Of a DNA stretch of 64,000 nucleotides, positions 1-64,000 are shown piece by piece (the stretch's first letter is position 1; each line of letters opens with the position of its first letter). Source of the stretch: Nitrospinia bacterium (GTDB lineage Bacteria > Nitrospinota > Nitrospinia > Nitrospinales > JAJDAT01); the NCBI GenBank assembly GCA_029261715.1, contig JAJDAT010000049.1, positions 310,001 to 374,000 of the forward strand, read 5' to 3'. The position numbers were made by a program, and so were the translations under genes. The notes under the pieces are model-generated. The model was not told the DNA's origin and searched no databases. It was given only the letters and a program-made list of their open reading frames with translations.

Positions 1-22
1 AATTTTTTGAAAGGGGGAGACC

Positions 23-514
23 ATGATGAGAAGGACGACTACCGTGGTTATCACGGCGTTAGCGTTTTTTGCGCTTACCTCAATTGCTGCTGCTAATGTT
101 TCAACTTTAAAAGCTGGCGAGACGAGTGTATGTGAAGACGCTTCTTGGATTATCTACAATGTAAGTGAGTCTGATACCACCAATGTTCAGTTTGATATTG
201 GACCTCATTCTTATGGTTGGGGTAAATGGTACAAAAGAGACTTAACGCCTGGCGGGTATCAAACCAATGCTATTGCTGTTAAGACAGATTTTAAAAACAA
301 TGGCCCTGGAGTAGTTCAAGTCAACTGCCAACGCCAACGTTTTGATCGCCATGACTGGAAAATTGATGCTGGTTCTGGTAAAACTTACCAAAGCGACTAC
401 CATATGGACCATGTTCGACCTGGTACGTATGTTGAGCCTGGTTTAGGATTGCCTGAAGGTACGGAAAGAGGAATTTTCTCTAACCAAAACCAAAAGCCAG
501 AGCATCAAAGATAA
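23..514 (+). CDS. Secreted protein of unknown function
   Basis: A 163-residue protein with a clear Sec signal peptide: two arginines near the N-terminus, a hydrophobic stretch at residues 8-22, and a likely cleavage after the AAA at 22-24. The mature part is polar, rich in Asn, Gly and Tyr, and has two cysteines (C37 and C102) that could form a disulfide. A purine-rich ribosome site (GGGGGAGA, 13-20) precedes two adjacent ATG codons at 23 and 26, either of which could start it. It is a single-gene unit, closed by the strong terminator just downstream. I recognise no family and assign no function. Confidence 0.8.
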   Translation: MMRRTTTVVITALAFFALTSIAAANVSTLKAGETSVCEDASWIIYNVSESDTTNVQFDIGPHSYGWGKWYKRDLTPGGYQTNAIAVKTDFKNNGPGVVQVNCQRQRFDRHDWKIDAGSGKTYQSDYHMDHVRPGTYVEPGLGLPEGTERGIFSNQNQKPEHQR

Positions 515-531
515 GCCGTATTTAGTTTTAT

Positions 532-569
532 AAAAGCCGGAGGGGTTTTCCCCTCCGGCTTTTTTTTTT
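532..569 (+). terminator. Strong intrinsic terminator
   Basis: A perfect 11-bp G+C-rich stem (535-545 pairing with 550-560) with a TTTT loop is followed at once by a run of nine or more T. This is a textbook Rho-independent terminator, closing the secreted-protein gene that ends at 514. Because the upstream side has A residues it may also work weakly in the other direction. Confidence 0.95.
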
Positions 570-570
570 G

Positions 571-1112
571 GCTTTAATAAAAGTGTAAAAAAAAATACTA
601 AAAGGTTCTCTTAAAACTGTTATGCCTGTCGGTTAAAAAGCTTAGCTTTATTTTGACGAATAAAGATATGCTGGCAAAAGTAGAGCAATGGGTAGAGCGT
701 TTTTAATGGAATCTGTTCAAGATTGGTTATATTGAAGAAGGCTGTTTTTTTGCAAGCTTGTGCGTTTGACAAGAGACTAAGGTTGAAAATTTATTTGATT
801 TTTTAGTAAGAGAAAAATAGGATTATACTAATAGAAGAAATTGGTTTTAAATATTTGAGAGTATATTATTTCCAGCGAAACAGTAGACTTTTGAATGGTT
901 TTTGCCTTGAAAATTGCGTTCGCTGATGGTACTTTATCAAGATTCGATTTTAATTTTGGTTGAATCTTTCTAGGGAAGCACTCTAATTATTGGCATATGT
1001 TGTCTTGGGAAGTTTGGCTCTTTATAGTAGGAGCCGAAATACTTTTTATTTCCGGGAAAACCGTCGATAGGGGTGTTTTTTTTATTTCAAGCTGATTGGT
1101 TTGGTTTTAATT
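571..1112. other. Intergenic region before the DUF1566 array
   Basis: About 540 bases with stops in all frames and no convincing gene. It contains two related 21-base segments exactly 180 bases apart (867-887 and 1047-1067, 16 of 21 identical, both starting TATTTCC). The second lies about 45 bases before the first DUF1566 gene, so the leader or promoter of the array is probably here. I see no confident promoter and no known riboswitch. Confidence 0.5.
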
Positions 1113-1550
1113 ATGACTCAAGTGTCAAATTTTAAAGATAATGATGATGGTACTGTGACCGATCTTGAAGAAGATCTCTGTTGGTGCAAAAAAGATTCTA
1201 GAGCAGAGCTTGAAAAATGGCTTAACTGGGATGAATCCATGGAATATGTCCGCGTATGTAACGACCAAAAATACTTGGGCTTTGGAGATTGGAGAATACC
1301 GACCAAAAGTGAACTGCGGGCTTTGCTAAAAAATAAGAAAGACTATCGGCAAATATTTTTGAATGAACCTCCTAAAGCAAATCGTAAAGTATCCGATTAT
1401 AAATCGGGAGGAGAACAGAGTCTTTGGAGTTCCGAGACTAGATATGGGTCGTATGCATGGAAATCGTATTTTCCTTCTGGTAAAGAGGTATGTGTTGATC
1501 AAAGCGTAGCGACAACCGGCACTTCAGTGCGTCTAGTTCGAGATATTTAA
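1113..1550 (+). CDS. DUF1566 (Lcl C-terminal) domain protein 1
   Basis: A 145-residue protein made of one DUF1566 domain. The family marks are present in order: DNDDGTVTD near the N-terminus, a CWCKKDS block where relatives have LMWxKxDS, GFGDWRIPT in the middle, a SLWSSET block and VRLVRD at the end. There is no signal peptide, so it is probably cytoplasmic. The frame also opens at TTG 1101, but ATG 1113 places the conserved domain at the very N-terminus as in its neighbours. It is the first of six same-strand paralogous genes ending at 4990. The domain is thought to be C-type-lectin-like and ligand binding; the ligand here is unknown. Confidence 0.85.
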   Translation: MTQVSNFKDNDDGTVTDLEEDLCWCKKDSRAELEKWLNWDESMEYVRVCNDQKYLGFGDWRIPTKSELRALLKNKKDYRQIFLNEPPKANRKVSDYKSGGEQSLWSSETRYGSYAWKSYFPSGKEVCVDQSVATTGTSVRLVRDI

Positions 1551-1620
1551 TAGCTGATTTATAATTTTTTATTTATAAAATTAATAACTGCACCAGTTTT
1601 ATAATATATAGGTGGTTTTT

Positions 1621-2256
1621 ATGGGCGATGAAAATCTAACAGATCAAGGGGAAGATGAACTTGATAAAACCGACCAAACTGTGGAAGATTCCGTAGAAGA
1701 CGAAGACCATGTAGTCGACGAGTGGGAGGGAGACGAAGGTTGGGGGGAAGAGGATGAAGAAGAAGACGATCTAATAGCTCCAGACCTCCCTAGTTATGTA
1801 GATAACGGAAATGAAACTATCAGCGACGCGCGTAACAATGTTATGTGGGCTAAATCAGATTCTTTTGAAGAATTTAAGTACGGTATTAATTGGTATGAAG
1901 CTCATGATTACTGCGAAAGCTTAAATGAAAAAAAGTTTGCAGGGTTTGATGATTGGAGGTTGCCGGGATTTGATGAAGCTAAAACTTTATTTTCCTTTGA
2001 TAAATCGAACTACGATAAAGATGACGCTGAAATTCATATTGATCCGCTGTTTGAGTCCAACGGTGGGCATAATACTTGGACTTATGAAGAAAAGCCGGAT
2101 TATCATCAATACGCCATGAAGTTCAGTTATATTACTGGAAATGAAATGTGGGAAAACAAAGATAATGAATACTCCCATGTAAGGGCTGTTCGAGACGAGA
2201 TAAAAGACGATTGGGAACCTGAATGGAGAAAAGATTCCAAGAAGTTCGCTGGGTAG
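1621..2256 (+). CDS. DUF1566 protein 2 with acidic N-terminal extension
   Basis: A 211-residue protein. Residues 1-55 form a very acidic low-complexity tail, dominated by Asp and Glu. The DUF1566 domain follows, with YVDNGNETISD, VMWAKSDSFEE, FAGFDDWRLP, a TWTYEE block and HVRAVRD. A TAGGTGG ribosome site at 1609-1615 points to ATG 1621 rather than GTG 1612. The final 20 residues are charged. No signal peptide is visible. The acidic extension is not shared by the other copies and may be a solubility or protein-binding tail; that is a guess. Confidence 0.85.
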   Translation: MGDENLTDQGEDELDKTDQTVEDSVEDEDHVVDEWEGDEGWGEEDEEEDDLIAPDLPSYVDNGNETISDARNNVMWAKSDSFEEFKYGINWYEAHDYCESLNEKKFAGFDDWRLPGFDEAKTLFSFDKSNYDKDDAEIHIDPLFESNGGHNTWTYEEKPDYHQYAMKFSYITGNEMWENKDNEYSHVRAVRDEIKDDWEPEWRKDSKKFAG

Positions 2257-2338
2257 TTTCATATATTGTGTGAAGCATTAAACAATAAGTTTTTACTGAT
2301 TCTTTATATTGATAAATAATTTTTTCGGAATATAGCGT

Positions 2339-2557
2339 ATGAGTAATTATATGATTTTTGGGAAAAGAGATTGTCCGCATACTCAGAAAGCGCTGGCCGA
2401 TTATAAAAAAGATTTAAAATCTTTTATTTTTATCGACGTTGATAATAATCCACGTGGTTTAGAACAATTATTAGAATATTCTAATGGAAAGCATATTGTT
2501 CCTGTGATTGTTAACGTTGACGAAGGAAACGTAGAGATTGGCTATACTGGCGATTAA
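2339..2557 (+). CDS. Small glutaredoxin-like protein
   Basis: A 72-residue thioredoxin-fold protein. The active-site-like motif CPHT (residues 12-15) follows the first beta strand (MIFGKRDCPHT), and HIVPVIV near residue 52 supplies the cis-proline typical of glutaredoxins. Only the first active-site cysteine is present (C-x-x-T), so chemistry would be monothiol. Length and layout resemble the short Uxx-type glutaredoxin-like (seleno)proteins. It lies between DUF1566 genes 2 and 3 on the same strand, 82 bases after one and 101 before the next. A redox role toward the cysteines of neighbouring proteins is possible but unproven. Confidence 0.75.
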   Translation: MSNYMIFGKRDCPHTQKALADYKKDLKSFIFIDVDNNPRGLEQLLEYSNGKHIVPVIVNVDEGNVEIGYTGD

Positions 2558-2658
2558 ATTTTTTTCAATTTTTCTACCAATATCGGAAGTTATGAAAAAA
2601 GATCTGACATTGGGTCTAAGGTTTTTTTAGACTTTAAAAGTGGGGGGTAATTAGTTGC

Positions 2659-3162
2659 ATGAGCGATTTACCAGAAGTAAAAAAAACCGATGAACAAATT
2701 GAAAAAGTTGAAGACGAAGGTCCTAAACGTTTTATTTCAAAAGGTCCATTTGTTGTTTACGATACGGAAACGGGTATTTCTTGGATGAAAAAAGATTCCT
2801 GGCAAGATAAAGGAAAATTTTTTAATTGGCATGAATCTAGAGATTATGCGGACGCAAAAAATATTCGGAAAATTGGTAAATTTGAGGATTGGCGATTACC
2901 TTTGCCGGATGAAGCGCAGACATTATTTGTTAAAGAAAAAGAAATTGTTGGAAAAGGAGGAGTCGCCCTTTACTTAGATCCTGTTTTTCCAGAAGGCGCT
3001 TTTAAGACTTGTTGGGTTGCTGGTGATACTTCGACTAAAAGACCTCGTTTTGATTTTTCAGAAGGAAAGATGCTAACAGTCGAAGAATATAGTTTTGGAA
3101 GTGTGCGGTTATGTCGAAAAGATGGTGTTGGTAAAGCGAGACGTTCTTTGCAGCGTAAGTAG
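2659..3162 (+). CDS. DUF1566 domain protein 3
   Basis: A 167-residue protein with a charged N-terminal extension of about 30 residues and one DUF1566 domain. Motifs are GISWMKKDSW, FEDWRLPLPDEAQTLF, a YLDPVFPEGAF block, CWVAGD where others have TWTSE, and VRLCRKD. The usual DNxDGTVxD opening is degenerate (VVYDTETG). The C-terminus is basic. No signal peptide or membrane segment is seen. A GTGGGGGG stretch at 2640-2647 lies upstream of ATG 2659. It is a diverged member of the array. Confidence 0.85.
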   Translation: MSDLPEVKKTDEQIEKVEDEGPKRFISKGPFVVYDTETGISWMKKDSWQDKGKFFNWHESRDYADAKNIRKIGKFEDWRLPLPDEAQTLFVKEKEIVGKGGVALYLDPVFPEGAFKTCWVAGDTSTKRPRFDFSEGKMLTVEEYSFGSVRLCRKDGVGKARRSLQRK

Positions 3163-3188
3163 TAAAAACTTAAAGATTATATTGAATT

Positions 3189-3632
3189 ATGAGTTCTGAC
3201 GATTCAACTGAGCAACGATTTATTGATTGCGACGAAGACACGGTTTTTGATATTAAGACCCGGTTAATGTGGTTTAAAAAAGACACTTGGCAATTAAGTG
3301 GCAAATGGTTGAGCTGGGTTCAATGTCGAGAGTTGGCAGAAGATCAAAACAAAAAAAGAACTTTAGGTTTTTCAAATTGGAGAATTCCAACTACTGCAGA
3401 GGCAAAAAGTATTTACGAGAAAAGCCAATCCAATAAAGATCATATGGGGCAAACCGCTTGGTTACATAAGGTGTTTAATCCCGGTTTCGGTTTTATGTGC
3501 TGGACGAGCGATGTAAGAAATAAGATTCAAGCTGTTAGGTTTAGCTATAGGAAAGGCGGAACTATGTACGATGACGTTTATAGAACGTCTCGAGGTTCGA
3601 CTCGTTTCGTAAGAAATTTAAAAGACGATTGA
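3189..3632 (+). CDS. DUF1566 domain protein 4
   Basis: A 147-residue protein that is essentially one DUF1566 domain. It shows FIDCDEDTVFD (degenerate opening), LMWFKKDTWQ, LGFSNWRIPTTAEAKSIYE, a FGFMCWTSD block and STRFVRNLK at the end. It starts 26 bases after the previous gene and ends 13 bases before the next, so it is probably co-transcribed with both. No strong ribosome site precedes ATG 3189. No signal peptide, so likely cytoplasmic. Function unknown beyond the family. Confidence 0.85.
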   Translation: MSSDDSTEQRFIDCDEDTVFDIKTRLMWFKKDTWQLSGKWLSWVQCRELAEDQNKKRTLGFSNWRIPTTAEAKSIYEKSQSNKDHMGQTAWLHKVFNPGFGFMCWTSDVRNKIQAVRFSYRKGGTMYDDVYRTSRGSTRFVRNLKDD

Positions 3633-3645
3633 AAAAGAGGATAGT

Positions 3646-4554
3646 TTGGAAATAACACAGAAAAATAGATTTGTAGATAATGGCGACGGTACTGTAACGG
3701 ATGTTGACTCTGCCTTAATGTGGGCTAAAGGTGATTCCTGGTTAGAATTGGAAAGATATATTACCTGGGTAGAAGGTCAAGACTTTGTTGTGGCAAAGAA
3801 TAAAGAAAAGTTTGCAGGGTATTCAGATTGGCGCGTTCCAAATGCTAAAGAAGCTAAAACACTTTATGTCTATGAATCAATAAACACCGACAAAGATGGA
3901 TGCGAAGTTCATATTGATAAATCGTTTTCTTCAGGTTGTGGATACACTACCTGGACTAGCGAGACACGGGCTGCGAAGCAGGCGATGGGTTTTGATTTTC
4001 GCGACGATTATGAGTATTGGCTAGATAAAGATCACGACTCTTCATCGAGTAATGTTCGGCTGGTACGAAGCGTCGGAGCAGAAAACTCGATGATTATTAC
4101 CATTGATGACGGACAGGGCGGTGTTGAAGAAGTTAGCCGTTTTGTTGATAATCGAGATGGCACTATTAGCGATCTACAAACAAACCTTATGTGGTCAAGA
4201 CTTGACTCTTTATTAGAACTAGATAAATGGGTTAGTTGGGATGAAGCAAAAGTTTATGTTAAGGAATTGTGTAGAAATAAATTTGCTAAATTTGACGATT
4301 GGAGAATGCCAACGAAGAAGGAAGCTTTAAGCATTTATTGCCCAGGTCATGCAACTACTGATGTTTATGGAGATACTGTCTATGTACCTCAGGTGTTTCC
4401 AGCTGGTTGTGGTGTTACTACTTGGACAAGGACGCTAAATAAAAGCGACGAACGCTTGGCTATGCGTGTATTTTACTATAATGGCGATTTTAAATGGTAT
4501 AAACGGGGACTCCGAAGTCATGGAATCAGACCTGTTCGACCTATAAAAGGATAA
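3646..4554 (+). CDS. DUF1566 protein 5, two tandem domains
   Basis: A 302-residue protein with two complete DUF1566 domains, at about residues 8-143 and 165-300. Each has its own DNxDGTxxD, LMWxxxDS, F(A/D)xxxDWR(V/M)P, TTWT and VR(L/P)VR blocks. The linker (about 144-164) holds a short Asp/Gly stretch. The start is a TTG at 3646; an AAAAAGAGG ribosome site at 3632-3640 is well placed for it and no ATG competes. The tandem arrangement suggests in-frame duplication or fusion of neighbouring copies, in keeping with local gene duplication along the array. Confidence 0.88.
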   Translation: MEITQKNRFVDNGDGTVTDVDSALMWAKGDSWLELERYITWVEGQDFVVAKNKEKFAGYSDWRVPNAKEAKTLYVYESINTDKDGCEVHIDKSFSSGCGYTTWTSETRAAKQAMGFDFRDDYEYWLDKDHDSSSSNVRLVRSVGAENSMIITIDDGQGGVEEVSRFVDNRDGTISDLQTNLMWSRLDSLLELDKWVSWDEAKVYVKELCRNKFAKFDDWRMPTKKEALSIYCPGHATTDVYGDTVYVPQVFPAGCGVTTWTRTLNKSDERLAMRVFYYNGDFKWYKRGLRSHGIRPVRPIKG

Positions 4555-4567
4555 ATTCTTTAGACTC

Positions 4568-4990
4568 ATGGAAAAAAGATTTTCAGATAACGGAGATGGT
4601 ACGGTCACAGATCACGAAATGAAGTTGATGTGGAAACAAACTGACGGTTTTCAGGACGATGGCGAGTTTATGAACTGGTACGACTCGATTAAATATTTGA
4701 GAAATCTAAATATTGACGAGTTTGCTGGGTTTAATGATTGGAGACTACCAACTTTAGAAGAAGCTCAAGGTCTTTATGACCCTGAAAAACGAATTCGGGA
4801 TATGGATAGGTTCGAAATTTTTATTGATCCTAGTTTTTCTCCTGGAGGCTCTTATACGTTATGGACTAGCGATGAAAAGCCTTTTGAAAACGCCGTAGTT
4901 TTTTATTATAGATACGGCTACGAGGATCTTGCTCAAAAGTTTGGAGCTTATAATAAATGTAGCGTGAGAGCTATACGCTCAGTAGAATAA
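4568..4990 (+). CDS. DUF1566 domain protein 6
   Basis: A 140-residue single-domain protein and one of the cleanest copies: FSDNGDGTVTDHE, LMWKQTDGFQ, FAGFNDWRLPTLEEAQGLYD, FIDPSFSPGGSYTLWTSDE and SVRAIRSVE in order. It starts 13 bases after the two-domain gene. It is the last DUF1566 copy; the next gene downstream on this strand is unrelated in sequence. As for the others there is no export signal. Ligand and role unknown. Confidence 0.86.
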   Translation: MEKRFSDNGDGTVTDHEMKLMWKQTDGFQDDGEFMNWYDSIKYLRNLNIDEFAGFNDWRLPTLEEAQGLYDPEKRIRDMDRFEIFIDPSFSPGGSYTLWTSDEKPFENAVVFYYRYGYEDLAQKFGAYNKCSVRAIRSVE

Positions 4991-5036
4991 TGGTGATTTT
5001 TAAAAGATCTGTTAATTTTTAAAAAGGAATTAAACC

Positions 5037-5777
5037 ATCGAATCTTATCGTATTATAAATCAGCAAGAGAGTCAGAATTCTGTTCTCACATACAGGTTTG
5101 AAGAAGAAGATTTTGAAAATCTCTACGTTTTGGAAGACTATTATCATACTAATCCGTTTTGTGATTATCAAAACACATTGATTTCGTTTAGAGATAGCGA
5201 AAACCCAGAAAATCGAATTTCGTTTTTACTTGGGTTTAAAAAAACGTACACACTTCCTCCTAACCAGCCTACATTGACCAATGTGCAAACGGAAATTGTG
5301 AAACGTTTTGTTAAAGAAATACCAGATGAATTAATGGTTTTATTTAAGCAACGCTACTTCGAGGCAAAAGCTTACGGAGAGAAAAATCCAATGTCCTATT
5401 TGGAGTTTGAACCAGGTCGACTTTTTACTTATGTTGAGCTTTTTCCAAAGGCTAATAAGCCAGTAGAGTTTGCTTTAGATACGGTTAAATATTTAGTCGA
5501 AGATTCGTATGATATTGATCCAAATAATAAGAATCGAACGGTTAAGTTAGCGTTTTATAAGTTAGATTTAGAAGAGGAAAATAAGCCGCCTGTTTTTAGC
5601 TATACATATTATTTTAAAGAAGAGCTAAGGGTGGCAGAAGATAATAAAATTCCTGAAGACCAGAGCGCAGTAGTAGTTGCGTTAAATGCTAGTATTCCAA
5701 ACTTAAGGAATTTACTGAAAGATCGTTATCGCGACGCTAAGAATATTGGCGAAGAATTATTGCAAAAAAGCGCCTAA
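5037..5777 (+). CDS. Unknown protein with apparent AUC start codon
   Basis: The first canonical start in this frame is TTG 5130 (215 residues), but it has no ribosome site and the codons just before it read as real protein (ESYRIINQQESQ and onward). The frame opens at a stop at 5031-5033, and the best Shine-Dalgarno site (AAGGA, 5024-5028) lies 8 bases before ATC 5037. I therefore place the start at ATC 5037, giving 246 residues. The protein is soluble-looking, rich in charged and aromatic residues, with no signal peptide or recognised motif. It follows the DUF1566 array on the same strand and precedes the parvulin gene. Function unknown. The ATC could also be a mutated or miscalled ATG. Confidence 0.65.
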   Translation: MESYRIINQQESQNSVLTYRFEEEDFENLYVLEDYYHTNPFCDYQNTLISFRDSENPENRISFLLGFKKTYTLPPNQPTLTNVQTEIVKRFVKEIPDELMVLFKQRYFEAKAYGEKNPMSYLEFEPGRLFTYVELFPKANKPVEFALDTVKYLVEDSYDIDPNNKNRTVKLAFYKLDLEEENKPPVFSYTYYFKEELRVAEDNKIPEDQSAVVVALNASIPNLRNLLKDRYRDAKNIGEELLQKSA

Positions 5778-5846
5778 AAAAATAATTGGTTATTTTTCGA
5801 TTTCAAAAAAACCGTGTGAGTTAATTCAATCTTTACGAGAACTGCT

Positions 5847-6407
5847 ATGTCGTCAAAAGTTAGAAAAGTTAAGAAAGTTCAAGCAAGGCACATTTTAGTT
5901 GCTGACAAAGAATTGGCTCTTGAACTTAAGAAACGATATGAGGATGGCGAAGATTTTGCGGAGTTAGCGCAACAGAATAGCGAGTGTCCTTCAAAAAAAC
6001 GTGGCGGTGATTTAGGTTGGTTTGGAAAGGGCGCTATGGTTCGTCCTTTTGAAGTGGCCGCTTTTTCTGCGGAAGAAGGTGCGGTTACCGATCCGGTTAA
6101 AACGGAATTTGGTTGGCATTTAATTTATGTTTATGAAGTTAAAGAGGATGCTGACCCAGATGCAGGGCCTCCAACTGGAGACGAAGATGCAGATGAAAAA
6201 ACTCTACGATTAGTGGCGGAAAATTATGCCCATGAGTTTATGATGTTAGGGTATTCCAGTAAAAAAGTACTCAGTCTTTTTACTAGCCAACATTTTAAAT
6301 CAGCGAATGTTGTTTATAATATTCTTGGTAAAGAAATTATTAACGAAATCATCGCAAAAGTATATGGAGTTAAGTTTGAAAAAAAGCCGGAGGATTCTAG
6401 CGAATAA
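5847..6407 (+). CDS. Parvulin-type peptidyl-prolyl isomerase with C-terminal extension
   Basis: A 186-residue protein. Residues about 10-98 form a rotamase (PpiC/parvulin) domain with QARHILV, FAELAQQNSECP, GGDLGWFGKGAMV and FGWHLIYV, including both conserved histidines. Unlike SurA or PrsA it has no signal peptide, so it should act in the cytoplasm. After an acidic Pro/Asp/Gly linker (about 99-120) comes a well-formed hydrophobic domain of about 55 residues that I cannot name, with a GYSSKKVLSLF block and an IINEIIAKVYG end. It is the last gene of the plus-strand block. A folding role for nearby products is an inference. Confidence 0.85.
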   Translation: MSSKVRKVKKVQARHILVADKELALELKKRYEDGEDFAELAQQNSECPSKKRGGDLGWFGKGAMVRPFEVAAFSAEEGAVTDPVKTEFGWHLIYVYEVKEDADPDAGPPTGDEDADEKTLRLVAENYAHEFMMLGYSSKKVLSLFTSQHFKSANVVYNILGKEIINEIIAKVYGVKFEKKPEDSSE

Positions 6408-6554
6408 TTTATTTTCAAACTAGTTGGTATTTATTTAATTTTTTATCTTTCCTTCCAAAATTACATCTGTTTTTCCTACCGTCATTTTTCATTAGTCCAA
6501 AGAAATATTTTCTAAGTTCTCAAATAAATTGATAAGTTACTAGAAGTATTTTCT

Positions 6555-6575
6555 AAACCCAAATTTGATGGGTTT
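6555..6575. terminator. Possible bidirectional terminator between convergent genes
   Basis: A 7-bp perfect inverted repeat (AAACCCA at 6555-6561, TGGGTTT at 6569-6575) with a 7-base loop lies in the 189-base gap between the parvulin gene and the convergent gene ending at 6597. A/T-rich tracts flank both sides. The stem is weak and the T tract imperfect. Confidence 0.45.
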
Positions 6576-6596
6576 AAAATATTTTGAGTGAATATA

Positions 6597-6986
6597 CTAA
6601 GAGGAAATTAAATCGAGTTTCCTTAAGGTTGGAGAGCCAAAGGGGGGAAGGTTTAAGAGACGTCCACTTTTTAAAGCTTTTAAAGCAAAAGCCACCATTG
6701 CATCGTAATCTATCATTCTTTCTTTAAAAAAACGGACTGAATCTAAACAAACTTTTTTAGTTTTTTTTATTTTTTGAACGGTTTGTTGGTGGAGCTTTAT
6801 AAGTTGGATTTCTTTTTCTTTTAATAGATGAAAATGTCCCCCTAGCTTTTTTCTATGTTCCTCAATAAAGTTCCTAAAGTTTCTCAATGGATCGAGGTTA
6901 GAAGCTATAGAAGACTTTTCTGGAATACCTTCATCTATTCTTTTCGAATTTAGAAGTTTATCGACTTGATTTTGATCAAGTTCCAT
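6597..6986 (-). CDS. Unknown protein with FliM-like N-terminal motif
   Basis: A 129-residue basic, mostly helical protein with no signal peptide. Its first 16 residues (LDQNQVDKLLNS from residue 3) look like the N-terminal peptide of FliM, whose L-S-Q-x-E-I-D-x-L-L consensus binds phosphorylated CheY. The rest (long Lys/Glu helices and a LPPFGSPTL stretch near the end) matches no family I know. The resemblance is short and could be chance. It is a single gene, convergent with the parvulin gene, and has a perfect 12-bp hairpin just upstream of its start. Confidence 0.6.
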   Translation of the reverse strand: MELDQNQVDKLLNSKRIDEGIPEKSSIASNLDPLRNFRNFIEEHRKKLGGHFHLLKEKEIQLIKLHQQTVQKIKKTKKVCLDSVRFFKERMIDYDAMVAFALKALKSGRLLNLPPFGSPTLRKLDLISS

Positions 6987-7018
6987 TTTTTTCTCTTAAA
7001 GTAAATATTTTTTACAAG

Positions 7019-7052
7019 CGTTCAAACGGACCTAAGATGATCCGTTTGAACG
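7019..7052. repeat. Perfect 12-bp inverted repeat (hairpin)
   Basis: Arms CGTTCAAACGGA (7019-7030) and its exact complement (7041-7052) are separated by 10 bases. On the minus strand it lies about 32 bases upstream of the start at 6986, so it would fall in the leader or promoter of that gene. No T run follows on either strand, which argues against a simple terminator. It could be a regulator site, an mRNA leader hairpin or part of a small dispersed repeat. Confidence 0.7.
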
Positions 7053-7271
7053 TTAGGGTCGACGGGGGGGGATTGCCAACCCTACATGCAAAAAATCACT
7101 AAAAATATTGTTGATACTTTATTAATAGACTATTTACTAGTAAGCATTTTTTGTTCCAAAAAACGCGATTATTTTTGCGGATTTTAAGTGCCTTTAAATC
7201 AGCTGTTTATGCGGTTAAGTATTTTGTGGTAGGAAAATGAATAGAAGTTTTTGAGATAAGTAAGACAAGGC

Positions 7272-7305
7272 GTCTCAAAGTGAAACTATTGGGGCGTTTT
7301 GAGAC
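7272..7305 (-). repeat. 8-bp inverted repeat downstream of the TPR gene
   Basis: Arms GTCTCAAA (7272-7279) and TTTGAGAC (7298-7305) with an 18-base spacer lie 30-63 bases past the stop of the minus-strand gene ending at 7335. It may be a 3' end hairpin, but no T tract follows on the minus strand. Confidence 0.4.
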
Positions 7306-7334
7306 AGTAGGGGGTAGAAGTTTTCAAAGATTAC

Positions 7335-8111
7335 TTAATTGACTTGGTCTTGGATATAGGAGATCCATTTTTCAGTGCGAGAACTTTTAGGTTTTAATTT
7401 TTTATAAAGTTTAAATTGTTTAATTGCAGCTCCATAATCAGCATTGAATGTGTGTGACACTCCTAAATTAAAATTTAAATTAGGATGATTAGGATTTAGC
7501 GCCAAACCTCTTTGATACATTGAAATGGCTTCAAGAGTTCTTTTCTTATTTTGGTAAGCCAAGCCTAGTTGATTGAAATAGTCTTGATTATCTATTAAAG
7601 GTTTATCTTTATATGCTTCTAAAAGGATAATAACTGCATCAGGGTTTTTGTAAGGATTAAGCTTTTTAGCTTGTTTGGCTAGTTCTCCAAACTTTAAGTC
7701 TTTATCTGCAATTGTTCCTCCTACGCCTAAAGCCCAAGTTGGCGCTTGAAAGGAACTTCCTGGAGAGATTTCTTCAAATAAACCTTTTCCAGAAAAATCC
7801 ATTACGGCAAGATCGAGAGGTTCTTTATTATCAAAATCTGCAGTTACGGCGTATGCTTTTCCATTTATGGTATAAACCCCAACCGATACTTTTTCTACCT
7901 GATATATTTTAAACCGGGTTTCTTTACCTGGGACTTTTGCTGAACGTTCTTCCAAAGTGGAGAAAATATTACGTTTTCCTTTCCAATCAGGTATTCCCCA
8001 ATCATTTAAAGTTTTTGGAAATGCAGAAGTGTTTTGAGGAGTAATTAAACTAATTGAAAATGTAAAGTAAGTAATTATTAGTATGCGGAATAAAGAACTT
8101 TTATTTTTCAT
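7335..8111 (-). CDS. Secreted TPR-repeat protein
   Basis: A 258-residue protein with a signal peptide (hydrophobic residues 6-24, likely cleavage after NTSA near 30). Residues about 40-150 form an unassigned domain that reads like a compact beta-rich fold. The C-terminal third has at least two tetratricopeptide repeats (FNQLGLAYQNKK and FNLGVSHTFNADY, each followed by the usual A-x-x-x-(Y/F) and P pattern). It probably works in the periplasm as a scaffold. It stands alone and shares a divergent upstream region with the plus-strand gene at 8490. No partner is obvious. Confidence 0.8.
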   Translation of the reverse strand: MKNKSSLFRILIITYFTFSISLITPQNTSAFPKTLNDWGIPDWKGKRNIFSTLEERSAKVPGKETRFKIYQVEKVSVGVYTINGKAYAVTADFDNKEPLDLAVMDFSGKGLFEEISPGSSFQAPTWALGVGGTIADKDLKFGELAKQAKKLNPYKNPDAVIILLEAYKDKPLIDNQDYFNQLGLAYQNKKRTLEAISMYQRGLALNPNHPNLNFNLGVSHTFNADYGAAIKQFKLYKKLKPKSSRTEKWISYIQDQVN

Positions 8112-8489
8112 GCAAAAAACTCACAGGTTAGAACTTTGAATGGATAATATTATATATCTTTTAAGTGTTTGCCTACTAGGCAAATTTTTCAAAAGCGGTT
8201 GTTTTTTCATTAATAGACCGCATATTTTTATTCAAGAGATCTTTGTAAGTGGTTGAAAATATTTGTCTTTTTTGTTTTTTTTGAAAAGGTGTGGTATTTG
8301 CATTTGAAATGAATGAAGATTCGGACAGGCACACCTCCTTACCCCGGATGAGTTCAGTAAACCAGGGATTGAATATCATCCGGGAGTGCCTACCTTTTTT
8401 TTGCGCTATTTTGTTTCCTACATTTCTGTTATAACTCCCTACCGCGCTTTTATTGTTTTTTCATTGTTTTTTACAATTATGGTGTTTTG
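8112..8489. other. Divergent intergenic region with a structured element
   Basis: About 378 bases between two divergently transcribed genes. A minus-strand frame at 8176-8379 starts inside a hairpin and has no ribosome site or recognisable content, so I do not call it a gene. The notable item is the nested inverted-repeat element at 8327-8402. The rest is A/T-rich and should contain promoters for both genes; none is clear enough to mark. Confidence 0.5.
8327..8402 (+). ncRNA. Candidate structured RNA ending in a U tract
   Basis: Two nested perfect inverted repeats form a two-part stem: AGGCAC/GTGCCT (8327-8332 with 8386-8391) outside, and CCCGGATGA/TCATCCGGG (8343-8351 with 8376-8384) inside, with a 24-base apical loop. 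An eight-T run follows at 8395-8402. On the plus strand this is the shape of a small RNA with its own terminator. No plus-strand gene lies just upstream for it to terminate. I do not recognise it as SRP RNA, 6S or a known riboswitch. On the minus strand it would be a leader hairpin for the TPR gene. Confidence 0.4.
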
Positions 8490-9335
8490 ATGGCTCGTCC
8501 TCAACCTGGTTCAATTTTTCCTCCACAAAGTGATACTGTTTCTTTGGTTTATCATGTCGAAGATCTTGGCGTAAACGCTATGAGCGTTTCAAAAATTGCG
8601 GCTATGGTTGCTGGCTTGGCTGAAGAAAAAGAGAAGTTTAGCCGTGATGCAAAGATAAATTATATGATTGGTTTTGGCGCTAGGTTTTGGAGCTTGGTTT
8701 TTCATTTGAATTTACCAAAAGCATTTGAAAGTTTTCGTCCTACCATTTTGAAACAAGTCGATCCAGCCGAAATTGGCGGTGATTTTTTTATTTTTTTAAG
8801 TTCACAAAACTCAGAATGGAATTCAAGATTACTTTCTGAAATCGAAGTAAATTTAAGCGATTTGACCGAAACGGTTGATCATTTTGATGGAGTTTCTGTT
8901 TTTTTAACCGATTTAAATGATAATGAAAAAACTTTAATAAGCTCTGAAGACCCTGAGTTTTCGGGAGGATCTTTTACTTTGAGATTGAGTTTTTTATGGA
9001 ACGAAAATGATGAATCGGAAATCAATTTAGCGAAAAAGTTCAGGAATTTTATTGAATCTGAAAATTTTAAAAAAATAGTTGAACCATTTTCAGTCCGTTC
9101 TTTACTTTTCCAAAGTAAGAGTCGGTTATTATTAATGCTTTTAGCTAAAGCTCCTGAGCAACTTGAAAGTGTATTGCAAGAGATCCATCAAATTGAATCG
9201 AGTTTTTTCTTGTTTCTGGAATTTGGTTCTTATGCTTTTGTGCCCTCAATCGATGTCTTAACAGGATTAAGAATGGGAGGGTTGCGAATGGGGAAGCTAT
9301 CTCCTACAGCCAAATTTAAGTTAAGGCCAATTTAA
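8490..9335 (+). CDS. DyP-type peroxidase-fold protein, active site apparently lost
   Basis: A 281-residue soluble protein with the two-lobe pattern of dye-decolorizing peroxidases of the YfeX kind. The N-terminus has RPQPGSIFPP, then IGFGARFWSL and GGDFFIFL. The second half has GGSFTLRLSFL, SLLF and a YAFVPSIDVL ending that matches the family's C-terminal strand. Two key features are missing: the GxxDG motif carrying the distal Asp (the region reads VSVFLTDLND) and any histidine at the proximal heme-ligand position. It is thus probably a non-enzymatic or heme-free relative. TTG 8487 directly precedes ATG 8490, which I take as the start. It is convergent with oadG, 10 bases away. Confidence 0.6.
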   Translation: MARPQPGSIFPPQSDTVSLVYHVEDLGVNAMSVSKIAAMVAGLAEEKEKFSRDAKINYMIGFGARFWSLVFHLNLPKAFESFRPTILKQVDPAEIGGDFFIFLSSQNSEWNSRLLSEIEVNLSDLTETVDHFDGVSVFLTDLNDNEKTLISSEDPEFSGGSFTLRLSFLWNENDESEINLAKKFRNFIESENFKKIVEPFSVRSLLFQSKSRLLLMLLAKAPEQLESVLQEIHQIESSFFLFLEFGSYAFVPSIDVLTGLRMGGLRMGKLSPTAKFKLRPI

Positions 9336-9345
9336 GGGGGGGAAA

Positions 9346-9600
9346 CTATAGGGATCGGATATTTGTAATCTGTATTTCATTAGGGGCTTTTTTCAAATAA
9401 TGCGCAAGAGCCGAATGAATGACAGCTATATGTTCTGATGTTTCTGCGTTATCAGAAGAAGAGGCTGGTTTTGCCGGAGGAGGGACATAAGGCATCCACT
9501 TTACTAGAGCCTTAATTACGAAAATTAAGGTTGAAAGTGTAGTAAATATTACCACCAGTGAAATGCAAGAGACAAAGACGGATGATTCTATTGGCGACAT
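9346..9600 (-). CDS. oadG: Oxaloacetate decarboxylase gamma chain (OadG family)
   Basis: An 84-residue protein with one N-terminal membrane helix (about residues 8-32), a proline-rich linker, and a short C-terminal domain, IAVIHSALAHYL, typical of the sodium-pump decarboxylase gamma subunit. The gamma chain anchors the alpha subunit to the membrane beta subunit. It is last in the minus-strand order oadA-oadB-oadG, 4 bases after oadB, which strongly supports the call. Confidence 0.88.
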   Translation of the reverse strand: MSPIESSVFVSCISLVVIFTTLSTLIFVIKALVKWMPYVPPPAKPASSSDNAETSEHIAVIHSALAHYLKKAPNEIQITNIRSL

Positions 9601-9604
9601 TTCT

Positions 9605-10798
9605 CTAAGGGATTAAAGGGTTTGCGAGTGAGACTGCCTGCAATGCCGCATGTGAAACTGGATCTGGGCTTCCAAATAGGGATAAAAATACACCTGCTGC
9701 GACCGCGCTACCAATAACTCCGGCTACATTAGGACCCATTGCATGCATTAATAAAAAGTTGTTGTGGTCTTCTTCTGCGCCAACTTTTTGAGAGACTCTT
9801 GCAGCCATTGGAACAGCCGAAACTCCAGCAGATCCAATTAAAGGGTTTACTTTTCCACCCGTAAACTTACACATGATCTTACCAAACAAAACTCCGCCAG
9901 CGGTAGCTACGCAAAAAGCTAATAAGCCTAAAACTATAATTTTAACGGTCTCAAGTTTTAGAAAAGATTCAGCTGTCATTGACCCGCCGACTGAAAGAGC
10001 AAGTAAAATAGTAACTATATTGATCAAATGAGTTTCTGAAGTTTCGTGAAGTCTTCCTGTTACTCCAGATTCTCTAAATAAATTCCCTAACATGAGCATT
10101 CCCAATAATGGTGCTACTCCAGGCAACATTAATGTACATAAAATGGTGGATGCGATAGGAAAAATTATTTTAACATTTTGTGAAATTGGCTTAAGCTGTT
10201 CCATCCGAATTTTTCTTTCTTCGGGAGTTGTCAACCATCTCATAATAGGAGGTTGAATTAATGGAACCAACGACATATATGAATAAGCGGCTACGGCTAT
10301 AGGACCTAGTAAATGTGGAGCTAGTTTACTAGCAAGAAAAATTGAAGTAGGGCCGTCAGCGCCACCAATGATACCTATTGCGCTTGCTTCTTGTAAGTTA
10401 AAACCAAGTAGGACCGCTCCAATCAAAGTCGAGTAAACTCCAATCTGAGCTGCCGCACCTAAGAGCAAGGTGCTGGGATTGGCTAGCAAAGGTCCAAAGT
10501 CGGTTAATGCCCCAACTCCTAAGAAAATTAGAGGAGGCAGAACTTCATGTTTAACGCCGTAATAAAATATATTTAGAAGGCCGCCTTCAACATCAGAAGC
10601 CATGTTACTTAAGGGGAGATTAGCTAAAAGACAGCCAAACCCAATTGGAAGTAGTAGAAGGGGTTCAAATTTTTTCCATATGGCAAGGTATAGCAATAGG
10701 CAAGCAACCGCGATCATAAGAAAATGACCCGGCGTCATTGCTACAAAACCCGTCATACCGACGATTTTTGAAAAAGATTGTGCTAAGTAACTTTCCAT
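9605..10798 (-). CDS. oadB: Sodium-translocating decarboxylase beta subunit
   Basis: A 397-residue polytopic membrane protein. It carries the family hallmarks: [17 protein letters not shown], holding the conserved Asp of the sodium path, and the C-terminal [15 protein letters not shown] block with the conserved Asn and Ser. The subunit decarboxylates carboxybiotin and couples this to sodium export (or the reverse). It lies 11 bases after oadA and 4 before oadG, so all three should be one transcript. Length is close to the usual 380-430. Confidence 0.94.
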
Positions 10799-10809
10799 TT
10801 ACTCGATAC

Positions 10810-12618
10810 CTATCCGATAGTTACCAGTGGATCTCCAGCGCTCACGTTATTACCTTCTTGGACGTGAATAGTTTGGACGGTACCAGTAAAGTTTGATTTG
10901 ATTTCTGTTTCCATTTTCATGGCTTCGATCATTAAAACAGTATCGCCCTCCGAAACCGACGACCCAACTTGAACTTTAATCGAAAGAACAGTTCCCGGTA
11001 ATTTAGCGTCAACGATATTTCCAGAACCAGTTGGAGCCGCAGGAGCTGAGGCTTGTGCAGGTTGTGGAGCTGCCGCAGGAGCCGCAGGTTGAGGAGCTGT
11101 TGTTGCGGGCGCAGAGCCTGCAGGAACAACCTCAACGGAGTAAGCTTTACCATTCACATTGATAGTATAGTTTGCTGGACCTGTAGCCACAGGGGCAGCA
11201 GGAGCAGCTGAAGCTGTCCCTGGTCCATTTGTCTTAGGTTTAGCCGCATCAGTTCTAGCTTTTTCTGTAACTGTTGGGTCGTTGCGCGTCTCAAAAAACT
11301 TTAAGGCTACCTTAGGGAACATTGCATAGGTAAGTAAGTCCTCTTCTTCCGTTACTTTACCCTCGCATTCTTTTTTAACTGAATCCCACTCTGGCTCCAA
11401 CAAATCTGCGGGCCTACAATCAATGATTTTTTCGTTTGCAGATACTTGTTCAAAAAGTTCTTGATTTAATTCGCCAGGTAGCTTTCCGTATTTTCCTAAT
11501 AGACATTCCCTGGTTTCTTTTGTAACAATTTTATATCGCTCACCAGTAAGTACATTAAGTGTCGCTTGTGATCCAACAATCTGGCTCGTCGGAGTTACCA
11601 AGGGAGGATATCCTAAATCTTTTCTGACTCTTGGAACTTCTTTCAAAACTTCTTCGATTTTATCCGTAGCGTTTTGTTCTTTTAGTTGATTTTCCATATT
11701 GGAAATCATGCCGCCAGGAATTTGCGAATCTAAGATTTTAATATCAACGCCTTTAAAATCACTTTCAAACTGTGCATAGTGTTTTCTGACATCTTTAAAA
11801 TAATCAGAAATCTCATGAAGAAGGTTTAAATCTAAACCTGTATCTCGTTCGGTTCCTTTAAGAGATGCGACAACACATTCCGTAGCAAATTGTGAAGTGC
11901 CCATTGCCATTGCGGAAATTGCAGTATCGACCATGTCAACACCCTCGTCGATAGCGCACTGTAAATTCATCCCTACCAATCCAGTAGTCGCATGGGTATG
12001 CAAATGAATTGGAAGTTTAACAGTACTTTTAATTTCTCTAATTAGCGAACGGGTAACTTGAGGAGTTAAAAGCCCGGCCATATCTTTGATACAAATAATA
12101 TCCGAGCCCATGTCTTCAAGTTGCTTAGCCATTTTAACGTAAAGGTCAACACTATGGACTGGGCTGACTGTATAGCTAATTGTTCCTTCAACAGTTTCGC
12201 CGCATTTTTTAACGGTCTCCATGGCTTTTCTAATATTACGGAAATCATTGAGAGCATCAAAAATTCTAAAAACGTTGATACCCACATCAACCGATTTTTT
12301 TACGAACCGCTCCACTACATCGTCCGCATAATGTCGGTAGCCTAATAGGTTTTGCCCCCGTAATAACATTTGGAAAGGAGTTTTTGGCATGCGTTTTTTG
12401 AGTTCTCTCGCCCGATCCCATGGACTTTCATTCAAAAAACGGACACAACTATCAAAAGTAGCTCCACCCCAATTCTCAAGTGAAAAGTAACCCACTTGAT
12501 CAAGTTTTGCCGCTATTGGGAGCATATCTTCTGTGCGCATGCGAGTAGCTAACAGTGATTGATGAGCGTCTCGAAGTATAGTATCTGTAATTTTAAGCGG
12601 CTTAGCCTCTTTTTCCAT
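10810..12618 (-). CDS. oadA: Oxaloacetate decarboxylase alpha subunit, biotin-carrying
   Basis: A 602-residue cytoplasmic protein. Residues about 8-275 form the HMGL-like carboxyltransferase barrel, starting with ITDTILRDAHQSLLATRMRT, which contains the metal-binding Asp. A PYC/OadA conserved domain follows, then an Ala/Pro-rich linker (about 470-530) and a C-terminal biotinyl domain with EAMKMETE; the biotinylated lysine is K568. It transfers the carboxyl group of oxaloacetate to biotin for the OadB pump. AAGGAT, about 9 bases upstream, supports ATG 12618. The set may instead run as a pyruvate carboxylase module in central carbon fixation. Confidence 0.94.
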   Translation of the reverse strand: MEKEAKPLKITDTILRDAHQSLLATRMRTEDMLPIAAKLDQVGYFSLENWGGATFDSCVRFLNESPWDRARELKKRMPKTPFQMLLRGQNLLGYRHYADDVVERFVKKSVDVGINVFRIFDALNDFRNIRKAMETVKKCGETVEGTISYTVSPVHSVDLYVKMAKQLEDMGSDIICIKDMAGLLTPQVTRSLIREIKSTVKLPIHLHTHATTGLVGMNLQCAIDEGVDMVDTAISAMAMGTSQFATECVVASLKGTERDTGLDLNLLHEISDYFKDVRKHYAQFESDFKGVDIKILDSQIPGGMISNMENQLKEQNATDKIEEVLKEVPRVRKDLGYPPLVTPTSQIVGSQATLNVLTGERYKIVTKETRECLLGKYGKLPGELNQELFEQVSANEKIIDCRPADLLEPEWDSVKKECEGKVTEEEDLLTYAMFPKVALKFFETRNDPTVTEKARTDAAKPKTNGPGTASAAPAAPVATGPANYTINVNGKAYSVEVVPAGSAPATTAPQPAAPAAAPQPAQASAPAAPTGSGNIVDAKLPGTVLSIKVQVGSSVSEGDTVLMIEAMKMETEIKSNFTGTVQTIHVQEGNNVSAGDPLVTIG

Positions 12619-12786
12619 CGCTTAAATCCTTTAACAAAATCGTTAGGTATTTTATAAAACGAAATTAACTTTAGTAAAGTTCTTTTAAAATAATTTTAAG
12701 CCAACCTAAAACTCAAAGCACTGTTTAATGCATGGGTCAGGCAGGGATTTGTGGATATTAGAGTATAAAAAAATGAAAATCAAATA

Positions 12787-14259
12787 TTATTTACGCCATG
12801 TAAAAGGCATAAATAAAGCCAGAACCCCATAAATTTCTAGTCTCCCAATAAACATACAAAAAATAATGGCCCACTTACCTAGATTTGGAATGTCGGCATA
12901 GTTTCCCATAGCCCCAACCTGCCCCAATCCTGGCCCTATATTAAATAAGGAAGCCACGGTTGCAGAGATGGATGTTGTTGGGTCGCAGCCCAACATAGAT
13001 AGGAAAATTGAAACCATAAAAAAGATTCCCATATAGAGTCCGGCTAGCCCAACTACATTTAATAATTGATTATTATCCACAGTTTTGGAGCCAACTTTGA
13101 CGTGAAAAACTCCTCTTGGTTGGACAATCTTTTGTAGCTCTCTAATGATGACTTTGAAAATTACTAGGATCCTTATTGATTTTAACGAACCACTAGTAGA
13201 ACCTACACATCCTCCAATCATCATCAAACCCAGCAAAAAAATTCTTAAGAAATTAGGCCAGGCGTTAAAATCGTCGGTAGCAAATCCAGTTGTAGTATTA
13301 ATGGAAACTGTTTGAAATGAAGCTCTCCTTAAAGCAGAGCCAAAACCATCTTGCGGGCTTGTTTCCCAAAGTCCAATAGTGACAAAAATAACTCCAAAAA
13401 TGATCAACCCTACATAAAAGCGTAATTCAGGATTTTTTAGAGCAGAATTAAAACTTCCATGCATTACATCATATTGAATCGCAAAGTTGATCCCGCCTAA
13501 AAACATAAAAAACATGACGACGCATTCAACATATAAACTATTAAATGCGGAAACGCTTGCGTTGTAAGGAGAAAACCCTCCTGTCGCCACTGTAGAAAAA
13601 GTGTGACAAACTGCGTCAAACCACCCAATTCCCCCAAGTCTTAAGCATAAGATTTCGATTGCCGTCAAAGCTAAATAAACTTTCCATAGAATTTTTGCTG
13701 TTTCGGCTAACCGTGGTTGCACTCTTTCAACGGCCGCCCCTCCAGGAACTTCTGCTTTGAATAAGTGAAAACTTCCTATTCCCAGGGCTGGAAAAACGGC
13801 AAGAGAAAGCATAATGATTCCCATGCCTCCTAGCCATTGAGTAAGGTTACGCCAAAATAAAACTCCTTTGGGTAGAGGGTCTATATCTCTTAATATTGTG
13901 GCTCCAGTAGTCGTAAAGCCACTCATGCTCTCAAAAAATGCGTCGATGAATTGTGGGCAAACGCCGGTCAAATAGTAAGGGATCGCCCCAATTAAGGAAA
14001 TGCATACCCAGGAGAACGAGACGATAGCAAAGCCTTCTCGGTCTCTTAAATTGTCTATGCCAGAGGGGAGCAATTTCCACATGGAGATTCCAAGCGAAAA
14101 AGTCAGGATAAATGTCCACAAAAAAGCTTGCACTGAGGACATATTTCCATTGATAGCGTTTTCGCCAAAGCTTATGGAAACTGCTAAGGGGATTAGAAAA
14201 ATCCCCGACAGCAAGATCAGTAAAATTCCTACAACGTTAAATACGGCTTTTAGGTTCAT
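12787..14259 (-). CDS. trkH: TrkH family potassium uptake protein
   Basis: A 490-residue polytopic membrane protein of the TrkH/KtrB superfamily, with four pore-loop filters. The GFTTTGAT and TVSINTTTGFATDDF blocks are two of these and the SGSLKSIRILV block follows the third. It forms the potassium-translocating pore and is gated by the TrkA ring. It begins 5 bases after trkA ends, so the pair is an operon. Length fits the family (about 480). Confidence 0.93.
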   Translation of the reverse strand: MNLKAVFNVVGILLILLSGIFLIPLAVSISFGENAINGNMSSVQAFLWTFILTFSLGISMWKLLPSGIDNLRDREGFAIVSFSWVCISLIGAIPYYLTGVCPQFIDAFFESMSGFTTTGATILRDIDPLPKGVLFWRNLTQWLGGMGIIMLSLAVFPALGIGSFHLFKAEVPGGAAVERVQPRLAETAKILWKVYLALTAIEILCLRLGGIGWFDAVCHTFSTVATGGFSPYNASVSAFNSLYVECVVMFFMFLGGINFAIQYDVMHGSFNSALKNPELRFYVGLIIFGVIFVTIGLWETSPQDGFGSALRRASFQTVSINTTTGFATDDFNAWPNFLRIFLLGLMMIGGCVGSTSGSLKSIRILVIFKVIIRELQKIVQPRGVFHVKVGSKTVDNNQLLNVVGLAGLYMGIFFMVSIFLSMLGCDPTTSISATVASLFNIGPGLGQVGAMGNYADIPNLGKWAIIFCMFIGRLEIYGVLALFMPFTWRK

Positions 14260-14264
14260 TAGTC

Positions 14265-15623
14265 CTAAAAAAACCTTCTTTTTCCAAAGAGTTTTTCTAT
14301 TTTATCAATCGATTTTGGAAGAGCTACTACGATAACTGAGTCGCCCGATTGAATAGAACATTCTTGATCGGGAACGATCATTTCTCCATTACGTAGAATG
14401 GCTCCAATTATTGCATCTTCAGGAAATTTTATTTTCTCAATTTTTTTATCGATTATGGAAGATTTAGGATTTGCTACAATTTCTAAAACCTCCGCCTCGT
14501 TTTCAATGAGTTTGTAAACGGAACGAACTTGTCCTTTTCTTAGATGCTTTAGGATAGCTCCAACGGTTATTAGTCGAGGATTGATAGCAATGTCCATTCC
14601 GATGGAATCTAAAATAGGGACATAATCGGGATCATTGGTAATCACCAATACTCGTTTGGCTCCCTGCTTTTTAGCTAATAGCGCGGATAAAATATTATGT
14701 TCGTCGTCATCAGTAAGGGCCATAAAAAAATCGGCGTCTTGAACATTTATCTCATTGAATAAATCCGGATCTGTTCCACTCCCATGAAGAACCACTGTTT
14801 TAGAAAGTTCATCAACCGCTAAGTCAGCTTTTTCAAGTGAAGGTTCGATTATTGAGATGTCGTTAAAGTCTTTTTCCAATTTTTGGGCAAGATTGATAGA
14901 TACCGAATTAGCCCCAACGATTACAATCTTATGTGTTGCTTCTATTTTTTTATTCAACATAGGAAGAATAAGAGGCATGAACTCTTTTTGCACAAGCATA
15001 TAAATCTTATCGCCGACATGAATCTCATCTGATTCTTTGGGGATGATTAGGTTGCCGTCCCGCACAATGGCGACAATCAAGAAGGAATTAAATTCATTGA
15101 CCGCTTTTAACGCTTCAATTTTTTTATTAGCTAGAGGGGCGTCCTCGTGGATTTCGAATCCCCTTAATAAAATTTCGCCGTCAGCGAATTCAGCAACATT
15201 GACAGCGCCGGGGGTCGCTAATATTTTTTGAATAAAATCGACAATAATTTGACCGGGAGTTATGGCTTGGTCGATGAATAACTGCTCAGAAGGGAAGACG
15301 GAGTTTTCTGAAGTAAACTCCATTGTTTGAAAGCGGGCAAATCGTTTTTTAACAGAAAATTTGTCGGCCAGCATACAGACGAAAAGATTGATTTCGTCTT
15401 TATTGGTGACGGCAATCACCATTTCCGCTTGTTTTATTCCAGCACGCAAAAGAACGCTAGGAAAACAAGCGTTTCCTTGTACGCTTAGAACATCAAGCTT
15501 TTCGCCAATCTGCTTTATTTTTTTATGATCAGCGTCGACTATAGAAATGTCGTGACCTTCCTGAGATAGTTCTTCAGCAAGGTTAAAACCGACTACCCCC
15601 GCTCCAACTATGACAATATTCAT
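14265..15623 (-). CDS. trkA: Trk system potassium uptake regulator TrkA
   Basis: A 452-residue cytoplasmic protein with two RCK units, each an NAD-binding Rossmann domain plus a TrkA-C domain. The first starts MNIVIVGAGVVGFNLAEELS (GxGxxG); the second starts near residue 230 with HKIVIVGANSVSINLA. Each TrkA-C shows the IxDxxI and VGDxIxxL type of pattern. It gates TrkH in response to nucleotide. It is first in the two-gene trkA-trkH unit. Confidence 0.94.
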   Translation of the reverse strand: MNIVIVGAGVVGFNLAEELSQEGHDISIVDADHKKIKQIGEKLDVLSVQGNACFPSVLLRAGIKQAEMVIAVTNKDEINLFVCMLADKFSVKKRFARFQTMEFTSENSVFPSEQLFIDQAITPGQIIVDFIQKILATPGAVNVAEFADGEILLRGFEIHEDAPLANKKIEALKAVNEFNSFLIVAIVRDGNLIIPKESDEIHVGDKIYMLVQKEFMPLILPMLNKKIEATHKIVIVGANSVSINLAQKLEKDFNDISIIEPSLEKADLAVDELSKTVVLHGSGTDPDLFNEINVQDADFFMALTDDDEHNILSALLAKKQGAKRVLVITNDPDYVPILDSIGMDIAINPRLITVGAILKHLRKGQVRSVYKLIENEAEVLEIVANPKSSIIDKKIEKIKFPEDAIIGAILRNGEMIVPDQECSIQSGDSVIVVALPKSIDKIEKLFGKRRFF

Positions 15624-15782
15624 AACCTTTGCCTGAAATCAAAACCTAGGTCAATAAGTTGAAACGGGTACATTGAATGTGGCTTGGAGGCCATTATTAT
15701 TAAATGGGAGTTTCGAAAATCTGTGCGGTTGCAATTTCAGGCGGTTTATTTAAAAAAATGACCACCTTAACGTTGAAAAGTC

Positions 15783-16634
15783 TTATCGGTTTGGATTCAA
15801 AAACTCTAAAAACTCCGAATTTTCAGAGAGCATAATCGTGGTATCTGTATTAAGTGAGTTTTTATAAGCTTGCATGGATCGAATGAATTCATAAAACTTA
15901 GGATCTTGTGAAAAAGCTTCTGCATAAATTTTGGCGGCATTACCATCGCCTTCGCCCTTAAGAGTTTTTTCCTGTTTGTAGGCTTTGGAGATAAGAATAA
16001 CCTTTTCCTTGTCCGTCTGTGCCCGGATTTTTGTAGCTTCTTCATTTCCTTCAGATCGGTATTCTTTAGCGATTCTTTCTCTTTCGGTTCTCATCCGGTC
16101 AAAAATTGAGTTCGCAATTTCAGGAGGTAAATCGGCTCTCTTAGTTCTAACGTCTACAACTTCTATCCCATATTCGCTTGCTTTTTCACTAGCTTTTTGA
16201 GTAACAACAGCCATAATCTCTTCGCGTGTTTTTAAGATAATGTCAATTAAGTCGTGTGTGCCCATTTCTACGCGTAATTCAGAATAGATAATATCGTCTA
16301 AACGTGACCGAGCGCCTCTTTGATCTCGGACAGTTTGGAGAAATTTTAAAGGATCACTAACTCTCCACATGGAATAACTATCAATCAACAAGTTCTTTTT
16401 ATCTCTAGTTATTAACTCGGCTGGAGCTGAGTCGTTAGACAATAAGATGCTTGGGAAGTATTTTACTTGTTGGATAAACGGGATTTTAAAGTGTAAACCT
16501 GGCTCCGTTATCGTTTTAACAGGACGTCCCATTTGGAGCAATATAGCGGTTTTTGTCATATGGACAGAAAAAACCGAATAATAAATTATTAGAATCAATG
16601 CTCCTAAGCCGGTCAATATTCCTTTTTGTGCCAT
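15783..16634 (-). CDS. hflC: HflC, SPFH-domain modulator of FtsH
   Basis: A 283-residue protein with an N-terminal membrane anchor (about residues 5-25) and a band-7/SPFH domain facing the periplasm (GLHFKIPFIQQVKYFPS onward), followed by a long charged helix (residues about 185-245). The C-terminus has the DPKFYEFIRSMQAY block typical of HflC. With HflK it encircles the FtsH protease and limits its attack on membrane proteins. It lies 47 bases after hflK. Confidence 0.94.
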   Translation of the reverse strand: MAQKGILTGLGALILIIYYSVFSVHMTKTAILLQMGRPVKTITEPGLHFKIPFIQQVKYFPSILLSNDSAPAELITRDKKNLLIDSYSMWRVSDPLKFLQTVRDQRGARSRLDDIIYSELRVEMGTHDLIDIILKTREEIMAVVTQKASEKASEYGIEVVDVRTKRADLPPEIANSIFDRMRTERERIAKEYRSEGNEEATKIRAQTDKEKVILISKAYKQEKTLKGEGDGNAAKIYAEAFSQDPKFYEFIRSMQAYKNSLNTDTTIMLSENSEFLEFLNPNR

Positions 16635-16681
16635 ATTTTTAATCCAATTTTTTTAATAAAGTGATCATAAACTTTGTCTAT

Positions 16682-17734
16682 TTATTTTCCTTGCAAGGCG
16701 GGAGGCATTTGCCCAAGAGGTAAAATAGGCAAAACATTCCCTGTACTTGAGCCGACCACAAATTTTTTCATATTAGGAAGGATTTCTTCCATAGTTTCCA
16801 AATAAATCCTTTTCCGTGTAATATCTGGAGCTTTTTTATATTCTTCATATAACGCTAGAAAACCTTGAGTGTCACCTTGTGCTCTCTGGATTTTTTCCTC
16901 TTTGTAACCTTCCGCTTGTCGAACGATCTGCGCAGACTTACCACGAGTTTCAGGAATTACTGCTTTTCGATAACCCTGAGCCTGGTTGATCATGCGTTCT
17001 TTATCTTCTCTAGCGCTTACAACATCTTTAAAAGACGCGGCTACCTGAGTTGGAGGATGGACATCTTGTAACTGTGTCGTAACTATTTGAATGCCCGCTT
17101 TGTATTTATCTAATAAACTTTGTATTTGATCTTTCGCAAGAACTTGAATCTCACTTTTCCCCGTGGTTAGGGCTTCGTCAATATTCTTACTACCAACAAT
17201 GCCGCGAATAGCTGTTTCGGCAACGTTGCGAATCAGTTTTTGGCGAGTTTCAATATTAAAAAGGTATTCAACGGCATTGCGAATTTGGTATTGGACTACT
17301 AAATCAATATCGACAATGTTTTGATCGCCAGTTAACATCAAAGATTCAGCTGGGACGTCCCTAACTTTTTGAGGGGGACCAGAGCTAAGAATTCGAAAAC
17401 CAACTTCGATTCTTCTTACTTTTAAGACTTTAGGCGTATTAACGTGCTCAAAGGGGGATGGTAATTTAAAGTGTAAGCCTGGACCCGTTGAGCGAACATA
17501 TTTCCCAAAACGAGTGACAACTCCTTCTTCGTCTGGTTGAACGGTATAGAAGACTCCTGGAACAAGCCAAATTGCTAATAAAACCAACCCAGCCCCAAGA
17601 AACGTAGAGGGTTTTAGGTTCGGAATTTTAATCTGTGGAATTTCCATTTGTGGACCGCCCGAAGGGTTTTTTTTCGGGCCGCCTCCAGAACCTCCCGAAG
17701 GTCCTTTTGGATCGTGTAAATCATCCCAAGGCAT
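16682..17734 (-). CDS. hflK: HflK, SPFH-domain modulator of FtsH
   Basis: A 350-residue protein. The N-terminus (1-42) is Gly/Pro-rich and cytoplasmic, beginning MPWDD. A single membrane helix spans about 44-64, and the SPFH domain follows from QPDEEGVVTRFGKY. A coiled-coil region (about 250-310) and a Gly/Pro-rich tail end the protein. It pairs with HflC in the FtsH-regulating complex. hflK precedes hflC in the usual order. Confidence 0.94.
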   Translation of the reverse strand: MPWDDLHDPKGPSGGSGGGPKKNPSGGPQMEIPQIKIPNLKPSTFLGAGLVLLAIWLVPGVFYTVQPDEEGVVTRFGKYVRSTGPGLHFKLPSPFEHVNTPKVLKVRRIEVGFRILSSGPPQKVRDVPAESLMLTGDQNIVDIDLVVQYQIRNAVEYLFNIETRQKLIRNVAETAIRGIVGSKNIDEALTTGKSEIQVLAKDQIQSLLDKYKAGIQIVTTQLQDVHPPTQVAASFKDVVSAREDKERMINQAQGYRKAVIPETRGKSAQIVRQAEGYKEEKIQRAQGDTQGFLALYEEYKKAPDITRKRIYLETMEEILPNMKKFVVGSSTGNVLPILPLGQMPPALQGK

Positions 17735-17818
17735 AGTGCATTATCCTTAATTGTAGTGAGCTTGGTACGCTAACAAACCGGTAAAATATTGTCAAACTAT
17801 ATCTACGGGCGGTAATTT

Positions 17819-18739
17819 TCAATTGATATTTTTTTGTGAGTTAAGAATGGACTCCATTGTTCTTTCGGCTTCTTGATAGTCTAAACCTCTAAATTGAAAG
17901 CCCATGAAATAGGAGTGATCGATCAATGTTTCTTCTTCGTCCATACCCGCCTGGTCAACATCGTATAAATACTCATAAATGGGATTTTCAACGGAAGTAT
18001 AGAACAGTTCCAAATCTTTATCAGTTATCGGTTGACTCAATATTGTTTTAATCGAGTCCTCTTCAATGGAAAAACTATCTTTGACTGTATTCAAAGCGTC
18101 TTGTTTAGATGAACCTTGCTCTATTTCGCCTGCAAGAGCGCTTTCAATTGTTCGGTTTCTCCTAGAGAACAAATAATGTGTATATTGAGGCGGGCGACCT
18201 ATCATAAAATCGAGGTTGAAGAAATGGAGTGAAATCCAATCGTCAAAGTCGACCTCAACATCTTTTGAGACATTATAACTTTCAGCTTTTTCCGGAGAGT
18301 CTTTTAATAATTGATTGTATATTTTGCAAAACCGGTCAATGCAATCGTAAACAATTGCTTGATAGTATGCATTCATTCTGTACCAGTTATTTGTTGAGTT
18401 GTGACCATTAATTAGTTTACGCAACATCAACAAAATTTTATCTGAGTCGGCATATACAGAAGATAAAGGGAAAGCTGATGTCAGGTAAGCTTTGATTTCT
18501 TCTTCGTTCCCACTGTCTAGAGCCCTTTGAAGATGTATTTTACCGTGATCTAAAGAATGGTAAACCAACATTTCATGGTTTAGCTTTCTCTGATACTCCA
18601 TATATTCTTCTAGCTTAGGATCGTTGGACTCTTCTGGATGAGTATGGTCTGTCTTTGTTATATCTTTAGCGAAAGCGAGCATAATTAAATTGTAATGATT
18701 GAAAACCCATATTCTCTCTCGAATGGATTTTGATTTCAA
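17819..18739 (-). CDS. Unknown soluble protein, 306 residues
   Basis: I recognise no domain. The protein is acidic, mostly helical in character and rich in Tyr, Phe and His, with a conserved-looking YHSLDHGKIHLQRAL stretch and a NNWYRMNAYYQAI stretch. There is no signal peptide. The start is unsure: TTG 18739 gives the full length, while ATG at 18682 (residue 20) would give 287 residues; neither has a good ribosome site. It lies 84 bases upstream of hflK on the same strand but is probably a separate unit. A 23-base palindrome lies just upstream. Confidence 0.7.
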   Translation of the reverse strand: MKSKSIRERIWVFNHYNLIMLAFAKDITKTDHTHPEESNDPKLEEYMEYQRKLNHEMLVYHSLDHGKIHLQRALDSGNEEEIKAYLTSAFPLSSVYADSDKILLMLRKLINGHNSTNNWYRMNAYYQAIVYDCIDRFCKIYNQLLKDSPEKAESYNVSKDVEVDFDDWISLHFFNLDFMIGRPPQYTHYLFSRRNRTIESALAGEIEQGSSKQDALNTVKDSFSIEEDSIKTILSQPITDKDLELFYTSVENPIYEYLYDVDQAGMDEEETLIDHSYFMGFQFRGLDYQEAERTMESILNSQKNIN

Positions 18740-18755
18740 GCGTTTTTAAAATTGT

Positions 18756-18778
18756 CTTTAAACTTTAAAAGTTTAAAG
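18756..18778. repeat. 10-bp perfect palindrome upstream of an orphan gene
   Basis: CTTTAAACTT (18756-18765) and its exact complement (18769-18778) are separated by 3 bases, 17 bases before the TTG at 18739. The element is purely A/T-rich apart from four G/C pairs. It could be an operator or a leader hairpin. Confidence 0.5.
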
Positions 18779-19025
18779 CTTACTTAAATTAAAAAAATAA
18801 CTCTAATTACTGGTAATTGGAAAGGCTCCCTGAAAATAGGGAATAGTTTTTTAAAAGTTAAATTTTTTCAATATTAACCAAGTTTTTGTTAGTTATTTGA
18901 AAAAAATCAAAATACTCGGGCTTAATTTAAGCTAAAGAAGCAAAATGCAAGAACTGAGTTTCGAGGAAAAACATAACGCAGGGGAAAGCTTTCTTAACTC
19001 ACAAGATTAGCTTGCGCCAATTTAA

Positions 19026-19547
19026 TTATTTTTTTGATGGAGGGGATGTTGGTTCAGGTTTTATGAGCGGTCGAATGGATTGAGAGTAAAAACTTAAAAT
19101 AGACGCAGTTTGTTTTCTATAATTTGAAATAGCTATTTTAGTTTGAGGGTCTATATTTTCTAATTGATTGAGGTCTTTTTCGGCTTTAAGGAAAGATTTC
19201 TTTAAGCTCTCAAATTGAGTTTTCGTATTAACAATTTCGCGATTTTTTTGGTGGTTAGTAATTAGTTGTTCTAATTCTTTGCCTTGTTGCTGGAGAGAAT
19301 TGAATAGAGCGACTTCAATATTTCCAATATCTTGATTCAATTTACTTTGAAAACTCGAAAAGCTTTTTTCTAAACTTTCTAGCTGAACTTTTTGTAGAGT
19401 AGAGTTGGTATAAATGCCACCAACGAGTAAAAGTAAAATACCTGCATATAGAAGAATTTTTAACGATACGTATTCTTTTTTTCTTTCTTGAATTTCCTGG
19501 TCTAGTTTTTCGATTGATTTTTGAACTTCGGAAAAGTCGCTTTTCAT
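19026..19547 (-). CDS. Coiled-coil membrane protein of unknown function
   Basis: A 173-residue protein with a short charged N-terminal helix (1-26), one membrane segment (about 30-47, LLYAGILLLLVGGIY) and a long coiled coil rich in Gln, Lys, Glu and Leu (about 50-150). The C-terminal tail is proline-rich and basic. The topology suggests a single-pass protein with its coil outside the cytoplasm. It follows the prepilin peptidase gene by 86 bases on the same strand. No family is recognised. Confidence 0.75.
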   Translation of the reverse strand: MKSDFSEVQKSIEKLDQEIQERKKEYVSLKILLYAGILLLLVGGIYTNSTLQKVQLESLEKSFSSFQSKLNQDIGNIEVALFNSLQQQGKELEQLITNHQKNREIVNTKTQFESLKKSFLKAEKDLNQLENIDPQTKIAISNYRKQTASILSFYSQSIRPLIKPEPTSPPSKK

Positions 19548-19633
19548 ATTCTATAAAAAAATTAAGAAGGTTACGTAAGGTCTATTTTTTTAGTCTTGGC
19601 TTATAAAAAAGTGAAATCAAACTTCTAATCTAA

Positions 19634-20407
19634 TTATGTCATTGAGTTTAAATAAAGCCATATTATTTGGTCGCCAGAAAAAATTGCGATGAGAGTGGCT
19701 CCCGCTAAAAAAGGTCCGAATGGAACTTTACTTTTTCGTCCTTTTTTCCCCAGAAGAATTAGGGGTAAACCATAAATGGTGCCTAATAAGGAGCCAGAAA
19801 AAATAATTAATAAAGTATTTTTCCAAGCTAAAAGAGCTCCTACGGCTGCCATATATTTTATATCACCGCCTCCCATGCCTTTTCCACCGCTAAAAACCGC
19901 TATTAAATAGAAAAGACCTCCTCCTATGATAAAGCCAATGAGAGAGGGTAATAATCCATTCATGTATGAACCTGCGGCAAAGCCAAATAGTATCCCTGGA
20001 AGCGTGATGACATCTGGAATTATCTGATGTTTCCAATCAATGATTGTTATTACTACGAGAGTGGGAACAACTATTGAGAAAATCATGGTTTCCCAACTTA
20101 ACCCAAATTTTAAGTAAACCCCCGCTAAAAGGATTCCAGTTATTAACTCTACTATCGGATAAATAATCGAAATTCTAGAGCTGCAATTTCTGCATTTACC
20201 AAGAAGAGTCAAATAGCCTAGCAGAGGGACATTGTCTCTCCAGGCAATTGGATTTTGGCAAGCAACGCAATAAGATGAAGGGAAAACGATAGATTCTTCG
20301 CGTGGCAAACGATAAATGCAAACATTACAGAAACTGCCTACCGCCAATCCAAATATAAAAAAATAAGTCGTTAATAGCCAAGTAGGAAGGGAATTAATAA
20401 ATTCCAT
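19634..20407 (-). CDS. pilD: Type IV prepilin peptidase / methyltransferase
   Basis: A 257-residue polytopic membrane protein. The N-terminal cytoplasmic loop carries two zinc-type CxxC pairs (C47/C50 and C72/C75). The two catalytic aspartates of the peptidase are in IIDWKHQIIPD (D123) and GMGGGDIKYM (D181). It cleaves and N-methylates type IV pilin or type II secretion pseudopilin precursors. No pilin gene lies in this window, so its substrates must be encoded elsewhere. Confidence 0.93.
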   Translation of the reverse strand: MEFINSLPTWLLTTYFFIFGLAVGSFCNVCIYRLPREESIVFPSSYCVACQNPIAWRDNVPLLGYLTLLGKCRNCSSRISIIYPIVELITGILLAGVYLKFGLSWETMIFSIVVPTLVVITIIDWKHQIIPDVITLPGILFGFAAGSYMNGLLPSLIGFIIGGGLFYLIAVFSGGKGMGGGDIKYMAAVGALLAWKNTLLIIFSGSLLGTIYGLPLILLGKKGRKSKVPFGPFLAGATLIAIFSGDQIIWLYLNSMT

Positions 20408-20544
20408 TTTACGTAGCGAAAACTTTTTTTAGATTGATAGTTCTAGGCTTATTATTGATAAGGGTCATAAAAAATATCAAAAACTATGTTTTGAATATAA
20501 AGGTTAATTCAATTAAAAAATATAATAGATGAAACTATTGAGAT

Positions 20545-21036
20545 CTAAAATTTAGAATGTTGAATTCTATTCGGCAAACTTTTTATGACAGTTAAAACAA
20601 CGCTGTCGCAATATCCTTTTCGCTTCAGTTTGTGAATTAATTTTTTCTTAAACTTTTCTGGCTCTTGCGAACTCATTTGAGATAAAAATTTTTCGGCAAA
20701 TAGTTTGGCTAAATTTAATTCTTCGTTTTCTTTAAACAAGGCTATTAGCGCTTGAGAAGCATTTTCAGATGATATTCCTCTTCTGATTAATTCGTTTTCA
20801 ATTCTTAATTTACCTTCTTTTTTAAAGTTTTTACGATATTCAGCGTAGCTTAAGGCTAACTTTTTGTCATTTAAGTAGTCTAAGTTTTCTAAATATTCTA
20901 AGGTGTTTACTATCGCTGTTTTGTCGAAACATTTTTGTGTTAGATAGATTTCTATTTCTTTTACAGAGCGAGGTTTCCTCGCAAGATATTTTAAAGCTAG
21001 CTTTTTGCTTTTATTTAAATCTGAATCATTGTTCAT
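20545..21036 (-). CDS. recX: RecX, regulator of RecA
   Basis: A 163-residue basic protein with three repeated three-helix units as in RecX: AL(K/R)YLARKPRSVKEIEIYL at the start, DYLNDKKLALSYAEYR in the middle, and HKLKRKGY near the end. RecX binds inside the RecA filament groove and limits its activity. It lies 60 bases downstream of recA on the same strand, the classic position. Confidence 0.9.
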   Translation of the reverse strand: MNNDSDLNKSKKLALKYLARKPRSVKEIEIYLTQKCFDKTAIVNTLEYLENLDYLNDKKLALSYAEYRKNFKKEGKLRIENELIRRGISSENASQALIALFKENEELNLAKLFAEKFLSQMSSQEPEKFKKKLIHKLKRKGYCDSVVLTVIKSLPNRIQHSKF

Positions 21037-21096
21037 TGATACCAGATGTTTAAATAGATTTTTAAAACCAAAAGTCTAAATAAAGTAAGGAATAGT

Positions 21097-22188
21097 TTAA
21101 CTGTCCTTTTTACCTTTTTTCTTTGTTTCAGGAGCTTCCGATGGTTCCAATGGTTCCGGATGTTCCACTTCGGATACAGTACCATCATGGGATGGAATTG
21201 CTAATTTTTGACGAATAGCGATTTCTACTTCTTTGAGGACATCTTTGTTTTCTCTAAGGAAACTTTTAGCATTTTCCCTACCTTGGCCAATTCGTGTTTC
21301 TTTATATGAATACCAGGTACCGCTTTTTTTGATCAAATCGTGAGCTACTCCAAGGTCTAAGATGTCTCCCTCTTTTGAAATGCCTTTTCCATATAGGATA
21401 TCAAATTCACAATCTCTAAAAGGAGGAGCTACTTTATTTTTGACAACTTTAACTCGAGTGCGGTTTCCTATAACACTATCCCCATCTTTTAAAGCCGCAA
21501 TACGACGAATGTCTAACCGAACAGAACAATAAAACTTTAGAGCGTTTCCACCAGTTGTGGTTTCAGGGTTGCCAAACATGACGCCTATTTTCATTCTTAT
21601 TTGGTTAATAAAAATAAGTGAGCAGCGCGATTTACTAACAACTCCGGTTAATTTTCTCATTGCCTGAGACATTAATCTAGCTTGTAGGCCCATATGGGAG
21701 TCTCCCATATCGCCGTCTAATTCAGCTTTTGGAACTAAGGCGGCAACAGAATCTACTACCACTACATCTACAGCTCCGCTTCTCACTAAGACTTCGGCTA
21801 TTTCAAGAGTTTGTTCTCCTGTATCAGGTTGAGATAGCAACAGATCATCCAGATTGACTCCCAAGTTTTGCGCATAATGTGGATCTAATGCATGTTCGGC
21901 GTCGATAAAAGCTGCTACTCCTCCTGCTTTTTGGGCTTCGGCGATAACGTGAAGCGTAAGGCTGGTTTTTCCGGAGGATTCTGGACCAAAAATTTCGGTG
22001 ATTCTTCCTCGTGGAACTCCGCCAACACCTAGCGCTGAGTCTAAAGAAATAGACCCTGTAGAAATAACTTTAATTCCTCTTTGAGCTTCGGCTTGGCCTA
22101 ATTTCATTATAGAGCCTTTACCAAATTGTTTTTCAATTTGCATAAACGCCATTTCCAAAGCTTTATTTTTGTTGTCGTCCGACGCCAC
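21097..22188 (-). CDS. recA: RecA recombinase
   Basis: A 363-residue RecA. The Walker A motif GPESSGKTS is at 68-76, followed by the Walker B type [16 protein letters not shown] and the L1/L2 DNA loops ([19 protein letters not shown], and [20 protein letters not shown]). The C-terminus is short and ends in a Lys-rich tail. The start is GTG 22188, supported by AGGAGG at 22195-22200. It catalyses strand exchange and drives LexA self-cleavage. It lies between thpR and recX in one operon. Confidence 0.97.
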
Positions 22189-22228
22189 CTTTAACCTCCT
22201 ATTTACGAGCTAAAATGCAAAATTAAGT

Positions 22229-22798
22229 TTAGTTTTTTAATGAACTACTAAAAAGTTTAGTGTATTCCGCGCCTTTGGGAGCTAATGAACTTTTAAAAAG
22301 TTTAATCTCCGAAATTTTAATTAAATGGTCTAGAGGAACGCTAAATTTTTCGATTTCTTTTTTCAATAGATTTTTATTACTGGGAGATCTAAGTCTTGCT
22401 AATGTGAGGTGAGGAGAAAATGGTTTCATATCTCTAGGAAAACCCACATTAGATAATTCCAATTCTAATCGCTTTTTAAGTTTTTTTAAAATTTCTTCCT
22501 TATTGTCCAAACCTATCGAAAGAATTTGAGGTCGATTCCAACTTGGAAAAATACCTAAATTGGAAAGTCTTAAGTTAAAAGAAGAGAATGCCAATGCTGT
22601 CTTGTTTATAGGATCAAATACTTTTGAAACTTGATTTGTTTCCACGTCACCTAGAAACTTCAAGGTTAAATGAATATTCTCCGGCTTAACCCAAGAGGCG
22701 TTTAAACTAAGTTGTTTAAATTGATCTTGCAGCTCTCTTAACTCTCTGGTCAATTTTTGATTGAAGCTAACAGCGATAAAAACCCGAATGGTTTCCAC
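22229..22798 (-). CDS. thpR: RNA 2',3'-cyclic phosphodiesterase (ThpR/LigT)
   Basis: A 189-residue 2H phosphoesterase. The two HxTx motifs are HLTLKFLG (H43) and HLTLARL (H130), preceded by the FIAVSF opening strand. The family hydrolyses 2',3'-cyclic phosphate ends of RNA, although physiological substrates are debated. It lies 40 bases upstream of recA on the same strand, a common neighbour in this part of the bacterial tree, so it probably heads the thpR-recA-recX transcript. Confidence 0.92.
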   Translation of the reverse strand: METIRVFIAVSFNQKLTRELRELQDQFKQLSLNASWVKPENIHLTLKFLGDVETNQVSKVFDPINKTALAFSSFNLRLSNLGIFPSWNRPQILSIGLDNKEEILKKLKKRLELELSNVGFPRDMKPFSPHLTLARLRSPSNKNLLKKEIEKFSVPLDHLIKISEIKLFKSSLAPKGAEYTKLFSSSLKN

Positions 22799-23185
22799 TT
22801 GAAAAACTAAAAAGGAACGTCGAAGTTCTTAAAATTAAGGAAGTTTTTAAAAATTTTCGTTTTTTTGAATTGGCTACTATCTTTTTCATTATTCGTTAAG
22901 AATAAAGTTTGGAACTTGAGAATCCTAAAAGTTCTCATCCAAGTTATAGCTTTCGAAATGCTAAATGGCAAGGGAATTATGGACCTATTTTCTACCTTAT
23001 TTGAATTAGAAAAAAAAGGGTTTTAAACATTAACATGAGAATTCAAAATTAATGGTATTTCAAGGTGTTATCTGCTATTTTCATAAAATAGAGAAATATG
23101 AATTCAAAAAAACAAAGCCATTTCCCTGTAAAAAACCTATTGCTGTTTTTTTATAAGTGTTTGTTGTCAATAAATTTGAGGATTG
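22799..23185. other. Divergent intergenic region between recA and che operons
   Basis: About 387 bases, strongly A/T-rich, with no gene. It should hold promoters for both the minus-strand thpR-recA-recX unit and the plus-strand chemosensory operon. Besides the candidate SOS box, a 7-bp inverted repeat (CTATTTT 23075-23081, AAAATAG 23085-23091) lies about 95 bases before cheB. I see no clear flagellar sigma-28 or sigma-54 promoter. Confidence 0.5.
22815..22828. promoter_or_regulatory. Candidate SOS (LexA-type) operator
   Basis: GAACGTCGAAGTTC is an imperfect palindrome (12 of 14 positions symmetric; half-sites GAAC and GTTC around a TCGA core), 16 bases upstream of thpR, which heads the recA operon. 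LexA operators of many phyla use GAAC/GTTC half-sites, but the spacing of six here differs from the four of the Bacillus box. The assignment is an inference from position and symmetry. Confidence 0.35.
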
Positions 23186-24208
23186 ATGTCTAGTTTAAAA
23201 GTTTTAATCGTAGAAGACAGTTTAATGGTTCAGGAAGTTTTAAAGGAAATACTTTCTTCCGATCCAGAAATTGAAGTGGTTGGAGTCGCTGGAAATGGTC
23301 AAGAAGGAATCCAAAAAGTCGAAAAATACAAGCCAGATATTATTACGCTTGATATCAATATGCCAATAATGAATGGTTTGGATGCCATTGAGGAAATAAT
23401 GGGAAGTCAGCCGCTTCCAATTTTAGTCGTTTCTAGCTCGGAAGACGCCAAAACGGCTTTTGACGCTTGTTCTAGGGGAGCGTTAGAGGTATTTCCTAAG
23501 AGTAAACTCGATGCCGCTAGGGCAGACGTTTTAATTCACAAAGTTAAATTATTATCCAAAATAAAAGTTATTCGTCGATTTAAGAAGAGAAACAGCAGAG
23601 TTGCAATTCCAGATTTCAATACGGCGCCAGCAACTGAATCGAAGTTTGAAAAAGTAGTGGCTATAGCTTGTTCCACCGGAGGACCAAAGGCTCTTTCGGT
23701 TATTTTATCTGAGTTAAGTCCTCAATACCCTTTCCCAATAGCAATTGCGCAACACATGGAAAATGGTTTTGGAGAGGGTTTTGCGGCTTGGTTAAACGAC
23801 ATCTCAACTAATCCTGTTTGTGAGGCTAAAGAAGGAGATTATTTGGCTTCTGGGAAAGTATATGTTTGTCCCCCTGAATCTAATATGCAAGTTGCAACAG
23901 ATGGGAGAATAAGTTTTCTTGGTGTCAATGAAATGAATTCTTTCAGGCCGTCTTGCGATATTTTATTAGCCTCTTTAGCGTATTCATTTCGAGAGAAAAG
24001 TGTTGGATTGATATTGTCAGGAATGGCAGATGATGGAGTAGCTGGAATTGAAAAGATTAAAACTAGCGGCGGGACAACCATTGCTCAGGATGAAGAAAGT
24101 AGCGTTGTTTTTGGTATGAATTCGCGGGCAATCAATGCGGGAGTTATCGAAAGAGTTTTGCCATTAAACGAAATCGCAATGTATCTCAATCAAATAGCAA
24201 AGAGATAG
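23186..24208 (+). CDS. cheB: CheB, chemoreceptor methylesterase / response regulator
   Basis: A 340-residue protein with an N-terminal receiver domain (phosphoacceptor D56 in TLDINMP) and a C-terminal methylesterase domain. The Ser-His-Asp triad is visible as S163 (ACSTGGPKAL), H190 (IAQHM) and D283 (SGMADDG). It removes methyl groups from, or deamidates, receptor glutamates to adapt the pathway. The TTG at 23183 is in frame, but ATG 23186 follows GAGGA and is the likelier start. It heads the operon, 3 bases before cheR. Confidence 0.95.
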   Translation: MSSLKVLIVEDSLMVQEVLKEILSSDPEIEVVGVAGNGQEGIQKVEKYKPDIITLDINMPIMNGLDAIEEIMGSQPLPILVVSSSEDAKTAFDACSRGALEVFPKSKLDAARADVLIHKVKLLSKIKVIRRFKKRNSRVAIPDFNTAPATESKFEKVVAIACSTGGPKALSVILSELSPQYPFPIAIAQHMENGFGEGFAAWLNDISTNPVCEAKEGDYLASGKVYVCPPESNMQVATDGRISFLGVNEMNSFRPSCDILLASLAYSFREKSVGLILSGMADDGVAGIEKIKTSGGTTIAQDEESSVVFGMNSRAINAGVIERVLPLNEIAMYLNQIAKR

Positions 24209-24211
24209 TTA

Positions 24212-25702
24212 ATGACTATTGAAACGATTAATCAGGGAATAGATGTTTTGCCTTTTAGGCAACTTTTGATTGATCGAATATCTACGGGGTACAAAGAAGA
24301 TACGTTGAATCAATTGCCTGCGGCAATAGTTCAGCGGATGGAATTGAATCAAATAATTAAACCGGCTGAATATTTTTTTCTTTTACAGAAAGACAACGCT
24401 GAATTTACAAAGTTAGTAAACTTGTTAACTGTAAATGAAACCTATTTTATGAGAGAACAGGGGCACTTTAATGTTCTAGTTAACCGTTTATTCCCGGAAT
24501 TTATCAAAAATAGAAAAGGTAACGAAAAGTTTAAAATATTGAGTGCAGGATGCTCTTCTGGGGAAGAGTTGTATTCCGCTTTGATTTCCTTAACTTTAAA
24601 GTTTGGCAAAGAAATATTAAAAACGATACATGCCGAGGGAGTTGATATTGACTCTGAAATATTAGAAAAAGCTAAAAAAGGAATTTATTATCAAAATTCT
24701 TTTAGGAATGTTGATACTTACTTTATCGACGCTTTTTTCTCAGAATATGAAGAGCAATATAAAATTAACGAAAATTTTTTAGATTCTGTTTTTTTTAGTC
24801 AAGTGAACCTTGCGGACTCAAGTTTCTCATTTGATTCAAAGTGGAACGTGATTTTCTACCGCAATGTTTCGATCTATTTCGTTCCAGAAATTAGAAAAGA
24901 AATATTTAATAATTTGGTAAATGCGTTGAAAGAACCAGGATATTTATTTACAGGGATTGTTGAAACAAGTCATCACAACTTTGGTATTTTGCCGTTAGAA
25001 GAAATAGACGATCATTATTTATTTAATAAGAAAAGTGAATTTTTTAATAAAAATAGTATACGGCCTGATAAATTTAAGAAAGCTAAGCGAGATTTACCCT
25101 ACAAAAAGAAGACTCAAAAATTATTTTCTGGTTCTCAGCAAGAAAAACTTAAGAAAGATAATTCAACAAGGAAAATAACAAAGGAAGATTCCTATGAGGA
25201 AGCTTTTCAAAAAGCTTTGGGATTAGCTAAAAGAGGACAAAGACAAAAAGCTTTAGAGAGTATTGAAAGTATTTTTACTAAATGGACTCCTAACGCCAAC
25301 GATTATTTGTTACGCGCTAATATTTTAGTTAGTTTAGAGAAGTTGGATCAAGCTTTAACTGATTGTTTGACTGCATTGGAAATTGAAGAATGGAATCGCC
25401 AGGCATATTTGCTTTTGGGTATTATTTCTCGTTTGAAAAAAAATATTCCGGAAGCGGTTAAGCGCTTTAAAGGAGCTATTTATATTGAATCGACCTGTTG
25501 GTTATCTCATTTTTATCTTGCCGAGATATTTATAGAAAATGAGAACTTTAGGGACGCAAAAAGAGAATATGGAATATCGCGAAAGCTGTTATTAGAATCG
25601 GGTAGCTCTGAATGTGGTTTGATGATATTTCCTCTTTCATTTAATCAGGAGCAGCTAGTCCATCATTGTGAACGCAAATTAGGCGAACTGGAAAAGCGCT
25701 AA
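24212..25702 (+). CDS. cheR: CheR methyltransferase with C-terminal TPR domain
   Basis: A 496-residue fusion. Residues about 20-270 are a CheR-type SAM-dependent glutamate methyltransferase: VNETYFMREQGHF, the SAM-binding SAGCSSGEELYS, and FYRNVSIYF in place of the common FCRNVLIYF. A basic linker (about 285-330) leads to three or so tetratricopeptide repeats (335-450). TPR-bearing CheR proteins are known from alternative chemosensory systems such as Frz and Pil-Chp. It methylates the receptor encoded at the end of the operon. Confidence 0.93.
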   Translation: MTIETINQGIDVLPFRQLLIDRISTGYKEDTLNQLPAAIVQRMELNQIIKPAEYFFLLQKDNAEFTKLVNLLTVNETYFMREQGHFNVLVNRLFPEFIKNRKGNEKFKILSAGCSSGEELYSALISLTLKFGKEILKTIHAEGVDIDSEILEKAKKGIYYQNSFRNVDTYFIDAFFSEYEEQYKINENFLDSVFFSQVNLADSSFSFDSKWNVIFYRNVSIYFVPEIRKEIFNNLVNALKEPGYLFTGIVETSHHNFGILPLEEIDDHYLFNKKSEFFNKNSIRPDKFKKAKRDLPYKKKTQKLFSGSQQEKLKKDNSTRKITKEDSYEEAFQKALGLAKRGQRQKALESIESIFTKWTPNANDYLLRANILVSLEKLDQALTDCLTALEIEEWNRQAYLLLGIISRLKKNIPEAVKRFKGAIYIESTCWLSHFYLAEIFIENENFRDAKREYGISRKLLLESGSSECGLMIFPLSFNQEQLVHHCERKLGELEKR

Positions 25703-25712
25703 AACTTTACCT

Positions 25713-28073
25713 ATGGCTTTTGATAAGAAAAAATTCATTCATAAATTTGTTGATGAAGCCAACGATCATATAGACAGGCTGAACGAAGGTTTAGTGAGTT
25801 TGGAATCTAATCCTGGGGATGAAGAAACCGTAAGCGAAATCTTTCGATCTGCGCATACTATTAAGGGTTCTTCTAGAATTTTAGGATTAATTTCTATAAG
25901 TGTAGTAGCGCATAAACTAGAAGACGCTCTTTCGGCTTTAAGAGATGGAAAGATTTCTCAAAGCAAAGTTTTATTTAATTTGCTTTTTAAAGCTGCTGAT
26001 TTGATCTCGGAGTTTGTTCAAAGAGTTCAAGAAGGCGAGGAAGTTGAAGATGATACCACTGAAATTTGTGAACGTTTAGAAAAGGCCGCTTTAGGCGAAC
26101 TAGAAGATGAGGCTGTTACCGAACCGCCTCCAGAAAAAATAGTTGAAAAAGCTGAAGAAAAAGAAAGTTCCTTTAACAAAATAGAAAAGGAAGAATCTCT
26201 TGAAGAAGAAACTCCTGTTGTTAAAACAACCACTGAGCAAGTTTCTTTAAAAAAAGAATCTTCCCCCCCATCAGATGTATCTGTTCCTAAAGACGTTTCA
26301 GTCTCTCCGTCTTCTCCTAAACCCCAAGCGCAAAAACCACTAAAGAAACCTCGAGTTTCTGAGACAGTTCGAGTCAAAACGGAAAAGTTAGATGAAACAG
26401 TTAATTTAATGGGTGAAATTGTTTCCAATCATATCCGTTTAAAGCAAAACTGGGTTGATATAAACGAAATAGGAAAAGTTTCTAAGAAATACTTAGAAAC
26501 CTTTTCAGGTTTTACGTATGAAGACGGGAAGCTAAGTTCAGAGGATAGTCGTGATCTTTTTGAACAATTTCAGGGCATTTATGGGAAGTTAAGGCAACTT
26601 TCAGTTTGGACCAAAGATGTTTTAAATTTTCAGACTTTATTGACAGATCAGTTGCGTGAAAAAGTTTTGAAAATGAGAATGTTACCTTTGTCCACTGTCT
26701 TAGACGCTTTTCCAAGAATGGTCCGCGACATATCTTCTACATGCAATAAAGAGGTTAATTTTTTAGTCGAAGGCGGAGAAACTGAGCTAGATAAAAAAAT
26801 TATAGAAAAAATTGGAGACCCATTATTACATATGATCCGCAACAGCGTCGATCATGGTATTGAAGCTCCTGCCGATAGAATACGGGATGGTAAGCCTGAA
26901 GCTGGAACCATTAGATTAAAGGCTTCCTATGAAGGCGGTAATGTTTTGCTTGAATTGCGCGACGATGGTCGTGGAATTCCTTTGAGAAAGATCAAGGAAA
27001 AAGCCTTGGCAAAAAAAATGTTTGGTGAAGAAATGCTGAACAATATGACCGAAAATGAAATCGTTAATTTGATTTTTAGACCCGGGTTTAGCACTAGCGC
27101 TGCAATTACGGATGTTTCGGGACGGGGAGTAGGAATGGATGTCGTTCGAGAAAACATCGTTATGAACTTAAAGGGATCTATTCAGGTTGAAACGGTAGAA
27201 GGGAAAGGAACTTGTTTTTTTATAAGGTTGCCGTTGACCCTTGCCGTAATGCGCGTTTTACTGATTTCTGTTTCAAATCACAAGTTTGCTCTTCCTTTAG
27301 ACTCGGTTAAAGAAATAGTTAAAGCAAGTAAAGAGCAAATAATTAAGGTCGTAGATAAAAGAGCGATTTCTTTGAGGGACGAAATCATTCCTATTGTAAA
27401 TTTGGACTTTGCTCTAGACTTGCCTGTAAAAAGTAATGGACAGTCAGAAGAAGTTAATATTGTGCTTGTAGAGATGGGAAACGAATGCTTAGGACTAGTG
27501 GTTGATACAATTTTAAGCGAAGAAGATATGGAAATTAAATCTCTACCCAACCACATGAAAAATAATGAAATAGTTTCAGGAGTTACTTTGTCGGGTAAAA
27601 ACGAAGTTGTGCTAGCTCTACACGTGCCTAAATTGTTTTTTATTGCTAAGGACGAAAATCCCGATAAATTGACTCCAGAATCCGAAGTCAATTTTATTGA
27701 AGAACAAAAACATAATATATTAGTTGTTGACGATTCCGAAAGCGCTCGCGAAGTGCAAAAGAGTATTTTAGAGTCTTTTGGCTATAAGGTTGCGCTTGCT
27801 GTGGATGGTGTAGATGGGTATAAGGTAGCGCAGGAGAAACAATTCGATTTAGTGATATCCGATATTGAAATGCCGAGGATGAATGGATTTGAATTTATCA
27901 AGAAACTAAAGATGGAAGATTCCTATCGACACACGCCAGTTATTGTCGTTAGTTCACGGAATGAAGAATTATATAAAAGGAAGGGAATGCAGGCTGGCGC
28001 TGATGCATTTATTGTAAAAAGCGGATTTGATCAATCTAAATTGTTGAAAATGGTGCAAAACTTAATACATTAA
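25713..28073 (+). CDS. cheA: Hybrid CheA histidine kinase with C-terminal receiver
   Basis: A 786-residue kinase. The order is an HPt domain (phosphorylated H48 in SAHTIKGSSRILG), an acidic Pro/Ser/Lys-rich linker (about 130-215), dimerisation domain, HATPase (N box LLHMIRNSVDHGIE, then DDGRGIP and GRGVGMD), CheW-like domain, and a C-terminal receiver domain (about 655-786, phosphoacceptor in VISDIEMP). No separate P2 CheY-binding domain is apparent. CheA-REC hybrids occur in FrzE and ChpA type systems, where the attached receiver tunes or sinks phosphate. Confidence 0.95.
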   Translation: MAFDKKKFIHKFVDEANDHIDRLNEGLVSLESNPGDEETVSEIFRSAHTIKGSSRILGLISISVVAHKLEDALSALRDGKISQSKVLFNLLFKAADLISEFVQRVQEGEEVEDDTTEICERLEKAALGELEDEAVTEPPPEKIVEKAEEKESSFNKIEKEESLEEETPVVKTTTEQVSLKKESSPPSDVSVPKDVSVSPSSPKPQAQKPLKKPRVSETVRVKTEKLDETVNLMGEIVSNHIRLKQNWVDINEIGKVSKKYLETFSGFTYEDGKLSSEDSRDLFEQFQGIYGKLRQLSVWTKDVLNFQTLLTDQLREKVLKMRMLPLSTVLDAFPRMVRDISSTCNKEVNFLVEGGETELDKKIIEKIGDPLLHMIRNSVDHGIEAPADRIRDGKPEAGTIRLKASYEGGNVLLELRDDGRGIPLRKIKEKALAKKMFGEEMLNNMTENEIVNLIFRPGFSTSAAITDVSGRGVGMDVVRENIVMNLKGSIQVETVEGKGTCFFIRLPLTLAVMRVLLISVSNHKFALPLDSVKEIVKASKEQIIKVVDKRAISLRDEIIPIVNLDFALDLPVKSNGQSEEVNIVLVEMGNECLGLVVDTILSEEDMEIKSLPNHMKNNEIVSGVTLSGKNEVVLALHVPKLFFIAKDENPDKLTPESEVNFIEEQKHNILVVDDSESAREVQKSILESFGYKVALAVDGVDGYKVAQEKQFDLVISDIEMPRMNGFEFIKKLKMEDSYRHTPVIVVSSRNEELYKRKGMQAGADAFIVKSGFDQSKLLKMVQNLIH

Positions 28074-28159
28074 TTTTTATATATACCTGAGCTAGAATTA
28101 TACGTGAACGTTTTAATCTTAGTTACAATTAGGGAAATGAATTAGAAAGCGGAAAAAGA

Positions 28160-30409
28160 ATGGATCCTAATAATATATTAATTGTAGACGACGACAGTTT
28201 TGTCCGTGAAATATTGGTCGATATCTTAGAATCTGAAGATTTCAAAACTGAAACTGCGGAAAACGGTTTAGACGCTCTTAACAAATATAAGGAAGATGGT
28301 TCTAAATTTGATTTAGTTGTTTCTGATATCAATATGCCAATTATGGGTGGAGTTGATTTGATTAAGTCGCTTCGTAACGATGTTCAATCTGAAACTCCAG
28401 TCGTTGTTTTATCAGGAAATAACGAAGTTGCTATTGCCATAGACGCGATCAACAGTGGCGCAAGCGAATATATTTTGAAGGATGAGAATTTACAAGAGAC
28501 AATCATTTTAGCTATTAACAAGGCTTTAGAAAAAAAACGAATTATAGATGAAAATCGTGATCTAGTTAAGAACATCACCGAAAAAAATAAAGAAATGGGA
28601 GGTATCATTCACCGTATGACAGAGTTAGGAACAGCTCTTTCTGCGGAGAAAAATTTTCAGAACTTAATGGAAATTATCATTTCTAACGCTCGTGAATTAA
28701 CGTATGCGGATGCAGGTACCTTGTATTTAATCGAAAATGGAAAACTATCCTTCAAAATAGTTCAGAACGATACTTTAAAAATTCATTTAGGTGGAAAATC
28801 TAGCGAAGAAATTAAGTTTCCCCCAGTAGAAATAAAAGAATCTAACGTTTCAGGTTATTCGGCCTTAAAGAAAGAGGTTGTTAATATTCCAGATGTTTAT
28901 TCCTCGGAATTGTTTGATTTTACCGGACCCAAAAAATTCGATCAGACTTCTAACTATAGATCTAAATCAATGTTGGTAGTTCCTATGGTAAATCGAATGA
29001 ATGAGGTTGTTGGCGTTCTTCAATTGCTGAATTCTAAAGATTCTGAAACAGGTGAAGTGGTCACATTTTCAGCAAATTCTGAAGAGTACATCAAAGCCTT
29101 AGGGTCTCAAGCTGCAGTAGCTGTAAATAATTTGTTACTTGAAGCGAAAGCGGAAAAACTATTTGAAGAGATTTTAGATATAAAAAATTACAATGAAAGC
29201 ATCCTTGAAAGTCTTACTAATGGCGTTATTACATTGGATGCTAATAATTTGATTATTAAATGTAATGCCGCTGTTTTAAGGATTTTAGAGGCCCAAGAAG
29301 ATCAAATTATTAATCAATCTGCGCAGAAATTTTTTGCACAAAATAATCGCTGGGTATTGGATAACTTAAAAAGGGTTATTCAAATGGGATCCCCGGCCAT
29401 AGTTATGGATACCGAGTTGGTTTTTGATGATGATCGCGTTGTTCCTTTAAACCTTACGGCAGTTCCCTTGAAAAATGCGAAGTCTGAATTAATTGGGTCC
29501 ATGTTAGTTCTAGAGGATATTACTTCTGAAAAGCGGATGAAAGGGACCCTTGCGAGATATATGGATAAGGATGTGGCTGAGCAATTGATGGAAGGCGGAG
29601 ATGATATGCTGGGCGGCCAAAGTCAGGAAGCTTCAGTTTTGTTTTCTGATATTCGGAGCTTTACAACCCTTACCGAAAAATTAGGTCCGGCGGGGACTGT
29701 TGCAATGTTAAATGAATATTTTACCGAAATGGTTGAGTATATTTTTAAATATAAAGGAATTCTTGATAAATATATAGGAGACGCAATTCTAGCTGTTTTT
29801 GGAGTTCCTTTTACGAACGAGCAAGATCCCGAAAATGCCGTAAATGCTGCAATTGGGATGGTTAAATCTCTTAAAGAGTTTAATGCAAAGAGAATTTTAG
29901 TGAATAAAGACCCTATCGATATTGGAATTGGAGTTAATACGGATACTGTTTTGGCTGGAAATATTGGATCTGAAAAAAGGATGGATTATACCGTTATTGG
30001 CGATGGGGTTAATTTAGCTGCGAGACTAGAAGGGGCCACCAAGGCTTATGGAGCAAAGATTTTGATTAGCGAATCCACGAAAAATAAGTTAACTCAAGAC
30101 CATATATACCGCGAAGTTGACAAATTAGTTGTAAAAGGAAAAACTCAACCCGTTAGTGTTTTTGAGGTTTTAGATTTTCATGACGAATCAACTTTTCCGA
30201 AAATGCAGGAATGTATAGAAATATTTAACGAGGGGTATCAATCTTATCTTAGGCGCAATTGGGACGAAGGCATTATGTTTTTTGAAGAAGTGTTGGCGAT
30301 CAATCCAAATGATAAACCAGCATCATTATATGTTGAACGATTGCAGCTTTATAAAGAGAATCCACCTGCCGATGGCTGGGACGGTTCTTTTGTAATGACC
30401 ACTAAATAA
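28160..30409 (+). CDS. Response regulator with GAF, PAS and adenylate cyclase domains
   Basis: A 749-residue signalling protein. A receiver domain (1-120, D56 in VVSDINMP) is followed by a GAF domain (about 155-325), a PAS domain (about 340-455) and a class III nucleotide cyclase domain (about 475-640). The two metal-binding aspartates are in LFSDIRSFTTL and KYIGDAILAVFG; the Lys of DKYIGD and MDYTVIGDGVNLAARLE suggest ATP rather than GTP as substrate. The C-terminal 90 residues resemble a TPR-like helical end. Between cheA and cheW, it could turn CheA phosphorylation into cAMP output. Confidence 0.93.
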   Translation: MDPNNILIVDDDSFVREILVDILESEDFKTETAENGLDALNKYKEDGSKFDLVVSDINMPIMGGVDLIKSLRNDVQSETPVVVLSGNNEVAIAIDAINSGASEYILKDENLQETIILAINKALEKKRIIDENRDLVKNITEKNKEMGGIIHRMTELGTALSAEKNFQNLMEIIISNARELTYADAGTLYLIENGKLSFKIVQNDTLKIHLGGKSSEEIKFPPVEIKESNVSGYSALKKEVVNIPDVYSSELFDFTGPKKFDQTSNYRSKSMLVVPMVNRMNEVVGVLQLLNSKDSETGEVVTFSANSEEYIKALGSQAAVAVNNLLLEAKAEKLFEEILDIKNYNESILESLTNGVITLDANNLIIKCNAAVLRILEAQEDQIINQSAQKFFAQNNRWVLDNLKRVIQMGSPAIVMDTELVFDDDRVVPLNLTAVPLKNAKSELIGSMLVLEDITSEKRMKGTLARYMDKDVAEQLMEGGDDMLGGQSQEASVLFSDIRSFTTLTEKLGPAGTVAMLNEYFTEMVEYIFKYKGILDKYIGDAILAVFGVPFTNEQDPENAVNAAIGMVKSLKEFNAKRILVNKDPIDIGIGVNTDTVLAGNIGSEKRMDYTVIGDGVNLAARLEGATKAYGAKILISESTKNKLTQDHIYREVDKLVVKGKTQPVSVFEVLDFHDESTFPKMQECIEIFNEGYQSYLRRNWDEGIMFFEEVLAINPNDKPASLYVERLQLYKENPPADGWDGSFVMTTK

Positions 30410-30472
30410 TAATTTTGCGACAAAAGACATTTTTGATTATTCATTTTAGTTTGAAGAGTATGGGGGATTGCT

Positions 30473-31033
30473 GTGGGCGAAGAAATTGAAAAAAGAAAAA
30501 GCGATCGAATACTTGAAGCGATAAAAAAACGTTTGGATGAAAAGCAAACTATCCAAGTTGAAGAGAAAAAGGTTGAACTTGTCGTATTTACATTGAACGA
30601 CGCCTTTTATGCATTTTATGGGAAAGACGTTAAAGAAATTCTTTCAGTATTAACTATTTACTTTGTTCCAGGGACTCCAAAATATATTTTAGGAATTGTT
30701 AATGTCCGTGGGGATATTCAATCTGTGTTGAATATCAGGACATTTTTAAATATACCGGAACAAGGATTAACTGAGGGAAAAGGACGGATTGTGATTGCTG
30801 AGAAAAATGGCGTACGATCTGGAGTTCTAGTCGATTCTGTTGTAGATGTTGTCGAAGTGCCAGAGGAGTCTATTAAACAAGCGATTTCAACTTTGAATGA
30901 AGAGATTCGATATTTTGTTGTTGGAGAGACAACGTATAAAAACAATAATGTCGTTTTGTTAGATATAGGAAAGGTTTTTGAAAAAATATCTGAAGGTAAA
31001 ATCGAACCATCAGCTGAAATCCCAAATAAATGA
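30473..31033 (+). CDS. cheW: CheW coupling protein 1
   Basis: A 186-residue protein with a charged coil of about 38 residues before a CheW domain: LVVFTLNDAFYAF, the LGIVNVRGDIQSVL core and GVLVDSVVDVVEV. It bridges chemoreceptor and CheA. The start is GTG 30473, with GGGGGA at 30461-30466 as ribosome site. It overlaps the next cheW-like gene by 4 bases (ATGA), showing translational coupling. It is clearly paralogous to the CheW at 39844-40392. Confidence 0.93.
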   Translation: MGEEIEKRKSDRILEAIKKRLDEKQTIQVEEKKVELVVFTLNDAFYAFYGKDVKEILSVLTIYFVPGTPKYILGIVNVRGDIQSVLNIRTFLNIPEQGLTEGKGRIVIAEKNGVRSGVLVDSVVDVVEVPEESIKQAISTLNEEIRYFVVGETTYKNNNVVLLDIGKVFEKISEGKIEPSAEIPNK

Positions 31034-31521
31034 GTGGAGTTGAAACTAAATCAAATAGAGAGTCTGATCAAGTTTCCGATGATGAAATTCGCCTATTGAT
31101 TTTTAAAATTATGGGTGTCTGTTTTGGCGCAGATATGGAACAAATCGAAGAGATGGTCGATTTTTCTCAAGCTCAACAAGAAGATTGGGATATTAGAAAC
31201 TTTACAGAGGCTATTTCCTTTAGAGATATTGAGGTTGAATATAAAAAACCAAAAGTGATTTTAATAAAAGATAGCGACCAAGACGTTGGTATTGTTATTG
31301 ATCAACCGGAAAACATTGTAAATATTAATATTAAATCGATAAGATTGCTGCCGCCTCTTCTTGAAAACCATAAAACGGTAGACGCTATATGGGCTGCAGT
31401 GTTTTTGGGTGAAGAATTAGCTTTGTTAGTTGATTTTTATCGGCTTCAAAACTCTTTACCCAAAATAGAGAATCAGAAATTGTTGGAAAATTCTGAAGAT
31501 GCTGAAGTTGAATCAAATTAA
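31030..31521 (+). CDS. CheW-like protein 2
   Basis: A 163-residue CheW-like protein with an acidic N-terminus (about 20 residues). The fold pattern is kept (LLIFKIMGVCFGADMEQIEEMVDF at the start and DQDVGIVIDQPENIV later), but the central GxxxxRG motif that contacts the receptor is replaced by SFRDIEVEYKKPKVI, so receptor or CheA contact may differ. It is translationally coupled to the first cheW. It may act as an accessory or competing coupler. Confidence 0.8.
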   Translation: MSGVETKSNRESDQVSDDEIRLLIFKIMGVCFGADMEQIEEMVDFSQAQQEDWDIRNFTEAISFRDIEVEYKKPKVILIKDSDQDVGIVIDQPENIVNINIKSIRLLPPLLENHKTVDAIWAAVFLGEELALLVDFYRLQNSLPKIENQKLLENSEDAEVESN

Positions 31522-31554
31522 ATTTGTAATTGCATAATAATTAAGAGGTGGATT

Positions 31555-31692
31555 TTGACGACAACGCGCAAACTTTTCAAAGCCTGCAGTATTGCGGTCA
31601 AAAACTTTTATCGTAGTTGTTTCTATTCTGATTCGCAGGCAGTAAACCGTCGTTTGATTAATAACGAATTGGTCCGGGAGGACGTTAAATGA
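31555..31692 (+). CDS. Small 45-residue ORF coupled to the chemoreceptor gene
   Basis: A TTG start at 31555 follows a good ribosome site (AAGAGGTG, 31543-31550). The frame runs 45 codons without interruption and its TGA stop (31690-31692) overlaps the chemoreceptor ATG at 31689 in an ATGA junction. The product is basic, with two cysteines, beginning TTRKLFKACSIAV and ending LVREDVK. No family is recognised. It may be a genuine small protein or a leader peptide controlling receptor translation. Confidence 0.5.
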   Translation: MTTTRKLFKACSIAVKNFYRSCFYSDSQAVNRRLINNELVREDVK

Positions 31693-34124
31693 AGAACTGG
31701 TCTTTAAACAAAAAAGCAATATTCGTATTTAGTTTGATGATCGTAGTTATGGGGATTTGCGCTTACGTCATTTTTGACTCTTTAAGTTCAGCTCAAAAAG
31801 ACGCGGATATAACTAACGCTCTAGGAAGACAAAGAATGTTAAGTCAAGCTATGGGTAAGGCTGCCTTAGGAAATGCTATGGCTAAAAGCCGTAAGCAAAA
31901 TATTGTTCAACGCGTCATGTCTTTGGATCGTTATATTACTCAAATGAGAGGGACATATACAAAGGAAGTAATAGGACCAGCCAAAGAAAAAGATCTCACA
32001 ATTAGTATGGACCCTGAATCCGAAGGACATCCTGCAATTCCATTCCCAGCTACTTTGACTCGAATGGTCAACGCTAAATTTGGAGCAGGAAGAGATTTTA
32101 CTATCGATATAATTTCTCCAGATCCAGTAAACCCTAATAAGGGGTTAATGACGGATATGGATAAAGAAGCTTATGACTTTTTGACAAAAAAATCGAAGCG
32201 CGTTTATACAAAGACTTTGGAATCAGATAATAAGTTATATATCAGATTATATACTGCGGATAAAGCTACCGTTCAGGCTTGTGTCGATTGTCATGTGGCT
32301 TTGAAAGGCGGTAAAAAGTTTACTATCGGCGATGTATTTGGTATCCGAAAGTACAACTTGTTGTTTTCAGCCGACATTGCAAGAGGTAAGGGTGAATTAA
32401 ATGCAAGTTTGGTAGAGTTTGATCGCGCTAAAGAAATTTTTAAAAAAACCTTGCGCGCTATGCGAAAGGGAGGGGAATACCCTACGGATATGGGGCTTAA
32501 AGCGACGGCTTTTATAAATTCCATAAATAATGAATCAATTCAAGATAACCTGGAGGAAGTAGATAGAGTTTTTTCCAAATTCTTGGCGGCAGTGGATAAA
32601 CTTCTTACCTCAGAAGTCGATTCTCCAAAGTATAGAGATGCGCAACAAGAAATCTTGGTTTTATCTAATGAGTTACGAGATAAAAGCAACAAAATTGTAG
32701 AATTGTATAACCGTCTCGCGAATGAAAATCAAAAACGCATAAAGAGCACGGTTATAGTTTTTATCATCCTGACATTAACGGCTTTAATTTGCATAGCTTA
32801 TTTCTTTTCGACTTCTGTCGTAAAACCGGTTCGCAAAATTTCTGGAGTTATGGGTGAGATAGCTAAGGGAAATTTCTTGCAAGAAAATTTGCCGGTTAAT
32901 TCTGAAGACGAAATTGGAATTTTGTCCAATACATATAATACTATGTTAGGCACTATGAAGGAGATAGTGAATCAAGCAAAAGATATAGCTGCAGGCGATT
33001 TATCGAAGACTTATGAGTTGAAGGGAGAGCTTTCTATAGCCTTTGGGAAAATGACTCATGAACTTAGAGATAAACAAAAAGCGGATATTGAGTTTAAAGA
33101 AATGGCTACAGAGCGACAAGATCAGGCTGAAGATTTGAAAGATAAGGTTGACGCTATTTTGGAATGCGTGAGCGCTGCGGCTAAAGGCGATTTGAGTAAG
33201 CATATTGACGTAAAGGGAGAGTCTGCTATTGGACAAATGGGAGAAGGTCTGGAAATGTTCTTTGATAATTTGTCGGTGAACATGAAAGGAATAGCTAATA
33301 TGGCTAACGATTTAGCTTTATCCGCTAAAGAAATTTCTAGTTCTGTACAAGACCAGGCTTCAGTCTCGGCTGAGCAATCTGCTTCAGTAACTGAAATTTC
33401 TTCTACGGTTGAAGAGCTTTCCGCTTCGTCAAATCAAGTAGCGGAAAATGCCGATTCTGTAGCTCGGATTTCGACTGATTCGTTACATGATTCAGAACGT
33501 GGTATGAAAGCTATTGGGTCATTGAAGCTTAAAATGGATGAGATTTCTGATGATAATCAAGTTGGAATGAAAGAAATTGTCGAATTAGGTAGAAAATCAA
33601 ATGAAATTGGCAAGGTTATGGAGATTATTAACAATATTGCGGATCAAACTAAGTTAATTGCGTTCAATGCCGCTATTGAGGCCTCCAGCGCAGGCGAAGC
33701 AGGAAAACGTTTTGGGGTTGTAGCGGTTGAAATTCGCCAATTAGCCGATAATGTAATGGATTCGACGGGTGAAATTCAAAGTAAGATTGACGAAATTCAA
33801 CAGGCAATTAATCGTTTGGTGATAAATTCAGAACAAGGATCAAGTCGAATTAAAGAAGGAAATATGTTGGCGGGACAAACGATTGAAGAATTGGAGAGGT
33901 TGGTTGACAGAGCTAAGAGCGCTGCAGATGCGGCATCTCAGATTTCCCTTTCAACAAAGCAGCAAAAAACTGGAACAGACCAAGTATTGTTGGCTTTAAA
34001 AGAAATTGTTAACGGAACGCGACAATCGTCTGCCGCAATTAAGCAAACCTCAAACGTGACGCATAAATTGTCTGAAATGTCAGAAAAACTTAATGAATTA
34101 GTTAGTAGGTTTAAACTGAATTAA
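31689..34124 (+). CDS. Methyl-accepting chemotaxis protein with heme-type sensor domain
   Basis: An 811-residue receptor. Membrane helices lie at about 10-30 and 350-375. The periplasmic region starts with NALGRQRMLSQAMGKAAL, like the PilJ/NarX type input domain, and carries C198-V-D-C201-H202, a c-type heme motif set in a Tll0287-like (DUF3365) domain. One or two HAMP segments follow (379-470 and about 480-540), then the signalling domain with the conserved hairpin tip (IADQTKLIAFNAAIEA). It likely senses redox state or a gas ligand and drives the CheA above. ATG 31689 follows GGGAGGAC. Confidence 0.93.
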   Translation: MKNWSLNKKAIFVFSLMIVVMGICAYVIFDSLSSAQKDADITNALGRQRMLSQAMGKAALGNAMAKSRKQNIVQRVMSLDRYITQMRGTYTKEVIGPAKEKDLTISMDPESEGHPAIPFPATLTRMVNAKFGAGRDFTIDIISPDPVNPNKGLMTDMDKEAYDFLTKKSKRVYTKTLESDNKLYIRLYTADKATVQACVDCHVALKGGKKFTIGDVFGIRKYNLLFSADIARGKGELNASLVEFDRAKEIFKKTLRAMRKGGEYPTDMGLKATAFINSINNESIQDNLEEVDRVFSKFLAAVDKLLTSEVDSPKYRDAQQEILVLSNELRDKSNKIVELYNRLANENQKRIKSTVIVFIILTLTALICIAYFFSTSVVKPVRKISGVMGEIAKGNFLQENLPVNSEDEIGILSNTYNTMLGTMKEIVNQAKDIAAGDLSKTYELKGELSIAFGKMTHELRDKQKADIEFKEMATERQDQAEDLKDKVDAILECVSAAAKGDLSKHIDVKGESAIGQMGEGLEMFFDNLSVNMKGIANMANDLALSAKEISSSVQDQASVSAEQSASVTEISSTVEELSASSNQVAENADSVARISTDSLHDSERGMKAIGSLKLKMDEISDDNQVGMKEIVELGRKSNEIGKVMEIINNIADQTKLIAFNAAIEASSAGEAGKRFGVVAVEIRQLADNVMDSTGEIQSKIDEIQQAINRLVINSEQGSSRIKEGNMLAGQTIEELERLVDRAKSAADAASQISLSTKQQKTGTDQVLLALKEIVNGTRQSSAAIKQTSNVTHKLSEMSEKLNELVSRFKLN

Positions 34125-34400
34125 GCTAAATTTTTTAAAGGATAATTTGAGCTTTTTTTCTAATATCGTTAAAAAAAAGTGATTTATAAATAACTGAATA
34201 TTTTTTCGTATTGTTTTGATGGAATGACGCAGGTTTTTTAGTTTTTGATTACCTGGAGTGATGTTGTTTTGTTTTAAAATTTGACGTTTAATTATGGCCT
34301 TAAAGGTTTTTGCAGTTATTTCTCCCGCAATTAGTCTCTTTTTTAAGCCCTGAACTCCTTTTGGGTTTAATCTTGTATTTAATGTTATTAATTTAGCCAT
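34098..34400 (-). CDS. Small basic protein of unknown function
   Basis: A 100-residue, lysine-rich protein with no recognised family and no signal peptide. A strong ribosome site (GGAAGGA about 7 bases upstream of ATG 34400) supports real translation. The 3' end overlaps the end of the chemoreceptor gene by 27 bases on the opposite strand. High charge and predicted helices suggest nucleic-acid or protein binding, which is only a guess. Confidence 0.6.
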   Translation of the reverse strand: MAKLITLNTRLNPKGVQGLKKRLIAGEITAKTFKAIIKRQILKQNNITPGNQKLKNLRHSIKTIRKNIQLFINHFFLTILEKKLKLSFKKFSLIQFKPTN

Positions 34401-34548
34401 AATATTTCCTTCCAGCAGATATAACGTTTTGCGTCAATATTCCGATGAATATTATTAGGTGCAAACTTAATGCCATTTTTTATTTAATTAATTGTTCTAA
34501 CGAGCGTTTGTTTAAGGGCAATAAGTAAGCGGCATATTTTTATTTGGA

Positions 34549-35400
34549 GTGGAGGCAGCACAAATTAGCCAATATTTAAAAAATACAAAAAGATATTTAT
34601 ACTTGTTAATAGGAGTGGCATTTTGGGCTTTATTAGCGGGTTGTGATCAGAGCGAAGATGAAATTGTCGTGGCTTCTGCGGAGTTAAAATTAGATACAGC
34701 GGCCGGTTTATTTTACGATCACATGGTTTTGGAGATAAGTTTTGATCCGAGTTTAAAAAAAGACTCTTCGAAAAAAAGCAAAGACTCTAAAGATGATGAT
34801 AAAAGTTTTTTGATAAAACGTACTGAAGATATAAAAATACTCCCTGAATCTGAAATAAATCTTGGTTATTTAAATCTTGATCGTTTTGAAGATTCTTTGG
34901 CTTATAGGAATAAAGCGGCCTTAGACGCTAGGCCAAGTATTGGTATTACGGAACGACTGCGCGTAGCTGATAAAAAGCTCATTTTTGGTGGAAAAGGGTT
35001 TGATACTCGGGATTTCGAGAAATTAAACAATGGTAAGTTAAGTGGTGACTTTTCAACTCATATAAACTCTCAAAGCGAAAAAATACCAAGCCCTCCTTCT
35101 ATAACAGCGCTAAACATGAATCAGAAGCTGCGCCCGGAAGAAAAAAATTTAATTTTTCATAGTCCTTCTACCACTTTGAATAAAGTGGAGGTCGACTTGC
35201 CTTTAAGCGCTAAAGAAAATCAGAGGAAGGTTGAAAATACTAAAAATAGTTCACGGATGACAAAAAAAATTCCGGAAACTTTAGTCCATTTAAAAAAGAA
35301 CCCTGAAGAGCTGATTCAATTAAGACCCAAAAGAAATGCTTTAGACTTGCTTAGAGAAAATCCAAATATAATAAAAGACCGTTACAACCAAGCCCCGTAG
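34549..35400 (+). CDS. Predicted lipoprotein, Lys/Ser/Asp-rich
   Basis: A 283-residue protein with a signal sequence (hydrophobic about 17-31) ending in a lipobox LLAGC, so it should be a lipid-anchored envelope protein. The mature part is polar and low in complexity, rich in Lys, Asp, Ser and Asn, with no recognised domain. The likely start is GTG 34549; the ribosome site overlaps it and is not strong. It lies opposite a small minus-strand membrane-protein gene, 6 bases from it. Confidence 0.75.
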   Translation: MEAAQISQYLKNTKRYLYLLIGVAFWALLAGCDQSEDEIVVASAELKLDTAAGLFYDHMVLEISFDPSLKKDSSKKSKDSKDDDKSFLIKRTEDIKILPESEINLGYLNLDRFEDSLAYRNKAALDARPSIGITERLRVADKKLIFGGKGFDTRDFEKLNNGKLSGDFSTHINSQSEKIPSPPSITALNMNQKLRPEEKNLIFHSPSTTLNKVEVDLPLSAKENQRKVENTKNSSRMTKKIPETLVHLKKNPEELIQLRPKRNALDLLRENPNIIKDRYNQAP

Positions 35401-35406
35401 AAGTTT

Positions 35407-35598
35407 TTATTTGTCCTCAGATGTTTCGGCTAAGGGATTAGTATTTTGAATCTCTTGGTCAATTGTTGTGTTGCTTTTTGAGGCTCTCTCCGGGTCATGG
35501 TACCAATAGAAAAAAACCCAGAAACTAATCATGAAGGCCAATATAAGAATTTTTCGGGTCTTACTAATTTCAGGTTTTTTATAGGGTTGCTCTTCCAT
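35407..35598 (-). CDS. Small single-pass membrane protein
   Basis: A 63-residue protein with a basic N-terminal segment, one membrane helix (about 17-33, ILILAFMISFWVFFYW) and an acidic tail. It is 31 bases downstream of the SUMF1-type gene on the same strand and may be co-transcribed. No family is recognised. Confidence 0.6.
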   Translation of the reverse strand: MEEQPYKKPEISKTRKILILAFMISFWVFFYWYHDPERASKSNTTIDQEIQNTNPLAETSEDK

Positions 35599-35629
35599 TT
35601 TTTATTTTTTAAATTAAAAAAAGAGTTTT

Positions 35630-36700
35630 TTATTTAGAGTTAATTGGGTGAGAAACGTTTTTTTGGTAATCTTTTGCGCAACGAAATCCAAAACTATTAT
35701 TGCGAACTTCAGGAGTAAAAAAGCTGCGGTTAAATGTGGGAGCGCTTAATCCGCATCCATAAGATAAACAGTCGAACCATGATCCTCCTTTTAAAACACG
35801 GTTTCTTTTGCCATATTCTTGTCGGGGAATTGTATTTCCCTCATGAGGCAAGTAAAAGCTATCCACCCATTCCCAGACATTCCCAGACATATCAAATAGT
35901 CCATATGGACTTTTACCATTAGGATAAGAGCCTATTGGTTTAGTCCCTATGGAGCCATTATAGGGATTATTTGACCTATCTAAAGTCCAACTATTACCCC
36001 AGGGATAGATTAGTCCATTTTCCCCTCTAGCGGCTTTTTCCCATTCTTTTTCGGTTGGTAAACGTTTGCCATTCCATTTACAGTAATTTGTTGCATCAAA
36101 CCAGTTTACATAGATTACAGGATGATTTTCTTTTCCTTTTGGGATTTGTCCATTTGCCCAGTGATAAGGTGCTTCAGATTTAGTAGCGTCGACATATTTT
36201 TTATAGTCTTGATTGGTTGTTTCGAACAAATCGATATAAAACGCTTCTGTTTCCGAAATAAATTCAGGCGATTCGTCGTCCCAACGGTCGTTAGAACCCA
36301 TAATGAATTCGCCTTTTGCAATGAAAGCCATGTTGTGGGAAGCAAGTTGTTTTGTTTTTAAGCTCTTGGTTTGAGGGACTTGTTTGAGAGTTCTTTTATT
36401 ATCTTTTTGAAGGCTATTTGCCGCAATTTCAAGCTTTTTGGGGGCTCTATTTTTTAAATTTGATTTAAATGGCGATATCGAAATAGGATTTTTTTTACCT
36501 AAGTGACATTGTTTACATGCAGCTGATTTAAATTTATCTTTTTTTGTTTTTATAAGGTTCTCTGGCTGATGACAACTTGTTTGACAAGTTTGCTCAAAGT
36601 TTTTAAAGTGAGAAAAATTTTCAAAACCGAAAACAGTCGGCACAGTTTCAAAAATGTAAAATCCTTGGACAATAAGAAAAATAAAAAAAGTTAAGCGCAT
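35630..36700 (-). CDS. SUMF1/FGE-fold protein with heme-type cysteine motifs
   Basis: A 356-residue exported protein. After the signal sequence (1-25) come a C39-xxx-C43-H44 motif and a canonical C62-x-x-C65-H66 motif, which suggest one or two bound c-type hemes. A linker leads to a formylglycine-generating-enzyme-like domain (about 125-345): FIMGSNDRWDDESP, RLPTEKEWEKAARG, YGLFDMSGNVWEWV and RVLKGGSWF. The cysteines after GGSWF (CLSYGC) have the C-x4-C spacing of FGE but sit one residue later, so true FGE activity is doubtful. Most such domains are binding modules. Confidence 0.8.
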   Translation of the reverse strand: MRLTFFIFLIVQGFYIFETVPTVFGFENFSHFKNFEQTCQTSCHQPENLIKTKKDKFKSAACKQCHLGKKNPISISPFKSNLKNRAPKKLEIAANSLQKDNKRTLKQVPQTKSLKTKQLASHNMAFIAKGEFIMGSNDRWDDESPEFISETEAFYIDLFETTNQDYKKYVDATKSEAPYHWANGQIPKGKENHPVIYVNWFDATNYCKWNGKRLPTEKEWEKAARGENGLIYPWGNSWTLDRSNNPYNGSIGTKPIGSYPNGKSPYGLFDMSGNVWEWVDSFYLPHEGNTIPRQEYGKRNRVLKGGSWFDCLSYGCGLSAPTFNRSFFTPEVRNNSFGFRCAKDYQKNVSHPINSK

Positions 36701-36771
36701 TTGATTTAATATTCAGGGCGGATTATTAATTTTCAATAGTGGGGTAATTCCTTATATATGAATGATATAAA

Positions 36772-37611
36772 ATGGGATTAAGCGAGTCAAAACAAAAATT
36801 TTTTCAAATGAAGCAAGATGAATGGCGCTTTATGGGCGGTGATTTGGCTGAAGGAGCTTATAATATGGCCGAAGATATGGCTTGTTTGCAATCGTGCGAA
36901 GAAGGTTTTTCTCCTCCTACGGTTAAACTTTATGGATGGAAGAAGCCTACTTTAACTATTGGCTATTCACAGCAGCCAAGTAAATTAATAAATTTAGAAA
37001 AAGCGCGCCAATTGGATATTCCAATTATTCGTAGGCCTACAGGAGGAAGAGTTCTTTTACATTGCGAAGAATTAACATATAGCTTGATTGCTCCGAATGA
37101 TCATCCCCTTTTAGGTGGAGACTTAAAGAAGTCTATGTGCGTTATTTCTGATATGTTAATAGGTTGTCTTGTGAAATTAGGATGTTCTAAAGACGACATT
37201 CAATTTGCTCTTCCATCTAAGTCTAGAAGCCAAAGTGGGCCAGCTTGTTTTTCTTTAGCAAATCATTATGAATTGACTTGTCGAGGGAAAAAAATAATTG
37301 GGAGCGCACAGAGGCGGATGAAGCGAGCGTTTTTACAACATGGTTCTCTTATTTTAGAATTTAATAGGCCTCTTTTAAATTCGCTCCTATTTTTTAAAAG
37401 TTCTCGATTGGCGCAAGAAAATTTAATAAAATTAACAGAGTCTTCAATTTCTATTGACGAATATTTTGGCAAGCAAATTTCGTTTAAACAAACTGTCAAG
37501 GTTTTTAAAGAAGAGTTTGCTAATTTTTTACAAAGTAGATTAACGCTGGGAATATTGAATGATAGAGAAACGGAATATAGGGAGCAATGGTTAAAAAATT
37601 GTGAACTATGA
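36772..37611 (+). CDS. lipM: Lipoyl/octanoyl transferase, LipM type
   Basis: A 279-residue BPL/LplA fold enzyme. RRPTGGRVLLH is the conserved ligand-binding block. The catalytic cysteine of LipM is present (C159 in GPACFSLANHYEL), followed by the lysine block KKIIGSAQRRMKRAFLQHGS. LipM moves octanoate from carrier protein to GcvH or E2 domains; a lipoate ligase role cannot be excluded. An alternative start at ATG 36808 would shorten the N-terminus by 12 residues. It is a single gene. Confidence 0.83.
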   Translation: MGLSESKQKFFQMKQDEWRFMGGDLAEGAYNMAEDMACLQSCEEGFSPPTVKLYGWKKPTLTIGYSQQPSKLINLEKARQLDIPIIRRPTGGRVLLHCEELTYSLIAPNDHPLLGGDLKKSMCVISDMLIGCLVKLGCSKDDIQFALPSKSRSQSGPACFSLANHYELTCRGKKIIGSAQRRMKRAFLQHGSLILEFNRPLLNSLLFFKSSRLAQENLIKLTESSISIDEYFGKQISFKQTVKVFKEEFANFLQSRLTLGILNDRETEYREQWLKNCEL

Positions 37612-37695
37612 ACCTATGCTATTTTTACGGAAGTTTTTTTTTGCATAACGTTATGATACAATTACCGTTTTTGGAATTATCTCCCTTTATATAAG

Positions 37696-37718
37696 ACCCT
37701 AAAAGAGGGTAATTTTTT
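37696..37718 (+). terminator. Weak terminator-like hairpin after lipM
   Basis: A 5-bp stem (ACCCT 37696-37700, AGGGT 37706-37710) with a 5-base loop is followed by AA and six T (37713-37718). It lies 22 bases before the next start. Short stem, so only tentative. Confidence 0.4.
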
Positions 37719-37739
37719 CCATATTCATATTGTAAAAGA

Positions 37740-38600
37740 ATGATTAAGTTTAAATTTTGGGGAGTTAGAGGTAGCGTTCCCACTGGGAGCCCGGATACCG
37801 CAAAGTTTGGTGGTAACACCACTTGTTTAGAAGTTCGTTGTGAAAACGAATTGCTAGTATTTGATAGCGGTACTGGTATACGATATTTGGGTAATGAATT
37901 GATGAAGAGTCTACCTGTCAAAGGTAAGATTTTTTATTCCCATGTTCATTGGGATCATATTCAAGGGTTACCGTTTTTTACGCCGCTTTACGTTCCTGGT
38001 AATGAGTTTCAAATTTATGGCGGCTCTTCTATGCCTGTTACCATTGAAGAGACTCTAAAAAAACAAATGACAGCTCCTTGTTTTCCAGTACCTATGGATA
38101 TAATGGGAGCGAATATCGGTTTTTTTGATGTTGCGCCTGGGGATATTGTAAAAGGCGATAACTACCAAGTTACTTTAGCTAGTCAGAATCATCCTAATAA
38201 CTCTTTTGCATATAGGGTAGATTGCAATAATCAATCCATAGTATTTGCTACTGATACGGAGCATTACGAAGATAAGCTGGATGAAGATCTTGTTGAGTTG
38301 TCCCAAGGCGCCGATTATTTAATTTATGATAGTCAATATACTTATGATGAATATCATGGCTTTAACGGTCAAATGTCTCGAAAAAGCTGGGGGCACAGCA
38401 CAGCTGAAGAAGGCTTGAAAATAGTTAAAGCGGCTGGCGTTAAAAACTTTGTTCTTTTTCATCATGACCCGACCCACAACGATGAATTTATTTGCAAACT
38501 TGAACGAGAAGCTAAGGAGGTTTTCCCAAACTCCATCGCTGCTTATGAAGGATTGGAAATTGAAGTGGGTAAACCCATCCCTGATTCTTTATTTACTTAA
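37740..38600 (+). CDS. Metallo-beta-lactamase fold hydrolase
   Basis: A 286-residue cytoplasmic enzyme of the MBL superfamily. Zinc ligands are visible in H68-V-H70-W-D72-H73, later in ASQNHPNNSF, FATDTEHYE and HDPTHND. The opening WGVRGSVPTGSPDTAKFGGNTTC is typical of the PhnP/RNase Z-like group often annotated as a cAMP phosphodiesterase or a phosphodiesterase-like hydrolase. The exact substrate cannot be read from sequence. The next gene overlaps its 3' end. Confidence 0.87.
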   Translation: MIKFKFWGVRGSVPTGSPDTAKFGGNTTCLEVRCENELLVFDSGTGIRYLGNELMKSLPVKGKIFYSHVHWDHIQGLPFFTPLYVPGNEFQIYGGSSMPVTIEETLKKQMTAPCFPVPMDIMGANIGFFDVAPGDIVKGDNYQVTLASQNHPNNSFAYRVDCNNQSIVFATDTEHYEDKLDEDLVELSQGADYLIYDSQYTYDEYHGFNGQMSRKSWGHSTAEEGLKIVKAAGVKNFVLFHHDPTHNDEFICKLEREAKEVFPNSIAAYEGLEIEVGKPIPDSLFT

Positions 38601-39816
38601 TCTTTATCTTGTTCTTTTTTTAATTCTTTTTTTAGAGAGCTGTTCTTCTACACAAAAGATACTTGGCCCAAATCCCAATTCCCAGCATTACGTAGACCTC
38701 ACAAAAAAATACTTTCCTGATTTACCCACAAATATTCAAAAAGCGCTTTTTTTCTTTGCGAACCTTGACAAAAGAATTGATTGGTTGGCTTTAAGCAAGT
38801 CAAGAAACGGAAGCCCTCGTCTTCATTTTTTTTTAAATAAGGGAGAGTTTAAACGAATTAATCGGACAGGCTTTGACAAACCGTTAAAAGTTAATGATTT
38901 CGATATTTCTCCCGGAGATTTGAATAGAGATCGAACCGACGATTTACTTTTGATGGGGAATACAGGAAAAGGTAATCGTGCCCTGATATTTTTTAATAAT
39001 AAAAAAGGGTATTTCTATCGTCCTCCAAAAAAAATGATTCCGAAAATTAATCCTGCTATGGATCGAGGAATGCTCGTTGATCTGGATTATGATGGGGATT
39101 TAGATATGTTGTTTACCCGGAAGAGTAGCGCAGGAGCCAAAACTTCTAATTCTGTACAATTTATTGTTAATAACGGAAAAAGAGGCTTTATTGACAGAAC
39201 TTCTCTTCTTTTCCCCAAGATAACCAATAGTATTTCTGGGCTTTCTATAGCGGATTATGATGGCGACCAAGTTTTCGATATCTTTTTCTTGAATCCTAAT
39301 GGGAAAAATACCTTATGGATAAATAACGGTTCCGGCAAGTTTAAGGACGTTTCGTCATATTCTCTTCCAGGTATTCCAGGTAAACATGTTTTTGCTGATT
39401 GGGCGGATTTCGATCAAGATGGCGATAATGATTTATTAGTTGCCACAACAAGTCCAACAAAACGTTTTTCTAGATTTGAGGGCGAATATAATTTTTTTCT
39501 AGAAAACGATGGTAGAGGCCACTTTACAAAACGTTCATTAAAGCTTTTGCCCAGATACCCATCAACCCGTGTTTATTTATTGGATGCGGACAATAATGAT
39601 ATTCCAGATATTATTATTATAAGTAAAAAAGGCGTTCATCTGTTGATTGGTCATGGCGGTTGGAAATTTTCCGACGAAACTGCGAGGCGGTTACCGGAGA
39701 ATGCGACTTTTGATGAAATGACCTTTGGAGACGTAGATGGAGATGGTAATTTAGATATTTTTGGCGTTGATAGGAAAAAGGGAGTAGGGAAATTATGGGT
39801 CAGCCGTTTTGAATAA
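38545..39816 (+). CDS. FG-GAP/VCBS repeat lipoprotein
   Basis: A 423-residue protein with an N-terminal signal (LILYLLNLYLVLFLILF) ending in a lipobox-like LESC. The mature part carries at least six Asp-rich FG-GAP calcium-binding repeats, such as DLNRDRTDDLLL, DLDYDGDLDML, DYDGDQVFDIFF, DFDQDGDNDLLV and DVDGDGNLDIFG, predicting a beta propeller on the cell surface. The start is at ATG 38545 or at TTG 38560; the latter has AAGGA 7 bases before it. Either way the start overlaps the MBL gene by 41-56 bases. Confidence 0.85.
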   Translation: MKDWKLKWVNPSLILYLLNLYLVLFLILFLESCSSTQKILGPNPNSQHYVDLTKKYFPDLPTNIQKALFFFANLDKRIDWLALSKSRNGSPRLHFFLNKGEFKRINRTGFDKPLKVNDFDISPGDLNRDRTDDLLLMGNTGKGNRALIFFNNKKGYFYRPPKKMIPKINPAMDRGMLVDLDYDGDLDMLFTRKSSAGAKTSNSVQFIVNNGKRGFIDRTSLLFPKITNSISGLSIADYDGDQVFDIFFLNPNGKNTLWINNGSGKFKDVSSYSLPGIPGKHVFADWADFDQDGDNDLLVATTSPTKRFSRFEGEYNFFLENDGRGHFTKRSLKLLPRYPSTRVYLLDADNNDIPDIIIISKKGVHLLIGHGGWKFSDETARRLPENATFDEMTFGDVDGDGNLDIFGVDRKKGVGKLWVSRFE

Positions 39817-39843
39817 GTAGACCTTTTAAACTATCGATTTCTT

Positions 39844-40392
39844 TTAATTAGGTAAGGTTTTACGCAAGACGTTCAAAGAGTTTAAAAGAGTTACAGTGTG
39901 GTTGTCATAATCTAATTCACCCGCTACCCAATCCTTAAAGTCGTGATAAAGAGTGGATCCTGCGTCTCTTATTTGACTTTTTTTAATATCGATCACGTCT
40001 AATACAGAACTAGCAAGTATCCCTCCACGGATATCTTCTTTTTCCAAAATCATGATTCGATTGTTAAGGTTTTTTTCTTCAGCAGGTAGTCCTAAGAAAT
40101 CTCCAATTTCCAAAACCGATTCAATTTCTCCCCGGATGTTGACTAACCCTAATATATGCTTAGGCGCAGTGGGAACTGGATTGATTTTTTTGATAGGAAT
40201 GATTTCTGAGACGTCCAATCCTTTTAGCGCAAAATAAGCTCCGCGGATTTCGAATATTACTAAAATTATTAATGGTTCCTTTACGACACCAGTAGCGCCT
40301 TTCTTTTCGCGAATTTTTTTGATTCGTTTAACAATTCGCGAGGACTTTTCTTTTGGGTTTTGATCGGATGTCATTTCTGTTTCTTTTGCCAA
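39844..40392 (-). CDS. CheW coupling protein 3, linked to the caspase operon
   Basis: A 182-residue CheW protein with a basic Lys/Arg-rich N-terminal extension of about 38 residues. The core is intact: LVIFEIRGAYFALKGL, HILGLVNIRGEIESVL and GILASSVLDVIDI. It is clearly paralogous to the CheW at 30473-31033. It begins 12 bases after the stop of the caspase-like gene, so it is almost certainly the last gene of that operon rather than part of the main che operon. It may couple CheA to a separate receptor. Confidence 0.92.
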   Translation of the reverse strand: MAKETEMTSDQNPKEKSSRIVKRIKKIREKKGATGVVKEPLIILVIFEIRGAYFALKGLDVSEIIPIKKINPVPTAPKHILGLVNIRGEIESVLEIGDFLGLPAEEKNLNNRIMILEKEDIRGGILASSVLDVIDIKKSQIRDAGSTLYHDFKDWVAGELDYDNHTVTLLNSLNVLRKTLPN

Positions 40393-40404
40393 AATAAATG
40401 GCGC

Positions 40405-41856
40405 TCAATTTTCAATAAGTAAATTCCAAGTATAATCTGGAGTTGCGGATAACAAATCCATAGAAAGATTTAATATATCGCCTTTACGGAAACACGGTTT
40501 TGATTCTAAATAAGATTCCTTTGGAATTCCATCCTTATCGTAAAAAGTAAGACGGATGCCGGGTCTTCCTTTTATAAACCACCCTGATCCTGATTCCATC
40601 TTACACATTAATCGAACATTCAAACATTTATTAGTACCGCATTCTGTTTCTTTAACCTTTAATACTTTTACTGCTTTATTTTCAGGAAGCTGCAAACTAT
40701 ATTTTATAGGATCTTGTAGTTTTTTTCTAATTTCAATCCGGGTGAGCTGATTTATACGATCGGTTTTTTTTCGACTTTGTTTGACTGATTCAATTTCTTC
40801 TTGAAGTTCGCGTTTCAATAAAGCTAATTCCTGAAGTAGTTTTTCTTGTTTTTTTAATTCTTCTTTTCGTTTTTCTTCAAGGTTTTGTTTCTTTCCTCTG
40901 AGTTGTTTTGATAGTTTAGTTACGCGATCAGAAATAGATATTGGGAAAACAAAATCTCCCTGATCAAGAACTGCGTCTCGTAATTTCCCGTATTGTGGAA
41001 CTTGACTTCCTTTAGAGTAATTAGCAACGACATTTTCTAAAAATTGACCCAATTCGGAGCCGGTAATATATCCATCTCGGTTCAAGTCTCCATCTCCATC
41101 AAAAGCGTGGACGAATTGTCGTCGAAAAATACTTTCGTCAGGAACTGATTGATTGGCGCGACCAGCGGAAATAAATTGCCGAACAGGTTTTCCTGTTTTT
41201 TCTTTAATAATTTGAGGGACGCTACGGCTAGTGGCGAAAATAGAACCGGCAAAGCAACTATCAAAAATGAATAAAGCATGTTTGGACTGAATGGCGCGTG
41301 CGTATACTTCAATGTTTTGCATGCTCATAGCATGACGTAAAAATCCTCGTTTATCTATATTTGGATTTGGAGCGCCTCTTGGGACAATGAATCCCATTTC
41401 TGTTCCTCCATATTGAGGAACTAACGTGTGACCGTGGCCGGCAAAATAAAACAATAATCTGTTTTTCTCCGCAAGACCATATCGGTCTATAAAGCTTTCA
41501 AATGCTTGATTAAGCTCTTCGCGTTTTGGATCCATAATAACTTCAACCGAAAATCCTAATGTCTCAAGAACTTCTTTTACTGATTTTATGTCTGAAATGA
41601 CTCCAGATAAAGAAGGCCACAAGCCTTCATAGTCGCTTATTCCAATTAACAATGCATGACTTTCATTGTATAGACCAACGGTGTTTCCTTCTGAGTCAAT
41701 GATTGGGACAGGAATAATACCGCGATTTACCGGGCTATTTTGGTTATTGAAGTGTGATGATTTAGATACGGTGGGTTTGTTTTGTTCCAAACTTGGTCCA
41801 GCACACCCTAAAAAGTAGATTAAAAAAGCGGCGGTAATTTGGAGATGCAATTTCAT
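40405..41856 (-). CDS. Caspase-like (peptidase C14) lipoprotein with EF-hand loop
   Basis: A 483-residue protein. Lipobox FLGC at residues 15-18 predicts lipid anchoring. The caspase fold has HALLIGISDYE, the catalytic histidine in YFAGHGH (H141) and the catalytic cysteine in FDSCFAGS (C201). A 12-residue EF-hand loop follows at 257-268 (D257, N259, D261, Y263, T265, E268), which implies calcium binding. A charged coiled coil (about 305-360) leads to a C-terminal domain with three or four cysteines. The frame extends to 41955, but ATG 41856 gives a proper signal peptide. It lies between the LRR and CheW genes. Confidence 0.9.
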   Translation of the reverse strand: MKLHLQITAAFLIYFLGCAGPSLEQNKPTVSKSSHFNNQNSPVNRGIIPVPIIDSEGNTVGLYNESHALLIGISDYEGLWPSLSGVISDIKSVKEVLETLGFSVEVIMDPKREELNQAFESFIDRYGLAEKNRLLFYFAGHGHTLVPQYGGTEMGFIVPRGAPNPNIDKRGFLRHAMSMQNIEVYARAIQSKHALFIFDSCFAGSIFATSRSVPQIIKEKTGKPVRQFISAGRANQSVPDESIFRRQFVHAFDGDGDLNRDGYITGSELGQFLENVVANYSKGSQVPQYGKLRDAVLDQGDFVFPISISDRVTKLSKQLRGKKQNLEEKRKEELKKQEKLLQELALLKRELQEEIESVKQSRKKTDRINQLTRIEIRKKLQDPIKYSLQLPENKAVKVLKVKETECGTNKCLNVRLMCKMESGSGWFIKGRPGIRLTFYDKDGIPKESYLESKPCFRKGDILNLSMDLLSATPDYTWNLLIEN

Positions 41857-41941
41857 GAGTCGACGGAATAAAGTTTTTTTACATGATATATCGAATTTAT
41901 TTAAAATCCCAAGAGGTTTATATATTGGAGTTTTATAAAAA

Positions 41942-43030
41942 TTAATGAAATCCAAAGATGGGTTCAGTAAGGTTCCGTAGATTAGGCGTATTTACTAGAT
42001 ATTCCGCTCCTATTGCGCTGATCTTATTTTCTTCTAAGGTTAATATTTTTAATTGGGTTGAGTTTGAGGATTTTGCAACAGCGCGGGCGCCTTCGTCCCC
42101 AATGAAGTTGTAGTTTAAGTCAAGAGTTTCTAGGTTTTTTAAAGTCGAAGATTTAGCTAGCGCTTTAGCTCCTTCATCTCCAATTTTATTGTTCGATAGC
42201 TTTAAAGATTTTAATTGAGAAACGGCTGGAGAATTTGCGATTTGGATTATAGAGGCATCGGTAAGATCGTTGTGAGCTAAATTCAATTCAATTAAATTTG
42301 AAACAAAGGGAGTTTCTAGAAGGGCCTCAATACCTATATCGCCAATGTAATGATTTTCAAGATTGTTTAATACCCCTTTTTTTTGCATTTCTGAAAATTT
42401 AATTTTATGTTCGAACTTTAAAAGCGCTTTTTTGCCACGCAGCCCAATTGGATTGTATGAAAGATATAGTTCCATCAAATTATTTAATTTTTCAGAAGAA
42501 GTTAAGTTGATTGCTCCGTCATCGCCAATATTGTTGTAGCTTAGATTTATTTCTTTTAGTAAAGGCAAAGTATCCGAATTAGCAAGAAACGTAACTCCTT
42601 TAGCGCTTATATTATTCCGATATAAACTTAACGACTTTAATTTTGAGAAAATTGGCGATTTGGCGATCGCATTGACGCCGATATCGGAAATATTATTTTT
42701 GCCTAATTCAAGCGTTTGCAATCCAACCAAATATTTTGATTTGGCTAGTTCAATGATGCCTTCATCGCCAATGCCAGTTTCATATAAAACCAAAGTTTCG
42801 ACGTTTTTAAGTAAGGGGGATTGGGCCAAAAACTTTGCGCCTTCTACACCAATTACTTTTGATTTGATTCTTAATGCGTGCTTATTCCTTCTAACTTTTT
42901 TCTTTACGTATTTTTCTAGTTTTTCAACAGTTATTGGTTCTGAAGCGCCTAATGAAAAAAAACAGCATATTAAAAGCCAAATCCAGGGTTTTGTTTGAAA
43001 TGAAGTGTTTTTGGTTTTTTGCGGAATCAT
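41942..43030 (-). CDS. Exported leucine-rich repeat protein 2
   Basis: A 362-residue protein with a signal sequence (hydrophobic about 17-29, ending SLGASEP). The rest is nearly all leucine-rich repeats of the ribonuclease-inhibitor kind, with units of about 24 residues and a consensus near L-x-L-x-x-N-x-I-x-x-x-G-A-x-x-(L/I)-A-x-S. One longer stretch (about 200-225) breaks the register. Start and the stop of the upstream LRR gene are directly adjacent (TAAATG), so translation is coupled. Such repeats form protein-binding curves. Confidence 0.88.
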   Translation of the reverse strand: MIPQKTKNTSFQTKPWIWLLICCFFSLGASEPITVEKLEKYVKKKVRRNKHALRIKSKVIGVEGAKFLAQSPLLKNVETLVLYETGIGDEGIIELAKSKYLVGLQTLELGKNNISDIGVNAIAKSPIFSKLKSLSLYRNNISAKGVTFLANSDTLPLLKEINLSYNNIGDDGAINLTSSEKLNNLMELYLSYNPIGLRGKKALLKFEHKIKFSEMQKKGVLNNLENHYIGDIGIEALLETPFVSNLIELNLAHNDLTDASIIQIANSPAVSQLKSLKLSNNKIGDEGAKALAKSSTLKNLETLDLNYNFIGDEGARAVAKSSNSTQLKILTLEENKISAIGAEYLVNTPNLRNLTEPIFGFH

Positions 43031-44041
43031 TTAGTTTTCTTGTAGTCCTTCTAATTCACGGCCTGTTGAAACTTCTCCTCGATCAAAAGGAAAAATAGTA
43101 TTAGTTAGATTTTTTAAATGGGGTGATTCTTTGATGGCTTGAACCCCTTTGTCGCTTATTTCGTTACCCCAGACGTTTAGAATTGTTAGAGATCTTAGGT
43201 GAACTGATTGAGATAAATCTTTAGCTCCTTGGAAATTAAATTGGTTCCACTGTAGATCTAATTTTTTTAATGTAGAAAGGTTTTTTGTGCCAGCTAAATA
43301 TTTTATTCCTTCATTGCCTAATTGATTTCTTTTCAGATTTAGCTCGCTTAAACTATTTATGTTAGCGGAAGTTTTCCAGCGTTTCATTCCTCTTGAACCA
43401 ATTTGATTTTTCGAAACGTCTAGTATTTTTAAACTTGGTAAGTTAGAAGATTCTGCAATTGCGGCAAACCCTTCGTCCCCAATATGATTATCTCCTAGTA
43501 GTAATACTCTTAAAGCTTTGAAACCTGCTTTTGCAATTGCCTTAGCTCCATTTGGCCCAATTTGGTTTCCAGAAAGATCTAGATGTTCTAATTGAGCTAG
43601 GTTTTTTGACTTAGCGATTCCATCAACGATACCTTTATCTCCAACCTGATTACCCCATAAGTTTAGATAAGTTAAGCTTGTTACGTTTTTGGAGAAAGCT
43701 AGAGCTATTATTCCATCTGATTCAATATTGTTTTGGAATAGGTCTAAAAATTTAAGTTTAGTGAGGTAAGGAGAAGCAGCCAAGGCCTTTGCTCCGATAT
43801 TGGTAATATCATGAGTTTGTAGCCTAAGGAATTGGACGTTACGTATCAGCTTTGATTGAGATAAAAATTTTATTCCAGAATCTTTTATGATTCCGCTTCC
43901 TCCCATATCTAATGACGTCCTGTTTTTTGATAATCCATTAAAGATAAATTGGTTAATATCAAATGAATAGACTAGAGCGGGGGAGCCGATAAGATAAAGA
44001 AAAAGAAACCACCAAGTTTTTTTCTGCACAATTTTTCGCAT
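43031..44041 (-). CDS. Exported leucine-rich repeat protein 1
   Basis: A 336-residue paralogue of the next gene, with a signal sequence (hydrophobic about 10-26) and about ten ribonuclease-inhibitor-like repeats with the pattern L-x-x-L-D-L-x-x-N-x-I-x-x-x-G. It follows the NHL gene by 18 bases and abuts the second LRR gene. The two LRR genes probably arose by tandem duplication. It is likely a periplasmic or surface protein-binding module. Confidence 0.88.
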   Translation of the reverse strand: MRKIVQKKTWWFLFLYLIGSPALVYSFDINQFIFNGLSKNRTSLDMGGSGIIKDSGIKFLSQSKLIRNVQFLRLQTHDITNIGAKALAASPYLTKLKFLDLFQNNIESDGIIALAFSKNVTSLTYLNLWGNQVGDKGIVDGIAKSKNLAQLEHLDLSGNQIGPNGAKAIAKAGFKALRVLLLGDNHIGDEGFAAIAESSNLPSLKILDVSKNQIGSRGMKRWKTSANINSLSELNLKRNQLGNEGIKYLAGTKNLSTLKKLDLQWNQFNFQGAKDLSQSVHLRSLTILNVWGNEISDKGVQAIKESPHLKNLTNTIFPFDRGEVSTGRELEGLQEN

Positions 44042-44059
44042 CTTTTTGATCTTTGAATT

Positions 44060-46213
44060 TTAAGGAAAATTATGGACTATGAGGTTAACTTCCAAACCAT
44101 CTTGCAAATAGCCAAAATTGTTGATACCCGCAATTGTTGTCACAATACCTTGGGAATCTATTTTTCTGATCCGATTATTGCCACGGTCAGTGACGTATAA
44201 ATTGCCAAATGAGTCAAATGCAATGTCGAGAGGGTTTTGAAACTGAGCATTAACCGCAGGACCTCCGTCTCCAGAAAAACCGTTTTCACCCGTTCCTGCA
44301 ACTGGAATAATTTGACCTGTTTTATCAATTTTCCTAATGCGATGCGTTTGTTGTTCGCAAATATATAATTCATTGTCGGGCGATAATGCTAAAGCACCTG
44401 GAGAACGAATACCTGCAGAAAGAGCGGGGCCATTATCTCCATGATCTACAAAATCGCCGTTTCCTGCAATGATTTCAACTTTATTATTAGAACTTATTTT
44501 GTATATTTTACCAACGCCTGAGTCTGAAACGAACAGGTTACCTTTTGAATCAACTGCCAGTCCGTTAGGGTGAATATCTCCAGGTAGTTCATCCCATGCT
44601 TTTTCCGCTACTTTTGAGATGATTCCATTCGCGTCAATTTTACGAACAAATCGATTAGATCTGTCGGCTATATATAGTTTGCCTGAAGGTCCAACAGCAA
44701 TTGCTCTAATGGCTATAAATGAAGCGTCTAGCGCTTGACCTCCATCTCCATTGGTTCCAGCCAATGCATTTCCAGCAAAGGGTTTTATTTGTCCTTCGGA
44801 ATTAATATGAACAATGCTCCAACCATTTCCATTCCTTCCAACTGCGTATATATCCCCTTTGTTTCCTTTTGCCACAAAGTTTGGTCTTAATAAAGGCGTT
44901 TCAAGAGCCAGTCCCGGAGTTCCACTTTGGCTAGCTTTTCCCGTCCCAGCAAAGGCGTAAATGTTTTTGTTAATATCTATTTTACGCAATCGGTTTTGCA
45001 TTTGATCCGCGAAAATAATTGCTCCGCTATCATTAATTGCAATTCCTGATGGACCTTCTAGTGTTGCTCCTAATGCTGGGCCACCGTCCCCTTTCATTAA
45101 AGATTTTCCATTTCCTGCAATGGTTTTTACTCTGCCGGAAAGAAAGTCAACTTTTCTGATTCGGAAATGAGATCTGTCTACCACGAGCAAACTTTTTTGG
45201 TCTGGCGTAACAGTCAAAGAAAACGGTAAATGTAGATTGGATTGTGATGCGACGCCTTGGTCTCCATTGTAATGTGTTAGACCGGTTCCCATGAATGTGG
45301 TAATAATTCCGTCGGGATCCACTTTTCTGACACGGTTATTATTTCGGTCGGCAATATATATATTCCCTTTATTATCTGTGGTAACGTCGGTGGGGAAGGC
45401 CAGATCCCCTTGTTTAGCAGGTCCATAGTCGCCTCGAATTGCAAAAAGCCCGGTGCCAGCAACAGTATAGATGGTTCCATCTGGATCAATTTTTCGGATG
45501 CGATTGTTTCCTCGGTCTGCGACAAATAAATTCCCTTGATTATCGAAGGCAAGGCCAAAAGGAAATTTTAAAAAAGCTTCATCAGCAGGGCCAAAATCTC
45601 CTCCATAGCTAGCGACCCCCATTCCTGCATAGGTAGTTATAATTCCTTTAGTATTTACTTTTCTAATGCGATTATTAGATCTGTCCGAGATATAAATCTG
45701 TCCAAGTTTATCGATTGCTACATCAGAAGGGAAATGAAGGCTACTTTCAGTCGCGTTTATATTATCGCCTGTATAATTTGGAACGCCATTTCCCGCAATT
45801 GTTGTGATGATCCCATTTGAGTCAATTTTTCGTATTCGATGGTTGTTGCGATCGGCCACATACAGATTTCCCGCGGAATCGAAAGCCAGGCCAGCTGGAA
45901 AATTTAAAGAGGCATTTTTAGCTGGTCCTCCATCTCCTGAAAACGTGGCATGTCCATTTCCTGCAATAGTGGAGATAATTCCGTTTTGGTCAATTTTACG
46001 AATTCTATTTTGGGATCGATGGGAAATATAAATATTTCCGTTGGGATCTGCTGTAATCCCGTCAACTAACGTAAAAATCACAGAGGTTGCTTTTTGCCCA
46101 TCGCCTAAGTTCTTGTGTGAGAATTGGTTTTCCGAAGAAGCTTTTAATGGAGCTCCAAAGGCAAGTACCCCGATTACTATGATTAATTTTCTGAAATAAG
46201 TTAACTTTTGCAT
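44060..46213 (-). CDS. Exported NHL-repeat beta-propeller protein
   Basis: A 717-residue protein with a signal sequence (hydrophobic about 10-24). It is built of about 12 NHL repeats of roughly 56 residues each, with the unit GN(L/I)Y(V/I)ADRxNxRIRKID and then IITTIAGNG and GDGGPA blocks. Twelve repeats fit two six-bladed propellers. NHL propellers usually bind protein or RNA partners. It heads the operon that continues with two LRR genes, the caspase-like gene and cheW. Confidence 0.9.
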   Translation of the reverse strand: MQKLTYFRKLIIVIGVLAFGAPLKASSENQFSHKNLGDGQKATSVIFTLVDGITADPNGNIYISHRSQNRIRKIDQNGIISTIAGNGHATFSGDGGPAKNASLNFPAGLAFDSAGNLYVADRNNHRIRKIDSNGIITTIAGNGVPNYTGDNINATESSLHFPSDVAIDKLGQIYISDRSNNRIRKVNTKGIITTYAGMGVASYGGDFGPADEAFLKFPFGLAFDNQGNLFVADRGNNRIRKIDPDGTIYTVAGTGLFAIRGDYGPAKQGDLAFPTDVTTDNKGNIYIADRNNNRVRKVDPDGIITTFMGTGLTHYNGDQGVASQSNLHLPFSLTVTPDQKSLLVVDRSHFRIRKVDFLSGRVKTIAGNGKSLMKGDGGPALGATLEGPSGIAINDSGAIIFADQMQNRLRKIDINKNIYAFAGTGKASQSGTPGLALETPLLRPNFVAKGNKGDIYAVGRNGNGWSIVHINSEGQIKPFAGNALAGTNGDGGQALDASFIAIRAIAVGPSGKLYIADRSNRFVRKIDANGIISKVAEKAWDELPGDIHPNGLAVDSKGNLFVSDSGVGKIYKISSNNKVEIIAGNGDFVDHGDNGPALSAGIRSPGALALSPDNELYICEQQTHRIRKIDKTGQIIPVAGTGENGFSGDGGPAVNAQFQNPLDIAFDSFGNLYVTDRGNNRIRKIDSQGIVTTIAGINNFGYLQDGLEVNLIVHNFP

Positions 46214-46392
46214 GATCTCGTTGTTGAAAGTTGTAAACCTTATATTTTATTGCTAATTGAAAAAAACTCTACAAGAATTTTTTAGATTTTTTAATAACTT
46301 AAAATAGGAAAAAGGCTCAAGGAACTATTTTGAGGCATATGGATAAATATAAATGGGTTTTTGTTTATGATGCTGAGTTCTCATCTGTTTTT

Positions 46393-48681
46393 TCAGTTTT
46401 TTGGAGATGAGATGTTTAGATTGTATTCTTCTAAGGCTTGACGGTTTTGCTTTACTGAAAGATTGGGCAAGATAGGTTTTCTTTTTAGTGAACCATATTG
46501 AAACCGAAATTGATTGAAAGTAACTTCTTTTTCCTTATATTCGTCTGTTTCTTTCTCTGCATTTTTTAAATAATGCCGTAGATGGATTGCGGACATATAA
46601 GGCGAGTTTTCTACCTTTAAATAATAATTGGATAACATTCTATGAATATAAGGGTTATTGGGATCAATTAATAGTCCTGAATAAAGAATGTTAATAGCTC
46701 TTTTAGATTGATTTAACTTTCCTAAAGCAACGCCTAGCTCTAAATAAAGAGAAGCGTCTTTTGTATTCAATTTATTTAATTTTGAATAGCTATCAACAGC
46801 TTTTTCCCAACGATGGTTTAAAAAATGATTTCTTGCGATATTTTTTTCTGCGACGAATTGATTTTGTTTTTCTTTAATTAAGTTCACCAATCGATTTAAT
46901 TCCATTTTTAAAGCAGCTATTTTATTTTCATTTGATTCGAATTTAAGCCAGCGTAGAATTATGGGTATTTTAATTGCCTGGTCTTTGTTGGTTTGGTCAT
47001 AAAGCTTCGTCAATAATGCATAAATTTTTGGATCTCCTATTTCCAAAAGAGAGCCGATAATTAAGGTGCGTAGTTCTTTAGATTGGCTTCCTGTTCTTTG
47101 ATAAATTAAAGATAAAATTTTAAATGGAAGAGAGTGAAAAGGATTTATTTCGAATGCGAGATTTGCGTTTTTTGCCGCTTCAATGAGTTGATTATTTTTT
47201 AAAAGAGTTTCTGAGTAAATAACGTAAACCGTGGATAAAAGAGGCGATCCTTTTTTATGCTGTAGGTCAGTACTAATTTCTTTGTTCCAGAGTTTTGATC
47301 CAATCTCTTCTGCTTTGTTCAGGTTAAAGGTTCTAGCATTTTTGAGGTAGGCGAAGCCCATATGGAAATAATCGGCGATTCGGATTTTCCCTTCTGAGGT
47401 GGGGTGTGTCTTCATTACTAGAGCTAATATTAAAACGGATAATAAAGCGAGGGCGCTTTGTGACCACTGTTTACGCTTAAACTTTTTCCAAATCCAATAT
47501 ACCGCCTGAGCTGAAAATATTGCCAGAAATGGGATAACTGGTAATCGAAATCTTGCAGCCGAATAAAATGGTAAAAACATTAATAAGTGCGTAAAAAAAT
47601 ACGCATGTAATATTGTCCATTTTTTACTTTCTTTTTTTAATAGAATAATTCCTAAGATTCCAAATGACCCAAAAAAAGCAAAGGGAATTGAAACCCATCG
47701 CAGAATAGGTGAGATATCTTGAAAAAGGTAAAAGTTTAAAGTTGTCGGAGCTTCATAATTATTAAATAGAAAGAACAACTTTCTTAAGTAAAGCTCTAAA
47801 AAGCTTTTAGGATTTTCCCACGCGGCCTGAGTTAAAAATTTTATTACTGACGATGTTGTTAAAGGATGGTTTTTGAGAAAAGAATCAAAACTAGGAGAGT
47901 GCAGATAACCGCGCCCAGGGTAGTCGGGTAAATTTGACATGAGCAAAGTTTCAGGTCCTCCTTGATCATAAAAAACTACGCGATCATGTACCAAATAACC
48001 TCTATAAAGCAGTGGTATTGAACACAAGATAAAGACGGCGGTAAATAAACTGATTAAAGCTTTTTTATTTTCAACGTGATTTGATATAGCTTTCCAAATA
48101 AAAAAAAAGCCAACAGGAACTAGCAATAAATTGTTGGATCTACATTGCATAACTAAAGACAGTAGCGCTGCGCTTGAGGCTATTCTGGCAATAGTAGGTT
48201 TATAAGAAGCCCACAGAATTCCATAACAGGAGGCGACTGTTAAAAAAGTTGTTAGAGAAGCTCGATATAACGATCCTTCATAAAGCCAATTAGGGCCGTA
48301 AAAAGTGAAAAAGAGAGCGGCAAGGAGTCCAACGATGGGCCTAAAAAAATATTTTGATATTTGAAATATTAAAAGCGCCGATCCGGTTCCTAGCAAAAAT
48401 TGAATTGACCAAACGGCCTTATAGGTTTCTCCGAAGAGCCAATAAATTGTTCCAATGAAATATTTGTAGAGGGGAGAAAAAACGTCAGATTGGTTTGGAT
48501 CTTTGGCTAGAATATTTCCATGAGCAAACTCTTTTCCGCCTTTATCAAAAATATCTTGATCCCAAGCTGGTGGGATGAAGTCAAAAAATGGATTGTTCTG
48601 AAATTGGAAATAATAAGCGATTCGAACGGTTAGAGATAATACAATAATAATTATTGGGAAGAATCGCGAAGGAATCGACAT
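46393..48681 (-). CDS. GT39-like membrane glycosyltransferase with TPR tail
   Basis: A 762-residue protein. The first 400 or so residues hold about nine membrane helices and the GT-C layout of PMT/ArnT enzymes, including a PAWDQDIFDKGGKEF loop with an acidic motif after helix 1. The C-terminal 300 residues are soluble and contain tetratricopeptide repeats (SLYLELGVALGKLNQSKRAI and others). GT-C enzymes transfer sugars from polyprenyl phosphate to protein or glycolipid. It ends a minus-strand run with two other glycosyltransferases. The acceptor is unknown. Confidence 0.8.
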   Translation of the reverse strand: MSIPSRFFPIIIIVLSLTVRIAYYFQFQNNPFFDFIPPAWDQDIFDKGGKEFAHGNILAKDPNQSDVFSPLYKYFIGTIYWLFGETYKAVWSIQFLLGTGSALLIFQISKYFFRPIVGLLAALFFTFYGPNWLYEGSLYRASLTTFLTVASCYGILWASYKPTIARIASSAALLSLVMQCRSNNLLLVPVGFFFIWKAISNHVENKKALISLFTAVFILCSIPLLYRGYLVHDRVVFYDQGGPETLLMSNLPDYPGRGYLHSPSFDSFLKNHPLTTSSVIKFLTQAAWENPKSFLELYLRKLFFLFNNYEAPTTLNFYLFQDISPILRWVSIPFAFFGSFGILGIILLKKESKKWTILHAYFFTHLLMFLPFYSAARFRLPVIPFLAIFSAQAVYWIWKKFKRKQWSQSALALLSVLILALVMKTHPTSEGKIRIADYFHMGFAYLKNARTFNLNKAEEIGSKLWNKEISTDLQHKKGSPLLSTVYVIYSETLLKNNQLIEAAKNANLAFEINPFHSLPFKILSLIYQRTGSQSKELRTLIIGSLLEIGDPKIYALLTKLYDQTNKDQAIKIPIILRWLKFESNENKIAALKMELNRLVNLIKEKQNQFVAEKNIARNHFLNHRWEKAVDSYSKLNKLNTKDASLYLELGVALGKLNQSKRAINILYSGLLIDPNNPYIHRMLSNYYLKVENSPYMSAIHLRHYLKNAEKETDEYKEKEVTFNQFRFQYGSLKRKPILPNLSVKQNRQALEEYNLNISSPKN

Positions 48682-48728
48682 TTCGTAGAAAGCGTGAAGT
48701 TACGCTTATGAAAAGAAAAAGAGTCTGA

Positions 48729-49979
48729 TTATGGTTTGGAGGTAACTTGGGAATTGGAAAAAGCGTTTTTATATTTTTGGCCAATGGATTTCCAATCGTA
48801 ATCTTGAATAATTTCAAATGATTTTTTACCCATTGTGTGCAAATAGTTTTTAGAATAAACGGTTTTGAACGCTTCGGTTAGAGCTGCCACATCTTTAGGT
48901 TGGACAATGATCCCATTTAAATTGTCGCTGACCATATCAGAAATACCTCCAACATTGCTTGCGATAATGGGTTTACCGGCAGCCATGGCTTCCATAACAA
49001 CTACAGGAGCTCCTTCAGTTTCGCCAAGACTATCAATGATTGAGGGAACTACTAGAAGATCTGAGTTTTGTAAATAATTTCGAACTTCGGCTTTTGATTT
49101 CATTCCAACAAAGCGAATTTTATCAGCAACATTAAGTTGATTAGTTTCTTCTTCGCATTGTGATCTCATAAAACCGTCCCCAACGATTATTAATCGGGCG
49201 TCAGGTTCTGTTTTGGACCAGTCGGCGAATGCGCGTATTAAATATGGCAATCCCTTTTTTTCGGTGATCTTTCCGACAAATAACGTATTTTTTTTTGTAG
49301 TATCAATATCTAGATCTTCTGGGGCAACCTTTTCTGATGAATCAAAAAAGTCAATTGGCACTCCCATAGGCAATATTTCGGATCGAATTTTTTTATTTGG
49401 AGCTAGAGATTCTAAAATTTCCTGATTTTTTTTACTTACGGGTAAAAAGATATCAGTGTTATCGACAATAAATCGGGTCAAGAGTTTTCCAAACGGAATT
49501 CTTGCTAATAAAAAGACATCGGCTGCGTGGATTGTAATGGCGTGAAAATAGCCGTATCTCTTTTTGAAAAATGCTGAGATTAGACCTTGAGGAACTAACC
49601 AATGAGAGTTAACGATTGATGATTTAGTTTTTCTTAAGGTGCGAACAAAAGCGATCGTTCCAGACAGCATTAAAAATGGAACTTGTATTTTAGCCAATAA
49701 ACTTTGTCGAATATTAGCCAGCATTCCTTTGCCGTTTGCTAATATTTGTTTAGACTTAGGCCAAAAAAAGGGAAATCTAAAAACGGAAATCGATTCCATC
49801 GTTTCATGAGTGGCAGCATCGGGATCATGAGGCGCTAGGACATTAGTTGTATAAAACTTACTCATTTCCTGAGCTAGGCAATATACAAAGTCAGCTGGAG
49901 TTTTATCCCCGAGCCATCTAGGAAAAGTTGAGGTAAAAATCAAAAGGTTTTTTTTATTACTTTTATCGCTATTTGGCAT
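48729..49979 (-). CDS. Glycosyltransferase, GT4 family
   Basis: A 416-residue GT-B enzyme. The N-terminal half opens NLLIFTSTFPRWLGDKTPADF, and the C-terminal nucleotide-sugar domain shows FVGKITEKKGLPYLIRAF, SDLLVVPSIIDSLGETEGAPVVVMEA and GKPIIASNVGGI. It adds a sugar using a nucleotide-sugar donor in glycan synthesis. It lies between the GT2 gene (54 bases upstream) and the GT39-like gene (47 bases downstream). Confidence 0.9.
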   Translation of the reverse strand: MPNSDKSNKKNLLIFTSTFPRWLGDKTPADFVYCLAQEMSKFYTTNVLAPHDPDAATHETMESISVFRFPFFWPKSKQILANGKGMLANIRQSLLAKIQVPFLMLSGTIAFVRTLRKTKSSIVNSHWLVPQGLISAFFKKRYGYFHAITIHAADVFLLARIPFGKLLTRFIVDNTDIFLPVSKKNQEILESLAPNKKIRSEILPMGVPIDFFDSSEKVAPEDLDIDTTKKNTLFVGKITEKKGLPYLIRAFADWSKTEPDARLIIVGDGFMRSQCEEETNQLNVADKIRFVGMKSKAEVRNYLQNSDLLVVPSIIDSLGETEGAPVVVMEAMAAGKPIIASNVGGISDMVSDNLNGIIVQPKDVAALTEAFKTVYSKNYLHTMGKKSFEIIQDYDWKSIGQKYKNAFSNSQVTSKP

Positions 49980-50033
49980 CTAATTTTGAATTTTAGGAAA
50001 TATAAAAAAGGGGAAACAAGGCGAGAATATTAG

Positions 50034-50981
50034 TCAATCGTCCTTTTTTAATTCGATTTTTTTTATTCTGAGTTGGATATCTTCTAATAATTGGCGGTTA
50101 ATAGATATCAATTCAGCCGCAATTCCCACCATGAATACTTGAAAGCCTACAATTAGCAAAATTGCAGAAAGTATTAGTGATTGTATGTGGCCGGCTGTTT
50201 GTCCAATTAAAAAATAAAATAAATATCTACATCCAATTAAAAATCCACCCGCAAAAGAGATACCGCCTACAATTGTAAAAACCCGTAAAGGTTTGTACAT
50301 AGAGTAAATTTTTAAAATAGTGACTACGGATCTCATTAGATAGGTCCGTATATTAGGAAATAAGCGAGATTCTCTCAGTTTTGGATTTGTTTTTACAGGA
50401 GCATGTGTAATAGCTAGGTTTTTTCTACCCGCGCTGATAATGGTTTCTAAAGTATAGGTAAAGTCTGAAACGACATTTATTTGCATCGCAGCTTCTCTAG
50501 AATATGCGCGAAACCCACTAGTAACGTCTGGGACATTTGTGCCTGATACTCGCCGGACAACCCAACTTCCAAATTTTTGAAGAAAAATTTTCGTAGGAGA
50601 AAAATGCTTTATAGTTTCTACTTGTCGGTCGCCTATTACAATGTCAGCCCGCTTTTCCAGAATAGGTTTAATTAGATTGGGAATATCTGCTCCATTGTAT
50701 TGATTGTCGGCATCGGTATTTACAATAATATCTGCTCCTCGTCGGAGACACTCGTCAATCCCATATTTGAATGCTTTAGCCAGTCCTTTATTACTCGAAA
50801 GGCTTAAAATATGGTCAACGTTGTTAGATTTTGCCACTTCGACGGTTTTATCGGTACTACCGTCGTCAACAATCAATACTTCTATAGAAGTAACTCCTTC
50901 TATTTTTTTGGGGAGATCTTTTAAAGTCTCTGGAAGCGTTTTTTCCTCGTTCAAGCAAGGAATTTGTATGATGAGTTTCAC
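50034..50981 (-). CDS. Polyprenyl-phosphate glycosyltransferase, GT2 family
   Basis: A 315-residue DPM1/GtrB-like enzyme. The N-terminal GT-A domain has CLNEEKTLPETL, a VDDGSTDKT motif and NTDADNQY with the metal-binding DxD. Two C-terminal membrane helices (about 230-250 and 263-288) anchor it. Enzymes of this type load a sugar onto polyprenyl phosphate, making the donor used by GT-C proteins such as the two encoded nearby. It is first in its minus-strand run. Confidence 0.9.
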   Translation of the reverse strand: MKLIIQIPCLNEEKTLPETLKDLPKKIEGVTSIEVLIVDDGSTDKTVEVAKSNNVDHILSLSSNKGLAKAFKYGIDECLRRGADIIVNTDADNQYNGADIPNLIKPILEKRADIVIGDRQVETIKHFSPTKIFLQKFGSWVVRRVSGTNVPDVTSGFRAYSREAAMQINVVSDFTYTLETIISAGRKNLAITHAPVKTNPKLRESRLFPNIRTYLMRSVVTILKIYSMYKPLRVFTIVGGISFAGGFLIGCRYLFYFLIGQTAGHIQSLILSAILLIVGFQVFMVGIAAELISINRQLLEDIQLRIKKIELKKDD

Positions 50982-51184
50982 GTAAGTTTGAACCGAGATT
51001 TTTGGATGGAAATATTTTTACCTGGTCCGGAGTTGAAAACGCCAGAATTTGATATGACCCTTATATTATCATATTGCGGACAAAGGGTTTGACATAAATG
51101 GAGAGGAAAGTAAAATATTCCTTTTAGATTTTTGCTACGTTTTTCTCCTCAATAACTTTCTTTTTATAAATTTGCATTCCCCTA

Positions 51185-52459
51185 ATGCCAAAAACCAACG
51201 ATTTACCGTCTAGTTTAAGAAAAGTTGTCCAAATGTCGTGGAATTGGATCTTAGCGTCTCTATTTTTAGTATTTGGAATTGTTACGATTGATTCAGATTC
51301 TTTGGAATGGTCTATAACGACGATTTTACTCTATGCTTTTCCGTTAGGTTGTCAGGCTTTTAAAAGCTCTATTGTTCGGTTTGGGGCTTTGTGGTTGGGG
51401 ATATTCATGATTTTTCAAACCCTGTTAACTCCATATATCCATTACCATATTGAATATAGGACGCTACAAGCAAATATAAATACAGAAAATAAAACTGAGG
51501 GAGTCATCCAAAAAATAACAACAGATGACATGGGCTTTAGAGTTTACCCGCGCGTTGATTATAATGAAAAAAAAGGGTTTAGGATATTTGCATTGGGGGG
51601 GTCAACGACGGAGCAAATTCTTCTCGACGATCAAAAAACCTGGCCTCATTTGGTGCAATTAGAGTTGGCCAATCGGTTTCAGAGGAAATTTGAAGTTATC
51701 AATACCGGCGTTTCGGGGACACGCGCCAGAAACCATTTTGCAAAATTAAAGAAGCTCATTCAATACAAGCCCGATATGGTTGTTATACTTGCTGGAATTA
51801 ACGACTGGAACAAGCAAATTGCTGATTCAGTTAAAGTTCATTATATGGAACCCTATTTTTTAAGAAAATCACTATTAGCAAAGGCTATTAAAGCGGTAGA
51901 TGTTTTTTTTTGGGGGCCTTTGAAAGATAAATTATTTGGCGGTCCGGATAACGAAGTTAAAAAAGCGACTTTAGAAAATACGTCAAAGAAACTTGGAGAG
52001 ACGAAAAAGAAAGATTCTTTAAATAGATCCCATAAGTTTTCTTGGAAACCTAAAGACGTCGCGGAAGAGTTTAAGATGTATTTGAAAAAAATCCAGGAAA
52101 CCTGTTCGGATCAGAAAATCCCTTGCGTGTTTTTAACTCAGCCGAGCGGTTATCAGGAAACGGCGAGTTCCGATTATAAACGTTTATTCTGGATGACGCC
52201 TCCTTTTGCAAATTACACCCTTGATTTTGAATCCATGATCTATTTATCGCGTTTGTATAATAATTACATTAGGGACTTTGCTGGCCGTTATAAAGTCTCT
52301 GTTTGCGATATAGCTAAAAACCTGGAGCCTTCTTCATCGATTTTTTACGATGATTGTCATTTTACGCTTAAGGGATCTCATGCAGTGGCTAAGCTTGTTT
52401 CTCCTTGTTTGGAAAAAATTTTAGCAAGCAAGAATCTGGTAGTTGAATCGAATATCTGA
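51185..52459 (+). CDS. Membrane-anchored SGNH/GDSL hydrolase
   Basis: A 424-residue protein. Three or four membrane segments (about 15-100) precede an SGNH hydrolase domain: the nucleophile in FALGGSTTEQ, NTGVSG, LAGINDWN, and the catalytic Asp/His pair in DDCHFTLKGS. Such domains often add or remove acetyl groups from polysaccharide on the outer face of the membrane. It is followed 39 bases later by a GT2 gene on the same strand. Confidence 0.88.
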   Translation: MPKTNDLPSSLRKVVQMSWNWILASLFLVFGIVTIDSDSLEWSITTILLYAFPLGCQAFKSSIVRFGALWLGIFMIFQTLLTPYIHYHIEYRTLQANINTENKTEGVIQKITTDDMGFRVYPRVDYNEKKGFRIFALGGSTTEQILLDDQKTWPHLVQLELANRFQRKFEVINTGVSGTRARNHFAKLKKLIQYKPDMVVILAGINDWNKQIADSVKVHYMEPYFLRKSLLAKAIKAVDVFFWGPLKDKLFGGPDNEVKKATLENTSKKLGETKKKDSLNRSHKFSWKPKDVAEEFKMYLKKIQETCSDQKIPCVFLTQPSGYQETASSDYKRLFWMTPPFANYTLDFESMIYLSRLYNNYIRDFAGRYKVSVCDIAKNLEPSSSIFYDDCHFTLKGSHAVAKLVSPCLEKILASKNLVVESNI

Positions 52460-52498
52460 AGGAATAAAAAAAGATTTTATGTTTATTAAGAGAAAAGT

Positions 52499-53188
52499 AT
52501 GCCTGATTTAAGTGTATCCATTCCTTTTTATAATGAAGGTCCAAATGTCAGAAGAGTTTTGGAAGATAGCGTCCAAATCTTGACAACCAATGATGTAGAC
52601 TTTGAAATTATCGCCATTGATAATGGATCTTCAGATCAGACGGGTAAAATTATTAAAGAGATAGCGGAAGGAAATTCTCGAATAAAACTTTTACGTATTG
52701 AGGTAAATCAAGGATATGGAAACGGAATTCTTGCAGGGTTAAACGCCTCGGAAGGTCAATTTATTGGCTATATGGATGGTGACGGACAAATTGACCCTGA
52801 AGCTGTTCTTGGATGTTATAAAGAACTACTTATAAGCGATCAGTTTGATTTAGCTAAAGGTTTTCCTAGAGGAATTCCCGGAAGTTTTATACGAAGGTAT
52901 ATTTCTAAATTTTATAATGCCTTTGTTACCAGTTTATTTCGCATAGAAACACTGGGGATTAATTGTAAGCCAAAGGTTTTTAAAAGAGAATTATTTGAAA
53001 AATTGAATTTGGAATCTAAGGATTGGTTCATTGACGCGGAAATCATGATAAAGGCGACACGCCTCAAAGTGCGCTACATTGATTATCCAATCCAATTTAA
53101 GGAGAGATTGGAAGGGAAGTCAAATGTTAGAATAAAAACCGCTTTTGAATTCTTATTTAATTTTACGCGTTATATGTTTTTTAAGTAG
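52499..53188 (+). CDS. Glycosyltransferase, GT2 family
   Basis: A 229-residue soluble GT-A enzyme opening LSVSIPFYNEGPNV, with IDNGSSDQT and YMDGDGQIDPEAV carrying the DxD. It is shorter than the membrane-anchored paralogue at 50034. It should transfer a sugar or make a polyprenyl-linked sugar in glycan assembly. It ends 10 bases from the end of the convergent epimerase gene. Confidence 0.88.
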   Translation: MPDLSVSIPFYNEGPNVRRVLEDSVQILTTNDVDFEIIAIDNGSSDQTGKIIKEIAEGNSRIKLLRIEVNQGYGNGILAGLNASEGQFIGYMDGDGQIDPEAVLGCYKELLISDQFDLAKGFPRGIPGSFIRRYISKFYNAFVTSLFRIETLGINCKPKVFKRELFEKLNLESKDWFIDAEIMIKATRLKVRYIDYPIQFKERLEGKSNVRIKTAFEFLFNFTRYMFFK

Positions 53189-53197
53189 CTATAAAGC

Positions 53198-54187
53198 TTA
53201 GGAAGTTTTTATTTTCCCCAACTTCAATAGACCAGACTCTTGGTTTCGAAAAGTTTCTACATAGCGCCGATACCAATCGACGGTAATTTTTAAACCTTCC
53301 CTAAACAAAATTTTTGGCTTCCATTGGAAACGTTCCCAGGCCAGTTGGTTTGCTGCGCTCATTCGCCATATTTCAATAGGTCTATAAGGGAGTTCTCCAA
53401 TTTTGAGAGTCGATTTAGATTCTGATAATTCGTGAATAGCCATGGTTAAGTCTTTAATACTAATTTCTTCCTTGCTACCTAAATTGGTTGTTTTTCCGAT
53501 TGATTCTTCGGACTCTGCGGCCATGACCATTCCTTCAATGATATTGGAAACAAAGTTGAATTCGCGCGTTTGTTTGCCTTCCGTTGTGACGATGTCTTTA
53601 CCTAACAAACAATTCATAATAAGTTCTGGTATAACCGCTTTTTCGCTTTGGTAAGGCCCAAAAGTGTTAAAAGGTCTTAATACGGTTATTGGTAAGCCAG
53701 TAACTTCGTATTTCATTTTGCAATACAGTTCGCCTGTGTACTTACCAACGGCATAGGGGGAAATAGGTCTAGGTAAAAAATCTTCTTGGAAAGGCACAGA
53801 ATCTTGTTTTCCATACACTTCTGACGAGGAAGTGTAAACAAACCTTTTGTAATCTTTGCAGCTTTCCAACAAGTTAGCGGTTCCCTTACCATTTGTATCC
53901 AGATTTTCGGTGATATGTCTGAAACTATCCCCAACATGGTTGTAAGCGGCTAGATGAAAAATTTTATCAAAACGATTTTCACGAATAGCGCCCAGAGAAT
54001 CTAGATTCCGTATATCGCCTTCAATAAACTTAACTTTATCCCAAATATCCAAAAGTCGAACGTTTTCGACTTGACTCAGATACTTTGTTAATACAAAAAC
54101 TTCAGCCCCTAAATCGACAAACTTTCGGGTCAAATGAGAACCAATGAAGCCGCTAGCTCCAGTAATAAGTATTTTTTCTTTTTCCAT
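53198..54187 (-). CDS. NAD-dependent nucleotide-sugar epimerase/dehydratase
   Basis: A 329-residue extended SDR protein. GASGFIGSHL is the Rossmann motif, the catalytic site has YTSSSEVYG and YAVGKYTGELY (the YxxxK pair), and NTFGPYQ follows. It resembles dTDP-glucose or GDP-mannose 4,6-dehydratases and UDP-sugar epimerases; the exact sugar cannot be fixed. Its ATG shares one base with the stop of the nucleotidyltransferase gene (TAATG), so the two are coupled. Confidence 0.88.
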   Translation of the reverse strand: MEKEKILITGASGFIGSHLTRKFVDLGAEVFVLTKYLSQVENVRLLDIWDKVKFIEGDIRNLDSLGAIRENRFDKIFHLAAYNHVGDSFRHITENLDTNGKGTANLLESCKDYKRFVYTSSSEVYGKQDSVPFQEDFLPRPISPYAVGKYTGELYCKMKYEVTGLPITVLRPFNTFGPYQSEKAVIPELIMNCLLGKDIVTTEGKQTREFNFVSNIIEGMVMAAESEESIGKTTNLGSKEEISIKDLTMAIHELSESKSTLKIGELPYRPIEIWRMSAANQLAWERFQWKPKILFREGLKITVDWYRRYVETFRNQESGLLKLGKIKTS

Positions 54188-54894
54188 TATTCTTTAACGG
54201 TATAAAAATCTAGAATTAACTTTTCGGCGTGTTCCAACTCATGGTCTGTATTAAAAGTGATTTTAGGACCGTCGTGTTTATATCCCGAAAGGTTTTTTTC
54301 TTCGATTAGGAGTTTAAATAAGGTAACCAGCCCGACAGGGTCTTGAAGCATTTCAGGGGTGATTTTACTAAAAGTTTCTTTTTCGAGAATAACATAACCC
54401 ACGTAATAATCAAGAACAGGCTTTTCTTCAAACGACTCTAAGAGATTATCGCCTTCAGACCAATTTACTAGACCAAAAGGAGAAACAAATGGGGCCGTTA
54501 AAATAGTGGCGGCGGTGCCGGATTGTTCGTGTGTTTTTAAAAATTCTTTGAAATTAATATCTGCAATGGTGTCCCCGTAAGAGAGTAGAATGCGGTCTTC
54601 GAATAAATCTTTTAAATCGTAGATCCTTTGAAGAGGAGTCGCCTCAGCTCCCGAGTCTACATAATGAATATTGAATTGTTTTTTCGGTTCGAAATAATCG
54701 ACTATTTTTTGTCCTAAATGACCAATGCAGAGATAAAACTCATCAAATCCTTTTTGAACGTATAATTCCAAAAGCCTTTCTATAATGGGTTTTCCCGAAA
54801 GTTTAATTAAAGGCTTGGGGATTTGTTCGGTAAGAGGACGAAGTCGAACTCCTTTTCCTCCGCAAAGAATGGCGACTTTAGATAGTTTTTCCAT
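54187..54894 (-). CDS. Sugar-1-phosphate nucleotidyltransferase
   Basis: A 235-residue enzyme with the family signature AILCGGKGVRLRPLTEQIPKP at its start (the GGxGxRLxPLT loop) and a LSYGDTIADI block for metal and sugar binding. It activates a sugar phosphate, giving an NDP-sugar for the adjacent epimerase. Resemblance to glucose-1-phosphate cytidylyltransferase and mannose-1-phosphate guanylyltransferase is equal by eye, so the nucleotide is not assigned. Confidence 0.9.
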   Translation of the reverse strand: MEKLSKVAILCGGKGVRLRPLTEQIPKPLIKLSGKPIIERLLELYVQKGFDEFYLCIGHLGQKIVDYFEPKKQFNIHYVDSGAEATPLQRIYDLKDLFEDRILLSYGDTIADINFKEFLKTHEQSGTAATILTAPFVSPFGLVNWSEGDNLLESFEEKPVLDYYVGYVILEKETFSKITPEMLQDPVGLVTLFKLLIEEKNLSGYKHDGPKITFNTDHELEHAEKLILDFYTVKE

Positions 54895-54934
54895 TATGGT
54901 TCCATGACTGTTCAGCAGGCGAGTTTTACTACAG

Positions 54935-56620
54935 CTATTCTTGTGGAATAATTGCTTTATTACCTAAGTATTCATAAATTACGGTTTTGGAGAAATAGCC
55001 GTAGCAACTCTTAAAATTATGATTCGAAATATTATAAGAGTTTGCATATCCTGTGTCGCAACTTTTTAAATTAATTTTTTTATAAGCGTGAGATTTTAAG
55101 TAATCGTTGACGTATTCAGTCGCTTTAATTTTTTCTTCCATTGAACTTTGTTTCCCTCTAAAGGAATACATCCTATTATGCCTTGGAATAATCCATTTGG
55201 GAGGAGTTTTAAAGGGATAAATATTTCCCCAATTTAGTCCAGTATAAAAGCTTAAAGAGTCTCCTTCGTGAGCAATGACAAAAGTGTCATCTGGACTCCC
55301 ATGTAGTTTTATATAGTTGGCGACATCTTTCAATGCGCCATTATAGTTTCCATTTAATTCTTTAGCATACTTCCACAATAAATAATTGGGGATGTTGTTA
55401 TCCCGAATACTTTTGTCCCACCTCTTTAGCAACCCAGAAGATAAAACTTTTAAATTTAGTTTTTGCGCGAAGCTTTTGGGGAAAATAATCTGATCGTAAA
55501 GAAACCAAGGGGCAATATGAAACCAATTAGTAAGTAATAGGATAGCGGCTGTAGAACTACCCACAAGGAGATTTACTTTTGATAGTTTATAAACTATTTC
55601 CGCTAAGAGAATCACCCAAATGGAAACGGTGCCTAATATATAGTTAAATAACGGGATAGTGTGTAGTGTTGCCACTAATATAGAACAACCTACACATAAG
55701 CCGAATAAAGTTTTAAATTTATTCCACTCAAATTCAAAGCGAGAACTAAACTTTTTAAACAACCAAACTATTATTACCAAAGTAATAGGAAAAATATAAG
55801 AATTAATTTGGCTTAAATAGCCAACGATAAATTCAATGGTTGTTCCTGTATTTTTCTCATAACTTTTGTCGAAATAGTTTGAATAGTATTCTTTAACTTT
55901 TTTTTTGACAGGGAGAAAGTATTTTAAGAACCATGGTAGGGTAAAACCCGCGATGATACAGTAGGATATAAGGAGTTTTCGGTAAAAGTTTTTATTCCGA
56001 ATTGCAATAGCGCAAAACAAAGTGAACCCTGCAAATAACCCAAAAAACTGGGAATACATGGAATAAAAAAGAAGAATTGAGCTTATACAAAAAAGATATA
56101 TGCGTTCTTCGTTATTTTGCCAAAGCCTGATAAAAAAGATTAGAGTCAGGATTCCAAGTAAAATGGAAGGTCCGAAATATCGAGAGGTTCTCATGTACAA
56201 AATATATGGAACTGAGAACGTAAAAAATATTGCAGATAATCGAGATATGTGAATATTTTTATGTATAAGGTGAGCTAGGTAGTATATGGCTAGTATGCTT
56301 AATAGACCGCTTACCGCTGCCGGAAACACGCCGCCAAGAGTTGTTTTTCCAAATATTGCAATAGAGCTTGCAATTAAATACATACCTAGCCAAGGATGGT
56401 AACCCCAAACTCCATCAACGGTGAACCGGCTGTCAAAAAAAGGAGGAGTGTCTCCCAATATATAGGGAACTCCATATTCTAGAATATGGACTGCGTGAAT
56501 TAAATAATCTGCCTGATCTAACCCAAGGTAATAATTATCTATATTAAAAAAATATAGGAAAGCGCCAAAGAAAGTGAGGACGCTTAAGAAATACTTGTCT
56601 TCAAAGAAAATTTTCATCAA
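54935..56620 (-). CDS. GT39/PMT-like membrane glycosyltransferase
   Basis: A 561-residue protein with about ten membrane helices in the first 370 residues, a short acidic loop after helix 1 (DNYYLGLDQADYL) and a RTSRYFG block, in the GT-C (PMT_2) layout. The C-terminal part, about 160 residues, is soluble and likely periplasmic. It would use a polyprenyl-phosphate sugar donor. It lies 18 bases downstream of the epimerase at 56639 and 40 bases upstream of the nucleotidyltransferase. Confidence 0.82.
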   Translation of the reverse strand: MMKIFFEDKYFLSVLTFFGAFLYFFNIDNYYLGLDQADYLIHAVHILEYGVPYILGDTPPFFDSRFTVDGVWGYHPWLGMYLIASSIAIFGKTTLGGVFPAAVSGLLSILAIYYLAHLIHKNIHISRLSAIFFTFSVPYILYMRTSRYFGPSILLGILTLIFFIRLWQNNEERIYLFCISSILLFYSMYSQFFGLFAGFTLFCAIAIRNKNFYRKLLISYCIIAGFTLPWFLKYFLPVKKKVKEYYSNYFDKSYEKNTGTTIEFIVGYLSQINSYIFPITLVIIVWLFKKFSSRFEFEWNKFKTLFGLCVGCSILVATLHTIPLFNYILGTVSIWVILLAEIVYKLSKVNLLVGSSTAAILLLTNWFHIAPWFLYDQIIFPKSFAQKLNLKVLSSGLLKRWDKSIRDNNIPNYLLWKYAKELNGNYNGALKDVANYIKLHGSPDDTFVIAHEGDSLSFYTGLNWGNIYPFKTPPKWIIPRHNRMYSFRGKQSSMEEKIKATEYVNDYLKSHAYKKINLKSCDTGYANSYNISNHNFKSCYGYFSKTVIYEYLGNKAIIPQE

Positions 56621-56638
56621 ATAGGAAATTAAAACAAG

Positions 56639-57574
56639 TCATAAGCCCAATTTATGAACCATGTCGCTAATGCCTTGTTTAAGATTAAAAGAGGGGGTCC
56701 AATCTAGGAGGCGTTTGACTTTTGCTGGATCGCCTAAATTTCTCAAAATTTCATTTTTAGGAACTTCTTTTCCAGAAAACTCAATTTCGATTGGGTTTTT
56801 TAATTGATTATTAAATTCCAAGGCGAAATTTCTTAAGGTAGTTTCAGCGCCAGTACAAATATTAAATACTTCTCCCACGGCGTCTTTCTCGGTTGATAAC
56901 TTTACAATGACTTCAATTACATCGTCAATGTAAATAAAATCGCGAGTTTGCCGACCATGTGTCATTTTGAATGTTTTACTTTGTTTAGCCGCATCAACTA
57001 AATCCGCAACAAAACTTAACGAACATTGCGCTCCAAAAACTGAAAATAATCTTGCTGTGATTATTGGAAATTTATAGGTGTCTGATAGCAAGGCGCCTTG
57101 CATGGATGCGCAAGCTTTGGAATAAGCGTAAGGAGTGTTAGGTTTTAAAGGAGATTTTTCTGAGTAAGGAACGTCTCCGTTTCCGTACTCACCGGCAGTG
57201 CCAAATTGCATGAAGCAATCGCAGCATCCATCTTTTAAGGATTCAATAAGGTTTAGAGTCCCCATTACATTGGTTTCGTATACTGATTTTAAGGCTGAAA
57301 GGTCGCGCGTTCGCGAAATAATACCAGCTAAATGAAAAACTTTGCGAGGTTGGACTTGTTGTAGGACTTCTTTAATTTGTTCGGGATTCAGCGTGTCTAA
57401 AGTGAAGACTTTTACTTGTTTAAGAACTTCTGGGTTTAAATGATTATTTTTTTCTGGATCTCTTAGTCCTATTGAAACGTCAGCTTTTAATTCTACCAAT
57501 TTTTGAACGAGTTGGGAGCCAATGACCCCGCCAGCGCCTGTAATAAAAACTGGAATATTTTTTAGGCTGGACAT
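56639..57574 (-). CDS. NAD-dependent epimerase/dehydratase
   Basis: A 311-residue extended SDR protein opening VFITGAGGVIGSQL, with QFGTAGEYG and YAYSKACASMQ (YxxxK) and RLFSVFGAQ. It probably makes or modifies an NDP-sugar for the same glycan as the neighbouring genes. It heads the minus-strand unit that ends with the epimerase at 53198, and a strong hairpin separates it from the DUF4911/mnmG genes. Confidence 0.87.
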   Translation of the reverse strand: MSSLKNIPVFITGAGGVIGSQLVQKLVELKADVSIGLRDPEKNNHLNPEVLKQVKVFTLDTLNPEQIKEVLQQVQPRKVFHLAGIISRTRDLSALKSVYETNVMGTLNLIESLKDGCCDCFMQFGTAGEYGNGDVPYSEKSPLKPNTPYAYSKACASMQGALLSDTYKFPIITARLFSVFGAQCSLSFVADLVDAAKQSKTFKMTHGRQTRDFIYIDDVIEVIVKLSTEKDAVGEVFNICTGAETTLRNFALEFNNQLKNPIEIEFSGKEVPKNEILRNLGDPAKVKRLLDWTPSFNLKQGISDMVHKLGL

Positions 57575-57587
57575 AAAAGAATAGGTT

Positions 57588-57621
57588 CTAAATGCCGAAA
57601 ATTTTCTTTTTTGGCATTTAG
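57588..57621. terminator. 9-bp hairpin between DUF4911 and the glycan unit
   Basis: CTAAATGCC (57588-57596) pairs perfectly with GGCATTTAG (57613-57621) across a 16-base A/T-rich loop. On the plus strand six T follow at 57624-57629; on the minus strand a T-rich but interrupted tract follows. It probably marks the end of the mnmG-DUF4911 transcript, although the T run is better placed for the opposite strand. Confidence 0.5.
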
Positions 57622-57670
57622 CCTTTTTTAGGAGGGTATAAGAGCTAGAGCTTGTTTTAGCTTATAAACT

Positions 57671-57892
57671 TTATAAATCGACTTTTCGAATTGGAATTTC
57701 TTTTTTTAAGCTTTCTGTGAGTTTATTGACGTCGTCAATAAAATCTGGAGAAATGAGCATCTCAATTAAACCTCTCCCTTGGTCAAGAGTTCTTACTACG
57801 GCTAAATTATCGTAAGCTTCGATCACAGAAACTATATAAGCGATATCTTTTTTATCAACTTCGTATTGGTAATTAATAGAGTCACTATGCAT
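57671..57892 (-). CDS. DUF4911 family protein
   Basis: A 73-residue protein matching DUF4911: a short alpha/beta unit with DIAYIVSVIEAYDNLAVVRT, a DQGRGLIEMLISPDF centre and a charged end. The family is of unknown function and is found in deltaproteobacteria and relatives. It follows mnmG by 8 bases on the same strand, so it is probably co-transcribed. Confidence 0.82.
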   Translation of the reverse strand: MHSDSINYQYEVDKKDIAYIVSVIEAYDNLAVVRTLDQGRGLIEMLISPDFIDDVNKLTESLKKEIPIRKVDL

Positions 57893-57900
57893 TTAGTAAT

Positions 57901-59811
57901 TTAAGCTTTTACAGGAGTAGAAGGAGTTTGGAATTGGTCGTTTTGCTGGGTATTTCCTTTGTTTTGCTTTTGTAGTTCGACCATTAAAATACTGATTGCC
58001 GAAGGAGTAACGCCAGAAATTCTTAAAGCTTGCCCTAAAGTGAGCGGGCGAATTTCGTTTAATTTTTGAGCTTCTTCTATAGAGAGACTATTTACCAAAT
58101 CAAAGTTAAAATTTGGTGGTATAGCGTAATTTTCCAGTTGTTTTTGTTTTGAGACCATTTGATTTTGTCGGTCAATAAAACCTTGGTATTTAATCTGGAT
58201 TTCCACTTGTTCTCCAGAAACCGAGTCTAAAGAAGATCCATTGAAGGTTTTAATTAAGTTCTCATAAGTAACTTCTGGACGTTTTAACAATCCACTTAAA
58301 GTTGTGGGTGAGCGTAATTCACTAATTCCTAATTTAGATAATTGATCCAATGTTTCTTTATTTGGAACAACCGTTACTGAAGTTAATCTTTTGATTTCTT
58401 TCTCAACGGAAGATTTTTTTTCTTGAAGTTTTTCATAGTGGTTTTGATCAATCAAGCCCAATTGAAATCCCTTTTCTGTGAGTCTCAAGTCTGCGTTGTC
58501 TTGTCTCAGGAGTAGTCGGTATTCAGCGCGAGAAGTGAACATTCGGTAGGGTTCGCGCGTTCCTTTTGTAATCAAATCGTCGATCAAAACGCCTACATAT
58601 GCGTCCATTCGGGATAAAATGAATTCTGGCATTTTTTTTACAAAACACGCAGCGTTTATTCCTGCAATAAGTCCTTGCCCTGCAGCTTCTTCGTATCCAG
58701 AAGTGCCGTTTATTTGACCGGCAAGAAACAGTCCTTTTACTTTTTTAGTTTCCAATGTCGCTTTCAATTGCGTTGGAGGTACAAAGTCGTATTCAACGGC
58801 ATAACCAGGTCTAACAATTTCTGCGTTTTCCAGCCCAGGTATTGTTTGAACATATTGTCGTTGAACCTCCTCAGGAAGGCTGGTAGATATTCCATTTGGA
58901 TAGACCCAATCGGTGTCTAGTCCTTCAGGTTCTAAGAATATTTGGTGCGATTTTTTTTCTGGAAATTTGACTATTTTATCTTCTATGGAAGGGCAATAAC
59001 GGGGCCCCACTCCTTGTATTTCTCCGCTATAAAGGGGCGAAAGGTGCATATTGTTTTTTATGACTTCTGCGGTTTTAGAGTTCGTATGAGTTATATGGCA
59101 TGGAACTTGTTGGCGATTTATGGAGGTTGTTGAAAATGAAAAGGGTTTTGCGATTGGATCGCCGTTTTGAATTTCGCATTTATCAAAATTTATAGAACCA
59201 GCCAAAAGTCGGGGTGGAGTGCCTGTTTTTAATCGAGCTAGATTAAATCCGCAAGCTAAGAAAGATTCTGAAAGCTTTGAAGACGGTTTTTCTCCAAATC
59301 GACCGCCGCCAACTTTTTGATTTCCAATGTGCATTAAACCATTCAGAAAAGTCCCGGTTGTAATAACTAAAGATTTACAACGGTATTCAGATCCTTGAGA
59401 AGTTCTCAGGCCCTTTAAAACTCCATTTTCAATCAATAGTTCTTCCGCATGTTCTTGGACAATATGCAGGCCTGGTTGATTTTCTAACACCCGACGCATT
59501 TCTTGGCGGTAGAGTTTTTTATCGGCTTGAGCTCTCGGGCCTTGCACTGCTGGTCCCTTTGAAGAATTCAGCATCCTATATTGAATACCTGTTTTATCTA
59601 TGCATTTGGCCATTTCTCCGCCAAGGGCATCGATTTCTCTTACCATATGCCCTTTTCCAACTCCTCCAATTGCAGGATTGCATGGCATCAGCGCAATTTT
59701 GTCCAAATCTAGCGTTAAGACCAGAGTGGAACATCCCATTCTTGCGGAGGCAAGAGCTGATTCGCAACCAGCGTGGCCTGCGCCTATAACAATGACGTCG
59801 TAATTAATCAT
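57901..59811 (-). CDS. mnmG: MnmG (GidA), tRNA uridine modification enzyme
   Basis: A 636-residue flavoprotein. The FAD-binding motif [19 protein letters not shown] is at the N-terminus, followed by [32 protein letters not shown], the [20 protein letters not shown] block and a C-terminal helical domain that binds MnmE. With MnmE it installs the 5-carboxymethylaminomethyl group on wobble uridine 34. Length fits the family (about 620-640). Confidence 0.97.
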
Positions 59812-60108
59812 TTCTTAGAGTAAACCCAACATTTATAAATTTTTCCAATAATACTATAAAAAACGATATAAAAAAATGTTTCTAACGCTTGGATCAAACA
59901 TGTTTTCAATTATTTTAAGGATATCTTTTCGTGTGACTTTATTTTTTTTTTAGAAAACGGTATGATATGTCCGCCAAATTAGTGGAACATATAAAGAAGA
60001 ATATAAAATTGTTTTCCTATTTAATCTCCCCAGTCAGTTTTCTCCAATTATATTTAAATTTCTTATACCTTTAATGATAAACCATTTCCAAAGCAGAGTG
60101 AGCAAAAC

Positions 60109-61665
60109 ATGTCCTCGAAATTAAAAACTATCGCTAAAGAGCAAAGGGATAATCCCACTGATGCTGAATCAAAACTATGGGAACTATTACGCAGAGGTCA
60201 ATTAGACGGTCATAAGTTCCGACGAAAGCATGTTTTTAGGAATTTTATTGTTGATTTTGCTTGTTTGGAAAGACACTTGGTCATAGAAGTTGAAACGGAT
60301 GAGAAAAATCAGGACTCTGATGATGGTAGGAAAAAAGACCAATGGCTAAAGAGTAGGAACTACATTGTATTATATTTTAATGAAGCGGAAGTAAGTCGAG
60401 CCCCTAATGGAGTGATTCCAACAATCAAAAGAGGTCTGAAGGGCTTGCCTCCTGCGGAAAAAGACACGGCTCCGGTTAAAGAATCTGAAACAAAACCTAA
60501 AACGACCGAGACATCGCCTAAAGTTTCAAAGCCGAAAGATAAAAAAGTAGAAACTGTAGTTACTGAAAAAAAAGCTCCCGCAAAGAAGGTAGAACAAGTT
60601 TCTGAACCTAAAACAGCCCCTAGGAAGGAAGAGGAAGCTGTAAAGACAAAAACCGATTCGAAAGTGAAACCAAAACCTGACGTAAAAGAGTCTCCTGCTC
60701 CCAAAGCTATTATTGCAAAAAAAGAGGAGCCCAAAATTCCTGTTGAACCGGTTAAAAAAGCTGAAAGCGTAAAAGAATCTCCTTCAGATCCAGTTCAAAA
60801 AACGCAAGAAACAAAAATAGATCAGGCGACGGTTATTCCAAAAACTAAAGTAGAACCTGAACCCGTTAAAGAAAAAGAACCTGCTCCTATTGCGGCTGAA
60901 GCCACACCTAAACCCTCTAATTTAACTGATGTTGAGAAATTGCTTGAAAAACTCCAAGCTGGAGACTCATTATCTGGTCTTAAGGTGGGTGATGTCGATT
61001 TTTCTAAAAAGGAATTTAAAGACAAAGTTGACTTTTCGGGAGTTATTTTTACTGGCGCTACGAGTTTCTCGGGAGCTATATTCTTTAAAGGCGCTGATTT
61101 TTCAGACGCTCAATTTATAGATCCTTCGGGACCTAATTTTAGTAATGTTTCTTTCTTGGGAGACGGAAATGTAAATTTTAGAGACACCTTCTTTAATAAG
61201 GAAAGTCTGGTTGATTTTAGCTCTATGAAAACGGAAACACCCGAGAATATTAGGTTTGAAAATGTTTTTCTTGGTAGGGCTTCTTTCTTAAACACTGAAG
61301 TTTCACATTTTCAATTCAAAAATATCCAACTATGCCAACTACCTCTTAAGGATGAAAATTGGTTTGATTTCTTCTCATTCCTTAAAAAAAGTGTCATTGG
61401 AATTAAAACTTGGTCCGAATTTAAGATTCAGGTTAAAAACTTTTTGCCAATTGCTCTATCGCCTGAACCTGTCAAAAGAATAGGATTAGTCGATGAAGTA
61501 TGGAATGAGGTAGCTAATAATGGTCAAACTAGATTAATGGATTCAGAATATTATCAACAAGTCAGCGAATTATATAAGCAATTCAGGAAAAATTTTCAGC
61601 GGAACAAAGAGTATTCTCTAACTGTCGATTTAAGATATGGAGAATACGAATCCTCTCAAAAATAA
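60109..61665 (+). CDS. DUF559 endonuclease-like / pentapeptide-repeat fusion
   Basis: A 518-residue fusion. Residues 1-110 are a DUF559 (Vsr/restriction-endonuclease-like) domain: PTDAESKLWELLRRGQLDG, KFRRKHVFRNFIVDFACL, and FNEAEV at the end. The usual ELDGxxH catalytic block reads IEVETDEK, so the acidic pair is altered and activity is uncertain. A Pro/Lys/Glu/Thr-rich linker (about 115-285) follows, then pentapeptide repeats A(D/N)FS-type (about 300-405: VDFSGVIF, TSFSGAIF, ADFSDAQF) and a helical end. It is a lone gene after mnmG. No signal peptide, so cytoplasmic. Confidence 0.83.
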   Translation: MSSKLKTIAKEQRDNPTDAESKLWELLRRGQLDGHKFRRKHVFRNFIVDFACLERHLVIEVETDEKNQDSDDGRKKDQWLKSRNYIVLYFNEAEVSRAPNGVIPTIKRGLKGLPPAEKDTAPVKESETKPKTTETSPKVSKPKDKKVETVVTEKKAPAKKVEQVSEPKTAPRKEEEAVKTKTDSKVKPKPDVKESPAPKAIIAKKEEPKIPVEPVKKAESVKESPSDPVQKTQETKIDQATVIPKTKVEPEPVKEKEPAPIAAEATPKPSNLTDVEKLLEKLQAGDSLSGLKVGDVDFSKKEFKDKVDFSGVIFTGATSFSGAIFFKGADFSDAQFIDPSGPNFSNVSFLGDGNVNFRDTFFNKESLVDFSSMKTETPENIRFENVFLGRASFLNTEVSHFQFKNIQLCQLPLKDENWFDFFSFLKKSVIGIKTWSEFKIQVKNFLPIALSPEPVKRIGLVDEVWNEVANNGQTRLMDSEYYQQVSELYKQFRKNFQRNKEYSLTVDLRYGEYESSQK

Positions 61666-62053
61666 CTTTTTTTACTTAAAATCTTTAAAGTTTGTATTTG
61701 TTCTCAAACTTTAAGCACAAGGTTTAATCCTCTCTGAACTTTCTGTAATATTTATTCCTAATATAGGTGTTTTGAGTAATTAAATTAAAGAGTTTCTTTT
61801 TGGCTGTTTTTTGCGTTTTCGCATTTATAAGGTGGCGCGTATTATTTAGATTTATCTTAATATTTGAATGATATAGCTGGGCTCCTAAAATGCTTTTTCT
61901 AACGAACCTCTAATATGGTAAGATTAATCTTTGAAAAAATCCTAACACTCACTTGATAGTTTCCCTGAAAATGAGACCGTATCTTTGAACGATAAAGCCC
62001 TTTTAAGATAGCGCTTTATGGTTTTTAAAATAAATAATTGTTGATTTCCGAAA
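61666..62053. other. Intergenic region before tRNA-Leu
   Basis: About 388 bases with no gene. Just past the DUF559 gene a 10-bp perfect inverted repeat (61685-61694 with 61705-61714, 10-base loop) may be its 3' end, but no T run follows. The rest is A/T-rich; the promoter of the tRNA-tig-clpP region should be here but I cannot mark it with confidence. Confidence 0.5.
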
Positions 62054-62133
62054 GCGAGGGTGGCGGAACTGGCAGACGCGCTGGATTTAGGATCCAGTGG
62101 GCAACCGTGGGGGTTCGACTCCCCCCCTTCGCA
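62054..62133 (+). tRNA. tRNA-Leu (anticodon UAG)
   Basis: An 80-base cloverleaf. The acceptor strands are GCGAGGG (62054-62060) and CCTTCGC, with one G-U pair and discriminator A. The anticodon stem is CTGGA/TCCAG around the loop TTTAGGA, giving UAG, which reads CUN leucine codons. The variable region is extended as in leucine tRNAs and the T loop is GGTTCGACTCC. No CCA is encoded. It lies just upstream of tig, as in many deltaproteobacteria. Confidence 0.95.
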
Positions 62134-62158
62134 TGAACCTTAAAACTTAATTTTAAAC

Positions 62159-63478
62159 ATGGATATAGAAATTCAGGATATTGATTCCTGTAACAAAAAA
62201 ATCAAGATTACTATCCCAAACAATATATATAAAAGTAAGGTTAAAGCTTATATTGATAGGGTTGGTCGAGACGCTAAAGTACCCGGTTTTAGAAAAGGGA
62301 AAATTCCTCAGTCGATGTTGGAAAAAACTGTTGGACCTGAAGCTAAAAGAGAAGTTCTTACGCAATTAATTTCCGAAAAGCTTTTTGCCGCAATGGATGA
62401 AAAGGGAATAAAAGCTGTAGGAGCCCCTAAGCTTCTTAATGTTGAGGCGGAGGAAGGAACCGATGTTGAGGTGACGGCAGATGTTGAAGTCTTTCCTGAA
62501 TTTGAAGTAAATGATTACTCTGGAATCGAAGTGGATATGAAGATTCCTCGAGTTACAGACGCAGATGTGGATACGATTATAGAGGCATTTCGTTCTAAAA
62601 ACGCAAAGAGTGTTCAAGTTACTGATCGTGCAATTCAGAGTGGAGACTTTGTGAAACTTGATTTTACAGGTTTTTTGAATGGCAAGCCTTTTTCGGGTGG
62701 AGAGGCAAAAGACTATGTTCTTGAAATTGGAGCCAATAGGTTTGTTCCTGGTTTTGAGGAGCAACTTATAGGGTTAGAGATGGGAGAGACTAAAACTATT
62801 AAGGTGAAATTTCCCGATGACTATCAGGGCAAAGATTTAGCGGGAAATGATACTGATTTTGAAGTTGCTATTAAAGGAATTCAAGAAAAAGAACTTCCAG
62901 AGCTTAACGATGAATTTGCAAAAAATGCCGATCCAGAAAATAAGTTTGATACCTTAGATGAGTTGAAAAATCAAATCCGGAGTAGGCTGGAAGATGAGTC
63001 CCGCAAAACCGCTAGTCGAGCCACTAAGAAAGAACTAGGAGATAAGTTAGTCGATTTAAATCCAATCAGTTTGCCCGAAGCCTTAATTTCAGAACAAATC
63101 AGATTTATGATTAATAAGGCAAACTCTCCATCAGGGGGAGAGACGATTCAGGAAGGTCAAGATATTCCTCCCGAAGAGGATGAAAAACATCGCAAAGGCG
63201 CCATTAAAATTTTACAAGAAGAGTTAATTGTTGGGAAATTAGCGGAAGACCTTGAAGTAAAAATAGACCCAGAGCAATTAGATAAAGAAGTTAATACTAT
63301 CATGGGTATGGTTGGCGGCGAGGATGTTCAAAAAATGAAGAAAGAATGGAGTCAGAATGGTACTTTGGCGCGACTCCAAGTTAAAATGGTACGCGAAAAA
63401 GCTTTGGATCTTGTTTTGGAAAAGATAAAGGTTAACGAAGAAACTGTTGACAGGGATCAAGGAATTGCAGATAATTAA
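62159..63478 (+). CDS. tig: Trigger factor
   Basis: A 439-residue ribosome-bound chaperone. The N-terminal ribosome-binding domain has the signature VPGFRKGKIPQSMLEK. The FKBP-type isomerase domain (about 150-240) has GDFVKLDFTGFLNGKPFSGG and RFVPGFEEQLIGLEMGE. A helical C-terminal domain follows. It lies 25 bases after the tRNA and 103 bases before clpP. Confidence 0.96.
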   Translation: MDIEIQDIDSCNKKIKITIPNNIYKSKVKAYIDRVGRDAKVPGFRKGKIPQSMLEKTVGPEAKREVLTQLISEKLFAAMDEKGIKAVGAPKLLNVEAEEGTDVEVTADVEVFPEFEVNDYSGIEVDMKIPRVTDADVDTIIEAFRSKNAKSVQVTDRAIQSGDFVKLDFTGFLNGKPFSGGEAKDYVLEIGANRFVPGFEEQLIGLEMGETKTIKVKFPDDYQGKDLAGNDTDFEVAIKGIQEKELPELNDEFAKNADPENKFDTLDELKNQIRSRLEDESRKTASRATKKELGDKLVDLNPISLPEALISEQIRFMINKANSPSGGETIQEGQDIPPEEDEKHRKGAIKILQEELIVGKLAEDLEVKIDPEQLDKEVNTIMGMVGGEDVQKMKKEWSQNGTLARLQVKMVREKALDLVLEKIKVNEETVDRDQGIADN

Positions 63479-63581
63479 AGATTGTAAATATCCTTTTTGT
63501 TTCAATTGGTTATAAGGTCACTCGCCAGTTTTAGCTTCTTATCCCATTAGCAAATTCACTCATACATCGAAAGAGAGAATC

Positions 63582-64000
63582 ATGAACCCGATTTCTAATC
63601 AGCTTATCCCGATCGTTGTCGAGCAAACTAGCCGCGGCGAACGTTCTTATGATATTTATTCACGGTTGTTAAAAGACCGGATTATTTTTTTGGGCACAGC
63701 AATTGACGATCACGTTTCTAATTTGATCATTGCTCAGCTACTATTTTTAGAATCTGATGAACCAGATCAAGATATTTATATATATATTAATAGTCCAGGT
63801 GGACATGTAAGCGCCGGGTTGGCGATATATGATACGATGCAATATATTAAACCTGATGTTCAGACAATTTGTTGTGGGCAAGCGGCAAGTATGGGGGCTT
63901 TACTATTAGCGACTGGAACAGCTGGGAAACGGTTTTCATTACCTAACTCAAGAGTAATGATTCATCAACCTTCTGGCGGTTTTCAGGGACAGCATTCAGA
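63582..64000 (+). CDS. clpP: ClpP protease, cut at the window end
   Basis: The first 139 codons of ClpP run off the window edge. The start ATG 63582 follows AAGAGAGAA. The N-terminus ([20 protein letters not shown]) and IINSPGG-type strand ([12 protein letters not shown]) are classic. The catalytic serine is in [10 protein letters not shown] and the catalytic histidine is in MIHQPSGG. It forms the proteolytic barrel for ClpX or ClpA. The tRNA-Leu/tig/clpP order is usual in this part of the tree; clpX and lon would be expected beyond the edge. Confidence 0.96.

Follow-up and report, generated by a model that had tools for sequence, protein, structure and literature searches.

Bacterial metacaspases and orthocaspases (PF00656) are characterized by a caspase domain with a His/Cys dyad, and the same arrangement is present in the caspase-fold protein (C14) analysed here. 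Fusion of bacterial caspase homologues to FGE-sulfatase domains is known, their operon partners are varied, and an N-terminal export or membrane segment occurs in a minority of them (PMC3501461). Such FGE-sulfatase fusions were also found here, among the Nitrospinota relatives of C14. In the literature searched, no report was obtained of a bacterial caspase homologue with LRR-NHL or CheW partners. The other proteins of the locus have likenesses of their own. Teneurin-type NHL propellers (Pfam PF25021; PDB 9ifo, 7djj, 6g7w) resemble the window NHL protein in blade sequence and fold; the LRR_6 proteins of the STM4015 family (NF038076) are built, like the two window leucine-rich repeat (LRR) proteins, from repeats of ~27 residues; and the CheW of the Nitrospinota chemosensory (che) cluster belongs to the same CheW subfamily as the window CheW. 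Here, the window denotes the whole 64,000-nucleotide stretch of DNA that was analysed. Its source genome, 5.33 Mb in 52 contigs, is that of a bacterium of the same order as Nitrospina (Nitrospinota), a marine nitrite oxidiser.

It can be observed that five minus-strand open reading frames (ORFs) follow one another closely in the window, as listed in Table 1. Pfam assigned them as an earlier note on this DNA had typed them, each domain call being strong: NHL (E = 1.9e-61), LRR_6 in the two LRR proteins (E = 1.2e-43 and 1.8e-34), Peptidase_C14 (E = 2.8e-17, 63.6 bits against a cut-off of 21.4, which places C14 within the family), and a stand-alone CheW domain (E = 4.1e-23, 82 bits against a cut-off of 23.5, residues 45-177 of 182). 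A literature search on caspase with CheW, NHL or LRR, and on Nitrospina with caspase or LRR, gave no described system of such content, as the note had supposed. The spacing it reported was reproduced for the NHL-LRR1, LRR1-LRR2 and LRR2-C14 junctions (18, 0 and 85 bases); regarding C14-CheW, the 12 bases reported apply only with the TTG start, and the gap becomes 30 bases with ATG 40374, which is at least as likely a start because the match to homologues sets in only at residues 7-16. Since the five genes are tightly packed, they may share one transcript without forming one machine. This tight spacing is not special, however, because such packing (same strand, gap of 100 bases or less) is shared by 28 of the window's 54 pairs of adjacent ORFs. 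Minus-strand terminator-like sites were absent from the block junctions, those matched being located inside genes, and promoter-like matches numbered 21, against 20.9 expected by chance. Judged by eye, the products of NHL, LRR1, LRR2 and C14 start with a hydrophobic export-like segment, and CheW has no such segment.

Table 1. Positions of the five-gene block and of the nearby chemosensory cluster in the window.
Feature	Position	Strand	Evidence
NHL, exported, 717 aa, 12 blades	44060..46213	-	Pfam, AlphaFold model, relatives, tree
LRR1, exported leucine-rich repeat protein, nine repeats of ~27 residues	43031..44041	-	
LRR2, exported leucine-rich repeat protein	41942..43030	-	
C14, caspase-fold probable lipoprotein, 483 aa from ATG 41856	40405..41856	-	
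CheW adaptor; start TTG 40392 or ATG 40374	39844..40392	-	
Chemosensory cluster, context only, outside the five-gene block	23183..34124	+	

The AlphaFold model of NHL (mean pLDDT 89, pTM 0.72) displays 12 four-stranded beta-propeller blades, which bears out the 12-repeat propeller proposed earlier; these blades probably form two six-bladed propellers. The best fold and sequence matches are a teneurin-like protein, SUPPRESSOR OF QUENCHING 1 and NHLRC2. The extreme C-terminus (window 44060-44110, consensus DGLEVRITVHNFP) is strongly conserved past the last blade, in a part of the model where confidence is low. Full-length orthologues, 53-62% identical, are present through much of the order, and the close public relatives of the gene are nearly all labelled Nitrospinaceae, Nitrospina or Nitrospinota. 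The neighbourhoods of NHL orthologues were compared at 28 public Nitrospinota loci with flanks of up to 10 kb. An LRR gene is located directly upstream of NHL at 23 of the 25 testable loci and directly downstream at 10 of the 28. In many relatives, tryptophan genes (trpE, G, D, F, B and A products by Pfam) and a GT2 glycosyltransferase gene precede the upstream LRR gene and then NHL, which is often followed by an LRR1-type gene, proA and an M50 peptidase gene. This position of the order-core NHL-LRR genes directly after tryptophan biosynthesis genes (e.g., L141:4312-16954) provides no clue to function.

The window NHL groups in the tree with the copies of G008 contig 1 and G023 (support 100/98), and all three lack the upstream LRR gene and have LRR1 downstream. 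LRR1 orthologues directly follow NHL in relatives. Moreover, LRR1 clusters with its copies in G008 contig 1 and G039, and so does LRR2, with moderate supports from a quick search (SH-aLRT 88 and 89). In G008, NHL, LRR1 and LRR2 are all situated within ~13 kb, and the two LRR genes are separated by FGE-sulfatase genes. The G039 contig begins inside LRR1 and also contains LRR2, with an FGE-sulfatase-like gene in between. Because the trees are concordant and the copies share contigs in G008 and G039, NHL-LRR1-LRR2 is an inherited set, and the NHL-LRR association is real and ancient. LRR proteins as such are common, the two LRR queries matching 49 and 33 times in the source genome. LRR2 is related to an order-wide core LRR that sits between an LpxD-like gene and accA, and the source genome has its own copy so flanked elsewhere on the contig of the window.

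C14 carries the dyad His141/Cys201 and an EF-hand loop, DLNRDGYITGSE, at residues 257-268 (numbered from ATG 41856), followed by a long coiled-coil stretch and then a C-terminal domain of no known kind. A lipobox-like FLGC was noticed by eye, and the EF-hand-like loop is the only feature pointing to putative calcium binding. The single-sequence fold was of low confidence (mean pLDDT 39.6). Scanning genome contigs with the C14 protein as query gave no relatives; among 77 Nitrospinota genomes, 13, the source genome included, yielded a homologue at E <= 1e-20, and identity in the caspase part is mostly 47-62%. Loss of the catalytic His/Cys in relatives, which the earlier note had named as grounds for abandoning its reading, did not occur, because the GHG and DSC motifs of the dyad are kept in all 16 close C14 sequences; the EF-hand loop is kept in 14 of the 16. 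The C-terminal domain of the relatives is FGE-sulfatase in many and Lcl_C or TPR-PEGA in others. Judged from sequence, C14 belongs with other exported caspase homologues to a family that is dispersed among Nitrospinota. A conserved EF-hand loop and interchangeable C-terminal domains can be observed across this exported family (L051, L053, L060, L061 and others). C14 probably works as a lipoprotein protease with envelope proteins as its substrates; the catalytic residues are seen in the sequence, and the activity is inferred.

Regarding CheW, the source genome has 11 CheW-domain matches. The window CheW, a putative array adaptor with predicted CheA and receptor binding, is 42% identical to the che-cluster CheW (30473-31033), 9 kb away, and 36-44% identical to the orthologues of the latter, in comparison with 47-64% between the che-cluster CheW and its own orthologues. 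In the tree it occupies a long branch inside the che-cluster CheW subfamily, and no closer relative was found in the 77 Nitrospinota genomes. It is best read as a diverged duplicate (paralogue) or a captured adaptor, which most likely serves the nearby che array in the cytoplasm. For the proposed link of CheW to the chemosensory array, the support is sequence kinship with the CheW of the nearby cluster, and no tie to the exported proteins was found. The cluster comprises CheB, CheR, a hybrid CheA, a REC-GAF-PAS-nucleotide cyclase, CheW, a CheW-like protein and an MCP. Its cyclase is encoded at 28160-30409, and cluster homologues are present in relatives of the order, several of them with a cyclase gene. 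An FG-GAP repeat protein (38449-39816) is the convergent neighbour of CheW, the true start of which is probably further downstream because the listed TTG start overlaps the preceding gene.

Analysis of the neighbourhoods demonstrates that the five-gene adjacency does not recur in the relatives examined, all of which belong to families other than that of the window. The flanks of the 28 public NHL loci, taken to at most 10 kb, contained zero C14 and zero CheW genes. Near ~33 other C14 loci, covering 470 kb, neither an NHL nor a CheW gene was seen, and there was one LRR gene only; one further NHL locus in this batch had been chosen for NHL itself. In G008, G039 and G023, neither a C14 of the window family (E <= 1e-20) nor a CheW match (E <= 1e-25) is present. 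Furthermore, in none of the 76 other Nitrospinota genomes does C14 or CheW stand beside NHL-LRR genes. As none of the other genomes examined has C14 or CheW in the company of NHL-LRR, it is improbable that the five genes constitute a single conserved system. Of the arrangement put forward earlier, only the NHL-LRR part recurs in relatives: the association of NHL, LRR1 and LRR2 is retained, and the membership of C14 and CheW is not.

We consider it likely that the block is composite, comprising a conserved NHL-LRR-LRR envelope module, a caspase of a dispersed family and a CheW serving the che array, rather than one machine. NHL-LRR1-LRR2 would be a diverged second version of the Nitrospinota envelope module, in which, as fold and export segments suggest, the exported double propeller and the LRR solenoids most likely cooperate, forming a complex for binding or scaffolding that is located in the periplasm or at the cell surface. 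The C14 lipoprotein would cut envelope proteins, and CheW would serve the che array from the cytoplasm. We read the caspase as lineage-specific in the block and CheW as recruited to it. Accommodated in this way, the envelope role suggested earlier is plausible for NHL, LRR1 and LRR2, but a five-gene functional system is unsupported.

Against the composite stand the tight spacing, the lack of a minus-strand terminator-like site in the junctions, the often short contigs of relatives, which truncate some neighbourhoods, and the moderate LRR-tree supports. Within the window's own family of Nitrospinota, moreover, C14 and CheW could be conserved members of the block. In a rival reading, the caspase would work with the NHL-LRR module only, as its protease for maturation or shedding, and CheW would be a bystander. 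The 85-base gap to LRR2, the export of a caspase with conserved dyad and EF-hand loop, and the presence in G008 and G039, between the two LRR genes, of FGE-sulfatase, a domain that many relatives of C14 carry as a fusion, are consistent with such a tie, yet no C14 gene was found beside NHL elsewhere and FGE-sulfatase genes are very common, so that we regard it as unlikely. A link to FGE-sulfatase genes was set aside because the source genome (G000) has 34 such domain matches, one of which is at 35630-36700 in the window. A true five-gene system of its own lineage, with the propeller and LRR proteins sensing an envelope signal, the caspase processing a partner and CheW coupling to the array, would agree with the tight co-orientation, the kinship of CheW with the window's che cluster and the export segments assigned by eye to four products. 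It appears similarly unlikely in view of an adjacency conserved neither in the 76 other Nitrospinota genomes nor at the 28 public NHL loci, of a block with no membrane-spanning transducer joining the periplasm to CheW, and of nearest three-gene sets that lack C14 and CheW.

In another scenario for the Nitrospinota family of the window, which we hold to be very improbable, an exported calcium-binding caspase joined the ancient propeller-LRR complex and a co-transcribed CheW tunes the cyclase-bearing array; if true, it would represent a caspase-linked envelope sensing pathway. Least credible of all, with hardly any likelihood, is an intracellular death or phage-defence system assembled from caspase, LRR and propeller parts. 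The domain vocabulary and a weak PADLOC caspase match (E = 1.7e-11) favour it, whereas the repeat proteins and the caspase have export segments, the block contains no ATPase, death-fold or nuclease gene, and PADLOC gave no other match of note. A known anti-phage defence system was rejected, PADLOC having returned, besides that weak caspase match, only a weak match to a repeat. The preference for an envelope role over intracellular immunity, already expressed in the earlier note, is shared here.

With the composite reading, an exported NHL-LRR gene set that spreads through the order of Nitrospina is identified, an order-wide set not described in the literature searched, together with an exported EF-hand caspase family with interchangeable C-terminal domains in Nitrospinota. 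As the five-gene reading fails the neighbourhood test, a false claim of a caspase-chemotaxis connection is avoided. In comparison with known systems, each component of the block departs from its closest counterpart. Unlike the PF00656 caspase homologues described above, the window C14 carries no fusion to a known type of domain and possesses an EF-hand loop. The window NHL differs from teneurin-type propellers in standing alone: it is exported, has 12 blades and a conserved tail at its C-terminus, and contains no further domain. The window LRR proteins have an export segment, in contrast to the STM4015 family, and score far below the cut-off of the STM4015 model. Finally, relative to the che-cluster CheW, the window CheW is encoded on the opposite strand and outside the che cluster, with a sequence that has diverged along its own long branch.
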